Assembly (NCBI GenBank): GCA_946407725.1
Contig: CAMJPM010000001.1
Location: forward strand, 45,868-109,867
Reading direction: 5' to 3'
Source of the DNA: an uncultured Lachnospiraceae bacterium
GTDB taxonomy: Bacteria > Bacillota > Clostridia > Lachnospirales > Lachnospiraceae
DNA length: 64,000 nucleotides
Under the pieces are notes generated by a model. It had not been told where the DNA came from, did no database searches, and saw nothing but the letters and a program-made list of their open reading frames with translations. Of the stretch, positions 1 to 64,000 are shown one piece after another. Both the position numbers and the translations under genes were made by a program. Position 1 is the first letter of the stretch. The number at the start of each line of letters is the position of its first letter.

Positions 1-233
1 GTTTCCGCCGCCTGTTTTGCGCTCATGCTTCCGGTCAAAAGCCCTGATACATATATGCCTGCACCGGCAAAGGCTCCGAAGAGAAGTCCCAGCGCTATGG
101 CCGCAAGTGCTTTCTTCCAGAAGGGCGTTGGATTTTTACCGCTTTGTTCCGGCACCTCCGGAATATGGTAGCTGTTGTTTGGGTAACTGCTGTTCGGGTA
201 GCTGTTGTTCGGATATCTGTAATCGTTTTCCAT
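1..233 (-). CDS. N-terminus of a membrane-anchored protein, possibly HtrA-like serine protease (partial)
   Basis: Partial gene that runs off the left edge; only about 77 N-terminal residues are present. It begins MENDYRYPNNSYPNSSYPNN, a Tyr/Pro/Asn-rich cytoplasmic tail with a repeated (S/N)-Y-P-N unit, then one hydrophobic segment at about residues 44-66 (AALGLLFGAFAGAG-like) preceded by lysines. The start at 233 is chosen because GAGGG lies 8 bases upstream and no other start keeps this frame. An Asn/Tyr-rich tail before a single anchor is often seen in HtrA/DegP-type surface proteases of Lachnospiraceae, but no protease domain is inside the window, so the identity is inference. It follows glmS on the same strand but is separated from it by a terminator, so it is probably transcribed independently. 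Confidence 0.45.
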   Translation of the reverse strand, partial: MENDYRYPNNSYPNSSYPNNSYHIPEVPEQSGKNPTPFWKKALAAIALGLLFGAFAGAGIYVSGLLTGSMSAKQAAE

Positions 234-314
234 AAGTCATCCCTCTTTCCTTTTTCTATTTTATAGCAAACGACAAAGCTCTTTTTACTGTGACGTTTGC
301 TGCGCCGGATTTAA

Positions 315-343
315 AAACCCGTAAGTTTTTTGCTTACGGGTTT
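315..343 (-). terminator. Rho-independent terminator after glmS
   Basis: Perfect 11-bp stem AAACCCGTAAG/CTTACGGGTTT with a 7-base loop, followed on the minus strand by a short T run (TTTTTAA). It lies 84 bases past the glmS stop and ahead of the next minus-strand gene, so it should end the LCP-GT-glmS transcript. Confidence 0.75.
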
Positions 344-426
344 CATGATACAAAACATATGTGTTCAATTTGTGTTTATACGGTCATAAAAATGTGAACT
401 GGATAAATGATTCAAGGGTCAAAAAG

Positions 427-2253
427 TCACTCCACAGTGACAACCTTCGCAAGATTACGGGGCTTGTCCACATCAAAGCCCTTGTCGCTGGAAACGTAAT
501 AGGCAAGGAGCTGCAGGGCCACTGATGCAGGGAATACCATGAGTTCATCCGGAAGATTGGGAAGAACGAAGGTATCAAATTCACGGGTTGACTGCTGGAT
601 CAGGTCTGCCTTGATAAAGAGTGCAATGGCCGCGCCTCTGGACTTAACCTCCCGGATATTGGAAAGCTCCTTGCTCATTATCCGTTCCTGGGTCACAAGG
701 GCCACAACAGGTGTATTCTCCGTTATCAGGGCAATGGGGCCGTGCTTTAATTCTCCGGAGGCATAGGCCTCGGAATGGATATAGGACACCTCCTTAAGCT
801 TTAAGGAGCCCTCCATGAGAATGGAGTAATCAAGTCCCCTGCCTATCATGAACAGATCCTTTGCGTTGATTATCCCCCTTGCTATAACATGTATCGCATT
901 TCTCTCATCAAGAAGATTATTTATGACCTCAGGAACTCTCTTAAGGCTGCGGATGCAGTCCCTGACCTCGTCATCATTCATCACTCCCCTTAAATAAGCC
1001 ATTTTACAGACAATAAGATAGAAGAGTGTTAGCTGCGTCGTATACGCCTTTGTGCTGGCCACAGCGATCTCGGGGCCGGCATTGGTATACATCACATAAT
1101 CGCTTTCCCGGGCTATGGAGGATCCCCGGACATTTATTATGGCAAGGCTCTTCGCCCCTTTCCTTCTTGCATATTTAAGGGCTTCAAGGGTATCTATGGT
1201 CTCTCCTGACTGGGATACCGCTATAACCAGGGTTTTATCATCTATTACCGGGTCGGAATACATGAATTCGCTGGCCAGCTCCACATCTATATGCATATGC
1301 AGTCTGTTTTTGACAAGTGCTTGGAAAACAAGCCCCGCATGCATGGCGGTACCGCAGGCAACCACACATATCCTCTCGCACTGTGTGAAGAGCTCGTCGG
1401 GTACCCCGTCCGCTTTGAAGTTGGGGATCCCTCCCTTTGTCCTGCCGAAAACAGTATCACGGATGGCCTTGGGCTGTTCCATTATCTCCTTTTCCATATA
1501 AAAAGGATATCCGTTCTTTTCCGCACTGTTCTTTTCCCAGTTCATGGTCAGATATTCGGGGATTATCTCATTATCCTCCAGAGACCACATGGAAACAGCG
1601 TCCTTCCTCAATTCGACTATGGTATATTCAGGTACCACAAAATACCGGTCCGTAAACTGACAAAGAGCAGTAAGGTCCGATGCCAGCATAGCTCCCTCAT
1701 CCGAAAGAGTGGCTACTATGGGGCTTACGTTCCTGATGGAATATATCACATCCGGAATGTCGGCAAAGAGTATCACCAGGGCAAAGGTACCCTTAAGCCT
1801 TTTTACCGCGCTCTTCACCGCTTTCTTAGGATCCTTTGTCTTCTGATAATAATGGTTTAAGATCGCAGCCGCCACCTCCGTGTCGGTCTCTGATCTGAGA
1901 CTTCCGGAAAGATCGAATTCTTCCACAAGATCCTTGTAATTCTCTATGATCCCGTTATGCACCACGGTAACGGAACCCGAGGTATGGGGATGGGCATTGG
2001 CGTCACAGACACCGCCGTGGGTCGCCCATCTGGTGTGGCCTATGCCGCAGGTGGAATTTATATCCTTAAACTCACATTTCTTGCTCAGATCCCTGACACG
2101 GCCCGCGCATTTATATACATCGGTTCTCTTTTCCTTTGCATTGCAGACCGCCATGCCTGCGCTGTCATAGCCCCTGTATTCAAGGGTGGTGAGTGCATCT
2201 ATTATTATGGGTTTGACCTGTTTTTTTCCCGTATATCCGATTATTCCGCACAT
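427..2253 (-). CDS. glmS: Glutamine--fructose-6-phosphate aminotransferase (isomerizing) GlmS
   Basis: Makes glucosamine-6-phosphate from fructose-6-phosphate and glutamine, the first committed step to UDP-GlcNAc. The 608-residue product begins MCGIIGYTG, so Cys2 becomes the N-terminal nucleophile after Met removal. The class II glutamine amidotransferase domain covers about residues 2-215 and includes the GHTRWATHG motif. Two SIS domains follow, at about 285-430 and 455-600, and the protein ends KVVTVE as is usual. An upstream in-frame extension exists, but GGAG sits 8-10 bases before this ATG and Cys must follow Met, which fixes the start. It is the last gene of the LCP-GT-glmS operon. No glmS ribozyme was recognised in the short gap upstream, only 13 bases from the preceding gene. 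Confidence 0.97.
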   Translation of the reverse strand: MCGIIGYTGKKQVKPIIIDALTTLEYRGYDSAGMAVCNAKEKRTDVYKCAGRVRDLSKKCEFKDINSTCGIGHTRWATHGGVCDANAHPHTSGSVTVVHNGIIENYKDLVEEFDLSGSLRSETDTEVAAAILNHYYQKTKDPKKAVKSAVKRLKGTFALVILFADIPDVIYSIRNVSPIVATLSDEGAMLASDLTALCQFTDRYFVVPEYTIVELRKDAVSMWSLEDNEIIPEYLTMNWEKNSAEKNGYPFYMEKEIMEQPKAIRDTVFGRTKGGIPNFKADGVPDELFTQCERICVVACGTAMHAGLVFQALVKNRLHMHIDVELASEFMYSDPVIDDKTLVIAVSQSGETIDTLEALKYARRKGAKSLAIINVRGSSIARESDYVMYTNAGPEIAVASTKAYTTQLTLFYLIVCKMAYLRGVMNDDEVRDCIRSLKRVPEVINNLLDERNAIHVIARGIINAKDLFMIGRGLDYSILMEGSLKLKEVSYIHSEAYASGELKHGPIALITENTPVVALVTQERIMSKELSNIREVKSRGAAIALFIKADLIQQSTREFDTFVLPNLPDELMVFPASVALQLLAYYVSSDKGFDVDKPRNLAKVVTVE

Positions 2254-2266
2254 ATCGTTCTCTCCT

Positions 2267-3217
2267 TCATATTGTAACCTGCATTCCAAAGTATTTTTCC
2301 CAGTAAGCCCTGTCGGAAGTGACCTTAAGTATGATTTCGGGCTTCAGGAAACGGTAGTTCTTTCCCAGCAGAAATCCTCCGTATCTCGCTGCACAGTGAA
2401 ATATAAAAACCGGTATCAGATCTATCCTGCCTTTTCTAAGGAGATTGGAAATGCATCCCTTCACAAGACGTTTTCCCTCTCCTTCGCTCTTAAATTTTGA
2501 AAACACCTCCTGATGGGCACTCTGGGAAGCACCCAGATCAAAATTCCTCTTAAACTGCTGAATAAAGGTATATTCATGGGAATGGACCACCCCTGCGCCT
2601 GAAGCATAGTATATCCCAAAGCCATTCATTACCGCCGAAAAAGCAAAGATCATGTCTTCGTTAAATACTACATTCTCCGTAAACCCTCCGAGCCTGTCAA
2701 ATACGCTTCTTCTGTAGCAGGCGCACACATCGGAACAGAATATGGTCTTTATACCAAGCTTAGGTATGTCTTCTTTCGTCTTCAGCCTTGAAAAGGGCGG
2801 ATAATTAAAGGTTCTGTTGTACCTCTCTATTTCCCCGGCACTCTTTGAGGGAAGCTGCCTCGCATAGGAGATCGCAACCCGCTCTTCTTCCATAGGACCA
2901 AGCAGTTCCTTCAGAAGATTTCTGTCATATGGTACCGCATCCTGGGTCATAAAGATAAGAAAGTCCGCTCCGGAAAACCCCGCTGCATAATTCCTGGTCC
3001 CTCCGTGATCGAACTCCCTCTTGCTGATATGATGAACTTCACACCGTGGATGTTCCCTTATGACCCTTTCCCCGATGGTGAACTGTTCTTCTTCTGTATT
3101 GATGATTATTATCTTTCCCGGTTTGACGGTCTGTTTTTCAAGCATGTCAAGGAGACGCAGGAACTGCTCTCGGGGCCTGAAGGTCAGTATCACCACATCA
3201 ATACCGGAATGTTCCAT
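2267..3217 (-). CDS. Family 2 glycosyltransferase, rhamnosyltransferase-like
   Basis: GT-A fold glycosyltransferase of 316 residues. The N-terminus has the GT2 start (DVVILTFRPREQFLRLLDML). It carries EFDHGGTRNYAA and FMTQDAVP, both characteristic of the RfbN-like rhamnosyltransferase group (COG1216), and an acceptor-side NEDMIFAFSAVMNG motif near residue 185. The C-terminus has a hydrophobic helix and no clear transmembrane domain, so it is probably a peripheral cytoplasmic enzyme. Its ATG is one base after the TAA of the upstream LCP gene, so the two are almost certainly translationally coupled. Its sugar specificity is inferred from the motif and from the dTDP-rhamnose genes elsewhere in the window; it is not shown by the sequence. 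Confidence 0.85.
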   Translation of the reverse strand: MEHSGIDVVILTFRPREQFLRLLDMLEKQTVKPGKIIIINTEEEQFTIGERVIREHPRCEVHHISKREFDHGGTRNYAAGFSGADFLIFMTQDAVPYDRNLLKELLGPMEEERVAISYARQLPSKSAGEIERYNRTFNYPPFSRLKTKEDIPKLGIKTIFCSDVCACYRRSVFDRLGGFTENVVFNEDMIFAFSAVMNGFGIYYASGAGVVHSHEYTFIQQFKRNFDLGASQSAHQEVFSKFKSEGEGKRLVKGCISNLLRKGRIDLIPVFIFHCAARYGGFLLGKNYRFLKPEIILKVTSDRAYWEKYFGMQVTI

Positions 3218-3218
3218 A

Positions 3219-4313
3219 TTACAACCCGTTTTTCTGCCTGTCGGCAGCTATCTTTGCGCTTATCCCCTGAACCGTGGAGGAGGGGGTGTATTCTGAATCC
3301 CCGAAGATGAATTTATGGAACTCCACCACATTCTTTTCAAAATCATCGGCAACAACAGAGCTTCCTGCCTTACCCATATTTCCGGTAACCCTTTCAAAGG
3401 GAAATCCGCTCTGTTCCCCAATGGAATATGAGGCAACCCTGGATGCGTATTCCACCATTTCAGCCTTGGTGAAGCTTGTGCTGCAAAGGGGGAAGATGTC
3501 GTCTATGATGTCATTCAACGTGGAAATATCTGAAGCCATAGCCTTTTCAGCCACCTGTGTCAGCACAGTTCTCTGTCTCTCGGCCCTCTTAAAATCATCA
3601 CCCTTTGTGTATCTGATACGGCAGTAGGATGTGGCCTGGAGCCCGTTCAGGGTCTGCAATCCCGGCGAAGTAACCTTTACTATGTCGCTCTCCTTTATCC
3701 CGATGGCTTCAGCAGTTCCTATCTGGTAGTCATTGAGGAAATGTATCTCCTCCTCAATAATGTCCACCTGAACACCGCCCAGATCGTCAATGGTATCCAC
3801 CAGTGCCTTAAAGCCTACGGTAACATACTCATCAATATCCATATCCAGATTCATGTTAAGCATCTGTACGGCCTGATCGGGACCGCCATAGGAATAGGCG
3901 GAATTGGCCTTATTATATGTATCATTTCCGATATTCAGATATGTATCACGGAATATGGAGCAGAGCTTTACCTCTCCGGTGGCATTATTCAGAGAGGCAA
4001 CCATTATCGTATCGGTCCTTGCTCCCTTGCCCAGATTTGTATCCCTGGAATCAACACCAAAAAGGGCTATATTGGTATAGCCGTCCATTCTCCATTCGTC
4101 ATTTTCCGTGTCATCTATCTGGGCCTGTACTTCCTCATTTACCTTCGCCTTAACTACGGATTCCTTATTCCCGGTATCCGCCAGGTCCAGCCTGTACACC
4201 ACATAAAGAGCGCCTGCAAGAAACAGTACCACAATTATTTCCAGGGCAAAGAGCACCCGCCGTATGGTACGGCGTTTTTTCTTTTTCCTGGACTTCCTCC
4301 CGCTTGAAGACAT
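3219..4313 (-). CDS. LytR-CpsA-Psr (LCP) family cell-wall glycopolymer ligase
   Basis: LCP enzymes move lipid-linked glycopolymers (teichoic acid or capsule) onto peptidoglycan outside the membrane. The 364-residue protein has a Lys/Arg-rich cytoplasmic tail (KSRKKKKRR), one transmembrane helix at about residues 20-43, then the extracellular LCP domain. Characteristic motifs include LFGVDSRD, ARTDTIMV, IFRDTYL and the C-terminal RIRYTKGDDFKRAERQR with its catalytic/binding arginines. It is the first gene after a strong promoter at 4349-4377 and is followed by a glycosyltransferase and glmS. That grouping joins precursor supply and wall attachment in one transcript. Which polymer it attaches cannot be read from sequence. 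Confidence 0.93.
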   Translation of the reverse strand: MSSSGRKSRKKKKRRTIRRVLFALEIIVVLFLAGALYVVYRLDLADTGNKESVVKAKVNEEVQAQIDDTENDEWRMDGYTNIALFGVDSRDTNLGKGARTDTIMVASLNNATGEVKLCSIFRDTYLNIGNDTYNKANSAYSYGGPDQAVQMLNMNLDMDIDEYVTVGFKALVDTIDDLGGVQVDIIEEEIHFLNDYQIGTAEAIGIKESDIVKVTSPGLQTLNGLQATSYCRIRYTKGDDFKRAERQRTVLTQVAEKAMASDISTLNDIIDDIFPLCSTSFTKAEMVEYASRVASYSIGEQSGFPFERVTGNMGKAGSSVVADDFEKNVVEFHKFIFGDSEYTPSSTVQGISAKIAADRQKNGL

Positions 4314-4348
4314 TTATTCTTCCTCAGATCATCTTAATATATCCAGTT

Positions 4349-4377
4349 ACTATACTTCAAAGTACTATCATTGTCAA
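4349..4377 (-). promoter_or_regulatory. Sigma-A promoter for the LCP-GT-glmS operon
   Basis: On the minus strand TTGACA (4372-4377) is separated by 17 bases from TATAGT (4349-4354). The LCP start codon is about 36 bases past the -10 box. The -35 is a perfect match and the -10 differs at one position. Confidence 0.85.
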
Positions 4378-4396
4378 AAGACCGGGAATCCGGATT

Positions 4397-5743
4397 TTAT
4401 GCCAGATGTCCCTTATTCTTTATGACCTCTATAACCCCATCCACATACTTTTCGCAGATCTCATCGCTTTCCGCTTCCACCATCACCCTGATAACAGGCT
4501 CAGTGCCGGATTCACGGACAAGAATACGGCCCTTGTCACCCAGTTCATCTAAAACCTTCTGTACGGCAGCCATAACATCCGGATCATTCTGGGCATCAGG
4601 TTTGCTCTTAACCCTGACATTTTTAAGCACCTGGGGATAGAACACCACCGGAGCCGCCAGCTCGCTCATGGGCTTTTCCTTTGCAAGCATTACTTCCATG
4701 AGCTTTAAGGAGGTAAGGATACCGTCGCCTGTGGTTTCATATTTAAGGAATATGGTATGTCCGCTCTGTTCACCGCCGATACGGTTTCCGGTCTGGACCA
4801 TATTCTCATAAACATATTTATCGCCGACCTTTGTCTTCTCATACTCGATACCCACCTTGTCAAGGGCCTTATAAAGGCCGAAGTTGCTCATTACGGTGGT
4901 AACCACTTTATTATTCAGAAGCTTTCCTCTCTCCTTCATGTAAAGGGCATATATATAGAGGGTGTGGTCTCCGGTGACGAGATTGCCCTTCTCATCTACG
5001 GCAAGGCATCTGTCCGCATCTCCGTCATAGGCAAACCCAATATCCAGGCCGTTATCCACCACAAATTTCTGAAGGTGCTCGATATGGGTCGAACCACAGT
5101 CAGTATTGATATTATAGCCGTCGGGATCCGCATTCATAACATAGGTCTTTGCGCCCAGAGCATCAAACACGCCCTTTGCGATCTGCCATGCGGCACCGTT
5201 TGCGCAGTCAAGCCCAACCTTGACATTCTTAAAGCTGTACTTGGACATGGAAATGAGATGGCCTACATAACGGTTTCTTCCGGAAACATAGTCCACTGTC
5301 CGCCCGATGTTCTCCCTTTCGGAAATGGGGAGCTCCATCTTTCCGTCTATGAAATCCTCAACCTTAAGAATGGTCTCCTCATCCATCTTCTCACCGTTGC
5401 CGTTTAACAGCTTGATACCGTTATCATAAAAAGGATTATGGGAAGCGGAGATCATGATTCCGCAGTCAAAATCGTCTACTCTCGTGATATAAGCTACGGA
5501 AGGGGTTGTGGTTACGTGCATTATGTATGCATCAGCTCCGCTGGCCATAAGACCTGTACAGAGGGCGTATTCAAACATATATGAGGATCTTCTGGTATCC
5601 TTTCCGATGACCACCTTTGCCTTTTTGCCCTGGTTCACCCCGTAATACCATCCTAAAAACCTGCCTATCTTTATGGCGTGTTCATAATTGAGATCCTTGT
5701 TTGCTTCTCCTCTGAAGCCGTCTGTTCCGAAATATTTACCCAT
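4397..5743 (-). CDS. glmM: Phosphoglucosamine mutase GlmM
   Basis: Converts glucosamine-6-phosphate to glucosamine-1-phosphate in cell-wall precursor synthesis. The 448-residue alpha-D-phosphohexomutase has the start MGKYFGTDGFRG, the phosphoserine loop ISASHNPFYDNG with the active Ser at 101, the Mg-binding DGDADR at 240-245, the sugar-specificity loop GGEQSGH, and the phosphate-binding RESGTEPVIRVM. The length is typical. It is the third gene of the nagB/beta-helix/glmM operon, 28 bases after its neighbour. glmS lies in the next operon downstream, so both enzymes flanking glucosamine-6-phosphate are encoded within 7 kb. Confidence 0.97.
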   Translation of the reverse strand: MGKYFGTDGFRGEANKDLNYEHAIKIGRFLGWYYGVNQGKKAKVVIGKDTRRSSYMFEYALCTGLMASGADAYIMHVTTTPSVAYITRVDDFDCGIMISASHNPFYDNGIKLLNGNGEKMDEETILKVEDFIDGKMELPISERENIGRTVDYVSGRNRYVGHLISMSKYSFKNVKVGLDCANGAAWQIAKGVFDALGAKTYVMNADPDGYNINTDCGSTHIEHLQKFVVDNGLDIGFAYDGDADRCLAVDEKGNLVTGDHTLYIYALYMKERGKLLNNKVVTTVMSNFGLYKALDKVGIEYEKTKVGDKYVYENMVQTGNRIGGEQSGHTIFLKYETTGDGILTSLKLMEVMLAKEKPMSELAAPVVFYPQVLKNVRVKSKPDAQNDPDVMAAVQKVLDELGDKGRILVRESGTEPVIRVMVEAESDEICEKYVDGVIEVIKNKGHLA

Positions 5744-5771
5744 TTATGCCGATACCATTCCTTTCTGTCCG

Positions 5772-6443
5772 TTATTTATCTTCTTTGCTGATCACTATCC
5801 CGTTATCCTTCCAGATGGAATTTTCGGGAACCACGCCTCTTACACAGGATGTGGGATAAACATTGCTGTGGCGCCCTATGACTGTTCCGGGATTGCACAC
5901 CGCGTTGCAGCCCACTTCCACATAATCTCCCAGCATTGCGCCAAACTTCTTGATGCCGGTCTCCACGTTCTCTGTGCCGTTATGGACAACCACAAGTTTC
6001 TTATCTGACTTCACGTTGCTGGTGATGCTGCCGGCTCCCATGTGGCTGTAGTATCCGAGGATGCTGTCTCCCACATAATTATAATGGGGCGTCTGTACAT
6101 GATCGAAAAGAATGACATTCTTTAATTCCACTGAATTTCCCACCACACAGTCTGCTCCCACCAGAGCCGAACCCCTGATAAAAGCGCAGTGCCTGACTTC
6201 TGTATTGGGTCCTATGATACAGGGAGCCCCGAGAAAGGCCGTGGGTGCCACTGTCGCCGTCTTATGCACCCATACCTGAGGCTGCACCTCCGCATATTCA
6301 TCCCCAAGGCGGGGTCCAAGCTCTAAAATAAGCTCCTTTATCCCCTTTAATGCCTCCCAGGGATATGTGAAGCCCTTAAGGTAATCTGCCGCAAGGGTAT
6401 GTTCCAGGTCATAAAGATCCGTTATCTTATACATTTTTGCCAC
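5772..6443 (-). CDS. Stand-alone GlmU-like left-handed beta-helix acyltransferase
   Basis: A 223-residue protein built from hexapeptide repeats. A short N-terminal helical part (about 1-55) is followed by a left-handed beta-helix with steps such as VAPTAFLGAPCIIGPNTEVRH and later VEVGCNAVCNPGTVIGRHSN, and an extended loop with SILGYYSHMGAGSI and NVKSDKK. This matches the acetyltransferase half of GlmU, but the N-terminal uridylyltransferase domain is absent. By family and position between nagB and glmM it may acetylate glucosamine-1-phosphate, or work on a related nucleotide-sugar precursor; the acceptor is inferred. The start may be Met1 or Met4 (MYKITDL). Confidence 0.8.
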   Translation of the reverse strand: MAKMYKITDLYDLEHTLAADYLKGFTYPWEALKGIKELILELGPRLGDEYAEVQPQVWVHKTATVAPTAFLGAPCIIGPNTEVRHCAFIRGSALVGADCVVGNSVELKNVILFDHVQTPHYNYVGDSILGYYSHMGAGSITSNVKSDKKLVVVHNGTENVETGIKKFGAMLGDYVEVGCNAVCNPGTVIGRHSNVYPTSCVRGVVPENSIWKDNGIVISKEDK

Positions 6444-6491
6444 TCTCTTTCCTGTTCCGGTCTGAAGGATCAGTATTGATCCGTTCCGGAA

Positions 6492-7286
6492 TTATAATCT
6501 CTCTTTCCTCTCAATATCAAGGAAATATTTATAGGTATCTACGGTGAGCTCGCCGCAGGCCGCCTCGTCGCAGGCTATAATGGCCGCGTTGTGAAGCTGT
6601 AGTGCTGAGCAGGTCCATTTTCCGGACACCCCGCCTTCCACCGTTGCAGCCAGAGCCCTTGCCTTGTTGTGGCCGTTGATCAGAATGATCACTTCCTTTG
6701 AATCCGTAACAGTTGCCACTCCTACGGAAAGCGCCTGAGACGGTACCTTTTCCGGATCGTTATCAAAGAAACGGGCATTGACGATCCTTGTGTCGGAGGT
6801 TAAGTTTCTCACACCGGTTCTTGAAGAAAGAGAGGTAAAGGGCTCGTTAAAGGCAATATGCCCGTCTACCCCGATACCCCCGAGAAACAGATCAATACCG
6901 CCGTATGAAGCGATCTTCTCTTCATAGCGGGCGCACTCGGCATCCGGATCCTCCGCCATACCGTTCAGGATATTGATGTTCTCCGGCTTCATATCCGTAA
7001 GATGGTTAAAAAGGTTGTCGTGCATGAAATACCAGTAACTCTGCTCATGCTCCCTCGGGAGCCCCAGGTATTCATCCATATTAAAGGTCATAACATTTTC
7101 AAAGCTCACTTCCCCGGCCTTATTCATCCGGACAAGCTCCTTATATACACCAATGGGACTTGATCCTGTGGGAAGTCCCAGTACAAAGGGACGGCTCTCA
7201 TCCTTATGGGCATTGATCCTGGAAACTATATAATCAGCCGCCCACTTACACATTTTCTCATAATTTTCCTGGATAACCACTCTCAT
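6492..7286 (-). CDS. nagB: Glucosamine-6-phosphate deaminase NagB
   Basis: Converts glucosamine-6-phosphate to fructose-6-phosphate and ammonia, opposing GlmS. The 264-residue product beginning MRVVIQENYEKM is chosen over a longer frame because AAGGAG lies 8 bases upstream of this ATG. Motifs include GLPTGSSPIGVY (phosphate binding), NMDEYLGL with Asp71/Glu72, and GVDGHIAFNEP with Asp141, His143 and Glu148. It is the first gene after the promoter at 7338-7366 and leads an operon with the beta-helix protein and glmM. Pairing a catabolic deaminase with glmM in one transcript is unusual and suggests amino-sugar salvage feeding the wall pathway. Confidence 0.96.
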   Translation of the reverse strand: MRVVIQENYEKMCKWAADYIVSRINAHKDESRPFVLGLPTGSSPIGVYKELVRMNKAGEVSFENVMTFNMDEYLGLPREHEQSYWYFMHDNLFNHLTDMKPENINILNGMAEDPDAECARYEEKIASYGGIDLFLGGIGVDGHIAFNEPFTSLSSRTGVRNLTSDTRIVNARFFDNDPEKVPSQALSVGVATVTDSKEVIILINGHNKARALAATVEGGVSGKWTCSALQLHNAAIIACDEAACGELTVDTYKYFLDIERKERL

Positions 7287-7302
7287 ACTGTCATTCTCCT
7301 TT

Positions 7303-7319
7303 ATGCCCTTTAAGGGCAT
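7303..7319 (-). promoter_or_regulatory. Perfect palindrome in the nagB leader
   Basis: ATGCCCTTTAAGGGCAT is a perfect inverted repeat with 8-base arms around one T. It starts 17 bases upstream of the nagB ATG and lies just past the predicted transcription start. It could be an operator for an amino-sugar-responsive repressor or an RNA hairpin next to the ribosome binding site. Function is inferred. Confidence 0.4.
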
Positions 7320-7337
7320 GCTTTGCATACTCGATAT

Positions 7338-7366
7338 ATTGTATAGAATACCGCCTGAATCGTCAA
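7338..7366 (-). promoter_or_regulatory. Sigma-A promoter for nagB-betahelix-glmM
   Basis: Minus strand TTGACG (7361-7366), 17 bases, TACAAT (7338-7343). It is 52 bases upstream of the nagB start, and the palindrome at 7303-7319 lies between promoter and gene. Confidence 0.85.
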
Positions 7367-7388
7367 CATAATGTTGCGGGACTACAGC

Positions 7389-8810
7389 TCAATAGGCATT
7401 TTTGTTTACGAATCCGGTGAACAGGGTCATGAACATTATCTTAATATCAAAGCCCATGGTCCAGTTTTCTATATAGAAGAGATCGTATTCCACTCTCATA
7501 CGGATGGATGTATTCCCCCGGAGGCCGTTGACCTGGGCCCATCCCGTAAGCCCCGGACGGACCTGATGCTTTATCATGTAGCGGGGTATCTCTTCCCTGA
7601 ATTTCTCCACAAACTGGGGACGTTCGGGTCTTGGTCCCACTATGCTCATATCCCCCCGGAAGATGTTAAAAAGCTGTGGAAGCTCGTCCATACTGGTCTT
7701 TCTCAGTATCTTTCCTATCTTTGTTACCCTGGGATCATCCGCTGTGGTCCATCCCTTCTCTTCCTCATCCGGCTCCTGTACCACCATGGTACGGAATTTA
7801 TACATCTGGAAGGAACGGTTATGAAGCCCCACTCTCTCCTGCTTAAATATAATGGGTCCCGGAGAGGACAGCTTTATGGCCACGGCGGAAATAAGCATTA
7901 CCGGACTGAACAGGATAAGCAGAAATGCGGAACCGATGATATCCACAACTCTCTTCGCCATCATATTAAGGGAATTTGTAAGGGGCACATGCCGTATATT
8001 GATGACCGGCAGACCGTCCAGATCCTCCATATAGGGCCGGGAAGGGATCACGTTATTATAATCCGGGATAAACTGGGTGTGGACACCTGATTTTTCGCAC
8101 AGATCCACTATGTGCTCAAGCTTGCCGTATTCATCCAGGCTTAAGGTGATGGCTATCTCATCCAGCTTGTTTTCCGGCAGGATATATTCCAGATTTCCTA
8201 TGGTTCCCAGCACCTTTATGCCCTTATATACAGTACCTGCCTCCACCTTGTCATCCAGAACCCCCCGGATCACGTATCCCCACTGGGGGTTTAAGCGGAG
8301 CTTGTTTATATAGGCCTCCGCAGCCTTGGAATAGCCGATCAGCAGCACGTATTTCAGATTAAACCTCTTTTTCCTGATATAACGCAGGAAATATCTCACT
8401 ATATTCCTGAAAAGGGTCTCAAGAATGATATTGATGATATAAAAGTAAAATATCATCCGCCTTGAGAAGTGATTCTGTCTGATGACATACAGTACCACTA
8501 TGAATATCAGCATTCCTACGGTATTGGCCCTTACGATATTGTAGAATTCCCTCTTTCTGCCCGAGGCCCTCTTGGAATTGTACATATTGAACTCATAGTA
8601 GAGAAACAGGTAACCCACAATAAGGAAGGGCAGAGCCTCCATGTACATAACGTACGGAAGGTGGAGAATGCTCTGGTCCTCCCAGGGTGAAAGGAATTTT
8701 ACAAAATATGCCAGATTATATGAAGCTGCGATCACCAGGGCATCCAGAAAAACATGGGCCCTGTTGAAGGAGCGCTGATTGTCTTTTATCAAAATAATCC
8801 TCCTAATCAC
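7389..8810 (-). CDS. Polyprenyl-phosphate sugar-1-phosphate transferase (WcaJ/CpsE-like priming enzyme)
   Basis: Starts surface-polysaccharide repeat synthesis by moving a sugar-1-phosphate from a nucleotide sugar to undecaprenyl phosphate. The 473-residue protein has four hydrophobic helices in the first ~130 residues, a CoA-binding/Rossmann-like region (VLLIGYSKAAEAYI, about 150-260), another transmembrane helix near 290, and a C-terminal sugar-transferase domain. That domain contains FKQERVG, YKFRTM, TSMDELPQLFN, SIVGPRPERP and PGLTGWAQVNGLRG. The domain order is that of polyisoprenyl-phosphate hexose-1-phosphotransferases. It is the last gene of the operon starting with pgcA. The sugar is probably glucose or galactose, not provable here. 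Confidence 0.93.
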   Translation of the reverse strand: MIRRIILIKDNQRSFNRAHVFLDALVIAASYNLAYFVKFLSPWEDQSILHLPYVMYMEALPFLIVGYLFLYYEFNMYNSKRASGRKREFYNIVRANTVGMLIFIVVLYVIRQNHFSRRMIFYFYIINIILETLFRNIVRYFLRYIRKKRFNLKYVLLIGYSKAAEAYINKLRLNPQWGYVIRGVLDDKVEAGTVYKGIKVLGTIGNLEYILPENKLDEIAITLSLDEYGKLEHIVDLCEKSGVHTQFIPDYNNVIPSRPYMEDLDGLPVINIRHVPLTNSLNMMAKRVVDIIGSAFLLILFSPVMLISAVAIKLSSPGPIIFKQERVGLHNRSFQMYKFRTMVVQEPDEEEKGWTTADDPRVTKIGKILRKTSMDELPQLFNIFRGDMSIVGPRPERPQFVEKFREEIPRYMIKHQVRPGLTGWAQVNGLRGNTSIRMRVEYDLFYIENWTMGFDIKIMFMTLFTGFVNKNAY

Positions 8811-8865
8811 CCGTAATGCCGGGTTCAGGACAGTGATCCGTCAGGAACTGTTTTTTCACAGATCC

Positions 8866-9828
8866 TTATATAAGATCCGTAAACCGCCTTATCATATTAA
8901 ACCATAATTCCAGCTGTATACGGGCATAATTCTTCAGATTCTTTGATGAATAGGGGAACTTCCTCCCCTCACGGCAGAGTATGTATCCCCTCTTTATACC
9001 CGAAAGATATGGCCTCCCATAGCCGGTGAAAATAAAAAACAGCGCCTTAATCCCGAAACCGAAGAGCAGGAACGGCAGATTTATTAGTATCTGCAGGGAA
9101 GGCATGTTTTTCATCACAATGTACATATTGTTCCTGGCGGAAAGCCGCACCTTGAAATCATTGTATCTGGAGCCCGAAACCCCGCTGCCAAGGTGATATA
9201 TCACGGCATCCGGACAGTATACATTTCTGTATCCCATGATCCGAGCCCTGTAGCCGATATCGATATCCTCAAGGTATGCAAAATGGAATTCATCAAACCA
9301 GCCTATCTCATCTAAGATCTTTCTCCTGTAGATGGCCCCGCCCCCGCAGGCGGAAAAGACATCTGTCTTCGACGAATATCTGTGGGATCTTTTATTCTTT
9401 CCCCTGGCAAAGGCCCAGCCGAATGCACAGTAAAGATCCCCGGCCCCGTCTATCCTGTCCGGCTTCATAAGCTGCAGCATCTTTGAGGATACGGAAAAAA
9501 TCTTTTCATCCTCCTTAATGGTGGATAAAAGATTCTCCACAAATCCACGGTCCGCCTTTGTGTCATTATTCATAAGAATGACAAAGGGCGTGTCGGAGGC
9601 CTTTATTCCTTCATTTACAGCCCTGGAAAAGCCAAAATTGTCGGAAAGCTCAATAAGGGTGACATCCGGATATTCGTTCTTTACTATATCCGTGCTCCCG
9701 TCCTTTGACATATTATCGACTACAATCACCCTGAAATCCTTTATGGTCTGGTCTTTCAGGGAATCAAGGCAGTCCCTTATATACTTTTCTCCCCGGTAAT
9801 TGGGGATTATCACAGTTACTTCGTTCAT
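8866..9828 (-). CDS. Family 2 glycosyltransferase
   Basis: A 320-residue GT-A enzyme beginning EVTVIIPNYRGEKYIRDCL with VVDNMSKDGSTDIV and the DxD-like MNNDTKADRGF near residue 90. The acceptor region has GWFDEFHFAYLEDIDIGYRARI, typical of COG1216 rhamnosyl/galactosyl transferases. The last ~80 residues include two hydrophobic stretches (LLFGFGIKALFFIF) that may sit in the membrane. Its ATG overlaps the stop of the upstream GT2 gene by 4 bases (ATGA-type), so it is translationally coupled within the glycan operon. Donor and acceptor are unknown. Confidence 0.88.
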   Translation of the reverse strand: MNEVTVIIPNYRGEKYIRDCLDSLKDQTIKDFRVIVVDNMSKDGSTDIVKNEYPDVTLIELSDNFGFSRAVNEGIKASDTPFVILMNNDTKADRGFVENLLSTIKEDEKIFSVSSKMLQLMKPDRIDGAGDLYCAFGWAFARGKNKRSHRYSSKTDVFSACGGGAIYRRKILDEIGWFDEFHFAYLEDIDIGYRARIMGYRNVYCPDAVIYHLGSGVSGSRYNDFKVRLSARNNMYIVMKNMPSLQILINLPFLLFGFGIKALFFIFTGYGRPYLSGIKRGYILCREGRKFPYSSKNLKNYARIQLELWFNMIRRFTDLI

Positions 9829-11192
9829 TTCAACCTGAATATTATATCCGGATCCACCACCACAGTGTATCCCCTTTCCCTTACCCTGTCACACATTTTG
9901 AAAGGATCCCTGTCAATAAGCCCCGCAAGCTCCCTCCTTATGGCAAAGGCGTGGATACTTACGGCTTCAGTCTCCCGTGTCATGGATGCCCTGTGCATAT
10001 AACCCGAAAACCTGTAGTCTATTTTACCATATTCCGGAATTCTCCTGCCATCCTTATCCTTTATGTATCCGTTGGAAACAGTACGCCCGGTCCTGCCGAT
10101 TATCCTGGCTCCCACGATACCCACTTCACTTCTTGCAAAATACCCGGCCAAACATTTTTCGTAGTCCGCAGTAAGGGGATTAAGACGGGAATCCAGAAAC
10201 AGGATACAGCTTTCACTTTCCGCCTTTACCTGGGAATAAACGGGATGGAAAAAACCCCTGTGGGGGGAATCCTTTACCACGGCCCCTATGCCCCTTCTGA
10301 TAAAATAATCCTGTACCGCCTTTCTGCCGCTGTCATAGGCGTACAGCTTGTTTAAGGGATTTCCCGCAGTGGATGAGGGGGTAAGCCTCCAGTGATAGAG
10401 TATCTTGTCCACATGGACTATCTTCTCGCGAGGTACGATTTCTGAAAGCCTGAGAATGAGATCATGGTCCTGGGCCCCGTCAAATTCGCTCCGAAGCCCC
10501 TTAAGCTCACGGAGCAGCGTCTTTCTCACCGTTAAAAGGTGGCAGATATAGTTATTTGAGAGCAGCAGATCCAGATTGAAGTCCGGCTTTCTGTTGGGGC
10601 AGAAATAACGGTCGGAAAGGCTGTCATACTTGTCCTCGTCAGTATAGATAACATCAGCGCCAAGAGCCGCCGCCTTTGCGGTTTCAAGCAAAGCATCGGG
10701 AGAAAGCAGGTCATCATGGTCAAGAAAAGACACATATTCCCCTTCCGCCTCCTTTATGGCCTCATTGGTATTCTCCGATATTCCCCGGTTTTCCTTAAGT
10801 TTCCTGTATTTTATCTTAAGACTGATACCCGGATCCTCCGCATATACCTTCACTACCTCATATATACTGCTGTCACTGCCGGCATCGACTATCACGGTTT
10901 CAAAGTTCTTATAGCTCTGTACCGCAAGGGAGTCCAGAAGATGTGCAAAATCATCCATATCCGGCCCGAAAACCGGAATTACCACGCTGATCACAGGAGC
11001 GTTTTCCGGTATCTCCTGATCCTCTCCCGGAATATAGGGGGGTAACTTGTCCCTTTCTAAAGAGTATTTCCGGTCCCCGGCACTTTCCTTTATACCCTCC
11101 GCTATCCGGAAAAGTGCGGCCTTCACCCCGTTTCTTCCCGTATAGTCTTTTATTTTTACGATATTTTCCCGTACTGTCTTAGGATCCATCAC
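9825..11192 (-). CDS. Family 2 glycosyltransferase with degenerate second half
   Basis: A 455-residue protein. After an ~75-residue leader comes a GT-A domain: ISVVIPVFGPDMDDF, FLDHDDLLSPDAL and VIYTDEDKYD, then an SNNYICHLLTVRKTLL and EFDGAQDHDLILRL segment. The same NNYICH...EFDG(A/S)QDHD pattern occurs in the first GT domain of the large protein at 34287-36311, so the two are paralogous. Residues ~300-455 resemble the start of a second domain but lack a clear DxD. It overlaps both neighbours by 4 bases. It probably adds one sugar to the lipid-linked glycan in the cytoplasm; specificity is unknown. Confidence 0.85.
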   Translation of the reverse strand: MMDPKTVRENIVKIKDYTGRNGVKAALFRIAEGIKESAGDRKYSLERDKLPPYIPGEDQEIPENAPVISVVIPVFGPDMDDFAHLLDSLAVQSYKNFETVIVDAGSDSSIYEVVKVYAEDPGISLKIKYRKLKENRGISENTNEAIKEAEGEYVSFLDHDDLLSPDALLETAKAAALGADVIYTDEDKYDSLSDRYFCPNRKPDFNLDLLLSNNYICHLLTVRKTLLRELKGLRSEFDGAQDHDLILRLSEIVPREKIVHVDKILYHWRLTPSSTAGNPLNKLYAYDSGRKAVQDYFIRRGIGAVVKDSPHRGFFHPVYSQVKAESESCILFLDSRLNPLTADYEKCLAGYFARSEVGIVGARIIGRTGRTVSNGYIKDKDGRRIPEYGKIDYRFSGYMHRASMTRETEAVSIHAFAIRRELAGLIDRDPFKMCDRVRERGYTVVVDPDIIFRLK

Positions 11193-12619
11193 AATTCTTC
11201 CAGTATTTTCAAAGCGTTCAGAATAAAGCCCATTACCTTACGCGGTCTGTCCATGTGAAGAGGCAGCATGGAGAGGAAAAGCGAACACTCAAAGAGCCTG
11301 ACCGTCTTTACATCAATTCCAGTCTCCTTTAGCTTATCTTCAAATATACTGCGGTATTCCCTTATATCATGATCCAGGGTGAGACCAAGCTTCATATCGG
11401 AATTTAAGCTTATGGCATAGAGGCCGCTGTTTATAAAATCATACTGTCCCGAAACCGAGTGGGAAAGCTTTGCTATATCATAGAGAGGATCCGAATAGAT
11501 ATCCTTTTCCGACACCGCACCTCTGGGATCTATGAGCCGCATCAGGTTCGCATCCGCCGAATAGAGGATATTTGAAAAACAGAGGTCTCCGTGGCTCACG
11601 GTCTCACATAGTTCCTCCTTTGTCTTTCCTATCATGGCATCATATTTTTCCTCATAGCGGTTTACTATCTCGTCAATGCTGTGAAAATCCGTGCCGCTGG
11701 TAATAAAATTGCTGATCTTCGGAAAATCGGCATGTGCCTTCAGCTCATTTATCCTCTTCTCCACCTTATCTATGTATAAAAGCTTCCTCTTTTCGTAAAA
11801 CTCGTTCCAGGTGACCCTCTTTTTAACACGCTCCGATAAAAAGCGGAACACCAGATCCAGGATCTTTTTAAACTCATCTGTTGAAATGGCCCCGTGAACA
11901 TATCTTATTGCAAGATCCGTCATGTGATAACGCTGCATCTTATAGGAGGCGGTACCGCCCTCATCTTTGTACTCATAGGGGAGTACAAACCAGCTCCTCA
12001 TACTGTCCGGGAGCAGATAGTAAAAGCTGTATTCCGCACGTATCTTTTCCTTATTGCTGCTCCTCTTTATCACGGTATATTCATCACCGGAAAGGGAATT
12101 GAAAAATCTGGCTTCAAAGCCTCCGGTTATAAAGCTTAAAAAGCTCTCCTTTCCGGAGATATCAAGAAAAGCATCATTTTCAACATTATCTAATTCCCCG
12201 GCCTTCTCCCGTATGCTTTCAGGAGTACCGGCGTAGCGGATAAAGTCCTCCCTGCCGGAAAATATCATGGCCGCCGTATTGTCTCCCGCGCTGACACGGA
12301 AATTGCCGCCGGAAAAAGAGCACTTCCTCAATATGACCCCGAACTCCCCTTTATCCTTTATCATGCAGTCTGAAAAGATCAGCAGCACAGCTCTGTCAAA
12401 GACAGACTCATTCATCAGAGCCGGTGAGATATCTCCGTAATCCCTGATTTCCACGTTTACCCTGACCTTATCCGCAGCCTCCCTGACATTTTCCTCAAAG
12501 ATCTCCCTTAAGCGCTTTCTCCTGTATATAATCCTTCCAAAGGATTTTACCCCGGCGATCTCCCTTATATCATCTCCGGGTCTCAGCCTGTCATCATAGA
12601 TTATGATAATATCCTTCAT
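11189..12619 (-). CDS. APH-fold phosphotransferase in glycan operon
   Basis: A 476-residue protein. The C-terminal ~260 residues have an aminoglycoside-phosphotransferase/choline-kinase fold: a Brenner-type catalytic motif SHGDLCFSNILY at 342-353 and the metal-binding LIDPRG near 362-367. The first ~170 residues begin MKDIIIIYDDRLRP and have alternating beta/alpha character; they are not recognised, though a nucleotidyltransferase-like origin is possible. It overlaps both neighbours by 4 bases. It may phosphorylate a sugar or lipid-linked intermediate; no antibiotic-resistance role is implied by context. Substrate unknown. Confidence 0.75.
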   Translation of the reverse strand: MKDIIIIYDDRLRPGDDIREIAGVKSFGRIIYRRKRLREIFEENVREAADKVRVNVEIRDYGDISPALMNESVFDRAVLLIFSDCMIKDKGEFGVILRKCSFSGGNFRVSAGDNTAAMIFSGREDFIRYAGTPESIREKAGELDNVENDAFLDISGKESFLSFITGGFEARFFNSLSGDEYTVIKRSSNKEKIRAEYSFYYLLPDSMRSWFVLPYEYKDEGGTASYKMQRYHMTDLAIRYVHGAISTDEFKKILDLVFRFLSERVKKRVTWNEFYEKRKLLYIDKVEKRINELKAHADFPKISNFITSGTDFHSIDEIVNRYEEKYDAMIGKTKEELCETVSHGDLCFSNILYSADANLMRLIDPRGAVSEKDIYSDPLYDIAKLSHSVSGQYDFINSGLYAISLNSDMKLGLTLDHDIREYRSIFEDKLKETGIDVKTVRLFECSLFLSMLPLHMDRPRKVMGFILNALKILEEL

Positions 12620-13410
12620 GCTTTCGTCGGTGCCGCTCCTTTCTTTTCACTGTGCCAGACAGCAAAGAACACAACTGTCAGGATCAGGAAGATGCCTGAA
12701 CCCATTATGTTATAGACCGTTCCCATGCTGCTCTTTTCACCGGACAGAATGGAATTGATATAGCGGATAAATTCGTCTATGCCGAAATCCAGGCCAAAGG
12801 CGGTAAAAAACGCCTTCATTGCCGCAAATTCCATGCCCCATCCAAGAAGTGAGGATAAGAATACCAGCGGGCTCCTGCCCCTTATCAGCTTTCTTAAAAA
12901 GCTGTGCCAGGAATTGGCATTGTCAAGGGCAGCAAGGAGGGTCATGGCCCTTTGGGATCTTTTTTTCATTATGAGATACTTATTCAGATATCTGTAGGTA
13001 GGGGTAAAAAAGAAATAGCAGAAAAACAGCAGGATAAGTCCTGCAAACAGAAGCATCAGCACAGTATCCGCACCCCGTGCCGTCAGTACCTCAAAGGGCA
13101 GGGTAATGGCAAGAAGCGCCAGGGTGTCAAAAAACCGGTCTATCACCACCAGAAGTATTCCGGTCTTTAATAATCCCGTCATCCTTTTTACCGCCCATAT
13201 CCTGTACAGCTCTCCCAGCTTAAAAGGGATGATGAGATTTACAAATGTCGTCCTCACATAGAGAAAGAGAACGTCAAAAAAAGACAGCCCTTTTTCCTCC
13301 ATAAGGACCAGATAAAACCTTGTGAACTTAAAGACATGGGCCAGTGCAAAGAAGAAAAGCACGGGTCCTAAAAATACTGTATTCAGCCCGAAATTCAGGT
13401 AAAAACTCAT
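12616..13410 (-). CDS. Lysylphosphatidylglycerol-synthase-type (UPF0104) membrane protein, flippase-like
   Basis: A 264-residue polytopic membrane protein with about six or seven hydrophobic segments. LVVIDRFFDTLALLAI and IPFKLGELYRIWAVKR are signature stretches of the LPG_synthase_TM (UPF0104) family, the transmembrane half of MprF-like proteins. Stand-alone members occur in polysaccharide loci and are thought to move lipid-linked substrates. No soluble aminoacyl-transfer domain is present. It overlaps the upstream GT2 and the downstream APH-fold gene by 4 bases each, so the three are translationally coupled and may act on one lipid-linked intermediate. Confidence 0.8.
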   Translation of the reverse strand: MSFYLNFGLNTVFLGPVLFFFALAHVFKFTRFYLVLMEEKGLSFFDVLFLYVRTTFVNLIIPFKLGELYRIWAVKRMTGLLKTGILLVVIDRFFDTLALLAITLPFEVLTARGADTVLMLLFAGLILLFFCYFFFTPTYRYLNKYLIMKKRSQRAMTLLAALDNANSWHSFLRKLIRGRSPLVFLSSLLGWGMEFAAMKAFFTAFGLDFGIDEFIRYINSILSGEKSSMGTVYNIMGSGIFLILTVVFFAVWHSEKKGAAPTKA

Positions 13411-14192
13411 CTGATCTCCTCTGCCCTGTATTCCTCTGTCACCTTATCCCGGTATTCCCCTTTTATCACATCGGGATCCTTTATAAAATCAAACATCATC
13501 TTAAGCACGGTAACCGCCTGGCTCCAGAGCTTCACATTGGACACCTGGTCTGTCTCCCTCCAGGAAATAGGGAAGAAACGGCACTTCTGGTCATAGTACT
13601 TCAATGCCAGCACCATGCAGTAATTAAACATCAGATTGTCGGGGAATTTAATATAAAATCTGTCCTTCAGCATGGAAACGTCATACATGTTAAGACCGCT
13701 TCCCAGGTCAAACACCCGTCTTCCCGTTGCAAAGGCAAAGAGAAAATCATAGACGATATTTCCCATGGTCCGCAGGGCTGAATAACCGTAAAGCCTGCTG
13801 CCCCTCATAAATCTGGCGCCAAGGACACAGTCGTAGAACTCATAATACTTCTTTTTGAAAACCGGGAGAAAATCCCTGATATTCCCCTGATCATCGCCGT
13901 GAAGTATCACCGCATGGGTAAAGCCGTTATTTATGGCATAGTCAAAGGCCACCTTCTGGGAGCCTCCAAGTCCGTAATTTTCCTCATTCCTGAAGAGCTT
14001 TAAGGGGAGATCCCCATGCTCCCTCTGAAACGTAAGGACAGCTTCCTCCGTACCGTCCGTGCTTCTGTTATTAATGACTATCACTTCATCAATATAGCCC
14101 ATCACCTCACTGTCAAGCTGTGACAGTACCCTTACTATCTGCTTTTCACAGTTATAGGCCGGTATAAAAAGCAATATCTTTTCTTTTTCCAC
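13407..14192 (-). CDS. Family 2 glycosyltransferase, DPM1/GtrB-like
   Basis: A 261-residue GT-A enzyme: LLFIPAYNCEKQIVRVL, VINNRSTDGTEEAV, and HGDDQGNIRDF at the metal site (HGDDQG rather than a plain DxD). The fold matches dolichol-phosphate-mannose-synthase-like GT2 enzymes, which load a sugar onto polyprenyl phosphate. There is no C-terminal membrane domain beyond one hydrophobic segment near residues 150-165. It is coupled by a 4-base overlap to the UPF0104 flippase-like gene, so a charge-then-flip pairing is an attractive inference. Confidence 0.85.
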   Translation of the reverse strand: MEKEKILLFIPAYNCEKQIVRVLSQLDSEVMGYIDEVIVINNRSTDGTEEAVLTFQREHGDLPLKLFRNEENYGLGGSQKVAFDYAINNGFTHAVILHGDDQGNIRDFLPVFKKKYYEFYDCVLGARFMRGSRLYGYSALRTMGNIVYDFLFAFATGRRVFDLGSGLNMYDVSMLKDRFYIKFPDNLMFNYCMVLALKYYDQKCRFFPISWRETDQVSNVKLWSQAVTVLKMMFDFIKDPDVIKGEYRDKVTEEYRAEEIR

Positions 14193-14204
14193 AGCGTCAC
14201 CTCT

Positions 14205-15302
14205 TTATATCCCGTCATATATCACCGGAATGTACTTCTCTCCGGTGGAAAAATCCGTAATCTCCGGATCCTGTCTGGTTTTTGCAAAATATGCCCCGTT
14301 CCTTGCCGCGTCAGCCCCGAGAAGATTGAGCGCAGCCTGGTCGTAGTGGTATTTATCCACCATGTGGTCATCACCCACTCCCGAAAGCAGGGTGGAGACC
14401 AGGACAAAACGGGGATCGGTTCTGCAGAGCTCCGTCTGAAGATCCGCTATTCTCTTAAAGGCCTCGTGCTTTCCCTTCTCTCCGCCGATCCTTATCATCA
14501 GGAACTTATCTATCCCCGACATGAATAGCCGGGATGAAAACACATTAATGTCCGCTAAATACTGCTCATCCGGGATATTTTCAAGTACATCATTCTCTCC
14601 CTGCAGAAAAATGAGAAACTGGTTACCTACTGTATAACCGTTTTCCGTAAGCCACTCCTTGGCCCTTAAAAACCTGTCCGTCACCTCTGTACAGACCGCA
14701 TCCGACGCAAAATAAGCCGAACTCATGCCGCCCTTGGACGCAGACACCGCTATAACCGGAGTACCCGTTTCCTCATACCAGGTATTTACGAATGATGTGA
14801 CCAGCGTCCCCCTCTTCATATAGAGGTCATTCATTATCTCGGTGTTTTCATATATACCGAAGGGTTCCACCAGAGTGTAGAGCTTTGTGGGATCCGAAAC
14901 GGAGCGGAATTCCGCCCCTGCGCCGTCAGTTACCCTTCCGGCTTCCCCGGCGTCTCCCCCGTATCCCGACATATTGCTCTGCCCGGCAAAAACTATGAGA
15001 TCCACGATCCGGTCTTCTTTTTTATCCTCTAAAAGCTCCTCTGTTTCCGCCTCAGCAATGGAGCTTTTTATTTCCGGATCCATCTCTTTAACCGGCTCTC
15101 TCTCCGGTTCCGCCACTATCACCTCTCCGGGCATATCTGCAAGGATGCTTCCCTTTACGGTTCCGTTCTTTACCGTGCTCCTGTCTCCCGGAATACCGTT
15201 CCAGGAAATAAAAACAGCGGCTGCTGCGGAAACACACGCCGCAAGGAGCAATAAACCCATGATGATGAAGGCAGTCTTTCTTTTTTTATCCCTTTTTCTC
15301 AA
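14205..15302 (-). CDS. Membrane-anchored SASA/CE6-type carbohydrate acetylesterase
   Basis: A 365-residue extracytoplasmic protein with a signal anchor at about residues 10-32 and an acidic Glu/Lys-rich linker to residue 100. The SGNH-type esterase domain has block I VFAGQSNMSGYGG (Ser109), SASKGGMSS and FLQGENDVLE. A C-terminal DDHMVDKYHYDQ (about 311-322) supplies the likely Asp/His. This is the sialate-O-acetylesterase-like family (SASA/DUF303), which removes O-acetyl groups from glycans. Its first 17 bases overlap the end of the gtrA-like gene. It probably trims or remodels acetyl groups on the polymer made by this operon. Confidence 0.85.
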   Translation of the reverse strand: MRKRDKKRKTAFIIMGLLLLAACVSAAAAVFISWNGIPGDRSTVKNGTVKGSILADMPGEVIVAEPEREPVKEMDPEIKSSIAEAETEELLEDKKEDRIVDLIVFAGQSNMSGYGGDAGEAGRVTDGAGAEFRSVSDPTKLYTLVEPFGIYENTEIMNDLYMKRGTLVTSFVNTWYEETGTPVIAVSASKGGMSSAYFASDAVCTEVTDRFLRAKEWLTENGYTVGNQFLIFLQGENDVLENIPDEQYLADINVFSSRLFMSGIDKFLMIRIGGEKGKHEAFKRIADLQTELCRTDPRFVLVSTLLSGVGDDHMVDKYHYDQAALNLLGADAARNGAYFAKTRQDPEITDFSTGEKYIPVIYDGI

Positions 15303-15729
15303 TAAATATCTTCCTGGTGATAAAGTTGTAGACCATTACAACCCCGGTTGCAAATATCTTTCCCAGCGTTTCTTTATATTTCCAGAGCAGTCCGTTGAAG
15401 CCCTGCTGAAGAAAGACCACGTTATCAAATACCGCCAGCACTCCAAGTATCAGGATCTCATTTAACGCAAGACCTATAAGGGAGAGCACGGCAAAAACAG
15501 TAAACTCCTTCTTCCTGTCCATGTTCTCATCATGGACAAAGACAAACTTCATGCTGGTGAAATAATTGAAAATAAGGGATATGGTAAAACCGAAGAAGGC
15601 TGCAACTGCCACTGTTGTCTTCGCGTTGCCGAAACATGCTATGATCAGTGTATATATGGCAAAGTCTATCAGGAATGAAAGACCTCCCACCACTCCGAAT
15701 TTCAATATCTGTTTAATTAATTTATTCAT
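15286..15729 (-). CDS. GtrA family membrane protein
   Basis: A 147-residue protein with four predicted transmembrane helices and the family start ILKFGVVGGLSFLIDFAIYT, then FNYFTSMKFVFV and a C-terminal VYNFITRKIFI. GtrA proteins are thought to flip polyprenyl-phosphate-linked monosaccharides. The upstream neighbours are a DPM1-like GT2 and a GT87-type membrane protein, giving the order GtrC-like, GtrB-like, GtrA. Its end overlaps the esterase gene by 17 bases. Confidence 0.9.
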   Translation of the reverse strand: MNKLIKQILKFGVVGGLSFLIDFAIYTLIIACFGNAKTTVAVAAFFGFTISLIFNYFTSMKFVFVHDENMDRKKEFTVFAVLSLIGLALNEILILGVLAVFDNVVFLQQGFNGLLWKYKETLGKIFATGVVMVYNFITRKIFIEKKG

Positions 15730-15786
15730 TGCTCCAATTCCAATCCTCTTTTGGAAACGTAATTGAGCGTGATCCGATATCGGTTC

Positions 15787-16494
15787 CTACAGTATCCGGT
15801 TCAGCTTTGCAAAATCCCTGAGGGCATTCCTGCCTATTCCGATTATCCGTTTCATATTTATGGAATTAACTCCCCCCTGTCTGGGCCTGAAGGTAATGGG
15901 GATGTATTTTATCGCTCTGTTATGCTTTGTAAAGGCCACGGTAAGAAGCACATTTGTGAGAAAATAGTCTTTGGGCACGTATCTCAGCTCACGCTTCAGG
16001 GTCTCAGCCTTCATAAGCCTGAAGGGGGTATTGGCATCCTCCACCCACACATGAAAGCATAAGAAAACCACTGCTTTAAGTATCTTTGTGACCAACACCC
16101 TGGACAGACCGTCCTGACGGCTCTTCCTGGAGCCTATTACCATATCGTAGTGCCGCCTGCACCTGAAGAATTCTTCAAATTCCCCGGGATTTGTCTGTCC
16201 GTCGGAATCTGTCTGGAACACATAATCAGCCCCTTCTGAGACGGCATACTTATAACCGCAGAGGACAGTCCCTCCGTGCCCGGAATTTTCTTTGCTTTTT
16301 ACAATGAGCTGTGGTCTTGTCTTCTGTTCTTCCTTAATGACATTTAAGGTTCCGTCACGGCTGCCGTCATTTACTATCACGAGCCTTGATCCTTCCCCGG
16401 CCATGACCGCTATGGGATACCAGTCATTTATCACATTCCTGATATTTGCTTCTTCATTATAAGCCGGAATGATTATATAGAGTTTATCCTGCAT
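15787..16494 (-). CDS. Family 2 glycosyltransferase, GtrB/DPM1-like
   Basis: A 235-residue GT-A enzyme with IIIPAYNEEANIRNVI, IVNDGSRDGTLNVI, SGHGGTVLCGYKYAV and the DxD motif QTDSDGQTNP near residue 95. VEDANTPFRLM and FRPRQGGVNSINM near the C-terminus are typical of polyprenyl-phosphate-glucose/mannose synthases. No C-terminal membrane helices are present, unlike classical GtrB. It lies between the GT87-like gene (22 bases away) and gtrA, and probably makes the undecaprenyl-phosphate sugar used by them. Confidence 0.88.
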   Translation of the reverse strand: MQDKLYIIIPAYNEEANIRNVINDWYPIAVMAGEGSRLVIVNDGSRDGTLNVIKEEQKTRPQLIVKSKENSGHGGTVLCGYKYAVSEGADYVFQTDSDGQTNPGEFEEFFRCRRHYDMVIGSRKSRQDGLSRVLVTKILKAVVFLCFHVWVEDANTPFRLMKAETLKRELRYVPKDYFLTNVLLTVAFTKHNRAIKYIPITFRPRQGGVNSINMKRIIGIGRNALRDFAKLNRIL

Positions 16495-16516
16495 CGGAAG
16501 TCCTCCCGGTCAGTCT

Positions 16517-17695
16517 TTACTGACGCTGTCCCTGTTTACGGAAAAATGATATATACAGAACAAGGAACACATAATATAATCCCGCTGCTGTGTACAATGC
16601 AAAGCGGCTTTCATTGAATATCCTGATCACGAAATAGAAATAAATGAGAAGCACCAGGTACAGTACCCCGATAATGATCTCCGGTCTGTCCGGCTTTTTC
16701 CCATCCGTACCCTTAAAGGTCAGCCCTGATAAAAGCGTTCCGCAGGACACTGCCGACAGCACAAAGAAATCGTAGATCCTGTGGTACGTCATTATAAGGC
16801 TGAAAAGAATGAGCAGGGCAAAAAATCTGTTGTCCTCCTTTGCCGGAAGAATAAAGGCCATTGCCAGACATCCGGCCATTATAAGTGCCGTAAACAAAAG
16901 GCCTGCGGACGTTCCTCCCGAAAGCGCCCCGATATCTATGGATCCCTCCCCGGAAAGCAGTGAGGACACCTGAAGGGGCTGCCTTATCATGTCAATATAG
17001 CTTTTTTTCAGCATCACCGCCCCCACAAAGGTAAGAAGAACATGGGGTATTAGAGATACCAGAAACTCAGTATATTTCCTTTTATATAAAAAATACAACG
17101 CCAGGGGCGCAGTAAGAGTATACTTAAAATACGAGACCGAAAGCGAAAGCCCGGATATTATACCATTTCCTCTCTCCGAAAGATACATCGAAAGCAGGAA
17201 AAAGAAGAATGCGAACAGCGTATGCTGCCCCACTCCCAGCTGATTCCTGAAGGGCATACCGGCAGCTGTCAAAAGCATCAGCATATTAAAGACATCCCTG
17301 TCCATTTCCTTTAAGAAGGTCTTACGGAGAAGCACGCATATTCCTACGGAAAACAGGAGATTTAGAATGAGCCATGCCGTTCTGGCCGCCTTATAGGGCA
17401 GGAATGTCAGGGGAAATAAAAGCATAAGGAGACTCGGAAACTGATTGGCCTCCATTTTCTGGGGCGCCCCCGCCTCCCGGAAAACCCGGTAAAACTCCCC
17501 GACAGGGCTGTTTTCCAACGCCCCGGTGGGTTCCAGGCTCTCCTCATAGGGATTTATTCCGCACCGGAGAGCCAAGGCGGCGTCATATTGAAAATCCTGA
17601 CTGAAATGCAGGGCGTTTTTAGCGCCCTGCAGAACCGAGACGGCAGCCATAAGAAATAATATTATGTAAACCGCCGTCTTAATATGCTTTTTCAT
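16517..17695 (-). CDS. GT87-type polyprenyl-phosphate-dependent membrane glycosyltransferase
   Basis: A 392-residue GT-C fold protein with about ten hydrophobic helices and the GT87/DUF2029 segment ANQFPSLLMLLFPLTFLPYKAARTAW at about residues 83-108 (only its first and last parts are diagnostic). An early extracytoplasmic loop carries DFQYDAALALRCGINPYEE, where the acidic catalytic residue is expected. Enzymes of this family use polyprenyl-phosphate sugars outside the membrane, so it is the natural acceptor-side partner of the downstream DPM1-like and GtrA genes. Its ATG overlaps the pgcA stop by 4 bases. Confidence 0.82.
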   Translation of the reverse strand: MKKHIKTAVYIILFLMAAVSVLQGAKNALHFSQDFQYDAALALRCGINPYEESLEPTGALENSPVGEFYRVFREAGAPQKMEANQFPSLLMLLFPLTFLPYKAARTAWLILNLLFSVGICVLLRKTFLKEMDRDVFNMLMLLTAAGMPFRNQLGVGQHTLFAFFFFLLSMYLSERGNGIISGLSLSVSYFKYTLTAPLALYFLYKRKYTEFLVSLIPHVLLTFVGAVMLKKSYIDMIRQPLQVSSLLSGEGSIDIGALSGGTSAGLLFTALIMAGCLAMAFILPAKEDNRFFALLILFSLIMTYHRIYDFFVLSAVSCGTLLSGLTFKGTDGKKPDRPEIIIGVLYLVLLIYFYFVIRIFNESRFALYTAAGLYYVFLVLYISFFRKQGQRQ

Positions 17696-19419
17696 GAAGC
17701 CAGCTTTTTAATAACCTCTTCCTTAAGCTCCTCGAGCCTCTTTTCGGAATCCTCAAGGCTTGTTCCCTTAACTCCCATGTAGAACTTTATCTTGGGCTCT
17801 GTGCCGGAAGGACGTACACAGCACCAGGAATTGTTGTCCAGGTCAAAATAGAGCACATTGGAGGAAGGAAGTCCTGTCTTCTTTTCCTCTCCGGTCTCCA
17901 TATTCACAGCCTTATCAGCCTTGTAATCCCTGAATTCCTTTACCTTAAGACCGGCAAACTCCTTGGGAGGGTTATTCCTTATCCTCTCCATTATGCCCTG
18001 GATTTCCTTTGCCCCGTCAATACCCTTTAAGGTAACTGTATGTATTCCTTCGCGGTAATATCCGTATTTCTTATAGATATTCAGCATCTGGTCCCATACG
18101 GTAATGCCGTTTTTCTTACACCAGGCGGCAACCTCTGCAAGACACATCACTGCGTCTACCGCATCCTTGTCTCTGGCGTGGGTTCCAACTAAACATCCGT
18201 AGGATTCCTCATATCCGAATACATATTCATAGGTATTCTGCTCTTCAAACCACTTTATCTGCTCTCCGATATACTTAAATCCGGTGAGGACCTCGATAAG
18301 CTTCTGCTTATACTCCTCTGCTATGGGATCTATCATATTTGATGAAACTATGGTCTTTATTACCGCTCCGTTTTCCGGAAGGGCTCCTGTCTCCTTTAAT
18401 TCCCTGATACGGTATTCGGCAATGAGTATTCCCGACATATTTCCGGTGAAGGGCATATATTCTCCCGTTGCGGAATCCTTTGCATAGATACCAAGCCTGT
18501 CAGCGTCGGGATCTGTGGCCATAACAATATCCGCATCCTTTTCCTTAGCCAGCTTTAAGGCAAGGGTAAAGGCCTTGGGATCCTCGGGATTGGGATAATC
18601 GAGGGTCGTAAAGTCGGGATCCGGAAGCTCCTGCTCGGGAACCACATAGACGTTTTCAAATCCCAGCTCCTCCAATACCCGCCTTACAGGCACATTTCCG
18701 GTGCCATGGAAAGGAGAATAGACGATCTTTATATCCTTTGACATCTCCTTAATCACATCGGGATGGATTATAAGCTTCTTTAATTCCGCTATATATTTAT
18801 CGTCAATATCCTTGCCGATTACATTGTAGAGACCGGCTGCCTTCGCTTCCTCCATGTCCATGGTCTTTGCTTCGCTGAAATCCTTTATGGCAGCCACTTC
18901 ATTTACAATATCCGTGTCCCTGGGTGAGGTAACCTGGGCACCGTCCTCCCAGTAAGCCTTATATCCGTTGTATTCAGGCGGATTGTGGCTGGCAGTTATC
19001 ACTATTCCCGCGGTACACTTTAAATACCTGATGGCAAAGGACAACTCGGGGGTGGGCCTGAGTGAATCAAACACATAAGCCTTTATTCCGTTTGCCGCCA
19101 GACAGAGTGCTGCAACATCGGCAAATTCCGGTGACATCCTGCGGCAGTCATAGGCTATGGCTACGCCCTTATCTCCCGTGCCTTCTTTAAGGATGTAATT
19201 CGCCAGTCCCTGGGTGGCCCTTCTCACCGTATAGATATTCATACGGTTTGTTCCCGCTCCTATAATACCCCTTAAGCCTCCGGTACCAAATTCCAGATCC
19301 TTATAGAAGCGCTCTTCGATCTCGCCTTCGTCATCCTTGATGGCGAGGAGCTCCGCCTTGGTCTCCGCGTCGAAATAATCGTCATTCAGCCAGTACTCAT
19401 AGTTTTGTTTGTAATCCAT
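17692..19419 (-). CDS. pgcA: Alpha-phosphoglucomutase / phospho-sugar mutase
   Basis: Interconverts glucose-6-phosphate and glucose-1-phosphate, supplying sugar nucleotides for the glycan genes. The 575-residue enzyme begins MDYKQNYEYWLNDDYFD as in Bacillus PgcA-type mutases, and has FGTGGLRGIIGAGTNRMN, the phosphoserine loop VITASHNPPEYNGYK (near residue 145), ATDPDADRLG (metal) and RPSGTEPKIKFYMG (phosphate). Length and motif order fit the whole family. GGAG lies 15 bases before the ATG, a long spacing, but no better start exists. It is the first gene of the eleven-gene operon. Confidence 0.93.
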   Translation of the reverse strand: MDYKQNYEYWLNDDYFDAETKAELLAIKDDEGEIEERFYKDLEFGTGGLRGIIGAGTNRMNIYTVRRATQGLANYILKEGTGDKGVAIAYDCRRMSPEFADVAALCLAANGIKAYVFDSLRPTPELSFAIRYLKCTAGIVITASHNPPEYNGYKAYWEDGAQVTSPRDTDIVNEVAAIKDFSEAKTMDMEEAKAAGLYNVIGKDIDDKYIAELKKLIIHPDVIKEMSKDIKIVYSPFHGTGNVPVRRVLEELGFENVYVVPEQELPDPDFTTLDYPNPEDPKAFTLALKLAKEKDADIVMATDPDADRLGIYAKDSATGEYMPFTGNMSGILIAEYRIRELKETGALPENGAVIKTIVSSNMIDPIAEEYKQKLIEVLTGFKYIGEQIKWFEEQNTYEYVFGYEESYGCLVGTHARDKDAVDAVMCLAEVAAWCKKNGITVWDQMLNIYKKYGYYREGIHTVTLKGIDGAKEIQGIMERIRNNPPKEFAGLKVKEFRDYKADKAVNMETGEEKKTGLPSSNVLYFDLDNNSWCCVRPSGTEPKIKFYMGVKGTSLEDSEKRLEELKEEVIKKLAS

Positions 19420-19486
19420 AATCTGTCGATGCCGCTCCTTTCTTGTTAACCTGTTCCCACCGACTTTGCAAAAGCGGTTCTCCGAT

Positions 19487-19495
19487 ATTATACCA
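19487..19495 (-). promoter_or_regulatory. Extended -10 promoter for the pgcA glycan operon
   Basis: Minus strand TGGTATAAT, an extended -10 (TGnTATAAT), about 68 bases upstream of the pgcA ATG. No good -35 is seen at 16-18 bases, which fits an extended -10 promoter. A REP-like palindrome (19528-19575) lies just upstream of it. Confidence 0.6.
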
Positions 19496-19527
19496 CATTT
19501 CTGAAATAATGGAATGTTTTTGACCCT

Positions 19528-19575
19528 GGGGGACGGGGTTTATGGGTCATTTTTTGGACCACTATCCACGTCCCC
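19528..19575. repeat. REP-like GC-rich palindromic repeat, copy 1
   Basis: Begins GGGGGACGGGG, contains GGTC...GGACC around a T6 run, and closes with GTCCCC, so the ends pair. The first 39 bases are identical to the copy at 24747-24785, and a shorter relative is at 21026-21042. The copies flank the DUF4143 ATPase gene. Confidence 0.75.
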
Positions 19576-19601
19576 GTGGTTCATCTGTATCCTCGTTTGT
19601 T

Positions 19602-20897
19602 TCATCTCAAAAGATCTTCATCCAGAAGGAATTGCTCTATACCAACATATGTGAACCCGTTTTCATCCTGCCAGGGTTTTAAGTAATCCCTGACTACAAC
19701 TATCTTGCTGAAAGAGTCAGGAATCCTTTTCAATGATTCTATCTCCTGCTCCTTTTTGTCCGGATCAGCTATAGATAGCGCAGATTGAATATAAAACCGC
19801 TTGCTACCTTGGTTTACGACGAAATCGACCTCCAGTTGTTTTCGGATTTTCTTACCATCAGCATCCCTGGTATTATATTCCACCACACCCACATCAACAT
19901 TCATGCCTCTCCGGATGAGATCGTTATACAACACATTTTCCATGATATGAGTCTCTTCCAGCTGTCTGAATCCAAGTCTTGCATTGCGAAGTCCCAAATC
20001 AGTGTAATAATATTTGGCCGGAGTTCCAATGTATTTCCTTCCCTTAACCTCGTAGCGAACAACTTTCTCTATGAGGAATGCCTCCGCAAAATAACCGATA
20101 TATTTTTCAATTGTTTCAGAGCCTATACCAATCTGCCGTTCACTTTTAAACGTATTGGCCAGCTTACTTGGATTGGTAAGCGATCCGATTCCGGATGCAA
20201 GGACATCAAGCAATATATCCAGCACTTCCGTATCATTTTTTATTTCGTGTCTTTCAAGTACATCTTTTATATAAGTCCGGTCGAAGAGCTCCTTTAAGTA
20301 CCTGCTTTTTTCCTCATGTGATTCAAGAGAGGTAACATACGGCATACCACCATAAGTATAATAATCCTGCCATGCTCCACGCTTATCCCCGGCGTATTCG
20401 TTATAAAACTCCGCAAATGACAGCGGATATACCCGGATCTCGTCCCCTCTGTCTCTGAACTGAGTCAAAATATCTGAAGAAAGCATCTTAGAATTACTGC
20501 CGGTAACGTACACATCGGCGTTTTCCATATGCATAAATCCAAGGATAACATCGATAAATGTTATCTTAGCATCCTCATTATCCACATATGGGTTCTGAAT
20601 TTCGGATACGAACTGAATTTCATCAATGAAAATATAATACCTCTTCTCAGGATCGATCATATGATCTCGGATATACTTATCAAGCTCCAATGGATTACGA
20701 TATTTGGCATTTTCCAATATATCCAATGCCAGAGCAATGATCTGGTCTTCCTTCACGCCCTCCCCCAAAAGCCATTCCCGATACAGTTGAAACAACAATA
20801 CCGACTTACCGCTTCTGCGAAGCCCCGTAATTATCTTAATACGTCCGTTATCTTTCTTTGAAATTATCTCCTTCAAATATTGCTCTCTCGGATACAT
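19602..20897 (-). CDS. AAA+ ATPase with DUF4143 C-terminal domain
   Basis: A 431-residue protein of the COG1373 type. It has a Walker A motif GLRRSGKS at 25-32, a Walker B-like YYIFIDEIQ near 91-99, a sensor-like VYVTGSNSKML at about 134-144, and YPLSFAEFY. The C-terminal DUF4143 region includes YYTDLGLRNARLGFRQ and LEVDFVVNQG, the latter resembling the nuclease-like core of DUF4143. The molecular role of these widespread, often horizontally acquired ATPases is poorly known; some are linked to defence or DNA handling. It stands alone, flanked by REP-like repeats, with paired palindromes upstream (20918-20933 and 20996-21007). Confidence 0.9.
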   Translation of the reverse strand: MYPREQYLKEIISKKDNGRIKIITGLRRSGKSVLLFQLYREWLLGEGVKEDQIIALALDILENAKYRNPLELDKYIRDHMIDPEKRYYIFIDEIQFVSEIQNPYVDNEDAKITFIDVILGFMHMENADVYVTGSNSKMLSSDILTQFRDRGDEIRVYPLSFAEFYNEYAGDKRGAWQDYYTYGGMPYVTSLESHEEKSRYLKELFDRTYIKDVLERHEIKNDTEVLDILLDVLASGIGSLTNPSKLANTFKSERQIGIGSETIEKYIGYFAEAFLIEKVVRYEVKGRKYIGTPAKYYYTDLGLRNARLGFRQLEETHIMENVLYNDLIRRGMNVDVGVVEYNTRDADGKKIRKQLEVDFVVNQGSKRFYIQSALSIADPDKKEQEIESLKRIPDSFSKIVVVRDYLKPWQDENGFTYVGIEQFLLDEDLLR

Positions 20898-20917
20898 TTA
20901 TGCGCCTCACAATTTAT

Positions 20918-20933
20918 TTGCGGTTATCCGCAA
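20918..20933 (-). promoter_or_regulatory. Palindrome, operator-like, proximal copy
   Basis: TTGCGGTTATCCGCAA, with 6-base arms, 21 bases upstream of the DUF4143 ATPase start. Its core GCGGTTATCCGC resembles GCGGATATCTGC at 20996-21007. Between them, on the minus strand, TTGATG and TTATGT are 17 bases apart, so the two sites could bracket a promoter. Confidence 0.4.
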
Positions 20934-20995
20934 TTATTTCACGCATAACATAACATATCCCTGCCTTCCACATCAATAGCATTCGTGAAATTTTT

Positions 20996-21007
20996 GCGGA
21001 TATCTGC
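20996..21007 (-). promoter_or_regulatory. Palindrome, operator-like, distal copy
   Basis: GCGGATATCTGC, one mismatch from a perfect palindrome, sharing the pattern GCGGWTATCYGC with the proximal copy. It lies about 100 bases upstream of the ATPase start. Confidence 0.35.
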
Positions 21008-21025
21008 ATTTTTTAACCAAGAAGA

Positions 21026-21042
21026 GGGGACCCACTATCCCC
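21026..21042. repeat. REP-like palindromic repeat, short copy
   Basis: GGGGACCCACTATCCCC, with paired GGGGA/TCCCC ends and the ACTATC core shared with the longer copies at 19528 and 24747. It abuts the start of the decayed peptidase copy at 21044. Confidence 0.5.
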
Positions 21043-21043
21043 G

Positions 21044-22060
21044 TTTCTTTGTGCCGTAAGTGCAGATACGGGCGTGCGCCAAAACAGGCCGGACAGATAC
21101 CGCAGGTTCTCCGGACACAGAGGAAGGGCGGAAAGCATAGAACATCATATCATGATACTTGGATCTGAAGAGGGCTCTGCCTCCGACCATCAGTATAAAT
21201 CCCCGTATTATACGGAAATAAACGATCAGGGAAATACGGGTCTATGCTGGGCTTTCGGAAATGTGTCCGCTTTAGAGGGCTGTCTCAATAAGAAATACGG
21301 AACCGGGCATGAATTGTCCTGGAAGAATCTGGCGTACTATGCCTGGCATAAGAGCGACATTTCGGGAAGCGAGGATATAAAGGATTACAACGAGCAGGTG
21401 TTTAAGCAGGAGACCTTTAACGAAGGTCCAATTGAAGAAGAGGAATACGGCTGGTCTTATGGATCTTATAATATCGTAAACTGCGTAGGAAACGACAGCG
21501 CATATCTTTTTGCCGGGGGATCCACGTATGAAGATGGTGTTCTCGCATGTGCTTTCGGGTAACAGTACGGGAAAGAAGACCGCTGATATAGAGCTTTCCG
21601 TGAAGAAAAACGGAGTGAACATTCCATCCGGGGATTTCAAGATAAAGATCAGGAATGCGAAATACACGAATGGTTTTAAGAACGGGAAAACGCCGGCTAT
21701 CGTCGTGAAGCTGAATAAGAACTATAGTAAAGAGGCCAGAAATATCATAAAGAAGAAGGAGCTTGGATTTGATATAGTTAAGCCTGACCTTGCGACGGAT
21801 CTGGATTTCGAGAAGTTTGATTTTAAGCTTAACAAAAAAGAAGACAAGATCAAGAAGATAAGCGGTATCAGAATTCCAGGCTTAAGCGGGGAATGCAGGT
21901 ATAAACCCAGCAAGAACGGAACCAGTGGCGATATAGTGGCGACAGTAAAAACCACCCGGCCCGGCAATACCCTAATTCAAAAACGGTAAAATCTCCGGCA
22001 TCAATACATTTTTGAGTATCATCAAAAAGCCTGTTTGTACGGGAAAAAGCCCGGATGCAA
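21044..22060 (+). pseudogene. Internally deleted copy of the C1 peptidase gene and its downstream spacer
   Basis: Near-identical to parts of 28913-31402 in the same order: 21044-21529 matches 28913-29398, 21530-21544 matches 30491-30505, 21545-~21950 matches 30703-~31108, and ~21951-22060 matches 31284-31402. Two internal blocks (about 1.1 kb and 0.2 kb) and the region around the stop codon (about 0.18 kb) are missing. The signal-peptide coding start is lost, and the reading frame shifts at the central junction, so no functional protease can be made. Gln and catalytic Cys (QGNTGLCWAF) remain, but the His and Asn segments are gone. The last deletion lies at a GTAAAAACC direct repeat. Confidence 0.92.
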
Positions 22061-22334
22061 TATCATCTTTTAATACCATCGCCGGAGGAGTGACCGCAAA
22101 AATTATTTTGGTGCGCTTTTCATCTATCCATACAAAAGTTTTTCCAATACCGGCATCAAAAGCCTAATCTGACTTAATGAAATTATCAAGGAATGTATTT
22201 CCTGATTCAAACTTTGAAGCAAGCTTTTTCTACTCATAATGAGCTTTTGCTTCCTTAGACATCTTTGTCTTAAGAGGTCTATTTGCAACTAAAGGCATTG
22301 TTATGGGTGTCGCATAAGCACTTGTTCCTGCCAT
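22061..22334 (-). pseudogene. GNAT-family acetyltransferase remnant with two TAG stops
   Basis: On the minus strand an ATG at 22334, preceded by AAGGCGGTGATAAT, opens a frame reading MAGTSAYATPITMPLVANRP, then ...AHYE-stop-KKLASKFESGNTFLDN, FIKSD-stop-AFDAGIGKT and FVWIDEKRTKIIFAVT. The E-SGN-x2-LD-x-FIK pattern and the following strand resemble the start of GNAT proteins of the TacT toxin type. Both interruptions are TAG, which a single C-to-T change would make from CAG (Gln). The frame ends at the junction with the decayed peptidase copy at 22060, so the C-terminus is also lost. The family assignment is tentative. Confidence 0.6.
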
Positions 22335-22607
22335 ATTATCACCGCCTTTTTCTTAATAATCTATTTTATAGCTTCATATTTCCACATGAAATATCTGCAA
22401 ACAATTAAATATTTACGGATTAAATGTAAACAATTTCCTGGAAATCATTGTCCTGTATTCGATCATGATCCAGGGTCCGGAACACCTGCTTGAAATTATC
22501 CCTTGCCTGAAAGGATACGATCTGTCGTATTCTTTTGTATCATAAAATACCATATGCAGCTATCTCCGCTACTTTGCTTTATCTAATATATACCATTACC
22601 CATGTCT
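22335..22607. other. AT-rich non-coding stretch
   Basis: No convincing reading frame on either strand and no similarity noticed to other parts of the window. It separates the GNAT remnant from the repeat at 22608. Confidence 0.5.
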
Positions 22608-22685
22608 CCTTTAACATGCGGATATATAATATTTCCGTAGCTTTGATCATCCACATTGTCGCCGCTTTCCGGGGTTGCAGCTCCG
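22608..22685. repeat. Coding-like repeat, copy 1
   Basis: About 78 bases closely matching 28412-28483. On the minus strand both copies read as protein (ATPESGDNVDDQSYGNIIYP here). The length difference between the copies is a multiple of three, which suggests a remnant of a gene rather than a spacer repeat. Confidence 0.6.
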
Positions 22686-22730
22686 GGGGGCGGTCTTTCT
22701 ACCATAGCCTGCTTACAGATATATAAAACT

Positions 22731-22920
22731 GCATATACAACAGCCATTCTTTCGGCCAGAGGGCTGTTAAATACAAAGATGGCTTCCTCTTTGCAAGCGA
22801 GGGCGACGCCTATGAAAGTGCTTTCAACATAAGCCAGTGGGATCTTAAGAATAACACGGTAAGCGAGGATACAGACGGGAATGCGGCGTTTGCAGCCACC
22901 TCCGTGCCGTCCGGATCAGA
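22731..22920 (+). pseudogene. Remnant of the propeller-like secreted protein gene
   Basis: 22731-~22873 matches about 32130-32272 of the intact gene at 31448-32854, then jumps to a match with about 32362-32405, so ~90 bases are missing. No start codon, signal peptide or stop is retained. It lies downstream of the decayed peptidase copy, mirroring the intact gene order. Confidence 0.88.
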
Positions 22921-23102
22921 GACGGGATGCTTTTCCTATCATCCGAAAATGATACGTCTTGCAGGAGAGAGACGATAACGGTTATAATTGTCCCAGGTTC
23001 AAAGGATCCATTGCGTCATGAGATGCGTTGTTTTTCAGCCGTCTGCCTTATGAGGCAGATTGCAGAGTATGAGCATAGTTTGTTTTGGAAAGGAGCATCG
23101 AT

Positions 23103-24365
23103 TTGCCTAAATATGATTTTGATTCCTATACACTTTACGAGCTTAAAAAACGTGATGTGTTTTCGGTAAAAATAAGAGTGAGCTTAAAGGAACAGGTGAA
23201 TGGAGCCGTTCTTTCGGAGGCTGCCGCAAAAGCGTTTCGGAGGTTTCCGTATTACAGCAGGACGGTAGCCTTGAATGAAGAGGACGCATATATTTTTGAA
23301 CCCTGCGATAAGCCGATTGCCGTGATAGAAGGGGATAAAAGCGTACGCCTTGGAACGGACGAGTCCAACGGCCTGCTTTTTGCCATCACCTATGAAAATA
23401 ACGACGTCTTTTTCTCCTTCTCGCATAACTTTTGCGGGGGATGCGGCTCCATGAGGTGGATAAAAGCCACCCTGTGGCAGTATTTGACGGATTTGGGACA
23501 TGACGTGGATGCAAATGGTATTATGACGGCTGACACACCGATAACTAACGAAGAGCAGGCTGAGCCGGATCCTGCTTCGCTGCCTGACGAAGAGCCGCTC
23601 GGAACGCTGAATTTCACTACGGATTCTTTCGTGCCGAGAATGGACTACATGGAAAGAATGAAGGATCCCAACGGCATAGACGGTTATTACCCCATTCGTA
23701 TTCCCCGGGCGCCTTTGATGAAATACGCACGTGACAATGACGGGAGCCCCAATTCCATTTTAGCTGCTGTTTTGTATAAAATGTGCGTGAAGGCACTTCC
23801 TGAAGAGAGTAAGTTTACCGTCGGCATCGCCAATAACTACCGGGAGGATGTGGGCTGTCCCGATACCTACAGAGATATGGTCCGGCAAATGTATGTACAG
23901 TATGACAGTGGGATGAAGGATTGGCCTGTCGATAAGATCTCGACTGTTACAAGAAGCCGTATGTACCTTCAGATGCAGCCGGAGGCAAGCTGGGACAGGT
24001 GCCGGAGGGTAGAAGAACTGCGCAGGCAGATTGATTTGCAGCCGGATCTGGAAAGCAAGGTTGATTATGCCTTTGAAAACAGCCTGATCACTCACGGGGT
24101 ACCATCTTCTTTTCATATAAGCTATGTGGGCAAGGTCGACTGGGGCGGTCTGGAGCCTTTTATCGAAGGTGTATATTCACTGACAATTGCGCATTTGATG
24201 TTTGAGGTCAATGCAAATAAAGAGTATTTCTTTGTCAGCTTCCATACGATACGAAAAGATGGCAAATACTTAAAGGAGTTCCTGCAGGTGCTGGATGAAG
24301 AAGGTATTGCTTATTCAGTCGGAGAGCTCCTGGAGAAACGGCTTCCTACGACCATATTACCGTAA
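23103..24365 (+). CDS. Condensation-fold (AATase/CoA-dependent acyltransferase superfamily) protein
   Basis: A protein of about 420 residues. The TTG at 23103 is preferred to the in-frame TTG at 23085 because GGAAAGGAG lies 7 bases before it. The N-terminal half reads like the alcohol-acetyltransferase/condensation family (DSYTLYELKKRDVFSVKIRV, AFRRFPYYSRTVAL). The usual HHxxxDG site is SHNFCGGCGSMRWIK, with His followed by Cys-Gly-Gly instead of the expected Asp-Gly. The second half has SNIL-type (PNSILAAVLYKMCVKAL) and SYVGKVDWG segments as in these bidomain acyltransferases. It probably moves an acyl group to an alcohol or amine; the substrate is unknown. It stands alone between remnants and the zinc-finger ORF. 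Confidence 0.72.
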   Translation: MPKYDFDSYTLYELKKRDVFSVKIRVSLKEQVNGAVLSEAAAKAFRRFPYYSRTVALNEEDAYIFEPCDKPIAVIEGDKSVRLGTDESNGLLFAITYENNDVFFSFSHNFCGGCGSMRWIKATLWQYLTDLGHDVDANGIMTADTPITNEEQAEPDPASLPDEEPLGTLNFTTDSFVPRMDYMERMKDPNGIDGYYPIRIPRAPLMKYARDNDGSPNSILAAVLYKMCVKALPEESKFTVGIANNYREDVGCPDTYRDMVRQMYVQYDSGMKDWPVDKISTVTRSRMYLQMQPEASWDRCRRVEELRRQIDLQPDLESKVDYAFENSLITHGVPSSFHISYVGKVDWGGLEPFIEGVYSLTIAHLMFEVNANKEYFFVSFHTIRKDGKYLKEFLQVLDEEGIAYSVGELLEKRLPTTILP

Positions 24366-24736
24366 GGCGGGTTACGACCGGAACTGAAAAAAGACGCCCA
24401 CTGATTCCTGTCATCTTCTGTTTCCTCTTCCATTATGCTCCTGCAAATCTCTACGCACTCATTGCAGATGAAAATGCTCTTTCCCGGCGAAGATTCTCTC
24501 GTAACCATCTTTCGCATCTGGTCTTTGTGCTTACTGCAGATCGCTCCAAATTCCAGGTTTCCCGGTTTAACAACAAGACCCTCGCCATTAAGGTTGTGGA
24601 GCTTCATTTCCCCTTTGAATGTAACATCCCGGTTTTTTGCGTTCTCTATTGTAAGGTTCGGGCCATAATAGTAGCTTGCCGATGCAGCGCTGTATGACAA
24701 GTTTTCCACTCGAATTGAGCTAAGGGTACCTTTCAT
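24311..24736 (-). CDS. Small protein with ClpX-type zinc-finger motif (possibly truncated)
   Basis: A reading frame of about 141 residues from MKGTLSSIRVENLSY. Its middle contains AICSKHKDQMRKM and, 17 residues on, FICNECVEICRSIMEEE, which closely resembles the ClpX N-terminal zinc-binding domain with Cys-x2-His replacing the first Cys-x2-Cys. The first ~65 residues look beta-rich and are not recognised. There is no ribosome binding site at this ATG, and REP-like DNA lies only ten bases upstream, so the true N-terminus may be lost. The last ~18 codons overlap the acyltransferase gene end on the other strand. It may be a real small regulator or a remnant. Confidence 0.42.
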   Translation of the reverse strand: MKGTLSSIRVENLSYSAASASYYYGPNLTIENAKNRDVTFKGEMKLHNLNGEGLVVKPGNLEFGAICSKHKDQMRKMVTRESSPGKSIFICNECVEICRSIMEEETEDDRNQWASFFSSGRNPPYGNMVVGSRFSRSSPTE

Positions 24737-24746
24737 GGTGAGGCCG

Positions 24747-24833
24747 GGGGGACGGGGTTTATGGGTCATTTTTTGGACCACTATCTCCGTCCACGCGGTC
24801 CACGTGTTTTTTGGACCACTATCTCCGTCCCCG
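24747..24833. repeat. REP-like GC-rich palindromic repeat, copy 2 (tandem partial duplicate)
   Basis: 24747-24785 is identical to 19528-19566. The TTTTTTGGACCACTATCTCC segment then repeats a second time at about 24807-24826, with CCGTCCCC closing the palindrome with the initial GGGGGACGG. Confidence 0.75.
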
Positions 24834-24872
24834 GGATTTATCGTTTCAGGACACTTATATGGAGACGTGGAT

Positions 24873-25154
24873 TCAAGTTTTGGGAACAAACTCTATACGG
24901 AGAGTGCTGTCCAACGCTTCAGCAAGCCTTTTCAGAAGTGCTATACTTGGATTTCTGGTTCCTTTCTCAAGTCTGCTGATATCAGCCTGACTGATCCCGC
25001 TCTTTTCTGACAACTCAGACTGGGTCAACCCTGCATTGATTCTGGCATCAAGTAATGCTCTCTTTATGTCCATTTCGGGCTGTAATGTTTCATATTCTTT
25101 CTTAAAGTCGGGATCCATCATCAGCTCTTTTGTTAATTCCTGTAAATCACTCAT
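24873..25154 (-). CDS. HigA-like antitoxin, XRE-family HTH
   Basis: A 93-residue protein beginning MSDLQELTKELM, with a helix-turn-helix (about 35-88): AGLTQSELSEKSGISQADIS then RLEKGTRNPSIALLKRLAEA. It ends in a short strand typical of HigA2-type antitoxins. The start at 25154 is chosen over an upstream in-frame start because it gives the usual antitoxin N-terminus. It overlaps the toxin-like gene by 8 bases, in the toxin-first order of higBA. It would bind the toxin and repress its own promoter, but the upstream region is now disturbed. Confidence 0.88.
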   Translation of the reverse strand: MSDLQELTKELMMDPDFKKEYETLQPEMDIKRALLDARINAGLTQSELSEKSGISQADISRLEKGTRNPSIALLKRLAEALDSTLRIEFVPKT

Positions 25155-25510
25155 ATGTGCCCGCCTCCTTCCTGCGGAAATAATCATCTCTACGTCGTTT
25201 TGCCAGATCTATCTCTTTTTTCGGTGTTTTCTGCTGTTTTTTAACGAACCCGTTAGTAGCAATGACCAGTCTGTCTTTGTCAAAGAAATACAATATCCGG
25301 ACGATATCACTGCCCTCAATTGTCCTTACTTCAAATATTCCGTCATCCAGTTCTTTAGAAAGAGGTTCTCGTGCCAGATTACCATATTCCTCCAACAAAT
25401 GGAGATCGGCAACAACCTTTGCTTTCATTTTTAGATTCAAGCTCCGAATAAATAAACCTACCGGTTTACTCCCGTCAGGGTTCTCTCCATTGAAGGTGAT
25501 GAGCTTTTAA
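25147..25510 (-). pseudogene. HigB/Gp49-like (RelE superfamily) toxin gene with no start codon
   Basis: The clear family part is NLKMKAKVVADLHLLEEYGN, then ELDDGIFEVRTIEGSDIVRI, LYFFDKDRLVIATNGFVKKQ and QKTPKKEIDLAKRRRDDYF, as in Gp49-like toxins. The frame continues upstream as KLITFNGENPDGSKPVGLFI RSL, a good match to the expected first strand and helix, but it meets a TAA at about 25508-25510 with no ATG or GTG in between. The only alternative start is a TTG at 25438-25440 with poor ribosome-binding context, which would delete the first ~23 residues. The IS element's inverted repeat begins 36 bases further on. The toxin is probably inactive or poorly expressed. Confidence 0.72.
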
Positions 25511-25545
25511 GAAAGGAAAGACCATCCTGAGTATATCAGCCTTAA

Positions 25546-27306
25546 CCTGAGTTCCCGACTGTTTTTTAGTCTACAACCGTTTTTATAGCTACGCATAGTA
25601 CCTCGAAAGGCTTATAAATACTGTATTTTATTGCATTTCTGCTTGCATTATACCATCTATCCTGCTATAATGTAGATGTAAATATTTAACTTAGTCTACA
25701 ATCGCAAACAGGATAGGTCAATGTATATCAACTACAATGTAGTAAACGGCATAGAGTATGGCACAGCAACGCATTCAGTCCGTAAGGGTGCCAATGTTGG
25801 CAAAGGAGATCAAATTTACCTTGGCCGGGTTATTGACAAGGAAAAGGGCATATTCAAAAGCCGTGAACGCGGTCTGTTTGTATATGATGTTGCAACAAAC
25901 ATTTTCAGCCCGGTTCCTGCCGGTTTTGAAGAACCAAAGAGGCAGCGGAAAACGAAGTATCCTGTCCGTCCAACGCTGATTGTTTCTTTTGGCGATGTAT
26001 TCCTGCTGGACAGTTTTCTCAACAAAAGCGGTCTTCTGGAAGCTGTGGATGCTATCAAGTATAGAAACAGTGATACCCTGCATGCCCTGTTATCGTATTA
26101 TATACTAACATCGTACGCAAACTGCCATGCAGAGGACTGGTGGGAGCTTACATACGCAAAATACCTCTATCCAAAGGCACAGCTTGCGTCACAAAGGATA
26201 AGCGATGCTCTTGCCGATATAGGCAGCGAAGATGCCAAACGGAGTTTCTTCAAGGAATATTTCCGGTTCCTTGAAAAAAACAATGCTGCCGATTGTAAAG
26301 ATACACCTGACGGAATTGATGATGGTGTTCTGATCGACAGTTCAGGACTGCCTAATTCCATCAGGTTCCCGCTGACTGCCGTCAACAATCACAATGGGGT
26401 TATCAGCGAGGAACTCCGTCTTATCTATGTTGTGCAGCAGCATACCGGCATGCCTCTGTTCTTCCGTTATGTTTCGGGCAATATGATTGATGTAAGCACT
26501 ATAACACGCACGATAGCTGAGCTTAAAGCCAATGGTGTCAATACAAAGTTTGCCATCCTTGATGTAGGATACTATACCAGTAAAAATGCGGACGCCCTGC
26601 TTGATGCAGGAGTATCTTTTATGGCCCGCATGAAGAGCAACTTCAAGGTTTATCAGAACGCAATAAAGAATCATCTGAAGAGCCTTGTATCAAAATCGAA
26701 TGCAGTATTGTACAACAACAGGCTTGTATATATCAAACGCATCCCCTGTAAGATAGGCGAAAAGGAAAACAGGCCGGCTTACGCATACCTGTGCAAGGAT
26801 ATGACCATGCACAACGAGGGACAAAAACATGCCATCGAACGTGCGGGGGATGAGAACCTCACCGGAGCAGATATATTTGATGATCTGCAAAAGCAGGGGG
26901 TGTTCGTTCTTATAACCACACGCAAAGTTGCAGCAGATAAGCTTCTCCCACTTTATTACATGAGGGACCAGGTGGAGAAGATCTTCGAAATCTGCAAGCA
27001 GGGAGGAAAGATACTTCCCATAAATGTCGAAAACGAGGATACACTCCGTGGGCATCTGATGATGACATTCATCGCTGCGGTAACATTAAAGATGATGTCC
27101 GATAAGCTCGGAAAAACATCGCTTACAACTGAATCCATGTTCATGAATCTGCATGAACAGCATGCCATTGTGTATGATAAGGAGTTCATAACCACGGAAC
27201 CCGTCAAAAAAATGAACGAAGCATATAAGGCTTTCAAGGTGCAATGCCCGGCGACTATACCACGTCAGGCGTAAAGTGTAGACCAAAAAACTCTTGGGAA
27301 CTTAGG
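25546..27306 (+). mobile_element. IS1634-family insertion sequence
   Basis: About 1.76 kb, bounded by imperfect 30-bp terminal inverted repeats: left 25546-25575 (CCTGAGTTCCC...GTCTACA) and right 27277-27306 (reading inward CCTAAGTTCCC...GTCTACA), five mismatches in 30. It contains one intact transposase. No exact target duplication is evident: the flanks TTAACCTGA and TTAGGCTGA are similar but not identical, so the exact ends are uncertain by a few bases. It sits between the toxin gene and a broken secreted-protein gene. Confidence 0.85.
25721..27274 (+). CDS. IS1634-family DDE transposase
   Basis: A 517-residue transposase with no frameshift. The N-terminal region has YGTATHSVRKGANVGKGDQI and LGRVIDKEKGIFKSRERG, typical of IS1634. 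The catalytic Asp residues are expected in VLIDSSGLPNSI (about residue 205) and FAILDVGYYTSKNAD (about 282). The Y-R-E-K signature is YMRDQVEKIFEICKQG near residue 415. It is the only gene in the element and would be made from a promoter within the left end. GGATAGG is the weak ribosome binding site. It looks capable of activity. Confidence 0.93.
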   Translation: MYINYNVVNGIEYGTATHSVRKGANVGKGDQIYLGRVIDKEKGIFKSRERGLFVYDVATNIFSPVPAGFEEPKRQRKTKYPVRPTLIVSFGDVFLLDSFLNKSGLLEAVDAIKYRNSDTLHALLSYYILTSYANCHAEDWWELTYAKYLYPKAQLASQRISDALADIGSEDAKRSFFKEYFRFLEKNNAADCKDTPDGIDDGVLIDSSGLPNSIRFPLTAVNNHNGVISEELRLIYVVQQHTGMPLFFRYVSGNMIDVSTITRTIAELKANGVNTKFAILDVGYYTSKNADALLDAGVSFMARMKSNFKVYQNAIKNHLKSLVSKSNAVLYNNRLVYIKRIPCKIGEKENRPAYAYLCKDMTMHNEGQKHAIERAGDENLTGADIFDDLQKQGVFVLITTRKVAADKLLPLYYMRDQVEKIFEICKQGGKILPINVENEDTLRGHLMMTFIAAVTLKMMSDKLGKTSLTTESMFMNLHEQHAIVYDKEFITTEPVKKMNEAYKAFKVQCPATIPRQA

Positions 27307-28215
27307 CTGAGGGAGGCAAATTGAGCCTGGCATGGAAAAGCTGCGCTAAAGCCTATGGGGTTGATTCCTTTGAGGATGTTCCTGATGATTTTGATATGCA
27401 GATCGTTTCAATGAACGCAGTGTTTGATGAAGTAACCGGCAAATGGGGAGAAATATCCGAATATGAACCGGGTTGGTACAGTAAAATCCCGGAGCTGCCT
27501 GAGGGATATGAAAATGAATGGCTTTCTTCAATATATGAAAAGGAAGTACTTCAGTGGGGGGAGAAAAGGTCCAGCTTACTGATGTGAAAATGCTGAATCA
27601 TTTCAGTGCGGTCATGGACGAGCGTGGGTTTGACCTGTTCCTAACCGTTGGAAATGAAGACTATAATTCAACGCAGCACATTAGGGTTGATAACTTTACC
27701 GATATTTCTGTAATGTACGTAGATTATGAGAAAAATTCCCTTATGCCCGGCAAGCCTCTTTCCATATACGCAAAAGTAAAGAATAATGGACTTATTACTA
27801 CGGACGGGCTTTATGTAAAAGTAAAGGATTCAAATGACAATGTACTATTCGAAAAGAAGGTTGCTTCATCAATCGCCAGCGGCGCAGCTGATTATATAAT
27901 TATAGACTGTGTTCTACCTGAGACGGTAGACTTCAGTACTTTATCGGTATCCGTGGAGCCAGATGGACAGAAGGACAGTAATGACCTTGACAATTCTGCC
28001 GAGTGCAGCCTTTGCTTAAAGGATTTATCCATTGAGAATATCCTTGCAATAAAAAAACATGCAGTGGAATAATACCGCACAGACAGTAGTGGTAAAGCCT
28101 GATGAGGAGATATATTCATCTGAACATGAATCTGGCTTAAAGCCGGAGAACGATAAGGCAAAGCCTGAAATCACGGTTTATGATAATAAGCCCATGGATT
28201 ATTCCGTGGAGGAAA
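27307..28215 (+). pseudogene. Broken gene for a secreted protein with a CARDB-like domain
   Basis: Coding sequence in at least three frames. From 27313: KLSLAWKSCAKAYGVDSFED to LQWGEK, then a frameshift near 27560. 27565-28072 reads on with VQLTDVKMLNHFSAVMDERG, SVMYVDYEKNSLMPGKPLSI and AKVKNNGLITTDGLYVKVKD, a CARDB/NEW3-like beta-sandwich that usually sits in large surface proteins. After a stop at 28070 a third frame continues (NTAQTVVVKPDEEIYSSEHE). The 5' end is cut at the IS right end, so the insertion or an associated deletion removed the N-terminus and the signal peptide. Confidence 0.65.
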
Positions 28216-28221
28216 ATGCCT

Positions 28222-28400
28222 TATCCAGATAACCGGACTGGACAGCGCCGACAAGGAAATCGTAAAAGCGGTAAAGACAGCAACCAAGGGTTCGAATGGA
28301 CTTTCGTTCAAGATCAACCCTTATTATGTGAAGGATATAGACACTGTAACTCCGAAATTCAAGAAGGACGGCAGCCTTAAGTCTGTGAAGGTAAAGATCT
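28222..28400 (+). pseudogene. Fragment of a secreted-protein C-terminal module
   Basis: Reads IQITGLDSADKEIVKAVKTA then TKGSNGLSFKINPYYVKDID and KFKKDGSLKSVKVKI. The same module is encoded on the opposite strand at about 32896-33108 (IQITGLEGADKATIKAIKKA). There is no start or stop of its own, and the frame runs into repeat DNA at 28412. Confidence 0.7.
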
Positions 28401-28411
28401 GGGCCTTGTTT

Positions 28412-28483
28412 TCTTTAACATGCGGATATATATTATTTCCGTGGCTTTGATCATCCACATTGCCGCCTCCCGGGGTTGCAGCC
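28412..28483. repeat. Coding-like repeat, copy 2
   Basis: Matches 22608-22685 with scattered substitutions and a length difference in a multiple of three. The minus strand reads ATPGGGNVDDQSHGNNIYPH. Both copies stand upstream of a propeller-gene remnant. Confidence 0.6.
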
Positions 28484-28570
28484 CTGGCTACGTGTCCTAA
28501 ATTCATGTCAGTTTCACCCGCAAAGTGGGGGCGTGCAGATTGGGTGAATGGTTTTCGGACAGGCTGCCGG

Positions 28571-28760
28571 GGGCGTATCCAACGTATCCCAGTTTATTGG
28601 AAGTGACGGCGAGCTTTGGTTCGCCTGTGAAAAAAGCCTTTTGATGCAGGGAACTGCGATGTTGACGTGAACGGAAGATACATGGCGGTGAACTACGTCA
28701 GGAAAATGTACAGCGGCCACCTCTGCCCCACCCATGACCGCCTCCGCCGGAATGATAGAA
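28571..28760 (+). pseudogene. Second remnant of the propeller-like secreted protein gene
   Basis: Three blocks joined head to tail: 28571-~28629 matches about 31597-31655, ~28630-28712 matches about 31928-32011, and ~28713-28760 matches about 32391-32430. Two internal deletions have removed most of the gene. The retained blocks differ from those in the remnant at 22731, so the two remnants arose by separate deletions. Confidence 0.85.
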
Positions 28761-28807
28761 AGCGTGGGAATGGAAAAACAAAAGGATTTATGGTAAACTA
28801 CCAGTTA

Positions 28808-28813
28808 TATAAT
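28808..28813 (+). promoter_or_regulatory. -10 box for the C1 peptidase gene
   Basis: TATAAT 49 bases before the peptidase ATG. The -35 region is weak (TTTATG at 15 bases). AGGAG 6 bases before the ATG is a good ribosome binding site. Confidence 0.5.
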
Positions 28814-28861
28814 CACTTATAAATCCGGCTTTCAAGTCATTATAAACGACAGGAGTATAAG

Positions 28862-31201
28862 ATGAGGGTATTTAGGAAACCGGCTTTGATGGCTTCATTG
28901 TGTTTTTTTATCTTTCTTTGTGCCGTAAGTGCAGATATGGGCGTGCGCCAAAACAGGCCGGACAGATACCGCAGGTTCTCCGGACACAGAGGAAGGGCGG
29001 AAAGCATAGAACATCATATCATGATACTTGGATCTGAAGAGGGCTCTGCCTCCGACCATCAGTATAAATCCCCGTATTATACGGAAATAAACGATCAGGG
29101 AAATACGGGTCTATGCTGGGCTTTCGGAAATGTGTCCGCTTTAGAGGGCTGTCTCAATAAGAAATACGGAACCGGGCATGAATTGTCCTGGAAGAATCTG
29201 GCGTACTATGCCTGGCATAAGAGCGACATTTCGGGAAGCGAGGATATAAAGGATTACAACGAGCAGGTGTTTAAGCAGGAGACCTTTAACGAAGGTCCAA
29301 TTGAAGAAGAGGAATACGGCTGGTCTTATGGATCTTATAATATCGTAAACTGCGTAGGAAACGACAGCGCATATCTTTTTGCCGGGGGATCCACGTATAT
29401 CGCACCCATCCTTTTTTCTCAGGGAAGATGCCTGACTGATGATGTCGATAAGAATTCTGTTACACAGGACCTTAACGATATAAGTTCAGCCATTAACGAA
29501 GCAAAGGTAATCGGTGTTTCCAGCGGCGATAAGTACAGGATCCGTGACGCCTTTCTTCTGTCCGGTTCCGGGTCAAACAGGTCAAACATAAAGAATATGA
29601 TAATAAAGTATGGAGCCGGAGCCATCGCCTATTATGCGGAGGAAGAGACCGGAGATGAGTGGGACGGCTGGTGGTTCGCAGATGAAGACGACGGTGATTC
29701 GCCCTATGTATATAACTCGGAAGAAACCGCGAAAGAAATACAGGCTGAATTGGGGAGAAATGATTTCAGCAACCATGTGATAACGATAGTAGGCTGGGAT
29801 GATGATATACCGGCGTCCAGATTCAAGGGAGGCCCTTCCGGAAATGGTGCCTGGATATGCATAAACAGCTGGGGTACGGAAGAGAACAACGGTACTGACA
29901 ACGGCTATACTTATATCTCCTATTATGATACGTCCATCGCCAATGCTGAGATCGCTTTTTATGACGTATATCAGAAAGATGCGGCTAACGTCAGCGGCAA
30001 CATTCTTTGGACCGACAATAATTATGGCACTGCAGGCACGGACATCACGGAAAGCGTAAAGGATGACAGGGCACGCGGGCTGGCATATAAGGCGGATAAG
30101 GATGTGACATTAAAGGCTGTCTCGATACTTACCGGGGAAGACGGTGCGGAATACACTCTCCAGATATTCGGGAATCCTTCGATAGAACACGGCGCAGTAA
30201 ATATGGAAAAGAATACTGCCCTCTTAAAGCAGGATATTAAGTTCGATTTCGCCGGAGTGCATGTGACAGAACTTGAAAAATATATCGGCATAAAGGCGGG
30301 ACAAACGGTGCTTATTATTCTCAAGCCGAAGAAGCCTGTAAAAAGCATCATGGCGTCGAAATGCGACAAAACGGAAGAAGAAGCGTACTGGGACTCCAAT
30401 GAGACAGAATCTCAGGAAGCAACGGAGTACTATTATGCGGGACATGATCATATTGTTTCGGACGTAAGCAAGGTCTGTCTTGGTGAGAATGAAGATGGTG
30501 TTCTCCTGAGGATGGATGAAAGTGATATGTTCTACCGGGCTTTTTCAGATGATGGAATAGAGGATGGGGCAATGACCTTTGAGGGCAGCGATTTCGATAT
30601 GTCTAAACTCTATTCCGATAAGGAGAATCACTTTGATTTTAAGGCCGGGAGCGATGAGTATGAAGTATCCTGGACGAAAAAGGTCTTTTATACCGGGCTG
30701 CCGCATGTGCTTTCGGGTAACAGTACGGGAAAGAAGACCGCTGATATAGAGGTTTCCGTGAAGAAAAACGGAGTGAACATTCCATCCGGGGATTTCAAGA
30801 TAAAGATCAGGAATGCGAAATACACGAATGGTTTTAAGAACGGGAAAACGCCGGCTATCGTCGTGAAGCTGAATAAGAACTATAGTAAAGAGGCCAGAAA
30901 TATCATAAAGAAGAAGGAGCTTGGATTTGATATAGTTAAGCCTGACCTTTCGACGGATCTGGATTTCGAGAAGTTTGATTTTAAGCTGAACAAAAATGAA
31001 GACAAGATCAAGAAGATAAGCGGCATCAGAATTCCAGGCTTAAGCGGGGAATGCAGGTATAAACTCAGCAAGAACGGAACCAGTGGCGATATAGTGGCGA
31101 CGGTAAAAACCGAGAGGTCGTATATGGAAGTTACCCTTAAAGGTATAAATAACTGCCAGGGAACCTGCACTCTGACTTTTGAACTACAAAGCGGGTATTA
31201 A
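28862..31201 (+). CDS. Secreted C1 (papain-like) cysteine peptidase with lectin-like region
   Basis: A 779-residue exported protein. The signal peptide is about residues 1-24 (MRVFRKPALMASLCFFIFLC). The peptidase core has INDQGNTGLCWAFGNVSALE, with oxyanion Gln79 and catalytic Cys85, the catalytic His305 in SNHVITIVGWDD, and Asn335 in WICINSWGTEENNG. The region after ~380 (ILWTDNNYGTAGTDI; DVTLKAVSILTGEDGAEYTL) matches the lectin-like domain that follows C1 peptidases in clostridia. The last ~200 residues are beta-rich and lysine-rich, probably for surface binding. It is intact, unlike its truncated copy at 21044. It probably degrades or processes proteins outside the cell. Confidence 0.92.
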   Translation: MRVFRKPALMASLCFFIFLCAVSADMGVRQNRPDRYRRFSGHRGRAESIEHHIMILGSEEGSASDHQYKSPYYTEINDQGNTGLCWAFGNVSALEGCLNKKYGTGHELSWKNLAYYAWHKSDISGSEDIKDYNEQVFKQETFNEGPIEEEEYGWSYGSYNIVNCVGNDSAYLFAGGSTYIAPILFSQGRCLTDDVDKNSVTQDLNDISSAINEAKVIGVSSGDKYRIRDAFLLSGSGSNRSNIKNMIIKYGAGAIAYYAEEETGDEWDGWWFADEDDGDSPYVYNSEETAKEIQAELGRNDFSNHVITIVGWDDDIPASRFKGGPSGNGAWICINSWGTEENNGTDNGYTYISYYDTSIANAEIAFYDVYQKDAANVSGNILWTDNNYGTAGTDITESVKDDRARGLAYKADKDVTLKAVSILTGEDGAEYTLQIFGNPSIEHGAVNMEKNTALLKQDIKFDFAGVHVTELEKYIGIKAGQTVLIILKPKKPVKSIMASKCDKTEEEAYWDSNETESQEATEYYYAGHDHIVSDVSKVCLGENEDGVLLRMDESDMFYRAFSDDGIEDGAMTFEGSDFDMSKLYSDKENHFDFKAGSDEYEVSWTKKVFYTGLPHVLSGNSTGKKTADIEVSVKKNGVNIPSGDFKIKIRNAKYTNGFKNGKTPAIVVKLNKNYSKEARNIIKKKELGFDIVKPDLSTDLDFEKFDFKLNKNEDKIKKISGIRIPGLSGECRYKLSKNGTSGDIVATVKTERSYMEVTLKGINNCQGTCTLTFELQSGY

Positions 31202-31447
31202 AAGAACCTGATTCCCGATTGTATTACTGTATTTGTTTTTTATACACGAAACAAAAAAAGAAGTGCAGAAAATCCATAAAAACAGTAAAAACCACCCGAC
31301 CCGGCAATACCCTAATTCAAAAACGGTGAAATCTCCGGCATCAATACATTTTTGAGTATCATCAAAAAGCCTGTTTGTACGGGAAAAAGCCCGGATGCAA
31401 GACCTTCTACCGTATCAAGCTTCCGTATAACAAAGAGGAAAACACTT

Positions 31448-32854
31448 ATGAGAAAAACCAGGTTATTCGCAGCATATCTGCTATCATTTTCATTACTCGC
31501 TCTGCTTCCGTCCAATGCGTTCGCCGCAGAGGAATCCCAGATAAAGACCAAAATAAAGCACACCGTAAAGGCCGTGGGTGAATACGGCAACTGGGAGGGC
31601 GTATCCAACGTATCCCAGTTTATCGGAAGTGACGGTGAATTTTGGTTCGCCTGTGACGGTAAAAAGAAGGTGACCGTAGTAAGCACCTCTGGCGGAACCG
31701 TAAAGAACAAGATACAGCTTGAGAAGAAGCACGATACTTTCGGGGCGGTCTGCTCTGATGGCGCAGGAAACCTCTATGTCGTGACAGGCGAGGAAAACAA
31801 AGGGAATAATACGAACCAGGAGACGGTCTTCATATCAAAATATGACAGCTCGGGCAACCTCGTCTCCACTATCGGGAACAATGGAAGCTCCAGCCTCGCA
31901 AGCTATTTCGAAGAATCTTTCTTTACAAAAAAGCCTTTTGATGCAGGGAACTGCGATGTTGACGTAAACGGAAGATACATGGCGGTGAACTACGCCAGGA
32001 AAATGTACAATGGCCACCAGAGTAATTCCGTATGGGTGATAGACACAGAGTCCATGAACACCATTCCCCTGCCGGAAAGCCCACGTACCACTTTTGAGGA
32101 AGGCGTTGAGATCACCACCTACGGAAGCGGCATATACAACAGCCATTCTTTCGGACAGAGGGCTGTTAAATACAAAGACGGCTTCCTCTTCGCAAGCGAG
32201 GGCGACGCCTATGAAAGGGCTTTCAACATAAGCCAGTGGGATCTAAAAAATAACACGGTAAGCGAGGACGACATCTTCCACTTTTGGATCAAGGAAGGAT
32301 CCGGAAGCGATATGAGCGTGGTGAATAATAACTTCGCCCACATAGGGGATCTTGCAGTCCTTTCAGACGGAAACGCGGCGTTTGCAGCCACCTCTGCCCC
32401 ATCCATGACCGCCTCTGCCGGAAGTGAGAATGAGCAGATATTCATTCAGATATTCAACCCCGGCGGAGATCTCGGCAGTGCCTCCGGCTATGTCACGGTC
32501 GGGGAAAGAAGCGGCACCACCGGGATCAACGGCGGCGTACCCGCAACAGACTACGGGGTCAAATGGCTTACCGAAGGCAGTAAATTCCTGTACAGAAACC
32601 TCCAGATGGTAAGCACCGGCGACAAGCTGGTACTTCTTTACGAAAAATATGCGAAGAAGAATAATAAGCTGAAGGGCGTGTTCTACACAGTGCTGGATTC
32701 CTCAGGAAACGTCGTTTCCGAAAGCAGGAAATTCAAGAAGAGCGCAAGCCTCAACCCCTGTGAGACACCGATTTATGCGAATGGTTACATCTGCTGGGCT
32801 TCCAACAAGGCGAGCAAAAAGGGGAAGCTCTTCATATACAGGATTAAGATATGA
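31448..32854 (+). CDS. Secreted propeller-like protein of unknown function
   Basis: A 468-residue exported protein. The start is placed at MRKTRLFAAYLLSFSLLALL, a clear signal peptide ending ...SNAFA-AEES, with GAGG 9 bases upstream; the frame is open further upstream but has no such context. The mature part shows repeated four-strand units: GSDGEFWFACDGKKKVTVVS, GAVCSDGAGNLYVVTG, DVDVNGRYMAVNYA, AVKYKDGFLFASEG, IGDLAVLSDGNAAFAATS. This periodicity suggests a beta-propeller of six or seven blades, but no family was recognised. It lies 246 bases after the C1 peptidase on the same strand, and remnants of both genes recur nearby, so they probably form one functional locus. Confidence 0.8.
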   Translation: MRKTRLFAAYLLSFSLLALLPSNAFAAEESQIKTKIKHTVKAVGEYGNWEGVSNVSQFIGSDGEFWFACDGKKKVTVVSTSGGTVKNKIQLEKKHDTFGAVCSDGAGNLYVVTGEENKGNNTNQETVFISKYDSSGNLVSTIGNNGSSSLASYFEESFFTKKPFDAGNCDVDVNGRYMAVNYARKMYNGHQSNSVWVIDTESMNTIPLPESPRTTFEEGVEITTYGSGIYNSHSFGQRAVKYKDGFLFASEGDAYERAFNISQWDLKNNTVSEDDIFHFWIKEGSGSDMSVVNNNFAHIGDLAVLSDGNAAFAATSAPSMTASAGSENEQIFIQIFNPGGDLGSASGYVTVGERSGTTGINGGVPATDYGVKWLTEGSKFLYRNLQMVSTGDKLVLLYEKYAKKNNKLKGVFYTVLDSSGNVVSESRKFKKSASLNPCETPIYANGYICWASNKASKKGKLFIYRIKI

Positions 32855-32895
32855 TAATACAGACACATTCCCCTCTTCTTCCACTCTGGTGGTGG

Positions 32896-33108
32896 CTCCG
32901 GGGAAGTCATTATTACGCTGCCGTCCTTTTTCAGTTTCACTGTAACCTTGTCACTGTCTTTCACATAGTATGGGGTTATCTTAAATGGGATCCCTTTATC
33001 ACCCTTGGTCGCTTTCTTTATTGCCTTTATCGTAGCCTTGTCTGCGCCCTCAAGCCCAGTTATCTGTATCCGGAAAGTTTTCTTATTGACCTTTATCTTA
33101 TAAAGAAG
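32896..33108 (-). pseudogene. Fragment of a secreted-protein C-terminal module (minus strand)
   Basis: Reads LYKIKVNKKTFRIQITGLEG, ADKATIKAIKKATKGDKGIP and FKITPYYVKDSDKVTVKLKK on the minus strand, homologous to 28222-28400 on the plus strand. It is abutted at one side by a transposase fragment and lacks a start, so it is a piece of a lost gene. Confidence 0.7.
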
Positions 33109-33347
33109 CGTTGGACACTATCCAGTAAGGCGTCAACAATTATTATGATTGCCTGATCCATTATGTCATTGATGATTTTGCGTTTTATCTGATAGAACAA
33201 ATCCGTAATGGATCTGTTATCAGTATTGTTAAAGCGTTCTACTGCAAGTATCATGTACCGTAGTGCCACTATTACCATATGGGCAGTGATTGCATCGTAA
33301 CTCGTGCTATGACATTCAGTTCTCAGTTTCAGATGGTTCTTAAACAT
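33093..33347 (-). pseudogene. C-terminal fragment of a DDE transposase
   Basis: 84 codons reading MFKNHLKLRTECHSTSYDAI, TAHMVIVALRYMILAVERFN and NTDNRSITDLFYQIKRKI. The SYDAITAHMVIVALRYMILAVE stretch is typical of the C-terminal end of a family of IS4-like transposases. The catalytic part is missing upstream, where the DNA becomes unrelated after about 33380. Confidence 0.7.
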
Positions 33348-33452
33348 TTTAAAATAGGTTTCTATTCCTTATACGAAAGTTCGTATTAAACATAGAATGA
33401 AGCTGTCTCCTGAACAGTTACCTATCTTCTATGATAAGAAATAATGAGCAGT

Positions 33453-33945
33453 TTATAAACCCACCCAATAACCCGTTTTGTTGGAACCAAGGCGTCTTAT
33501 AAAGCCCAGATCAATCAAAGACTTAATGCAACGTTGTACCGTAGCCTTGGATTTACCGATTTCCTGTGCAAGTTCATCTTTTGTAAGCTTACGACCGGAT
33601 TTTATTATCTCCAGAATTCTATTCTCGTCTTCAGTCAGTTCATTTATCGGATCATTTATCGACTCGTTATATGAATCGATAAACCCGGTTCCAAAAGCAT
33701 CAATCGATCTATCACAATATAAAACTGTTGCAATAAGTGGGTTTCGGATCATCGACCCCTGTTCTCGGCGCGCAAACATCTCCGGATTCGTCCCCGGGAC
33801 TAATGCTCCGGGATTATAAATATGCACTCGCGAAGGAGTAATATATATTTCGTTTGCCGAAGTTTCATTCACGCGCATATGTGCGAAGCTATTAAGTATT
33901 ATTTCTCTAAAAGCCTCAAGTGGGAACTCATTAAGTATGATAAAC
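33453..33945 (-). pseudogene. C-terminal half of an AlbA/HATPase_c_4-type putative transcriptional regulator
   Basis: The minus frame reads FIILNEFPLEAFREIILNSF AHMRVNETSANEIYITPSRV, then HIYNPGALVPGTNPEMFARR and a winged helix-turn-helix (SGRKLTKDELAQEIGKSKAT, VQRCIKSLIDLGFIRRLGSN). This matches the C-terminal part of COG2865-type proteins, which start with an AlbA_2 domain that is missing here. An ATG exists at 33878, but family homology continues upstream to about 33945, so the gene is 5'-truncated. The usual His-Arg-Asp-Tyr in the ATPase-like region is replaced by His-Met-Arg-Val. Confidence 0.75.
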
Positions 33946-34286
33946 CAGTATCATTCGCACATCATAAACCTGGTCTTCAGGACTAAGGATCATGCTGAAG
34001 CGGATGAGGCAGATACAGAAACCGGACATGAAACTTAAAAACAAGTACCGTACACGTCTGGAAATACAAAAGCTGTTGTATTATCTGTTCAGTATAGCCG
34101 TCTGCGGAACGCTTGTATAAGGAATCTACCGAAGGCAGCTGTCCTGATCTGCCAGCATAACCGTCAAAAGAACACTGGAGTATCAACGAGTAATCTGCCG
34201 GGGAAGAGCATTACCTGACTATGAGACAAAATGAAGTACAGTCAAGTAATTCCAGCCGGTATGGGAAGGATAATTTCAAGTCTGCT
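33946..34286. other. Non-coding stretch at right edge of the accessory region
   Basis: No gene supported. A 43-codon plus-strand frame near 33992 (LKRMRQIQKPDMKLKNKYRT) is not recognised and has no ribosome binding site. The polysaccharide operon ends at 34287 without an obvious terminator hairpin. Confidence 0.5.
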
Positions 34287-36311
34287 TTACTGCACCATGG
34301 GGGCTGGGCTGGCGTTCAGGGTGAAATTGCTGTGATCCAGGGAGAAATTGGGGTTGTAATAGGGATCTCCCTTTTCAAGATCCTCCTTCCACTTTTCCCT
34401 GAAATGCGCAGCTTCCGCATTATAGCGTTCAGTGCGTCCTCTGTCGGAGCCATCGGTATCATCTCCTCTGGAGGCACTCTCATAGTGATAGAGCTCCGAA
34501 AACGGGGTGAACACGTTTAAGAGCCCAAGATGCCTGAGCTTTAAGCAGAAATCCACATCATTAAGAGCCACGGCAAAGCTCTCGTCAAAGCCCTGTACCC
34601 GGTCAAAATCGCTTTTTTTCACCATAAGGCAGGCTCCGGTCACTGCGGAGACATTCTGGGCATAGCAGAGCCGCCCCATGTATCCCAGGTTTTCCCTATG
34701 GAGCCGGTAATGGGTATGCCCCGCTGTCCTGTGGGCGCCAAGTCCCAGCACTATCCCCGCATGCTGTACCGTATTATCCTCATAATAGAGCTTGCAGCCC
34801 GCAGCTCCCACATCCTCTCTCTGGGCGTACATAAGGAGATTTTCTATCCAGTTCCTTGTAATTACCTCGGTATCATTATTTAAGAAGAGCAGAATCTCAC
34901 CCTCTGCCGCCGCTGCACCGGCGTTTATGAGCTTTGAGAAATTAAAGCCCTCTCCCTCCGGTCTTTCGTATTCAATAACCCTGGCAAAGGAAACCTTTCC
35001 CAGAGTGGCGTAGTACTCTCTTGTTTCGCTCTCCCTGCTCCCGTTTTCCACGATCACTATCTCGTAATTATCATAGGAACTCCTGTTTATAATGGAATCC
35101 ACACATCTCTTCAGATCTGCGGCGTGGTCACAGCTCGGGATTATGATACTCACCCTGGGATGCGCCGTAAGGGCAAAACGGATCCGGAATATGGTGGCAA
35201 AAGCCTTTGTGCTCTCTATCTCAAAATCCTTAAAGCCACAGGAGGTAAGGTGGGAAGCCACGGCCCCCTTGGCGGAATTGATAGCATAGGTTTTGGAATT
35301 GATGTCCGCTGCCGTGGAACCCTCATGGCTTCTCCAGTAATACAGTATGGCCGGAACGTGGCGGATGCATTTTGCTTCCTTTGTGAGACGCAGGATCATG
35401 TCGTGATCCTGGCTGCCGTCAAATTCACTTCTGAAGCGGCCGCATTTATCCGAAAGCTCCCTGCTGAAAACCGAAAAATGGCAGATATAATTATTTGCCC
35501 TGAGATTGTCTATTGCAAAATCCGGCTTGAAATGCATGGTCACCATATTGTTTATGCTGTCACCCTTGAAGGTGGCTTCATCACAGTACAGAAAATCCGC
35601 CCCCGTTTCCTCGATCTCCTTCATATAGCGGAAGAGAACCGAAGGATGAAGCAGGTCATCATGGTCAAAAAGCCCTATGTAATCACCATTTGCAAGCTCG
35701 AAACAGACATTGGTGTTTCCGGAGATTCCAAGGTTCTTTTCTATCTTTCTGTACTTTATACGGCTCACACGGGCGGGATTGTTCTTTTCGTCGCTCTGAA
35801 CATACTGCTTTATCACCTCTCCCACATACTTATGCTCTTCATCGGAGCCGTCGGCGATGCACAGCTCCCATCCTGGGTATGTCTGATTCGTAACGCTCTC
35901 TATCATCTCCCGCAGGAATTTTTCGGGTGTATTGAATACCGGTACCAGGATACTCACAACATGCCTTTCCTTAAAGACATGGGAGCTCTCCTCCCTCCGC
36001 CTTTCCTCATCGGGGAAGCTTAAGGTACCGTGGAATTTATAAGCGTTTTTCTCCACCCTCTTGCTCTTCAGTTTCCTTATGAACTCCGAAAAGCTGCCAA
36101 GACGCTTTATCCTGACGATCACCGCAAGTGTTTTGGCATAGACAGTCCGGAAGGGCTTTATCATCTTAAAAAGCCTGCTTCTTTTCAGGGTGTCCAGCTT
36201 TTCCTTCATTTCGGAATTCTCTTCCTCCACCCTGACAAGCTCCTCTGTCAGCCGTTCATTCTTCTTTTTTTCCTGTTCATACAGGTCTTTATAATAATTA
36301 TCAAGGCTCAT
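34287..36311 (-). CDS. Two-domain family 2 glycosyltransferase with N-terminal coiled coil
   Basis: A 674-residue protein. Residues ~8-46 form a charged heptad-rich coiled coil (EQEKKKNERLTEELVRVEEE). GT-A domain 1 (about 115-370) has SILVPVFNTPEKFLREMIES, GLFDHDDLLHPSVLF and EFDGSQDHDMILRL. GT-A domain 2 (about 385-660) has SIIIPSCDHAADLKRCVDSI, LLFLNNDTEVITRNWIENLL and ALNDVDFCLKLRHLG. Two active GT2 domains on one chain suggest it makes a disaccharide unit or polymerises a backbone. It overlaps the upstream GT by 4 bases and is the last gene of the Wzm/Wzt operon. Domain 1 is paralogous to the enzyme at 9825-11192. Confidence 0.9.
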   Translation of the reverse strand: MSLDNYYKDLYEQEKKKNERLTEELVRVEEENSEMKEKLDTLKRSRLFKMIKPFRTVYAKTLAVIVRIKRLGSFSEFIRKLKSKRVEKNAYKFHGTLSFPDEERRREESSHVFKERHVVSILVPVFNTPEKFLREMIESVTNQTYPGWELCIADGSDEEHKYVGEVIKQYVQSDEKNNPARVSRIKYRKIEKNLGISGNTNVCFELANGDYIGLFDHDDLLHPSVLFRYMKEIEETGADFLYCDEATFKGDSINNMVTMHFKPDFAIDNLRANNYICHFSVFSRELSDKCGRFRSEFDGSQDHDMILRLTKEAKCIRHVPAILYYWRSHEGSTAADINSKTYAINSAKGAVASHLTSCGFKDFEIESTKAFATIFRIRFALTAHPRVSIIIPSCDHAADLKRCVDSIINRSSYDNYEIVIVENGSRESETREYYATLGKVSFARVIEYERPEGEGFNFSKLINAGAAAAEGEILLFLNNDTEVITRNWIENLLMYAQREDVGAAGCKLYYEDNTVQHAGIVLGLGAHRTAGHTHYRLHRENLGYMGRLCYAQNVSAVTGACLMVKKSDFDRVQGFDESFAVALNDVDFCLKLRHLGLLNVFTPFSELYHYESASRGDDTDGSDRGRTERYNAEAAHFREKWKEDLEKGDPYYNPNFSLDHSNFTLNASPAPMVQ

Positions 36312-38134
36312 CCTGCGGCAAACCCTCCGTAATGCCCGAAAATGTTCTTCTTCATCAATAATATTGTCACATTCTCCCGGGTGATGTACCCGTTAAATAA
36401 TGAGTTCTTTATTTTTACCGAAAACCCGGAAAAAAGGATATCCCTCTCCGATGGAAAGACGGTAATGAGATCCTCTCTCGGGACCCTCATGGTTTCTGTA
36501 TAATACTGTCTGTCCCCATCCTTTATGAGAAGGGAAATGCCGTATTCATAACCGGCTCTTCCATGAACAAAGCCCCAGCCGCTGATTTCAAGAAAATCCT
36601 CATTCCCCGCGGCATCGGAAAGCTTTTTTTCCAGAGTGTCCAGACTGAATAAAACCCGCCCGTCCCTCCGGTCTTTTTTAAGCTTTATGGTCTCTCCCGC
36701 CCTTTTTACCGTGACATATCTCCCGGTTTCACTGACTTCACATTCTGAAAGAGCGGTTACCAGGGACACCCTGTCCTCCGGGGAAGGATAATTTACCCTG
36801 TAGTCCAGCCCTGTATCCGTAAGATTCCTGCTGTACCAGGGATCACCCCTCTTAATAAGCTCCCCGTACTTTTCGTAATATCGCTCCCTCTCTCCTTTTA
36901 ACCTTAAATACTTTTCCCTTTCATCCTTATCGCTCCTCCTGGAAAGACTCTCGTGATGAATAAGGTAAACATCATTGAGGCATACGTTATAATAGCCCTT
37001 TAATAAAAGGGAGCTGCAAAGATCCACATCCGTATAGGCTATGTGAAAGGTCTCGTCAAAGCCTCCGGCTTCCAGGAATTTTTTCCTCTCCACCATAAGA
37101 CAGGCACCTGTAACTGCAAATACATTTATCCTTCTGCGGTTCACCCCCCGGTAATACTCCCTGCTGTCATCATAGCCTGTAAGCTTATGGCTTGCACCGC
37201 TTTTCAGCAAAGTTATGCCGCAGTGCTGTATCAGCTTTCCCCCGGGATAGAGGAGCTTTATTCCCACTGCCCCGGTCCTTTTCCCTGCGGCGTGACCCAT
37301 CATCTCTTTTAAAAAATAAGTGCCTTCCGGTACCTCTATATCATCATTTAGAAAGAGTAGAAATTCTCCATCCGTGATTTCAGCCCCTTTATTGCAAAGA
37401 GCCGAATAAATAAAGTCCCTTTTCTCCCGGACATACCGGAAGGAGAGTTCCTCAGCCAGTCTTTCATATTCCGCGGTGTTTTCCCCGGTGCTGCCGTTAT
37501 CAATAATGAGACACTCCGTTTTTATCCCTTCAGCCTCTGCCGCACTTAAAAGCCCTTTCACGCAGGTCTCCGCCAGCTTCGGATGGTCTTTGGAAAGGAT
37601 GACCACCGAGATAACAGCATCATTAAGTCCGGTTTCTTCCCGGTTCCCGGTGTTTTCATACAAATAGTCCCTGTGGGAATAAGCGTGACAGAGCACCTCC
37701 GGGATATGTAAAGGCTTTTTTGCTCTTTTTCCGCACTCCCTTAAAAATTCCGGGGAACCCACGGCAAAACCACAGACCCGCCCTGTTTCCTCCGCAAGTG
37801 CATTAGACACTATGGTAAGAGCTCCGGGATAATAGAAGCTCTCTAAGGTATCGGGAGAGTAATCGGGCTTAAAAAAAGGGTCGTGACGCAATCCCTCTCC
37901 GTCAACCTCATCCTCATCCGTATAGATAAAGTCATAACCCCCGTTAAATACCTGATAATCCTGCAGGGCAGACATAAGACCGGGATCCGCATACCCTCCG
38001 TCATCAAGGAATAAGCAGCAGTTACCGGGTATGACAAGATCCTTTTTTTCCCTTTTTATCTCCTTTTCCCTGATCCAGAGAGAATACGGGTCCTCAAAGC
38101 CTGTTTTTAATCTGTTATAATCTTCCTTCGTCAT
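36308..38134 (-). CDS. Large family 2 glycosyltransferase with degenerate N-terminal GT and C-terminal beta domain
   Basis: A 608-residue protein. Residues ~40-150 are a shortened GT-A remnant (CCLFLDDGGYADPGL, FIYTDEDEVDGEG, FFKPDYSPDTLESFYYPGAL) without the first strand. A full GT2 domain follows at about 170-430: SVVILSKDHPKLAETCVKGL, LLFLNDDIEVPEG and AYTDVDLCSSLLLKG. The last ~130 residues are beta-rich (ISGWGFVHGRAGYEYGISLL) and resemble an accessory module seen at the end of other clostridial glycosyltransferases. It is 3 bases from the methyltransferase-fusion gene and overlaps the next GT by 4 bases. It probably extends the exported polysaccharide. Confidence 0.87.
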   Translation of the reverse strand: MTKEDYNRLKTGFEDPYSLWIREKEIKREKKDLVIPGNCCLFLDDGGYADPGLMSALQDYQVFNGGYDFIYTDEDEVDGEGLRHDPFFKPDYSPDTLESFYYPGALTIVSNALAEETGRVCGFAVGSPEFLRECGKRAKKPLHIPEVLCHAYSHRDYLYENTGNREETGLNDAVISVVILSKDHPKLAETCVKGLLSAAEAEGIKTECLIIDNGSTGENTAEYERLAEELSFRYVREKRDFIYSALCNKGAEITDGEFLLFLNDDIEVPEGTYFLKEMMGHAAGKRTGAVGIKLLYPGGKLIQHCGITLLKSGASHKLTGYDDSREYYRGVNRRRINVFAVTGACLMVERKKFLEAGGFDETFHIAYTDVDLCSSLLLKGYYNVCLNDVYLIHHESLSRRSDKDEREKYLRLKGERERYYEKYGELIKRGDPWYSRNLTDTGLDYRVNYPSPEDRVSLVTALSECEVSETGRYVTVKRAGETIKLKKDRRDGRVLFSLDTLEKKLSDAAGNEDFLEISGWGFVHGRAGYEYGISLLIKDGDRQYYTETMRVPREDLITVFPSERDILFSGFSVKIKNSLFNGYITRENVTILLMKKNIFGHYGGFAAG

Positions 38135-38137
38135 AAG

Positions 38138-40345
38138 TCACTGTGACAGGGTTACGGAAATGAATTCCGGTCTGGTGCCTTTAATAAGATGCTTGAAACC
38201 GGAACCGGAATTGTCTATGGGCATGGCAAATTCAAATGCCAGAGGCTTAAAGAACCTCTCATCCAGGGTACTGATATGGTATTCCACGTGAAGCTTCATT
38301 CCCTGCATCACATTCTCCAGAATTATCTGGGAATCCACAGTATCAAAGATCAGCACATTCTCACTTATTGCGGTACCGTTTATCAGGCACTCCTTTACGG
38401 GCTCTCCGTTCAGCATCAGCTTATCTATCTTTACAAAGCATTTGTAATCCGCAGGATCTATTCTTATGGAAGTACATTTTTCCGGTATTACCGTATCAAA
38501 CATTATCCTGTCTTCATAATTCCGCTCGGCATTGATGATAAGACAGTCTTCAGCCTGCCAGCCTATCCCCCTGTCAAAATAAACAAGAGGTTTTTCGGGC
38601 CGGTTCAACAGCCTGGACTTCATCAATGTCTGCTCCAGGGGAATATTATTGCCTCCGAAAATGGAATACATACCGGTTAATGTTATATGACGTCCCGAAA
38701 TATGGCGCTGGAAAGCCTGTTCCATCTCATAAAAAATCCCCATGTGTCCGGCATCGATACCCACCTTCTGGTAAATGCCGTCAAATTCCTCGGGCTCCGT
38801 CACTCCAAGGGATGAAAGGAAATAGCTTATGGCCCTGAAGATCACAAAATCCACGGGAATTGGGAAATCATAGACCCACTCATAATCTATGATGTTCCAG
38901 CCGTTATTGTATATGAGATTTGAGAATATAAGATCCACATCCGTGACCATCATACTCCGCAGACTGCCGGGAAGACCTGTCACCCCGAAGACCTCTGCAA
39001 ATTCCCTGGTTGCCCAGAATTCCCTTACCGCCGGCCGTCTTATGGCTTCCGAAAAATTAATTACTGCCTGAACACACTCGGCACCCCTGCCGATGGCGAG
39101 AAGCCTTTTCAGCTCCTCATCCATGCTGCGTCCCACAATATAATCAAATTCCAGTCTGGTGAATTCCCCGTAGGGGTCATAGATCTTTCTCACCGGACAG
39201 GGCTTAAAGCTACTTCCCTTAAACTCCGTAAATATCCCCTCATAGGCGTCCGCCATACGCAGAAGATGGGGCACGGCCTCCCTGGAAAAGGGGGTTTTCT
39301 CCACAACAATCTTGTGGTTTCCGTCCTCCGTGATATCTGTCCTTATCTGAAACTGCGGATCCCTTTCGGTAGAATGCTTGGAATAGACAGGATGGCGCTC
39401 CATCATGCTCTCTATGCGGTTCTCTTTCTGCAGCACCACAAGGAAGGAGTTTGAGAAAAAGGGAAAATAGCCGTCGGAGAGCGCCTCGTCAAAGGCAACC
39501 CCCTCATCAAAGAGAGTTATCCTCTCTCCGTCAAAATTCCGCTCATTCTCATTGAACTCACCCTTAAAGGGCAGCCTGTCATCGGAATATATGGTGACCG
39601 GAAGCTTGTAATCCGGATAAGGATAGAAAAACCTGTATTCATACCCGGCCTTATGGGCGATCCTCATAAGTCTTGATCTGGAAAAGGTTCTGACACCGCC
39701 TCCGTGGGGATATCCCTCTATGCCGTCAAAATAGCGTCCCGTATGATCTTCCCTGCACCCGGCAAAATACTTCATGCCGTATTTATTCTCTATGGCGATT
39801 ATTATCTGCCCTCCCTGTGCCAGATGGGAGGAGAGCAGGGTAAGGAACTCGTGGAAGGGATCCTTTGCATCGATGTATGAGGGCGCATATTCCAGCACCC
39901 CGATAAGAAGGATATAATCATACTTATCCTCAAGGTGTTTTTCTATATCCTGGAAATTTCCCACACGGATATCTATGTTGCCGAATTGCATGTTTCTGTA
40001 AGCGTTGATGAGGCTCCGCTTGTAACTCAGCTCCACGCAGGTAACATGTCCCGCCTTCCTTGCCACTGTTCCTGTAATGGCACCACAGCCCGAGCCTATC
40101 TCCAGTACCTTATGCTCCCTTTTGAAGGGAAAAAAGTCCACGATATTTCCCCGCATATGTGAGAGATGGTAAAGCAGGCTCCAGCTCCTTTCCGAGGCCA
40201 CCAGGCGGTTAAACCCGGCTTCCCCATGCTCCTTCACGATGGAGAGCAGCCTGTCCTCTTCGGCTCCTTCGGAATACCGGTCATCTCCCGTATAGTCGCT
40301 TAAGTCAATTATGACTTCACCTATTTTTTCCGTTGTCTCACTCAT
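38138..40345 (-). CDS. SAM-dependent methyltransferase fused to a kinase-like domain (WbdD-like?)
   Basis: A 735-residue protein. The Rossmann methyltransferase at ~55-270 has motif I VLEIGSGCGAI at 80-90, TCVELSYKRSLI, and YDYILLIGVLEYAP. Residues ~345-560 look kinase-like: HKIVVEKTPFSREAVPHLLR, FDYIVGRSMDEELKRL, then VTDVDLIFSNLIYNNG and WNIIDYEW (about 467-488), placed like the catalytic loop and metal-binding motif of APH/protein kinases, though His-Gly-Asp is replaced by Thr-Asp-Val-Asp. A beta-rich C-terminus follows. Methyltransferase-kinase fusions next to Wzm/Wzt are known as WbdD, which caps O-polysaccharides. Here the gene follows wzt by 4 bases. The kinase assignment is inference. 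Confidence 0.75.
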   Translation of the reverse strand: MSETTEKIGEVIIDLSDYTGDDRYSEGAEEDRLLSIVKEHGEAGFNRLVASERSWSLLYHLSHMRGNIVDFFPFKREHKVLEIGSGCGAITGTVARKAGHVTCVELSYKRSLINAYRNMQFGNIDIRVGNFQDIEKHLEDKYDYILLIGVLEYAPSYIDAKDPFHEFLTLLSSHLAQGGQIIIAIENKYGMKYFAGCREDHTGRYFDGIEGYPHGGGVRTFSRSRLMRIAHKAGYEYRFFYPYPDYKLPVTIYSDDRLPFKGEFNENERNFDGERITLFDEGVAFDEALSDGYFPFFSNSFLVVLQKENRIESMMERHPVYSKHSTERDPQFQIRTDITEDGNHKIVVEKTPFSREAVPHLLRMADAYEGIFTEFKGSSFKPCPVRKIYDPYGEFTRLEFDYIVGRSMDEELKRLLAIGRGAECVQAVINFSEAIRRPAVREFWATREFAEVFGVTGLPGSLRSMMVTDVDLIFSNLIYNNGWNIIDYEWVYDFPIPVDFVIFRAISYFLSSLGVTEPEEFDGIYQKVGIDAGHMGIFYEMEQAFQRHISGRHITLTGMYSIFGGNNIPLEQTLMKSRLLNRPEKPLVYFDRGIGWQAEDCLIINAERNYEDRIMFDTVIPEKCTSIRIDPADYKCFVKIDKLMLNGEPVKECLINGTAISENVLIFDTVDSQIILENVMQGMKLHVEYHISTLDERFFKPLAFEFAMPIDNSGSGFKHLIKGTRPEFISVTLSQ

Positions 40346-40349
40346 ATTA

Positions 40350-41639
40350 TCAAAACTCCTGAAGACGGCTTTTTTCTACTGTTGTCTCCATGCCCATGTC
40401 GTAATAGCCGGTGGTATCCTTCGATGAAATGCAGTTGATGCTGAAAACATCATACATTCTGTTATATACCGTGAATTCCCCGTTTCTGTATCCCACAAGT
40501 CCCAGGGATATCAGGTATTCCCCGCCCTGAAGCGACATATCCTGCGTAAAAGTGGCAGTCAGTATATCGTTTTCCCCCGGTTCTCCTGTATCTATCTTTT
40601 CAAACATGGTATTGGTGCCGGTTATCTCCACACCCATCCTGTTCTTAAATGATACGGCTATTATGGGCTGTGATATCTTTTCATGGAAAAGACATTTCAC
40701 CTTTATGGAAAAACTGTCCCCCTTCATAATGGTATTTGTAACCTGGCCGCTGTTATCCACACAGCAAAAATCAATTATGTCCGCAAGGCCGTTGCCGTAG
40801 CTGTCAAAGGAGGGGTTGATGCTCATGCGGTCCCTCCACTTGCCCTTTCCCGAGGCGGAAACATTATTTCTGTTAAAGCTTTTATTACTTTCAGTTGCGC
40901 TATTGTCCAGCTGATGGACCAGCACCTTTTTATACATGTCTATTATCTCTTTAGGCGCACCCTCAGCGATCTTCTTTCCCCGGTCAAGGAGCACCACCCT
41001 GTCACAGTACTTGGAAATGCTGGAAAGATCGTGGCTCACAAAGAGTATGGTCTTTCCCGCTTTACGGAATTCCTCAAATTTGTGATAGCATTTATTCTGA
41101 AAGAACACATCTCCCACGGACAGAGCCTCATCCACTATCAGGATCTCCGGATCGATATTTATGGCCACTGCAAAGGCCAGTCTCACAAACATTCCGCTGG
41201 AATAGGTTTTAACCTGCTGGTAGGCAAAGTCCCCGATGTCGGCAAAATCCAGAATGTCATTAAGCTTGCTGTCTATCTCCGCCTTGGAGAAACCGGTCAT
41301 GGTTCCGTTAAGATAGATATTCTCGATCCCCGTAAACTCCATATTAAATCCCGCCCCCAGCTCAAGAAGGGCAGAGATCCTGCCGTTTATCGACACATTT
41401 CCGGAGGTAGGATTTAAAACCCCTGTAATAATCTTTAAGATAGTGGACTTGCCGGAGCCGTTGGTCCCGATTATACCCACGGTCTCCCCCTGTTCCACGC
41501 TTAAGGATACATCATGCAGGGCAAAATGCTCATGATAGAGCTTTTTTTTCGTAAGCCCCAGGGCATCCCGTACACGATCCCTATGATGGTCGTATAGTTT
41601 ATACATTTTATTCAGATGTTCGACTCTTATTGCTTCCAT
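40350..41639 (-). CDS. wzt: Polysaccharide ABC exporter ATP-binding protein with Wzt C-terminal domain
   Basis: The ATPase of a polysaccharide exporter. The 429-residue protein has an ABC domain (about 1-250) with Walker A GIIGTNGSGKST (56-66), signature TYSSGMFVRLAFA, Walker B EILIVDEALSVGD and FVSHDLSS. A C-terminal ~160-residue beta-sandwich (FCCVDNSGQVTNTIMKGDSF, TFTQDMSLQGGEYLISLGLV) is the Wzt_C carbohydrate-binding domain, which in known systems recognises the modified end of the polymer. It follows the permease by 9 bases and precedes the methyltransferase fusion by 4 bases. This linkage supports export after chain capping. Confidence 0.95.
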   Translation of the reverse strand: MEAIRVEHLNKMYKLYDHHRDRVRDALGLTKKKLYHEHFALHDVSLSVEQGETVGIIGTNGSGKSTILKIITGVLNPTSGNVSINGRISALLELGAGFNMEFTGIENIYLNGTMTGFSKAEIDSKLNDILDFADIGDFAYQQVKTYSSGMFVRLAFAVAINIDPEILIVDEALSVGDVFFQNKCYHKFEEFRKAGKTILFVSHDLSSISKYCDRVVLLDRGKKIAEGAPKEIIDMYKKVLVHQLDNSATESNKSFNRNNVSASGKGKWRDRMSINPSFDSYGNGLADIIDFCCVDNSGQVTNTIMKGDSFSIKVKCLFHEKISQPIIAVSFKNRMGVEITGTNTMFEKIDTGEPGENDILTATFTQDMSLQGGEYLISLGLVGYRNGEFTVYNRMYDVFSINCISSKDTTGYYDMGMETTVEKSRLQEF

Positions 41640-41648
41640 ACGATTAGT

Positions 41649-42641
41649 TTACATAACATCAGCGAAGTGTACTTTAAGCCTTTTAAACACAAGGGCGCCG
41701 AATAAAAACATTACTGCCGAAAAGATCCAGAAATATGCGGTGGAATAAAAGTGCTCCCAGAACCACATATGATCCAGAAGCGCCATTCTGTAGCCGTCCA
41801 CCACGTAGTATACGGGATTGATCTTGAATAATACCTGCAGGGGACGGGGAAGGGCTTCAATATGCCACATGATGGGGGTGATCCATACCCCGACCTGAAG
41901 CGCTATACCTATGATCTGTGAAAGATCCCGGAAAAAGACGACTATTGAACAGGTGACATAGCTCATTCCCAGTACCAGTATAAACACACAGAAGGTAAAA
42001 TAGGGAAGCTGCAGCCAGTATATATCCGGATAATATCCGCAGATTATCAGCAGGATACAGGCAACTAATGTCAGGAATACGTGAATGAACAGAGCGCTTA
42101 TAACCTTGATGATGGGAAGGATACTGATCTTAAACACCACTTTTTTTACCAGATACTGATAGGACAGCAGTGCGCTGGTTCCCTGTCCCAGGGCATCGGA
42201 AAAGAAAAACCAGGGGGTTATGCCGGCGATCAGCCACAGAACAAAGGGGTAGGTGGTCTCCCCCGTAACATCGGTCCTAGCTCCAACCGAAAAAACAAAC
42301 CAGTACACCAGCACCGTCACCACCGGCTGTACAAAAGCCCAGAAAATGCCTAGATAGGAGCCTGCGTATTTAGATCTGAAGTCATTTAAGGCAAGCTTCC
42401 AGATGAGCTCCCGGTTCTCATAGAGCTCCATGGGCAGTGACACTATCCTGTCATATCCCAGGATAAAGCCTATGAACGCGGCATCGATCATACAGCAGGA
42501 TATAATCTTTTTTAATATCTCCTGCATGGGATCAGCAAGCTCATTTGTATGAAGGATTATATAGGAATTCCAAATAACGGCAATTATTACTGCCGCTGCT
42601 ATCACCTTTTTCCTGTCTTTATCCAAAAAACTTTCCTGCAT
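41649..42641 (-). CDS. wzm: Polysaccharide ABC exporter permease (ABC-2 type)
   Basis: A 330-residue membrane protein. An N-terminal hydrophobic pair (AAVIIAVIWNSYIIL; ISCCMIDAAFIGFI), somewhat longer than usual, precedes the ABC-2 core. The core begins NRELIWKLALNDFRSKYAGSYLG, the cytoplasmic/elbow motif of Wzm/TagG-type permeases, then six helices, with IAGITPWFFFSDALGQGTSA and WITPIMWHIEALP. It pairs with the Wzt ATPase to move undecaprenyl-linked polysaccharide across the membrane. It is 2 bases after rfbC. Confidence 0.94.
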   Translation of the reverse strand: MQESFLDKDRKKVIAAAVIIAVIWNSYIILHTNELADPMQEILKKIISCCMIDAAFIGFILGYDRIVSLPMELYENRELIWKLALNDFRSKYAGSYLGIFWAFVQPVVTVLVYWFVFSVGARTDVTGETTYPFVLWLIAGITPWFFFSDALGQGTSALLSYQYLVKKVVFKISILPIIKVISALFIHVFLTLVACILLIICGYYPDIYWLQLPYFTFCVFILVLGMSYVTCSIVVFFRDLSQIIGIALQVGVWITPIMWHIEALPRPLQVLFKINPVYYVVDGYRMALLDHMWFWEHFYSTAYFWIFSAVMFLFGALVFKRLKVHFADVM

Positions 42642-42643
42642 TA

Positions 42644-43204
42644 TTAAGCTTCCGGGAACTGGCTCTTAAAATCAGGCCAGTTTCTGTCCCTGTCATTTAT
42701 GTTCAGTTCCTCTGATCCTATCTCGTCAGGCCAGATAATGCCTATATCGGGATCATCGTATTTTAATCCCCCGTCATCTCCGGGATGGAAGAAATCATCA
42801 CATTTATAGACAAATTCGGCGATGTCGGAGAGTACCAGGAAACCATGGGCGAAACCTCTGGGAATGAAGAGCATTTTCTTGTTTTCGGCGGAAAGCTCCA
42901 CACCAAACCATTTTCCGAAGGTCTCCGATCCCTTCCTTAAATCTACCGCCACATCATACACCCTGCCCTTTATCACCCGGACAAGCTTGGCCTGGGGATG
43001 GTTTATCTGGAAATGCATTCCCCTTAAAACCCCCTTTGATGAAGAGGACTGGTTATCCTGAACGAATTCAACCCCTATCCCTGCTTCGGTAAACTGATCC
43101 TTTCTGTAGGTCTCCATAAAGTAACCCCGTTCATCCCCGAAAACCTCGGGTGTGATCACCTTAAGTCCCTCTATTTCACAGGTTTCAACTTTTATCTGTC
43201 CCAT
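42644..43204 (-). CDS. rfbC: dTDP-4-dehydrorhamnose 3,5-epimerase
   Basis: The third enzyme of dTDP-L-rhamnose synthesis; epimerises dTDP-4-keto-6-deoxyglucose at C3 and C5. The 186-residue cupin has VITPEVFGDERGYFMETYRK, QDNQSSSSKGVLRGMHFQ with the catalytic His near 63, and the DLRKGSETFGKWFGVELS and PRGFAHGFLVL stretches. Length is normal. It is separated from rfbA by the GH25 gene and followed by wzm. Confidence 0.96.
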   Translation of the reverse strand: MGQIKVETCEIEGLKVITPEVFGDERGYFMETYRKDQFTEAGIGVEFVQDNQSSSSKGVLRGMHFQINHPQAKLVRVIKGRVYDVAVDLRKGSETFGKWFGVELSAENKKMLFIPRGFAHGFLVLSDIAEFVYKCDDFFHPGDDGGLKYDDPDIGIIWPDEIGSEELNINDRDRNWPDFKSQFPEA

Positions 43205-43296
43205 TTCTTATACCATTCCTTCCCTTCAATTTTCCTAAAATTCTTTCAGCCGGGTCCCGAGCAGTTCCCTATATCCACCGGCGTGATCTAAAATGG

Positions 43297-44544
43297 TCAC
43301 AGTGACAGGTTCAAATCCAGATCCACGTATCCCTCTATCCCGTCTACGTGTCCCCTGGAAGAGTACTGCCACAGATCATATCTTCCGTCGTATGTAGGCC
43401 GTTTCACCTTATATTGCGCAAGCCATATGGTAAAATCCTCTAATTCATCCGCATTTATATATGCCGTGAACCACCTTTTATTAGCATATACGCCGGCTCT
43501 GTACCCGTATGTTTCCAGTGTCTGTGCAAAGGCTCTTATATTCTTTGTTCTCTGGTCCTTCGTGAGGTCATCACCCCTGCCTCCGGAGGATTCCACATCC
43601 AGAAACACCGGCAGATCCAGCTGTTCCCTGGGACAGAGCTCCCTCACCATACTGGCTTCCTCAACTGCCTCTGTCTCATTTAATGCCTGGGTGAAAAAAT
43701 ATACCCCGGTTTTCAGCCCGGCTGCCCTGGCTCCCTTTATATTCTTCTCATAATAGGAATCCTCCACCAGCGACCCGGAGCCTGAGCCTCTGTAGCCCAG
43801 CCGTATTATGGCATATTCTATGCCCGAAGCCTTAACCTTTTCCCAGTCGATATCCTTATTATATTTTGAAACATCTATTCCCGTGATACCGCTGCCAAGG
43901 TCGATCTCTCCCTGATTTAAGAGCTTTCCGTCATCCTCTTCACCTATATCCGCAGTGTCCTCAGCCTCTGCGTCTATCTCATCCTCAGTCCTGATAAGGG
44001 TTCTGATATAGCTTACCGCCTGATAGGATATGTCGCTCCTTACCGTCAGGGTACTGTCTTTTTCCGGGGTTATGAAGCCCTCCACGGGTTTCAGACGGAC
44101 TGTATACTTTCCGCCGCTTAAGTCCGTTGCGGCTATGATGCCGTCCCGGTCACTGTCTTCGTACTCCCGGATATCCCCGTCCTTTGATATCTCTGCCCTG
44201 AAGGGAACTCCCGTGACCACGGTACCGTCCCGGAGGGTGATTATCATCTTAAGATCCTTATTAACCGAGGAAAGCAGCACCTCCAGACGGGGCCATTTCC
44301 CGTCAGGAGCTTTTTCTTTCCCTGTATCATTCCCGTGACCGTCTGCCTTTTGGATACCGGAATCCCTGATATCCCTGTATTCCCCGCTTTGGGCGGTTTC
44401 CGGTTTTTCCCCGGTTTTTACGGCTTCTACCCCCTGTCCAGGGGCTTCGCCTTCTCCTGCCACCTTCATCAGAAACACAAAGAAAGCGGCCACAACCAGT
44501 AATGCGGCTGCGACCGCAAATATCCGGAATTTTCTAAACGTCAT
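43297..44544 (-). CDS. Membrane-anchored GH25 lysozyme-like muramidase
   Basis: A 415-residue extracytoplasmic protein with a signal anchor at about residues 7-27, a Gly/Glu/Lys linker, a small beta domain at about 85-185 (MIITLRDGTVVTGVPFRAEI; GKYTVRLKPVEGFITPEKD), an acidic linker, then a GH25 domain (about 218-415). The latter has GITGIDVSKYNKDIDWEKVK, YAIIRLGYRG, the catalytic pair region LPVFLDVESSGG and DLWQYSSRGHVDGIEGYVDL. It cuts the glycan strand of peptidoglycan. It lies 4 bases after rfbA within the rhamnose/exporter operon, suggesting it opens the wall for polymer insertion. Confidence 0.93.
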   Translation of the reverse strand: MTFRKFRIFAVAAALLVVAAFFVFLMKVAGEGEAPGQGVEAVKTGEKPETAQSGEYRDIRDSGIQKADGHGNDTGKEKAPDGKWPRLEVLLSSVNKDLKMIITLRDGTVVTGVPFRAEISKDGDIREYEDSDRDGIIAATDLSGGKYTVRLKPVEGFITPEKDSTLTVRSDISYQAVSYIRTLIRTEDEIDAEAEDTADIGEEDDGKLLNQGEIDLGSGITGIDVSKYNKDIDWEKVKASGIEYAIIRLGYRGSGSGSLVEDSYYEKNIKGARAAGLKTGVYFFTQALNETEAVEEASMVRELCPREQLDLPVFLDVESSGGRGDDLTKDQRTKNIRAFAQTLETYGYRAGVYANKRWFTAYINADELEDFTIWLAQYKVKRPTYDGRYDLWQYSSRGHVDGIEGYVDLDLNLSL

Positions 44545-44548
44545 TAAT

Positions 44549-45433
44549 TCATGCTCCCTTATGGGGCACGACCTGCGCTATGTCAAGAAGATACTGTCCG
44601 TATGCCGTCTTCTGGAGCGGTTCCGACAGCTTAATGAGCTGTTCCCTGTCTATGAAGCCCCTTTTATATGCGATCTCCTCTATACAGGAGATATAGAGCC
44701 CCTGTCTTTTCTGGAAAGCTCCCACAAAGTCGGCAGCATCAAGAAGGGAATCATGGCTGCCTGTATCCAGCCACGCAAAGCCCCGTCCCAGGGTCTCCAC
44801 GTACAGCTTTCCCCGGCGCAGATACTCGTTATTAACCGAGGTGATCTCCAGCTCCCCTCTGGCTGAAGGCTTAACATTCGCCGCTATATTCACCACGTCA
44901 TTGTCATAGAAATAGAGCCCCGGAACTGCGTACCTGGATTTCGGATGCTCCGGCTTTTCCTCAATGGAGACCGCCTTGCCTTCGCTGTCAAACTCCACTA
45001 CCCCGTAGTCCTTCGGGTTCTTTACATAGTATCCGAAAATTGTCGCTCCCTCTTCCCTGGAAGCCGCGCTCCTTAACACCCTTGAAAAATCATGGCCGTA
45101 GAAAATATTGTCCCCAAGGACCATGGCCACCCTGTCGTCTCCGATAAAGTCCGCCCCTATGATAAAGGCCTCCGCAAGACCGTTTGGCTGTTCCTGAACC
45201 TTATATGTAAATTTTAAGCCCAGATCGGATCCGTCCCCGAAAAGCTCTTCAAAAACCGGCAGATCCCTCTTTGTGGAAATGATCAGTATATCCCTTATCC
45301 CTGCAAGCATCAGTGCAGACAGGGGATAATAGATCATAGGCTTGTCATAGACCGGCATTATCTGTTTCGATACGGCTTTTGTAAGGGGATACAGCCTGGT
45401 GCCGCTTCCTCCTGCCAGAATTATTCCTTTCAT
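44549..45433 (-). CDS. rfbA: Glucose-1-phosphate thymidylyltransferase
   Basis: Makes dTDP-glucose from dTTP and glucose-1-phosphate. The 294-residue protein begins [20 protein letters not shown], the nucleotide-binding signature, and has [32 protein letters not shown] and [20 protein letters not shown]. The ATG at 45433 is preferred to the GTG two codons upstream because GGGAGG is 6 bases from the ATG but directly abuts the GTG. That ribosome binding site lies in the last codons of rfbB, so translation is coupled. Confidence 0.97.
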
Positions 45434-45435
45434 GG

Positions 45436-46515
45436 TCACCTCCCGCTGTACATATTCTCATAATATGACTGATAATCACCGCTTGTCACGTGTCGCAGCC
45501 ACTCTTCATTGGATAAATACCACTCTATGGTCTTCCTGATACCGTCCTCAAAGCGGGTTTCCGGCTCCCAGGAAAGCTCCTTCCTTATCTTGTCCGGGGC
45601 GATGGCGTAACGCCTGTCGTGTCCCTTCCTGTCTGTGACATATTTTATGAGATCCTCACTCACATTCTTTTTCCTCTCATCACTGTCGGGCAGGATCTCC
45701 CTCAGGGTATCGAGGATAATGTGGATGATCTCAATATTCTCTTTTTCATTATGTCCGCCGATATTGTATTTCTCTCCGATACGTCCGCCCCTTAAGACCA
45801 TGTCAATACCCTTGCAGTGGTCATCCACATAAAGCCAGTCCCTGACATTCTTTCCGTCTCCGTATACAGGCAGGTCCTTTCCCTGAAGGGCATTATTTAT
45901 CATCAGCGGTATCAGCTTCTCCGGGAACTGATAGGGTCCGTAATTATTTGAACAGTTGGTGATGACAGCCGGGAACTGATAGGTGTCCACATAGGCTTTT
46001 ACAAGAAAATCCGAGGAGGCCTTGCTGGCGGAATAGGGGCTGTGAGGCGAATAGGGTGTATCCTCATAGAAATAGTCATCCGGATCCGAAAGTGATCCAT
46101 ATACCTCATCCGTAGAAACATGCAGGAATCTCTTTCCCTCCTTATAACCGTCTCCGGTCTCCCATGCTTCCTTTGCGGCGTTGAGCATCACAAGGGTTCC
46201 GAGGACATTGGTCTCCACAAAGACCTCCGGATTCTCAATACTTCTGTCCACATGGCTTTCCGCAGCAAAATTCACCACATAGTCTATGTCATTTTCCTTA
46301 AATATCTTCCTGATGGCTTCCCTGTCCCGGATATCGGCCTTTACAAATGTGTAGTCGTACTTCTCTTCTATTCCTTTGAGATTTTCCAGGTTGCCGGCAT
46401 AGGTAAGTACATCTGCGTTGATGATCCTTATCTCCTGTCCGTATTTTCCAAACATATAGTGAATGAAATTTGAACCTATAAATCCCGCTCCTCCGGTCAC
46501 CAGATATGTTTTCAC
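45436..46515 (-). CDS. rfbB: dTDP-glucose 4,6-dehydratase
   Basis: Second step to dTDP-rhamnose. A 359-residue extended short-chain dehydrogenase with [11 protein letters not shown] (NAD binding, 7-17), [11 protein letters not shown], the catalytic STDEVYG (Asp136/Glu137), and [11 protein letters not shown] with Tyr161 and Lys165. The start is GTG at 46515, with GGAGG 7 bases upstream. It is the first gene of the Wzm/Wzt operon and follows a strong promoter (46560-46589). Confidence 0.97.
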
Positions 46516-46559
46516 TTTCGTTCCTCCTCAAGTTTTATTCTCTTTTTTTACAATTTTTT

Positions 46560-46589
46560 ATTATACTATATTCTTCTCATTTCCGTCAA
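46560..46589 (-). promoter_or_regulatory. Sigma-A promoter for the rfb/wzm-wzt operon
   Basis: Minus strand TTGACG (46584-46589), 18 bases, TATAAT (46560-46565), 45 bases before the rfbB GTG. It overlaps the region just past the lipoprotein gene stop at 46601, so the operon has its own strong promoter. Confidence 0.87.
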
Positions 46590-46600
46590 AATCAGGAATG

Positions 46601-48664
46601 TCACAGATTCGAAACCGAGATCCCGAATTCATACCAGGGTATCACCACCTGTATCTCTCCCGATGCGTAGGGTCCTACGGCGTAGGGCGGATAGCACAGG
46701 ACAATACCCTCTTCGCTGTAGCTTACGTTCATATCAAGGGATATGCATTCCAGGAAGGAGTTCTCCATCTCTTTTTCCCTTTCAGGTGTGCCGTCATCGC
46801 TTTCGTAATATAACCCGGAATCCTTTCTCCAGTCGGCCATGGAGTACCTTAAGGCCAGAGCCTTAAACTCTTCCTCATCACCTTTGAAGAAATCAGTGAT
46901 CTCTGCCTTTTTGCCGCTTTTTAAATCAAAGAGATAATTAAAGCTGCTTCCCATGCCATGGGCTCCGCCGTAGTAGTAATAATCACCAAAGGTGACAGCT
47001 ACGTGGTTCTTGCCCACCCGGGATACATCCCCGAAGTTCACGGAATAGGTGTATCCCTGTCCAAGGTTTTCCTTAAACCAGTTTACGTTATTTTCGTCCT
47101 CTCCGTTTTCCACTATGTCATTTAAGGCGTTTTGCTCCGTGTCCTTACCGTTCTTTTCGAACGCATCATCAATACGCTGAAGGGCCTCATTCAGCTTATC
47201 CGCATTTTCAATATCCTCATTAAACCTGAAGCTCTGAAATTCTCCCTTATAATATACAAACCCGTCCTCTGTAGTCTTTTTATCGACTCTTGCGGTTACA
47301 ATGCCGAAATCCGCGAATGTCTCATGTCTCTCAAGAGCCCCGCTTCTCTGTTCCGTTTTTTCCGGGTCATCGATAAGCACGCTCCTCCAGACAATATCAC
47401 CCTTTCTTCCGTCTTCACCCTTTTCATCGAATACGAGATAATACACCCTGTCATTTTTTACCGTAAAGGCATCATAGCTGCTGTTACCCTCACTGTAGGA
47501 GCCATAGGTGCAGTTCACGTTGGGGGGCTGTCCCACATGGATAATATTCTCTGTTTCCAGAATACCGTTCTCTATATTTTTTATGGGGATCCTTTTATAA
47601 TCCCGGCCTGTCTCTATGTCATTCTCGTATGTCTTTTCGTAGAAATACACATAGCCATTGCTGAGTCCGGCAACACCTGAGCTTTCTGCCTTCCCCAGAG
47701 AGAATTCACAGCTTTTGCCGCTTCTCACATTATATAGCACAAACTCCTGATTTCTGTCGGGATCGGCTCCTTCACCGTAATAATGCCGGGTCTTAATGAG
47801 ATAGTCCGGACCGAAATACTTTACTTCCCCGTCACCTGTATCTCCCTTAAAGGAATTCACCTCTTTGCCGGCATCATTGAAAACATAGATCTCCCCGGCG
47901 TCATAATCATACATATATATGCAGCCGGTCTTTTCCATATCTCTGACGATATCAACACCTCCGCACAGCTTTGAGAGTTCTCTTCCGTTGTAGATCTTCA
48001 GCTTCTGTTTCAGCCTGTCAATATCCGGATCGCTGTCAAAGGCATCTCCCTCGGGATCATAAAAATAAGTGACATTATCCCCTGTCTCCCGGTCGTATCC
48101 GCTGTAGTACAGCTTTCCGTCCAGAACGCTGATGTTGTTGACATACATATCACTTCCCAGGCCTATGTCCGTATACCCGGGGTTCAAATCCCTGTCATAG
48201 AAATTGATAACCTGCTTCCCGTCGTCGTTCACTATGAAGAAATAATGGTACGGATCCCCGGTCCCGTATTCTATGTTCTGATTTTCCCTTCCCCTGAAAA
48301 GACAGGTAAGGCTTCCGTCATCTTCAATGTAAAAGAGATTTTTATTCCCGTAAATGAACCGGTCCTGGAAGGGATAATCAACTGTTGTTCCGACAGCAGC
48401 AGCCTCTGATGTATCTGATTCCTCTGATGTATCTGATGTTTCCGCCGCTTTTTCCTCCGGGGCTGTCACCGGCTCTGATGCCTCCTCTGTTTCTGCAGCA
48501 GGTTCTTTTTCCGTTCCTGCAGCCGCTGCCTCCCCGGCCTTTTCACCCCCGCTGGCCTCTGTTTCCCGACCTGAGGTCCCATCACTCTTTTTACCGCAGC
48601 CTGCCATTACCAGTACCAGTATAAGCACCGGAATAATACAATATAATCTTTTTTTCATAAGCAC
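46601..48664 (-). CDS. Lipoprotein with C-terminal DUF3298/DUF4163-like (RsiV/PdaC-type) domain
   Basis: A 687-residue surface lipoprotein. The lipobox is VMAGC with Cys23, preceded by a hydrophobic signal. A Glu/Ala/Thr-rich linker follows (about 27-92). Residues ~95-450 contain many beta strands with aromatic pairs (KLYYSGYDRETGDNVTYFYD), like a WD/propeller-type sensor of the DUF5050 kind. The last ~210 residues have YKGEFQSFRF, YYYYGGAHGMGSSFNYLFDL and VLCYPPYAVGPYASGEIQVV, matching the DUF3298 fold found in RsiV (lysozyme sensing) and PdaC. The start may be GTG at 48664 (AGGA 8 bases upstream) or ATG two codons on. Function unknown. Confidence 0.82.
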   Translation of the reverse strand: MLMKKRLYCIIPVLILVLVMAGCGKKSDGTSGRETEASGGEKAGEAAAAGTEKEPAAETEEASEPVTAPEEKAAETSDTSEESDTSEAAAVGTTVDYPFQDRFIYGNKNLFYIEDDGSLTCLFRGRENQNIEYGTGDPYHYFFIVNDDGKQVINFYDRDLNPGYTDIGLGSDMYVNNISVLDGKLYYSGYDRETGDNVTYFYDPEGDAFDSDPDIDRLKQKLKIYNGRELSKLCGGVDIVRDMEKTGCIYMYDYDAGEIYVFNDAGKEVNSFKGDTGDGEVKYFGPDYLIKTRHYYGEGADPDRNQEFVLYNVRSGKSCEFSLGKAESSGVAGLSNGYVYFYEKTYENDIETGRDYKRIPIKNIENGILETENIIHVGQPPNVNCTYGSYSEGNSSYDAFTVKNDRVYYLVFDEKGEDGRKGDIVWRSVLIDDPEKTEQRSGALERHETFADFGIVTARVDKKTTEDGFVYYKGEFQSFRFNEDIENADKLNEALQRIDDAFEKNGKDTEQNALNDIVENGEDENNVNWFKENLGQGYTYSVNFGDVSRVGKNHVAVTFGDYYYYGGAHGMGSSFNYLFDLKSGKKAEITDFFKGDEEEFKALALRYSMADWRKDSGLYYESDDGTPEREKEMENSFLECISLDMNVSYSEEGIVLCYPPYAVGPYASGEIQVVIPWYEFGISVSNL

Positions 48665-48677
48665 CTGTTTCTTCCTA

Positions 48678-48713
48678 AGGAGCTGTGCATAGATTTATTT
48701 ATGCACAGCTCCT
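48678..48713. promoter_or_regulatory. Strong hairpin in the lipoprotein gene leader
   Basis: Perfect 13-bp stem AGGAGCTGTGCAT/ATGCACAGCTCCT with a 10-base AT-rich loop. It ends 14 bases before the lipoprotein start and directly next to its AGGA ribosome binding site. No T run follows on either strand, so it is more likely a leader structure than a terminator. A -10-like TATAAT on the minus strand is at 48746-48751. Confidence 0.55.
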
Positions 48714-48790
48714 GACCTCTTTTATATTTGCATAATGTGGTATCTATTATATATGATATAGCAGGGAACTTGAAATAATAATGGAAAAAA

Positions 48791-48882
48791 GTAACAATTC
48801 AGAACCCCCGCACCGCACGTCCGGGGCACTGACCGACACTGTCGGTCAGTGCCCGGTGTGGGGGGCGGTAACTAATCGTTAC
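48791..48882. repeat. Large nested inverted repeat
   Basis: Core stem GGGCACTGACCGAC/GTCGGTCAGTGCCC (48824-48837/48841-48854) is 14 bp, perfect, with a 3-base loop. It is enclosed by CCCCGCACC/GGTGTGGGG (one mismatch, asymmetric) and outermost GTAAC/GTTAC. No adjacent T run is present on the minus strand. It lies between the lipoprotein and GT2 genes; it may be a REP element, a protein-binding site or an unusual terminator. Confidence 0.7.
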
Positions 48883-48887
48883 TGCCC

Positions 48888-48971
48888 TATGATATCATCA
48901 GAAAGACAAAGGAGCTCTGCGATTCCATTCCGGAAGAGAATATCTGCATTGGTTTTATGATGATGAATTAG
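48888..48971 (+). pseudogene. Short orphan coding-like fragment
   Basis: A plus-strand frame reading YDIIRKTKELCDSIPEENIC then IGFMMMN and a TAG. The composition looks like real protein, but there is no start or upstream extension past the inverted repeat. Family not recognised; probably a leftover end of a lost gene. Confidence 0.25.
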
Positions 48972-48997
48972 CCACGCCTGTCTCTTACGGTATGCGC

Positions 48998-50026
48998 CTA
49001 TCTCTCCCTTTCCCTGGCCATGGCAGCAAAACGGGCTGCATTCTCCCGGTCTCCCATAATGACATAGGATATATGAAGACCCAGGAAGGGATAGCTGTCG
49101 TGATAAAGGATATTAAGCAGCGGCTCGGTCTCAAAAGCCGCATTGTAATACCACATGCAGGCCTCGGAATAATTGCGTTTTCCCCTGTAATACTCTCCCA
49201 GTTCAAATACCGCCTCCGACGGCGTGTGATTCGAGGCCATGGCTCTTGATGCAGCAAGAAGCATGAGAGACGGGTCATCCTTAAGCCTCGCGCACTTTAT
49301 CACCACGCATGCATCCATAAGGACCAGCTCTTCAGAAACATCCGTATCCATTTTCTTTCTGAAGAAGTCAAGGGCTTCCAGGAAATCCTCATCCGTTCCT
49401 GAAATAAAGAGTTCCCTGGCATACATCCTTACCAGACGCTCCGACATATCCCCTTTATTCCTTATGATCTTTTTGAATATGGAAAAATCCCTGCTGCTGT
49501 GGCCTTCTCCGGCACAGTGCTTTATCTCGATATCGCTGTCATATACAATGGGATCCAGCCTTACCTTCTCATGAATGGGATCCTCCCACTGCAGGGTTCT
49601 GAGCCTTTTATAGAGCTTGGGTCTCAGCTCCTTATCAAAATTGTAGGTGGTGTTTCCGGAAAGCTGGTTCGTATAGTACATCTGTACGATATCTATCTCC
49701 GGAAGCATGGCTTCCTTCAATACCCTGAGTTTTTCAGCGTTCTCCCGGTCTATCACCTCATCGGCGTCGGCGCTGTATATGTAATCTCCTGTAGCAAAGG
49801 AAAAAGCATAATTCCTGGCTGCGGAAAAATCGTCCTCCCATTCGTAATCGTATACCTTATCCGTATACTCCCGGGCTATCTCCTTCGTGCGGTCGGAAGA
49901 GCCGGTGTCCACAATAATGATCTCATCCATCAGATCTTTAATGGGATCCAGACATCTTTTCAAATTGTCTTCCTCATTTTTAACGATCATACAAAGGCTG
50001 AACGTAAAAGATCCTTTTCCTTCCAT
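48998..50026 (-). CDS. Family 2 glycosyltransferase with C-terminal helical repeats
   Basis: A 342-residue protein. The GT-A domain (about 8-235) has LCMIVKNEEDNLKRCLDPI, IIVDTGSSDRTKEIA, the SAARNYA segment and YSADADEVID with the DxD. After GEGHSSRDFSIFKKI the C-terminus (about 195-342) is a set of alpha-hairpins (FLEALDFFRKKM; AVFELGEYYRGKRNYSEACM) like TPRs. This architecture is common in clostridial surface-glycan and flagellin-type glycosylation genes. It is the last gene in the run from arcC. Its acceptor could be a protein or a lipid-linked glycan. Confidence 0.88.
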   Translation of the reverse strand: MEGKGSFTFSLCMIVKNEEDNLKRCLDPIKDLMDEIIIVDTGSSDRTKEIAREYTDKVYDYEWEDDFSAARNYAFSFATGDYIYSADADEVIDRENAEKLRVLKEAMLPEIDIVQMYYTNQLSGNTTYNFDKELRPKLYKRLRTLQWEDPIHEKVRLDPIVYDSDIEIKHCAGEGHSSRDFSIFKKIIRNKGDMSERLVRMYARELFISGTDEDFLEALDFFRKKMDTDVSEELVLMDACVVIKCARLKDDPSLMLLAASRAMASNHTPSEAVFELGEYYRGKRNYSEACMWYYNAAFETEPLLNILYHDSYPFLGLHISYVIMGDRENAARFAAMARERER

Positions 50027-50063
50027 GGTCCCTACACCGTTCCTTTCTTTTATAACTGTCCGG

Positions 50064-51128
50064 TCACTCTTCCTCTGTTTTATTCAATGTATCCGGATAT
50101 GTATCCACCGGGAGGTCGAAATTCACAGCCTGTCCGTACAGGATATCCGTCAATTCCTCCACATTTTCCTTTGTAACATACATTCCGAAACCCTGACGCA
50201 AAAGCTCAGTATCTCCCCTGTCGTTGTATATCCGGTCTATCACCTGGTCTGCGACGGCAGGTGAAAAATGGCTGGTCTCATAATAATTGGTCATATCCAG
50301 GGTTACATTGTTAAAGCCGCTGAAATTCCAATATGGCGTCACATCCGCAAGCCTGCGCAAAAAAACAATATATCCGTTTGCTATGTCCTTTTGATAAGTA
50401 TAACCGTTTATGGGATTGGTGAATATCCTTAAATTAATATTGTTATCCCTGCATATTGAAACGATCTCCGCTATCTCTTCCAGGCTTTTCTCCCTGGGAT
50501 AATAATAATCAGACCAGGTGGGATCTGTCTTGTCGTAGTGGAAATCCGTTTTGATGCTTAGGTTTTCCGTGCCGGTTTCAAGCAGTCTCTCCCCATACCC
50601 GGGATCGGTATTTTTATGGTCCATTATGACTTCTATGGACTGGGACAGTGTAATGAGATCCAGATATGAAAGGTAGAAGCCCGCCTTGTCCGAAAGAGTG
50701 CCGTCCCAGGGAAAAGCTTTGCGGTAAAGCTGGTCAGAGTGAAAATCCGGATCCACGAAATATGAGATGTCGTCCACTCCCATGGTGATATTCTTTATCT
50801 TTATTCCCCGGTCCAGCATATCTTTGATGTTCTGAAGATGTTCCCCCGGAAGCCCTTCGGAATATGCCATATCGTAGTATTTTCCGTCATTCATTTTTGA
50901 TACGTCAAAAAAGCCTGCCCTGGAGGAACCAAAGAGGAAGGAATCAAACCTTTCCGGGTTATTTATGATATTCATCATCTTCACATAGCTTTTGTTCGGT
51001 TCCACACCGTTATTCCTGATATGTCTCCAGTGAAAGATATTATAGGGATCCAGCCCCACTCCCAACGGAAAGAAGATAAGGCAGAGTATCAGGAAAAACA
51101 CTGTGCATTTTTTAATGAATAGCTTCAT
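50064..51128 (-). CDS. SGNH-like extracytoplasmic partner of an MBOAT acyltransferase (DltD/AlgX/PatB-like)
   Basis: A 354-residue protein with an N-terminal membrane anchor (about 6-26). It has a Ser-containing block FLFGSSRAGFFDVS near residue 65, MGVDDISYFVD near 117, and a C-terminal YETSHFSPAVADQVIDRIYN where the Asp/His pair of SGNH hydrolases would be. The pattern fits proteins that finish O-acyl transfer after an MBOAT protein has carried the acyl group across the membrane. It lies 58 bases after the MBOAT gene. Acetylation of a surface glycan is the most likely outcome; the exact acceptor is unknown. Confidence 0.78.
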   Translation of the reverse strand: MKLFIKKCTVFFLILCLIFFPLGVGLDPYNIFHWRHIRNNGVEPNKSYVKMMNIINNPERFDSFLFGSSRAGFFDVSKMNDGKYYDMAYSEGLPGEHLQNIKDMLDRGIKIKNITMGVDDISYFVDPDFHSDQLYRKAFPWDGTLSDKAGFYLSYLDLITLSQSIEVIMDHKNTDPGYGERLLETGTENLSIKTDFHYDKTDPTWSDYYYPREKSLEEIAEIVSICRDNNINLRIFTNPINGYTYQKDIANGYIVFLRRLADVTPYWNFSGFNNVTLDMTNYYETSHFSPAVADQVIDRIYNDRGDTELLRQGFGMYVTKENVEELTDILYGQAVNFDLPVDTYPDTLNKTEEE

Positions 51129-51186
51129 TGCCTGTCCCCCGTACTGCCAAATAATTCTGAAAGCCGCGGCATTTATAATCCGCTTT

Positions 51187-52659
51187 TCAGAAATTAAAGT
51201 AGATGAACTGCTGTGTGGTGCCGCCGTGGAGCTTATTGATGATTATCAGGGCAGTCACTCCCACGTAGAGGAGCCACCTTACCGGTGTCTTCCATCGGGA
51301 CATTTCCCTCGGGATATCGTGTTTCAGCGAAAACCAGTCATAAACCATCAAAACCACCACAGCCGCAAAGAGCTTCCACAGTCCCACCGTTGTGATCAGC
51401 ATATCCACGGTCATCTTTTTCCAGGCATCAAAGAAATGAAGTACCACACCGTTATGCAGGTGTGTAAGTATAAACAGGGCATCCGACACCGTATCCGCCC
51501 TGAAAAATATCCAGGCTATATCAATAAGGCCAAAGGTCAGGATTGTATGGAAAATAAGGGATACAATTCCCGTCTTCTTTTCCGAATCCTTCTTCCCTTT
51601 ATTAAAGATCCCCCGCAGCACGTCCTCTATTACCTGATAAAGGCCGTGGAGACCTCCCCACAGCACAAAGGTCCAGTTAGCACCGTGCCACAATCCGGAA
51701 ACCAGCATGGTAATGATAAGATTAAGGCGTTTCCGCGCCGTTCCCTTTCTGCTGCCACCCAGAGGTATATATACATAATCCCTGAACCAGGTGGAAAGTG
51801 AGATATGCCATCTGGACCAGAATTCCCTTACCGATGAAGAAAAATAAGGGCTCTTAAAATTCTGCATAAGCTCTATATTAAAGAGCCGGGCCGTCCCTAT
51901 GGCTATATCGGAATACCCCGAAAAATCACAGTAGATCTGGAAGGTATACATGACGGATGCCATAATAAAGGTCATTCCGAAATAGTATGGCACATTTCCG
52001 TATATCAGATCCACGTATTTTGCAAGGGCGTCCGAGATCACCAGTTTCTTAAAATAACCCCAGAGCATCATTCTGAGACCCGATACCGCCAGGTCGTAGT
52101 CAAATTTCCTTTCAGCCTCCAGCTGGGGCATCAGCTCGTTTGTGCGCCCGATAGGTCCCGCTATTATCTGGGGAAAGAAGGAAACATAAAGCGCAAACCG
52201 GGCAAAATTCCTCTGGGGAACGCTCTTTCCCTTATATACGTCAATGAGATAGCTGGTGGACTGAAAGGTATAAAAGGAGATCCCCACCGGCATCATCAGA
52301 TTTAAGAGATGGGGCTCAATATGCATGGAAAAGAGTCCCATGATCCCAACAATGCTGTTTGCCGCAAAATTATAATATTTAAAAAACACAAGGAGCCCGA
52401 AGCACAATAAAAGCGTAATGACCAGCACGCCCTTTTTCAGGGCGCCCTGGTCCGGACGTGCTTTATCTATGAGAATGGATGCACCCCAGATAATAAAGCT
52501 GGTAAAAAGGAGCAGCAGCACATATCTGGGACTTGCTGCCATATAAAAATAATAGCTTATGATGAGCAGCACTATCCATCTTGTTTTCTGCGGCGCTATC
52601 CAGTAGAGGATAAAGGCTGCCGGCAGAAACACAAGGAAAGCAAGGGAATTAAAAAGCAT
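51187..52659 (-). CDS. MBOAT-family membrane O-acyltransferase (AlgI/PatA/DltB-like)
   Basis: A 490-residue polytopic protein with about eleven hydrophobic segments. Family motifs: GISFYTFQSTSYLIDVYKGK, YVSFFPQIIAGPIGR, EFWSRWHISLSTWFRDYVYI and LIITMLVSGLWHGANWTFVL, where His325 is the expected catalytic residue, with a second His shortly after in LWGGLHGLYQ. Such proteins pass an acetyl group from the cytoplasm to an extracellular acceptor, with an SGNH partner. The partner gene follows. Its start overlaps the carbamate kinase gene end by 11 bases. Confidence 0.94.
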   Translation of the reverse strand: MLFNSLAFLVFLPAAFILYWIAPQKTRWIVLLIISYYFYMAASPRYVLLLLFTSFIIWGASILIDKARPDQGALKKGVLVITLLLCFGLLVFFKYYNFAANSIVGIMGLFSMHIEPHLLNLMMPVGISFYTFQSTSYLIDVYKGKSVPQRNFARFALYVSFFPQIIAGPIGRTNELMPQLEAERKFDYDLAVSGLRMMLWGYFKKLVISDALAKYVDLIYGNVPYYFGMTFIMASVMYTFQIYCDFSGYSDIAIGTARLFNIELMQNFKSPYFSSSVREFWSRWHISLSTWFRDYVYIPLGGSRKGTARKRLNLIITMLVSGLWHGANWTFVLWGGLHGLYQVIEDVLRGIFNKGKKDSEKKTGIVSLIFHTILTFGLIDIAWIFFRADTVSDALFILTHLHNGVVLHFFDAWKKMTVDMLITTVGLWKLFAAVVVLMVYDWFSLKHDIPREMSRWKTPVRWLLYVGVTALIIINKLHGGTTQQFIYFNF

Positions 52660-53593
52660 CCTTTATTAACCTCGTTCCGTTCTTTCCTGCAATGGCGTCT
52701 TCTATTTCATCCATACCGGTGATCAGGACTTCCGCATCACTCCTTGCGGAGAGAAAATCTATGGCCGCCTCGATCTTGGGCTTCATGGTTCCCTCTTCAA
52801 ACTGTCCTTCCTCCATGAGCTTTCTGGCTTCCGAAACAGTAAGCTGCCTTAAGTCTTCCTCATTTTCCCGGCAAAAATTCTTTTTGACACAGTTCACTCC
52901 CGTCAGGATAATGAGCCTGTCAGCCTCCAGTTTTTTGGCAAGCAGCGAGGCTATGCTGTCCTTTTCAATGACCGCACTGGCGCCCTTTAACACACAGTTC
53001 TGCTCTATTACGGGAATGCCGCCGCCCCCCGCTGCTATGACTATAACCCCTGCGTCATATAACAGCCTTATGGCATCTATCTCTACTATCTCAAGGGGCT
53101 TGGGAGTGGCTACCACTCTGAGATATCCTTTTCCGGGATCCTCCTTTGTATAGTTGCCCTTTCTCTCCTCCATGGCGGCCTCCTCAGCCGTCATATGCCG
53201 GCCTATCACCTTTGAAGGGTGGTAAAACGCATCATCATAGGGGTCTACCGTGACCTGGGTCAGCACCGTTGCCACATTCCTGCTGATGCCCCTGGAAAGG
53301 AGCTCGCCCTTTAAGGAATTCTGGATATCATAACCCACATATCCCTCACTCATGGCGGAGCACACGCACATGGCTGCCGGGGAATAATCCGGATAAATAC
53401 GCCGAAGCTCCGTCATGGCCTTATGTATCATGGACACCTGGGGCCCGTTTGAATGGGTTATGGCCAGGGCGTATCCCTCCTCACTGAGGTCAGCCAGCGC
53501 CTTGGCGGTATGCTTTACCGCATCCCACTGTTCGGCTGTAGTATAACCAAGAGCGTTGTGCCCCAGCGACACGACTGCACGTTTAGATCCCAT
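52649..53593 (-). CDS. arcC: Carbamate kinase (atypical ArcC-like)
   Basis: Amino-acid-kinase fold, 314 residues. Carbamate kinase makes ATP from carbamoyl phosphate, or the reverse. Motifs are recognisable but vary: VSLGHNALG in place of ALGGNAL, ITHSNGPQVS in place of HGNGPQVG, then CVCSAMSEGYVGYDIQNSL, KVIGRHMTAEEA, VIVIAAGGGGIPVIE and VIEKDSIASLLAKKLEADRL. This subtype with His and Ser at those places is common in Clostridia. It is 62 bases after glgP and is coupled to the MBOAT gene by an 11-base overlap, an unusual neighbour. GGGAGG lies 5 bases before its ATG. Confidence 0.88.
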   Translation of the reverse strand: MGSKRAVVSLGHNALGYTTAEQWDAVKHTAKALADLSEEGYALAITHSNGPQVSMIHKAMTELRRIYPDYSPAAMCVCSAMSEGYVGYDIQNSLKGELLSRGISRNVATVLTQVTVDPYDDAFYHPSKVIGRHMTAEEAAMEERKGNYTKEDPGKGYLRVVATPKPLEIVEIDAIRLLYDAGVIVIAAGGGGIPVIEQNCVLKGASAVIEKDSIASLLAKKLEADRLIILTGVNCVKKNFCRENEEDLRQLTVSEARKLMEEGQFEEGTMKPKIEAAIDFLSARSDAEVLITGMDEIEDAIAGKNGTRLIKDAF

Positions 53594-53655
53594 GATACCT
53601 CCCTCATCTGCTCATTCAGAGAGCCACGCCATTTAAAGCCCGCTTCTAAAATACC

Positions 53656-55926
53656 TTACAGTTTCCATATATCCTTATTGTATTCCGATATGGTGCGGTC
53701 GCTTGAGAAGAAGCCTGCGTTTGCTATATTCACAAGCATCATGGCGCGCCATTTCTCCCTGTTCTCGTAATCCTCAAAGATCCTGTCCTTGGCCTTTATA
53801 TAGTCCTCAAGATCCAGAAGGGTCATGAACCAGTCTTTATTTAAGAGCTCATTATAGAGCCTTTCCAGATTCTCCTTATGTCCGACCTTCAGACACTCGG
53901 GGGAAACTATGAAATCCACAGCTTCCTTTACCACCTCGGATTTTTCATAGATATCCTTTGATACATAGTCGGCCAGTTCGTAATGCTTGATAACAGTGTC
54001 GGAATCCGCTCCGAAGATGTAGATATTGTCATCCCCCACCAGGTCGTGGATCTCCACATTGGCACCGTCATCCGTACCAAGGGTAACTGCTCCGTTAAGC
54101 ATAAACTTCATGTTTGAAGTTCCGGATGCCTCCTTGGAAGCGAGGGAGATCTGCTCTGATACATCGCAGGCAGGGATAAGCTTTTCTGCATAGGTTACGT
54201 TGTAATTTGTGACCATGACCACCTTCAGATACTTATTTACATCGGGATCATTATTTATGATCTGCTGCAATACCAGCAGAAGGTGAATTATATCCTTTGC
54301 GATCACATAGGCGGGTGCGGCCTTTGCACCGAAAATACAGCTTATGGGACGCTTCGGGATCTTTCCGCCTTTTATCTCAAGATACTTATGAATAATGTAA
54401 AGGGCGTTCATCTGCTGTCTCTTGTACTCGTGAAGCCGCTTTACCTGTATATCAAAAATGGATTCCGTGTCGAGATCGATGCCCTCATGAGCCTTCACAA
54501 ATCTCTTCAGCTCCTCCTTATTGGTCCTCTTAATGTCCTCCAGCTCCTTTAATACGGCAGCGTCATCCTTATACCTTAACAGGTCCTTAAGTCTGTCCGC
54601 ATCCCTTCTGTAGTCCCCGCCAATGGTCTTATCCAGGAAGGCTGCAAGGGGCCTGTCGCACTTTAAGAGCCAGCGCCTGAAGGTCACGCCGTTTGTCTTA
54701 TTGTTGAATTTTTCGGGATAGAGCTTATAAAAGGCATTCAGCTCCGTATTCTTAAGGATATCGGTATGGATGGCCGCAACACCGTTTACTGAATATCCGT
54801 AGTGGATATCGATATGGGCCATATGTACTCTTTTGGCATCATCGATGATCCAGATCCCCGGCTGATCCCTGTGGGCCTTCTTTATCCTGTTTGCCAGCTC
54901 CTTGATGATAGGCACCAGAACGGGCACCACCTTTTCCAGGAAATCAAGGGGCCATTTTTCCAGGGCTTCCGCAAGGATGGTGTGATTTGTATAAGCACAG
55001 GTCTTTGAAACCACATCGATGGCGTCATCCATCGTGAACTCTTCTTCCTGGGTCAGGATACGGATAAGCTCCGGGATTACCATTGTGGGATGGGTATCAT
55101 TTATCTGTATGGCCACATGCTTGTTCAGATCATGGAGATCATAACCCTTATCCTTCATCTCCTTAATTATGAGCCTTGCCCCGTTTGATACCATGAAATA
55201 CTGCTGATAGATACGTAAGAGATTTCCGGCTTCGTCTGAATCGTCGGGATAGAGGAAGAGGGTAAGGTTCTTTAATACATCCGTCTTGTCAAAATCTATC
55301 CCGCTTTTTACCAGGGACTCGTCCAGGGACTCCACATCAAAGAGATGGAGCTTGCTTAAGCCCTTCTCATAACCCACCACGTCAATATCGTACATTCTGG
55401 ATTTTACAGTCACGTCACCAAATTTTATGTCATAAGTGACATCTGTCTTATTTAACCAGCAGTGGTCGTTGATCCAGCCGTCCTTTTCAGCATTCTGCAG
55501 ATAATCCCTGAAAACCTGCTTAAACAGACCGAAGTGGTAATTAAGTCCTATCCCTGATCCGGGCAGCCCCAGAGTGGCGATGGAATCCATAAAGCAGGCC
55601 GCCAGCCTTCCCAGTCCACCGTTTCCGAGAGAGGGCTCCATCTCCTCTTCCTCGATCTCCGTAAGGGATTTGCCGCTCTCATTTAATACAGCTTCAATCT
55701 CATCATAGATGCCGAGATTTATCATGTTGTTTGTCAGAAGCTTTCCGATAAGGAACTCTGCCGAGATATAATAGACCTTCCTGTCTCCCTCCGGCTCCTT
55801 TCTTTCACCGATCTTATCCTTTGTAAGCTGTAAGAGCACGTGATATAGCTCATGGGAGGTACACTGATGTACGGGTCTTCCGTATAATTTCCTTGCCAGT
55901 TTGTCAAAATCGTTTCTGATATCCAT
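53656..55926 (-). CDS. glgP: Glycogen/alpha-glucan phosphorylase
   Basis: Releases glucose-1-phosphate from alpha-1,4-glucans. The 756-residue PLP enzyme has [67 protein letters not shown] and the PLP-lysine motif [15 protein letters not shown] with Lys607. Slightly shorter than enteric homologues at the N-terminus, as in many Firmicutes. The promoter region upstream carries operator-like palindromes and the LacI-type gene immediately precedes it, so it is probably controlled by that repressor. Its product feeds pgcA and rfbA. Confidence 0.97.
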
Positions 55927-55968
55927 TTTTCACCTTTTCCTATACATATTTTTATTGTTACTCTTCAA

Positions 55969-55974
55969 AATATA
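55969..55974 (-). promoter_or_regulatory. Candidate -10 box of glgP
   Basis: Minus strand TATATT, 43 bases before the glgP ATG. A poor -35 (TTCATG) lies 19 bases upstream. GGAAAAGG is the ribosome binding site. A palindrome at 55975-55987 abuts the -10, so binding there would block transcription. Confidence 0.45.
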
Positions 55975-55987
55975 CCGGTTTAACCGG
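55975..55987 (-). promoter_or_regulatory. Operator-like palindrome between the -35 and -10 of glgP
   Basis: CCGGTTTAACCGG, a perfect inverted repeat with 6-base arms and one central base. Its location in the promoter spacer suits a repressor site. Confidence 0.45.
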
Positions 55988-56009
55988 CTCTTTCATGAAC
56001 TTAACACAA

Positions 56010-56021
56010 GAAAACGTTTTC
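56010..56021 (-). promoter_or_regulatory. LacI-type operator upstream of glgP
   Basis: GAAAACGTTTTC, a perfect 12-base palindrome with the central CG typical of LacI/GalR-family operators. It lies 84 bases upstream of glgP and 51 bases after the LacI-type gene stop. Confidence 0.6.
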
Positions 56022-56071
56022 CGCAAGTGCCTTTTCAAAAAATTTTTAAACTTTTCAAAACCGTTTTATTC

Positions 56072-57085
56072 TCACCGGATAATGTCCAGATACTCAAGCC
56101 TCGCCAGCTTGTGGGGCATTATCACCTGACGGCCCTTTTCGCCGTCCATCAGCCTTTTCGCCTCTTTTACGGCAGTACTTGCTATATCATAAAAATCCTG
56201 CTGGACCGTATTCATCTGATGGCCCACATAACCCATGAGGGTAATGCCGTCAAAGCCGCATACAGGATGAAAGATATCCAGCTCCGTGAGGGCATTCATG
56301 GCACCGATAGCCATAAGATCCGAGGCGCAGACTATCACATCCTTATCCTTACCCGTGACAAAAGCGATATTCCTGGCCTTTGCCTCCGAAAAATCCCCGT
56401 ATCTTATGCTTAAGGAGACGCCCAGATCCTCCGCGGCCCTCTTCATTCCCTTAGTCCTGTCAGCTGTCACGTAGTTCGTGCCCTTTCCTGCAATATAGAG
56501 CACTGTCTGGGGGCCATGGCCTTTCTCAAGCTTTAGTATGTTGTCCCCGATGGTCTTAACCGCCACATCATACTGGGCCTGCTCATTGTCTATACTCACA
56601 GTGGTTATTCCGTCGGTGACAAAGGGGGCATCCACCACCACCGTGAAGAAGTCCTCTTCCTGAATAAGCTCCCTTATTATCCTGTCCTCCTGGGAAAGCC
56701 CGAAGACCACCATACACTGGACACCCTGGCTGCGGAGATATCTGGTGATATCATCTGCTTTCATTCCCTCAAGCATGCTGAAAAAGACGGTTATGGCATC
56801 CATTCCCAGCTCTTTTGCACAGTCCAGAGCTCCCAGCATATATTGCATATAAACCTGATCCACCGCCTGGGTCTGACGCATGGGGTCCATAAGAAGCGCC
56901 ACCCTTCCCGAATGTTTGGAAGAAAGCGCCGCTGCTATGGAGTTGGGAACATAATTCAGTTCCTTTATAGCCTGATTGACCTTGAGTTTTGTGGCCTCGG
57001 TAACATTTGGATAGTTATTTAAAACCTTGGAAACCGTTGAGATCGCCACGCCTGCGTGTTTTGCCACATCCTTAATAGAAACCAT
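56072..57085 (-). CDS. LacI/GalR-family transcriptional regulator
   Basis: A 337-residue repressor-type protein. The helix-turn-helix is VSIKDVAKHAGVAISTVSKV, with the hinge NYVPNSIAAALSSK, followed by a periplasmic-binding-protein-like sensor (about 60-337) with VALLMDPMRQTQAVDQVYMQ, VTADRTKGMKRAAEDLG and VCASDLMAIGAMNAL. It is upstream of glgP on the same strand, and a GAAAACGTTTTC operator lies in the gap, so it probably controls glgP in response to a sugar. A TACAAT on the minus strand about 85 bases upstream with TTGCGC 17 bases further is a candidate promoter. The hairpin at 57116-57165 falls in its leader. Confidence 0.93.
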   Translation of the reverse strand: MVSIKDVAKHAGVAISTVSKVLNNYPNVTEATKLKVNQAIKELNYVPNSIAAALSSKHSGRVALLMDPMRQTQAVDQVYMQYMLGALDCAKELGMDAITVFFSMLEGMKADDITRYLRSQGVQCMVVFGLSQEDRIIRELIQEEDFFTVVVDAPFVTDGITTVSIDNEQAQYDVAVKTIGDNILKLEKGHGPQTVLYIAGKGTNYVTADRTKGMKRAAEDLGVSLSIRYGDFSEAKARNIAFVTGKDKDVIVCASDLMAIGAMNALTELDIFHPVCGFDGITLMGYVGHQMNTVQQDFYDIASTAVKEAKRLMDGEKGRQVIMPHKLARLEYLDIIR

Positions 57086-57105
57086 GAAAACAAAAAACCC
57101 CTGTC

Positions 57106-57165
57106 CTTAATGAGCCGAATGCGCGTATCTGTTCAGGATCCGGAGAGCTCTGAACAGATACGGTT
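57106..57165 (+). repeat. Hairpin element, left copy
   Basis: Contains arms CGTATCTGTTCAG and CTGAACAGATACG (13 bp perfect) around a GATCCGGAGAGCT loop, preceded by CCGAATGCG. A close copy in opposite orientation is at 63946-64000. Base pairs that differ between copies change on both arms. It stands about 280 bases upstream of the large plus-strand gene and in the leader of the LacI-type gene. Confidence 0.8.
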
Positions 57166-57443
57166 ATTGTAACAGACGAGCACCGGCGGCGCAACAAGGA
57201 GCGGACTTTATGGCTTGAGGAGAAATGAGGGACAGTTTTCCCGCGAAGCTTTGTTTTCCCGGGAGACCGGGCGCATTTTTTTGACTCGTCTGTATATAAT
57301 AGCAGGAAGCAGTATATTCCGTTTTTATATAAACCTTCAAACTTTCTATTATGCCGCCTAAAGAGTGCGGCACCAAAGGGTTCACGCCGCTCATATCGGG
57401 CGGCAGGATAACAATTACTGGAAAGGAACGGCACAGACAAAAC

Positions 57444-60400
57444 ATGGGATTAACATTTGTATTTGATGTACCTTCAAATCTGAATAAGGATAAGCGTAAG
57501 ATCTTTGAGGAGAAAACAAAGCCTCTTGAGGGAAAAATATTCTCCGGTCCCGCCGAACTGAAGAAGGCATATAACGATCTGGCAAATAACTTAAAGAAAG
57601 ACGGGATCGAACTCTATAAGACCGGCTTCAGGCATAGTGGCGAGATCATGTCTATGCTTCAGTCCTCCTTTCAAGGGCTGGTAAATGCTGCCGCCACACC
57701 GGAAGAAAAAAGCAAATGGCAGAAATACTTCGATGAAGTGAATACCATATTTGCCGAAGCCATGGCATTAAATGAAAGCAATAATCCAAATAATACCGGC
57801 CAGTTCCAGATACAGGGAGATGGAGACAACATCGTTAAATCATCTGTCTATTCCGAGGAAGCCGAAAAAAGGATAGATGAAGGCTTAAGAAAGCTGAATA
57901 CTGCCCTTAGAGAAGAAATGAAGGGCTATCCTCCTGCAGGCAGTGTATACGGAAATAAGGATTTCATCAGGGAAAACCTGGAGATCATCCGCAACCTGAC
58001 AGATTATGCAATAAACGGCAACCTGATGATGGAGAACCTGACCCTTGGTGATTATACCAATGCCGTAAAGTCCATAAAGGGCATCATCCCCGGTATAAAG
58101 CCCTATGGCGTGGGGGTTAAGAAGGGTGCTGATAAGAGTTATGTAAGCGACTATGCACGCTTAAATCCGCTGCTGCCTTTAACTGCCCCTGCTCTCTGGG
58201 GAACCCGTCTTTTGAACGCTGAAAGCGAATACTATAACAAAGCGGACAAAAAAACGACGGGCCTTGATGATGAGATGCAGATCAGGGAGGAAATGCTCTC
58301 TTTAGGCTCCGAATGTCTTTATTCTATCGATAAGATCAGGAAAAACATTAAAAATGAGAATGTAAAAGAGGCTTTTCCAAGGGAGGCAAATGAAGCACAG
58401 ACAGATGCCATAGGAAACAGGAGCACTTTTTTCAAATGGGAAGCAACGCATAAGGCCAGGAGAAAGCTTATCGAAAACGGCTGGGCCATGGCTGACATCA
58501 CTGCTATAGGAAAAATGGCAGGTCTCATTCCCGCTTTCAAAAGGAACATGAATAACCTGGATCGGGCATGGGATGAATATGACGCTAATAAAGAGGCTGG
58601 AAATAAGCCTTCAAATCCCCGTTATTCAGAGGAAGAACGGAATGCTGTAAGTGAATTTGAAAACAAGCTCAATGCTTTGCTTTCTGAGGAGCCGAAAACT
58701 GCGGAGAGACGCAAGGAACTCCTTACATCCCTTGCGGAAGCAGTGGATGCTGTTCCTGACGGCTTAAAGAAGCGCTTCCGTGAGATCGAGGGATTGAAGA
58801 CAGGTATCAGTCTTGCACTGCAGCATGAGCTCTCCGAAACTGAAAAGGCTTTTTTAAGGGATCCGTCAAAGATCCGTGAAATTGCAGCCAAACACCCTGA
58901 CAAGGAATATACGGAGGCTGAACAGAGTAAAGACCTTCAATATCTTGCAGCGCTTAAACAAAAGGACGCAGAACTGAATAACATTGTTTCTGTTGATCCC
59001 TATGCCCATGATCATATAGTGGCGATGCAGGATTCCCTGGGAGGGGATACCCTGCAGTTTGCAAATGCCGTAAGATCCTGCATAGGTGAAAAGGAATGGA
59101 CAGCCTTTAAGGCAAAGAACGGACGTACTGACGACTATCATAAGGCTCTTGATATACTGACCCATCCGGATTCCAGGTTCAATGTGTCAAAGGATCACAA
59201 GCTCCTTCAGAACGTGGAGACAGCTCTGAAAATGAGGAAGCTTGAGGCACCCGGAAAGAATGTATCCAATCTGGGAAAAGCCGAAACAGGCGGATTTGGT
59301 GCGAAGATAAAAATAATAGCAGAGGTTCTTATCCCCGGCTTTGATTACAATAAGCTATCGGATGATGTAGACAAAAGCATTGATGAGGGTAAAGCCTATG
59401 ACAGGCAGAATGAGTATGTGGACCGCCTAAACTCCGTACTCCGCTCTCCGGGCAATCTGAACCGCGATCAGCAGAAGGAAGAGATCATGAAGTGCATAGT
59501 CGGTCTCATTATGCCTTATGCTTATGATTCCTTAAACTTTGATCCTGATAATGCTCTCCTTAAGAAGGAAAACCTGAACCCTGAGGAAAAGAAAGCACTG
59601 GAAACAGCCTATGCTGTTCCTTTTAACATAAAAGGCGGATTATTGAATGCTCCCTTCGCTGACAGACTGAAGGAGGTCTTAAAGGTTGTAGACAAGGGTG
59701 TTGACCGGATAGAAGCCCTAATGCTGGAAGAAAAACAGGTGGTTAACACGGTAAACCTGCAGCCCCTGAAAAGCTATTTGAAAAACGCCCTAAAAGGGAC
59801 AGCCTCAATGAAGATAAACGCTGCAGAGCCCTTAATAAAGATCGGAGAAGCGAATTACTCGGCACCGGTTAGGGAGATCGACCGGGAGAAAAACCCTATC
59901 ATCCCGGGAAAGACCAGGAATTATACCATTTCAGAAATTGAAGAAAAAGCAGAGATATTCCCGATACACAAGATCGTCAATGCCCAGTATGTGCTTAAGG
60001 AGATCTGGGGAGATTTCTACTCTGCACAGCAGAAGGGCAGATTAACCCCTGACGAAGAAAACAAATACTGGCAAAGGATCGATGAGCAATACTCTGTGAT
60101 CGAAAACCTGACAAAAGACCTCATGGCAAAACAGAAGGAAAATCCTGATTTTGTACACGATAACATGAGGACAATGCTTGGACAGTCCGGTGATTCGGAT
60201 TCTTCCTTTGAGGATATGATCTCAGGGAGCAGGGCGCTTCAGAGTGTCTTAAGGTATATCACACCACGGAGAGAGGCAAGGCAGAACGGATGGCCTATGG
60301 AAGAGCTGGGGCTATATACCCATCTCTGGGAAACCGGCAATCGTATAGATAATGCCATTAATAAGCTGGAAAAGGAAGGAGAAAAGTACAAGCCTTTTGT

Positions 60401-62006
60401 TGATGCTATTAAGGATCTGAACGGATATCTTAAGGACAAGGTGCTTTCAAAGCCCTATGAAAAGGATCCGGAAAAGAGGGCTGAGATCTATGATAATCTG
60501 GCGAAAAAGCTCCCGAAGGTCTGGGCAGAGAGGGAAAAGTTCGGAGGTCTCGACGACGTCCCGATCGATCTAAGGACTGAAATTACCGATCCGGTAGGTT
60601 TTTTCGAAAATGTCAATCCTGCGACCGAAGCCGGAGGCATGCCCCTTGCCTATGAGATAAAGCTCGCTGCCGCCGAAGCAAAGGTTGAGGCTGCGGAAAA
60701 AGTAAAACAGGAAATAGAGGAATTAAAGGAGACTGTAGATCCCATAGTCTACAATGACCTCAAACGGGATGCGAACAGCGTAACTCCGCCAAAGCAGAAT
60801 AAGCTTTTGATCGATACCGAGTTTGTGGAGAAGGTGGATGTCTACCTTAATTCCGGTGTTGCGGGACTGAAAAAGGAGGTAGATATCGTGCGGGCCGGAA
60901 AGGAGACCACCCTCGAAGCTAAAACGGGGCTAAAGACCGACAGGGCCATCAATGCGGTCAGGAATATGCTGGATGCCGCAGATTCCGCTTTCCACTTTGA
61001 TTCGAGCCAGTATAAGGATATAAAGAAGAGCCTCGATAAGTTTAAGGATGGCACCGCAACACAGGAGGACAGGCAGCGTCTTACGGATGATGTAAAGAAG
61101 TGGCTTACGGATCCTAAGTATGACAGGATACATAAGCACTCCAAAAAAGAATTCGATAATAACCGGTTCAATATAATGTTCACTCTTGCAAATGAGCTGG
61201 ATCCGGGGTGGGCAAAGGAGAATTTTGCCGACATGAATATTGCAGCTCTTCATGGCGAGAAGGCTGACAATACCTCCTTCCACAATGTCCATGAATTTAC
61301 AAACTTCATGCACAGGCAGATGGCGGATCTGGATCTCTTAAATGAAGTGGAGGCAGTCGGGAGCCAGCGCTGGTACTTAAAGACCGACAGCTACGGACAA
61401 AAGGGGCTTGTGGAGGAGGTGCTCCGGGTAAAGGAGCAGGCCGGCTACAGGGAAGAAGACGCCTTATTAGCGGAAGCCAGTAATTTAAGCAAACTTCTTG
61501 GATCCGATGATCCAAGAGAAGCTCAAAGCGAGATAGTAAAAACCTTCAGGAACCTCAATGCATACAGAAAAGATCTGATCGATGCGTTATCTGTCAATGA
61601 TCAGGCTCAATATGCCCTGAGGGGAGATAACCAATTAGATGAGCAGGCTGCTATCAGGTTCAACAAGGAATCCAGCTCCTACTTAAAGAATTTTGCAAAG
61701 TACACCAGAAAAAATGCATTAAAGGAACTGAAAGACTTTCTCGGTAAGCCTGAAAACCGGGAAAACCCGTTTTATAAAAAGGCAGTACTGGCATACGGCA
61801 CACTGGATCCCAGGGCTGCCCACGAATACATAGTAGGGCTTCATAATGATAAGAGCATTAAAAAAGATAATATAAGGAAGTTAAACCTGGTGACCCTGGA
61901 AAAGGAAGAAGGTCTTGATCTGGGCGGCAGGAAGGCTTTCCGCAAGATAAAGAGGGCAAAGGCCCAACAGCCGGTTAAGGAACAGAAGCCGCCAGAAAGA
62001 TCATAA
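57444..62006 (+). CDS. Very large, mainly helical protein of unknown function
   Basis: About 1,520 residues from MGLTFVFDVPSNLNKDKRKI. An in-frame ATG 31 codons upstream has no ribosome binding site; the chosen one has only AGGA at a long spacing (16 bases), so the start is uncertain. No signal peptide, transmembrane helix or lipobox. The composition is charged and helix-rich, with many EKK/KK-D stretches. A weak internal repeat is visible: RRKLIENGWAMADI near residue 335 and RREARQNGWPMEEL near 950, each followed by a similar helical segment. It ends in a lysine-rich tail (RKIKRAKAQQPVKEQKPPER). I do not recognise a family. It is convergent with the gene at 62072 and both are preceded by the same hairpin element. 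Confidence 0.85.
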   Translation: MGLTFVFDVPSNLNKDKRKIFEEKTKPLEGKIFSGPAELKKAYNDLANNLKKDGIELYKTGFRHSGEIMSMLQSSFQGLVNAAATPEEKSKWQKYFDEVNTIFAEAMALNESNNPNNTGQFQIQGDGDNIVKSSVYSEEAEKRIDEGLRKLNTALREEMKGYPPAGSVYGNKDFIRENLEIIRNLTDYAINGNLMMENLTLGDYTNAVKSIKGIIPGIKPYGVGVKKGADKSYVSDYARLNPLLPLTAPALWGTRLLNAESEYYNKADKKTTGLDDEMQIREEMLSLGSECLYSIDKIRKNIKNENVKEAFPREANEAQTDAIGNRSTFFKWEATHKARRKLIENGWAMADITAIGKMAGLIPAFKRNMNNLDRAWDEYDANKEAGNKPSNPRYSEEERNAVSEFENKLNALLSEEPKTAERRKELLTSLAEAVDAVPDGLKKRFREIEGLKTGISLALQHELSETEKAFLRDPSKIREIAAKHPDKEYTEAEQSKDLQYLAALKQKDAELNNIVSVDPYAHDHIVAMQDSLGGDTLQFANAVRSCIGEKEWTAFKAKNGRTDDYHKALDILTHPDSRFNVSKDHKLLQNVETALKMRKLEAPGKNVSNLGKAETGGFGAKIKIIAEVLIPGFDYNKLSDDVDKSIDEGKAYDRQNEYVDRLNSVLRSPGNLNRDQQKEEIMKCIVGLIMPYAYDSLNFDPDNALLKKENLNPEEKKALETAYAVPFNIKGGLLNAPFADRLKEVLKVVDKGVDRIEALMLEEKQVVNTVNLQPLKSYLKNALKGTASMKINAAEPLIKIGEANYSAPVREIDREKNPIIPGKTRNYTISEIEEKAEIFPIHKIVNAQYVLKEIWGDFYSAQQKGRLTPDEENKYWQRIDEQYSVIENLTKDLMAKQKENPDFVHDNMRTMLGQSGDSDSSFEDMISGSRALQSVLRYITPRREARQNGWPMEELGLYTHLWETGNRIDNAINKLEKEGEKYKPFVDAIKDLNGYLKDKVLSKPYEKDPEKRAEIYDNLAKKLPKVWAEREKFGGLDDVPIDLRTEITDPVGFFENVNPATEAGGMPLAYEIKLAAAEAKVEAAEKVKQEIEELKETVDPIVYNDLKRDANSVTPPKQNKLLIDTEFVEKVDVYLNSGVAGLKKEVDIVRAGKETTLEAKTGLKTDRAINAVRNMLDAADSAFHFDSSQYKDIKKSLDKFKDGTATQEDRQRLTDDVKKWLTDPKYDRIHKHSKKEFDNNRFNIMFTLANELDPGWAKENFADMNIAALHGEKADNTSFHNVHEFTNFMHRQMADLDLLNEVEAVGSQRWYLKTDSYGQKGLVEEVLRVKEQAGYREEDALLAEASNLSKLLGSDDPREAQSEIVKTFRNLNAYRKDLIDALSVNDQAQYALRGDNQLDEQAAIRFNKESSSYLKNFAKYTRKNALKELKDFLGKPENRENPFYKKAVLAYGTLDPRAAHEYIVGLHNDKSIKKDNIRKLNLVTLEKEEGLDLGGRKAFRKIKRAKAQQPVKEQKPPERS

Positions 62007-62035
62007 TAGAAACTGTATTTGTGGCAGATATTGTA

Positions 62036-62066
62036 AACTCCGGCGGATTTTAAGTCCGCCGGAGTT
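62036..62066. terminator. Bidirectional hairpin terminator between convergent large genes
   Basis: Perfect 12-bp stem AACTCCGGCGGA/TCCGCCGGAGTT with a 7-base loop (TTTTAAG), in the 65-base gap between the two stops. T runs are short on both strands, but the location between convergent genes fits a shared terminator. Confidence 0.7.
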
Positions 62067-62071
62067 ATATA

Positions 62072-63865
62072 TCATGCTGCCTTCATGGCATTAAATATAC
62101 TGTTGATGGTGTTATTATCTGTCTTTCCGATCTTGTCCCGAAGCCCCAGGACCACCATGACTGTTGACGTCATGATCTTGTTTTCCATAACGGGGTTAAA
62201 GCCGCTGGCTGAAAATGCCACGGATGTGGCCATCTTCATTCCTGTATCCGTTACAAGCTCATCCAGGTTTTCATATCCCTTACCGATCCTCATGATATTC
62301 AGTATATTACCCTTCTTCATATCGGAATTGATCTCATCCGTCCTGTCCTTCCCGAAGGTATCATTGGTACCCCTGACAATGGACTCATATTCGGCCCTGC
62401 CCTGGGCTGTGTTTTTATAATAGTCCTCCAGCATGGAGTGGTCCTTTAAGGTCCTGGCTATATACAGCGCAAAATCCACTCCCATCCTTACCGCACTGAC
62501 TATCGGCTTTGTAAGAGTGCTGCTGACACCGTATCCCTGGGCAATGAGCTGTCCGGTCTGGATCGCGATATTTAATACATCCCGGGATATCTCGATATTC
62601 TGAATGGTATCCGCAGTCTTCCCAGCCATCTTCTCCATGTCACGGTGATGCTCTGCAGTAAACTTTGTCAGCTCCTTCTGCTCCTCTGTCTGGAATTTTC
62701 CGGCATCATTTAATGTCTTTTTATCCTCTTGCTTCACTTCCAAATTGTCAGCTCTTTCAAAGCCTTCGGACAGCTTCTTCTTGTTTTCGGCCCGCTTCGC
62801 AATATCGAGGATCATATTGCCGTAACTCTTTACCGTTCCTATCATGGCTGAAACATAGATCATCTTATCCCTGAAGGCCTCCGTAAAGTTCTGGATCCCC
62901 GCTGCAGTGTCAAGAAGGGCTTTCGTCTTTTCCTTCCCGAAGATACCATTCAGTATCCCTTCAAAGTAATCCTTGGCCGTATCGGACGCAGCCTTTACCA
63001 TTTCCTCATTTGTAAGCTCCTCATCCTCCTCGCTCCAGTATTTATGGCTCTTAATATCCTCCTCGGTAAACGTATATCCCAGAGGAACCTTTTTTTCCTT
63101 TATCAGCTTCTCAAGAGTGTCCTTTTTCAGATCCTCCAGCTTAATGCTCTTCTGTCTTTCATATCCCTTCTGAAGAGCAGGCCACATTCCCTTAAGTGAG
63201 CCTCCTCTTTCAAACATGGCTTTGGAAAAATGCTCTATCACCTGTCTCTGTACATAAGCGGCAATTTCTTTTTCCTTATCTTTTATACCCGGAATCTTCT
63301 CAATGTACTCCTTCTTTTCCTCAAAATCCTTATACTTTTTCTTAAAGGAATCTATGGTATCCCTTATATCTCCGTACCGGTGTTTTACTGTTACCCCGTC
63401 AAGCTGCTGTTCAAAAATATCCTTTTCCTTTTCCTTCTCCTTTTCCTTCTCTGTGTCCTTCCCTTCTTTAAGCGGATCTCCGGCAAACATCCTTATGATA
63501 CCGCCCACCTCTTTAGCTCCCTTTTCCACAATCTCATTATTTTCAAATATATTGCCGATCTCCCTCTTTACCTGGTCAATATTTCTTATATCTTTCCTGA
63601 GGGAAAGGATCAGCTCCTGAAGACGGCAGCTTATCCTGTATCTCTCTCTCCCGGCTTTTGTAAAATGGAAAAGCTTTGTATGGGTCACCCTGTAATCCCG
63701 CACGGCACATTCGGACATATCCAGGAGATCACCGTAATCCATGATCCTGCCCCTTCCATCATTCCTGATCTTTGTATTCTTCTTTTTATAATTGATAAGG
63801 AGCTTTACGGCCGCCTTCTCCATGAGCTTATAAGACCCGGACTTTTCCTCCGTGTCATTATCCAT
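62072..63865 (-). CDS. Large helical protein of unknown function with glycine/alanine-rich C-terminal region
   Basis: 597 residues from MDNDTEEKSGSYKLMEKAAV. The first ~320 residues are charged and helical, with a run of alternating Glu-Lys near residue 139-149 (EKEKEKEKEK) encoded by GAGAAG/GAAAAG hexamers. The last ~270 residues have several moderately hydrophobic, small-residue-rich helices (MIYVSAMIGTVKSYGNMILD; IAIQTGQLIAQGYGVSSTL; TGMKMATSVAFSASGF). No signal peptide. The frame continues upstream without an ATG, GTG or TTG (TTGLARDIENSTLAEIKEL) to a TAG inside the hairpin element, and GGAG is only 3 bases from the chosen ATG, so the N-terminus is uncertain. Not recognised. Confidence 0.8.
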   Translation of the reverse strand: MDNDTEEKSGSYKLMEKAAVKLLINYKKKNTKIRNDGRGRIMDYGDLLDMSECAVRDYRVTHTKLFHFTKAGRERYRISCRLQELILSLRKDIRNIDQVKREIGNIFENNEIVEKGAKEVGGIIRMFAGDPLKEGKDTEKEKEKEKEKDIFEQQLDGVTVKHRYGDIRDTIDSFKKKYKDFEEKKEYIEKIPGIKDKEKEIAAYVQRQVIEHFSKAMFERGGSLKGMWPALQKGYERQKSIKLEDLKKDTLEKLIKEKKVPLGYTFTEEDIKSHKYWSEEDEELTNEEMVKAASDTAKDYFEGILNGIFGKEKTKALLDTAAGIQNFTEAFRDKMIYVSAMIGTVKSYGNMILDIAKRAENKKKLSEGFERADNLEVKQEDKKTLNDAGKFQTEEQKELTKFTAEHHRDMEKMAGKTADTIQNIEISRDVLNIAIQTGQLIAQGYGVSSTLTKPIVSAVRMGVDFALYIARTLKDHSMLEDYYKNTAQGRAEYESIVRGTNDTFGKDRTDEINSDMKKGNILNIMRIGKGYENLDELVTDTGMKMATSVAFSASGFNPVMENKIMTSTVMVVLGLRDKIGKTDNNTINSIFNAMKAA

Positions 63866-63945
63866 AAGCTCCTTTATCTCTGCCAGGGTAGAATTCTCAA
63901 TATCCCGGGCCAGGCCGGTGGTCCTCCTCTTTTCTTTCTCTTTTC

Positions 63946-64000
63946 GTATCTATTCAGAACCCTCCGGATTCTGAATAGATACGCGCATTCGGTCATTAGA
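63946..64000 (-). repeat. Hairpin element, right copy (inverted relative to left copy)
   Basis: On the minus strand CCGAATGCG then CGTATCTATTCAG...CTGAATAGATACG with an ATCCGGAGGGT-type loop. It aligns with 57106-57165 over about 55 bases with few differences. It precedes the gene at 62072-63865 by about 80 bases. The window ends inside its conserved flank. Confidence 0.8.

Follow-up and report, generated by a model that had tools for sequence, protein, structure and literature searches.

The chain terminator WbdD transfers a phosphate to O-3 of the terminal mannose and then methylates it (PMC3482155). The Klebsiella O7 protein ORF6 comprises a methyltransferase, an unannotated kinase of 223 aa, an Ig-like CBM, a coiled coil and two GT2 modules. 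The kinase of ORF6(O7) is not recognisable by sequence, the exchange D441A inactivates it, and the product formed in vitro, a 3-O-methylphosphate on the terminal rhamnose, was identified by MS and NMR (PMC11231755). Its authors call this kinase distinct from the WbdD kinase. The orthologues that they list come from alpha- and gammaproteobacteria and from cyanobacteria, and the main text is silent on Firmicutes, Bacillota and Gram-positives (PMC11231755). The one methyltransferase-kinase enzyme of the O7 type with biochemical proof is that of the Gram-negative Klebsiella. In Geobacillus stearothermophilus, WsaE, a methyltransferase-GT-GT protein that works with Wzm/Wzt, caps the S-layer rhamnan by 2-O-methylation (PMC2943079).

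Here we describe a 735-aa protein encoded in a stretch of 64,000 nucleotides (the window) from an uncultured Lachnospiraceae bacterium. It is likely to be a chain terminator of the ORF6(O7) type for an ABC-exported, probably rhamnose-containing surface glycan. This reading is favored because of the fold of the protein, its invariant motifs, its homology to O7-type proteins, its linkage to Wzm/Wzt and the modular fusion and fission of its relatives.

Gene organization and relatives

The gene for the 735-aa protein lies downstream of the wzt frame and is separated from it by 4 bases (Table 1), and the Wzt_C domain that the first-pass annotation had assigned to this Wzt was confirmed with PF14524. 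A search of one-per-species genomes yielded 79 relatives, nearly all from Lachnospiraceae, with identities between 29 and 81% in the aligned set. The methyltransferase-kinase terminator candidate occurs widely in Lachnospiraceae, in conserved synteny, and is also found in other monoderm Bacillota. Conservation is highest in the methyltransferase domain; the second domain is strict at isolated positions, namely K350, F400, G405, D471, N476, D487, E489, W490 and R504.

Table 1. Features of the window and the evidence for their assignment
Feature	Position	Strand	Evidence
Methyltransferase-kinase terminator candidate	38138..40345	-	ORF, 735 aa, ATG start; AF2 pLDDT 87.3, pTM 0.76; 79 relatives
Class I SAM methyltransferase domain, residues 1-305	39431..40345	-	PF13489 E 2e-9; family profile vs P. 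asturiensis O7-type protein 206 bits
Predicted cryptic APH-like kinase domain, residues 313-566	38648..39409	-	AF2 pLDDT 93.5, pTM 0.90; Foldseek APH(3')-Ia E 2.7e-7, prob 1.00
K350, ATP-site beta-3 lysine position	39296..39298	-	73/74 relatives; 64/64 in kinase alignment
Catalytic loop D471-x4-N476	38918..38935	-	D, N 73/74 and 64/64; aligned with P. asturiensis D443, taken as ORF6(O7) D441
I486-D487-Y488-E489-W490, Mg-binding DFG Asp position	38876..38890	-	D 73/74; E, W 74/74
Beta-sandwich-like module, residues 585-693; possibly O7 Ig-like CBM	38267..38593	-	strands in model
Wzt, ABC ATPase and Wzt_C carbohydrate-binding domain (~residues 280-415)	40350..41639	-	PF00005 E 5e-24; PF14524 E 8.3e-36
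Wzm, ABC-2 permease	41649..42641	-	PF01061 E 5e-18
GT608, GT2 glycosyltransferase	36308..38134	-	PF00535 E 6e-11; position kept in most relatives
GT674, short N-terminal coiled coil and two GT2 modules	34287..36311	-	PF00535 E 1e-44, two stretches; 465 bits vs GT half of O7-type protein
Heptad-patterned segment, GT674 residues 7-48	36168..36293	-	heptad scan
rmlC, dTDP-4-dehydrorhamnose 3,5-epimerase	42644..43204	-	assigned from sequence; synteny
GH25 muramidase-family protein	43297..44544	-	PF01183 E 3e-36; in most relatives
rmlA, glucose-1-phosphate thymidylyltransferase	44549..45439	-	PF00483 E 2e-77; synteny
rmlB, dTDP-glucose 4,6-dehydratase	45436..46515	-	assigned from sequence; synteny

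Relationship to ORF6 of Klebsiella O7

As a stand-in for ORF6(O7) we used a plasmid protein of Pseudomonas asturiensis (L133, 1457 aa), which is encoded after wzm-wzt. This protein has Y28, Y66, G91, G93, E112 and Y158 exactly at the published ORF6 numbers, and its catalytic Asp is residue 443 compared with 441 in ORF6. Mapped via this protein, the six SAM-site residues correspond to Y24, Y59, G84, G86, E105 and Y153 of the window protein. Methyltransferase motif I, which had been placed at residues 80-90, was found as LEIGSGCG at 81-88, within a PF13489 match that covers residues 66-237.

The family profiles built around the window proteins matched the stand-in over all three parts. The methyltransferase profile scored as listed in Table 1, with 3.5 bits for the best true decoy, and the kinase profile reached 25.6 bits (E 3e-7; hhalign 94% over 201 columns; best true decoy 5.8). 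The decoy with the highest score in the kinase run, L078, truly belongs to the family and had been left in the decoy set. The match of the GT674 family extends over residues 913-1450 of the stand-in (best true decoy 39.3). Mapped via the stand-in, D471 of the window protein corresponds to ORF6 D441. The beta module after the kinase gave no significant match to the O7-type protein (E 0.28 in the profile search, hhalign 6%).

The window system resembles ORF6(O7) in a methyltransferase with all six SAM-site residues, a sequence-cryptic kinase with the matching catalytic Asp, a predicted beta-rich module after the kinase, a coiled coil ahead of two GT2 modules, and adjoining Wzm/Wzt and rml genes. 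It differs in being split over two proteins, with the coiled coil and both GT2 modules on the separate protein GT674, in the extra GT608, in a host that probably lacks an outer membrane, and in the kinase, which contains an insert and in which the beta-3 lysine is clear. Identity between the O7-type stand-in and the window protein is about 31% over 60% of the query. The P. asturiensis cluster on pCC1524 and the Citrobacter braakii cluster on pF217-3 (L132) share the order wzm-wzt-methyltransferase-kinase with the window, and in C. braakii rmlBACD lies upstream; both are Gram-negative and uncharacterised, and the P. asturiensis protein is fully fused to coil and GTs. The C. braakii rml-wzm-wzt-terminator-GT cluster is located on a conjugative plasmid, so that such glycan loci can be plasmid-borne.

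The second domain and its putative catalytic residues

The second domain was not recognised by searches of Pfam, NCBIfam or PDB sequences. A Pfam scan of 64 kinase domains of the family gave APH in 2 (best E 0.08) and an OspG kinase in 4 (0.02), scores not above those of plainly unrelated families; a profile from the kinase alignment had no significant match among solved structures, the IsdB haem-binding domain appearing at E 0.04 and kinases at E 0.3-0.8. Structure prediction with AlphaFold2 using the family alignment gave a pLDDT of 87 for the whole protein and higher confidence for residues 313-566 alone (Table 1). With this isolated domain, Foldseek returned APH(3')-Ia as the top match (TM 0.52), followed by FGFR, Src-family kinases, PknG, PknB and APH(2'')-IVa, and all of the 50 matches listed were kinases. 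In the model the second domain is a kinase fold, with K350 on the third strand, D471 and N476 at the catalytic-loop position and D487 at the DFG position. A kinase function is thus predicted for a domain that the profile libraries searched had missed.

The motifs VTDVDLIFSNLI (at ~468-479) and IIDYEW (485-490) had been read from the letters as a kinase-like catalytic loop, and both the fold and their positions bear this out. D471, N476 and D487 are kept in 73 of 74 relatives and W490 in all 74; in the 64-sequence kinase alignment K350, D471, N476, D487, E489 and W490 are invariant. The outcomes that had been set beforehand as counting against a kinase were a different fold in this region or the lack of ATP-site residues across homologues. 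Neither outcome was observed: residues 313-566 were modelled as a kinase fold, and the four residues at ATP-site and catalytic positions are present in 64/64 sequences.

The active site is atypical in two respects. There is no evident helix alpha-C glutamate to pair with the lysine (position 356 is E in 38/64 and H360 is present in 62/64), and the HxD histidine is replaced by D or N; the beta-3 lysine itself is not clearly retained in the Proteobacterial homologues. These atypical positions could indicate that the kinase domain is dead or merely structural, and that the cap consists simply of an O-methyl group, like that of WsaE or of O8 WbdD. The WsaE cap does consist of methylation alone (PMC2943079), and degenerate relatives exist, L076 having lost the K, D, N and D and L114 the catalytic aspartates. 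We nevertheless consider this explanation unlikely, since K350, D471, N476 and D487 never vary in the kinase alignment, the homologous kinase of ORF6(O7) has an activity that the exchange D441A abolishes, and the genome of L114 has neither an adjoining Wzm/Wzt nor a Wzt_C domain.

Export cluster and host

The order rmlB-rmlA-GH25-rmlC-wzm-wzt, followed by the gene of the 735-aa protein, GT608 and GT674, is retained in about 50 loci. Upstream DNA of sufficient length was available for 72 loci, and in 58 of these a Wzt of 415-494 aa immediately precedes the terminator gene. Wzt_C was found in 43 of 399 Bacillota genomes: it is present in 9/12 genomes with a strong methyltransferase-profile match compared with 34/387 others (p 1.5e-7), and in 5/8 if the window's own family is excluded (p 3e-4), phylogeny being ignored in both calculations. 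The gene rmlD is located outside the window (C16:18605-19462, E 6e-90), so that dTDP-L-rhamnose can be made. LpxC and Omp85 are both absent from the window genome (G000, 98.3% complete), and an outer membrane is therefore probably absent.

Internal phosphate substituents occur on many Gram-positive cell-wall glycans, and the enzyme might place (methyl)phosphate on internal glycan residues without any capping of the end. This is improbable in view of the tight linkage to a Wzt with a C-terminal domain and of the homology to a proven end-capping enzyme. For the terminator reading, the clade L056-L070, in which no Wzm/Wzt adjoins the gene, was considered as a contradiction and rejected, as a Wzt_C gene was present in 3/3 genomes tested. 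In two genomes of this clade the rml-GH25-wzm-wzt cluster is intact elsewhere and the terminator gene is absent from it, which indicates that the terminator gene moved and the partner was not lost. Two genomes speak against the terminator reading: the kinase-bearing G150 has Wzm and a short Wzt without the C domain, and G200 has no Wzt_C.

In nearly all relatives (L004-L055) rmlA and rmlC flank the GH25 protein, which stays with rml-wzm-wzt even when the terminator gene is relocated; it is conceivable that it anchors the glycan to peptidoglycan. At L113 a 1376-aa methyltransferase-kinase-coil protein (6828-10958) is located beside a 258-aa Wzt without a C-terminal domain (4807-5583), an arrangement in which capping possibly occurs without the usual reader or with a separate one. 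Elsewhere in the window, the open reading frame 57351-62006 (1551 aa) matches nothing in Pfam at E 0.001.

Coiled coils, fusions and splits

A coiled coil had been predicted at the N-terminus of the glycosyltransferase two genes on. It is present in GT674, although short (about 40 residues) and with moderate heptad support, p<0.05 being reached in 22/42 homologues; its role as a length ruler is a hypothesis. A heptad scan of residues 313-735 of the 735-aa protein revealed no coil. Some relatives do carry a coil after the kinase: in the clade L056-L070 (612-622 aa), which has no beta module, a short predicted coil follows the kinase, with heptad support in L060 and none in L056.

The domains recur in several combinations. 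In L074, L081 and L082 a gene of its own encodes the methyltransferase, and the kinase domain shares a protein of 1041-1130 aa with a coil and two GT2 modules. The kinase domain of L079 is joined to a coil and other GTs, and L073 encodes a kinase-plus-coil protein of 313 aa. G220 encodes a 300-aa methyltransferase and a 519-aa kinase side by side after Wzt, and the monoderm G211 has a single 1555-aa protein with methyltransferase, kinase motifs and GT pair, one gene away from rml-wzm-wzt on the downstream side. Motifs of the D-x4-N and IDxEW type persist in divergent members, and the motif FDVVPWN of L113 is close to DDVRPWN of WbdD. Taken together, the fold, the invariant motifs, the synteny and these natural fusions uphold the first-pass picture of a methyltransferase fused to a kinase fold beside Wzm/Wzt, with the coil on a polymerase-type GT.

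L076 (4031-5794) and L114 (7734-9383), the latter with Asn in place of the catalytic aspartates, are possible natural pseudokinases. L116, L118 and L119 resemble methyltransferase-kinase proteins; they carry DMVPLNS and FFDQEF motifs and have an additional domain that is nucleotide-binding-like. They sit in other glycosylation-type loci, with flagellin-like genes beside L118, and the kinase fold may serve elsewhere too.

Comparison with WbdD and WsaE

With WbdD of E. coli O9a and Klebsiella O3 the window system shares a methyltransferase followed by a kinase fold in one chain, an upstream Wzt with a C-terminal domain and a coiled coil in the system. Using the whole model, Foldseek placed WbdD at ranks 2, 3, 7 and 9 with alignments of 526-590 columns spanning both domains, but the orientation of the domains differs (rmsd ~17 Å over the joint alignment). 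The coil is located on GT674 in the window and not on the terminator, and sequence homology is not detectable beyond generic motifs. BLASTP and hhalign against WbdD of E. coli HS (L083) found only the generic methyltransferase motif and no kinase alignment, and a similarity of the GT674 N-terminus to the WbdD tail (7.4 bits, E 0.06) was not counted. That the 735-aa protein is a true orthologue of E. coli O9a WbdD is hardly credible in spite of the shared domain order next to Wzm/Wzt and the second rank in Foldseek, since the family profiles gave 4.5 bits for the methyltransferase and no match for the kinase, the hhalign probability was 1%, and the O7 authors set their kinase apart from that of WbdD (PMC11231755). 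The label WbdD-like is thus apt for the mechanism but not for the ancestry, given the far higher scores of the same three profiles against the O7-type protein. Judged by sequence, the nearest characterised relative of the window terminator is Klebsiella O7 ORF6, not WbdD.

WsaE resembles the window system as a Gram-positive, multidomain protein with GTs that works with Wzm/Wzt on a rhamnan and forms a methyltransferase cap. It is set apart by its description, as its cap is 2-O-methyl and no kinase is reported.

Proposed function

In the terminator reading, GT608 and GT674 would act in the cytoplasm and lengthen a lipid-linked chain. The kinase domain would then phosphorylate the non-reducing end, most likely at O-3 of a terminal L-rhamnose, and the methyltransferase domain would methylate that phosphate. 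Such a cap would halt chain growth, and the C-terminal domain of Wzt would read it and thereby license export via Wzm/Wzt. With methyltransferase, kinase and beta module on one protein and the coil and GT pair on another, any length control would need their assembly. The activity, the reaction order, the methylphosphate product, the rhamnose acceptor, the recognition by Wzt and the role of the coil are what we infer for this system.

The first-pass annotation had regarded a capping system with its parts distributed like this as new in a Gram-positive. Capping as such is already precedented by WsaE (PMC2943079), but a terminator that combines methyltransferase and kinase appears to be unreported for monoderm Bacillota, as does its spread over several polypeptides; we found no Gram-positive methyltransferase-kinase terminator in the open-access literature searched. 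The range of O7-type terminators would extend from Proteobacteria and Cyanobacteria to gut and rumen monoderm Bacillota, whose surface glycans are largely unstudied, and the proposal predicts a specific end group (methylphosphate) together with a specific reader (Wzt_C). With about even confidence we propose that methylphosphate is the cap that bacteria lacking an outer membrane place on an ABC-exported glycan of the wall or surface, and that the length-control coil of the terminator has been shifted onto the polymerase. Across Bacillota the modules are fused, split in two or three, or relocated, which would give natural variants of ruler geometry, and these fusions and splits offer material for testing the idea of a coiled-coil ruler.
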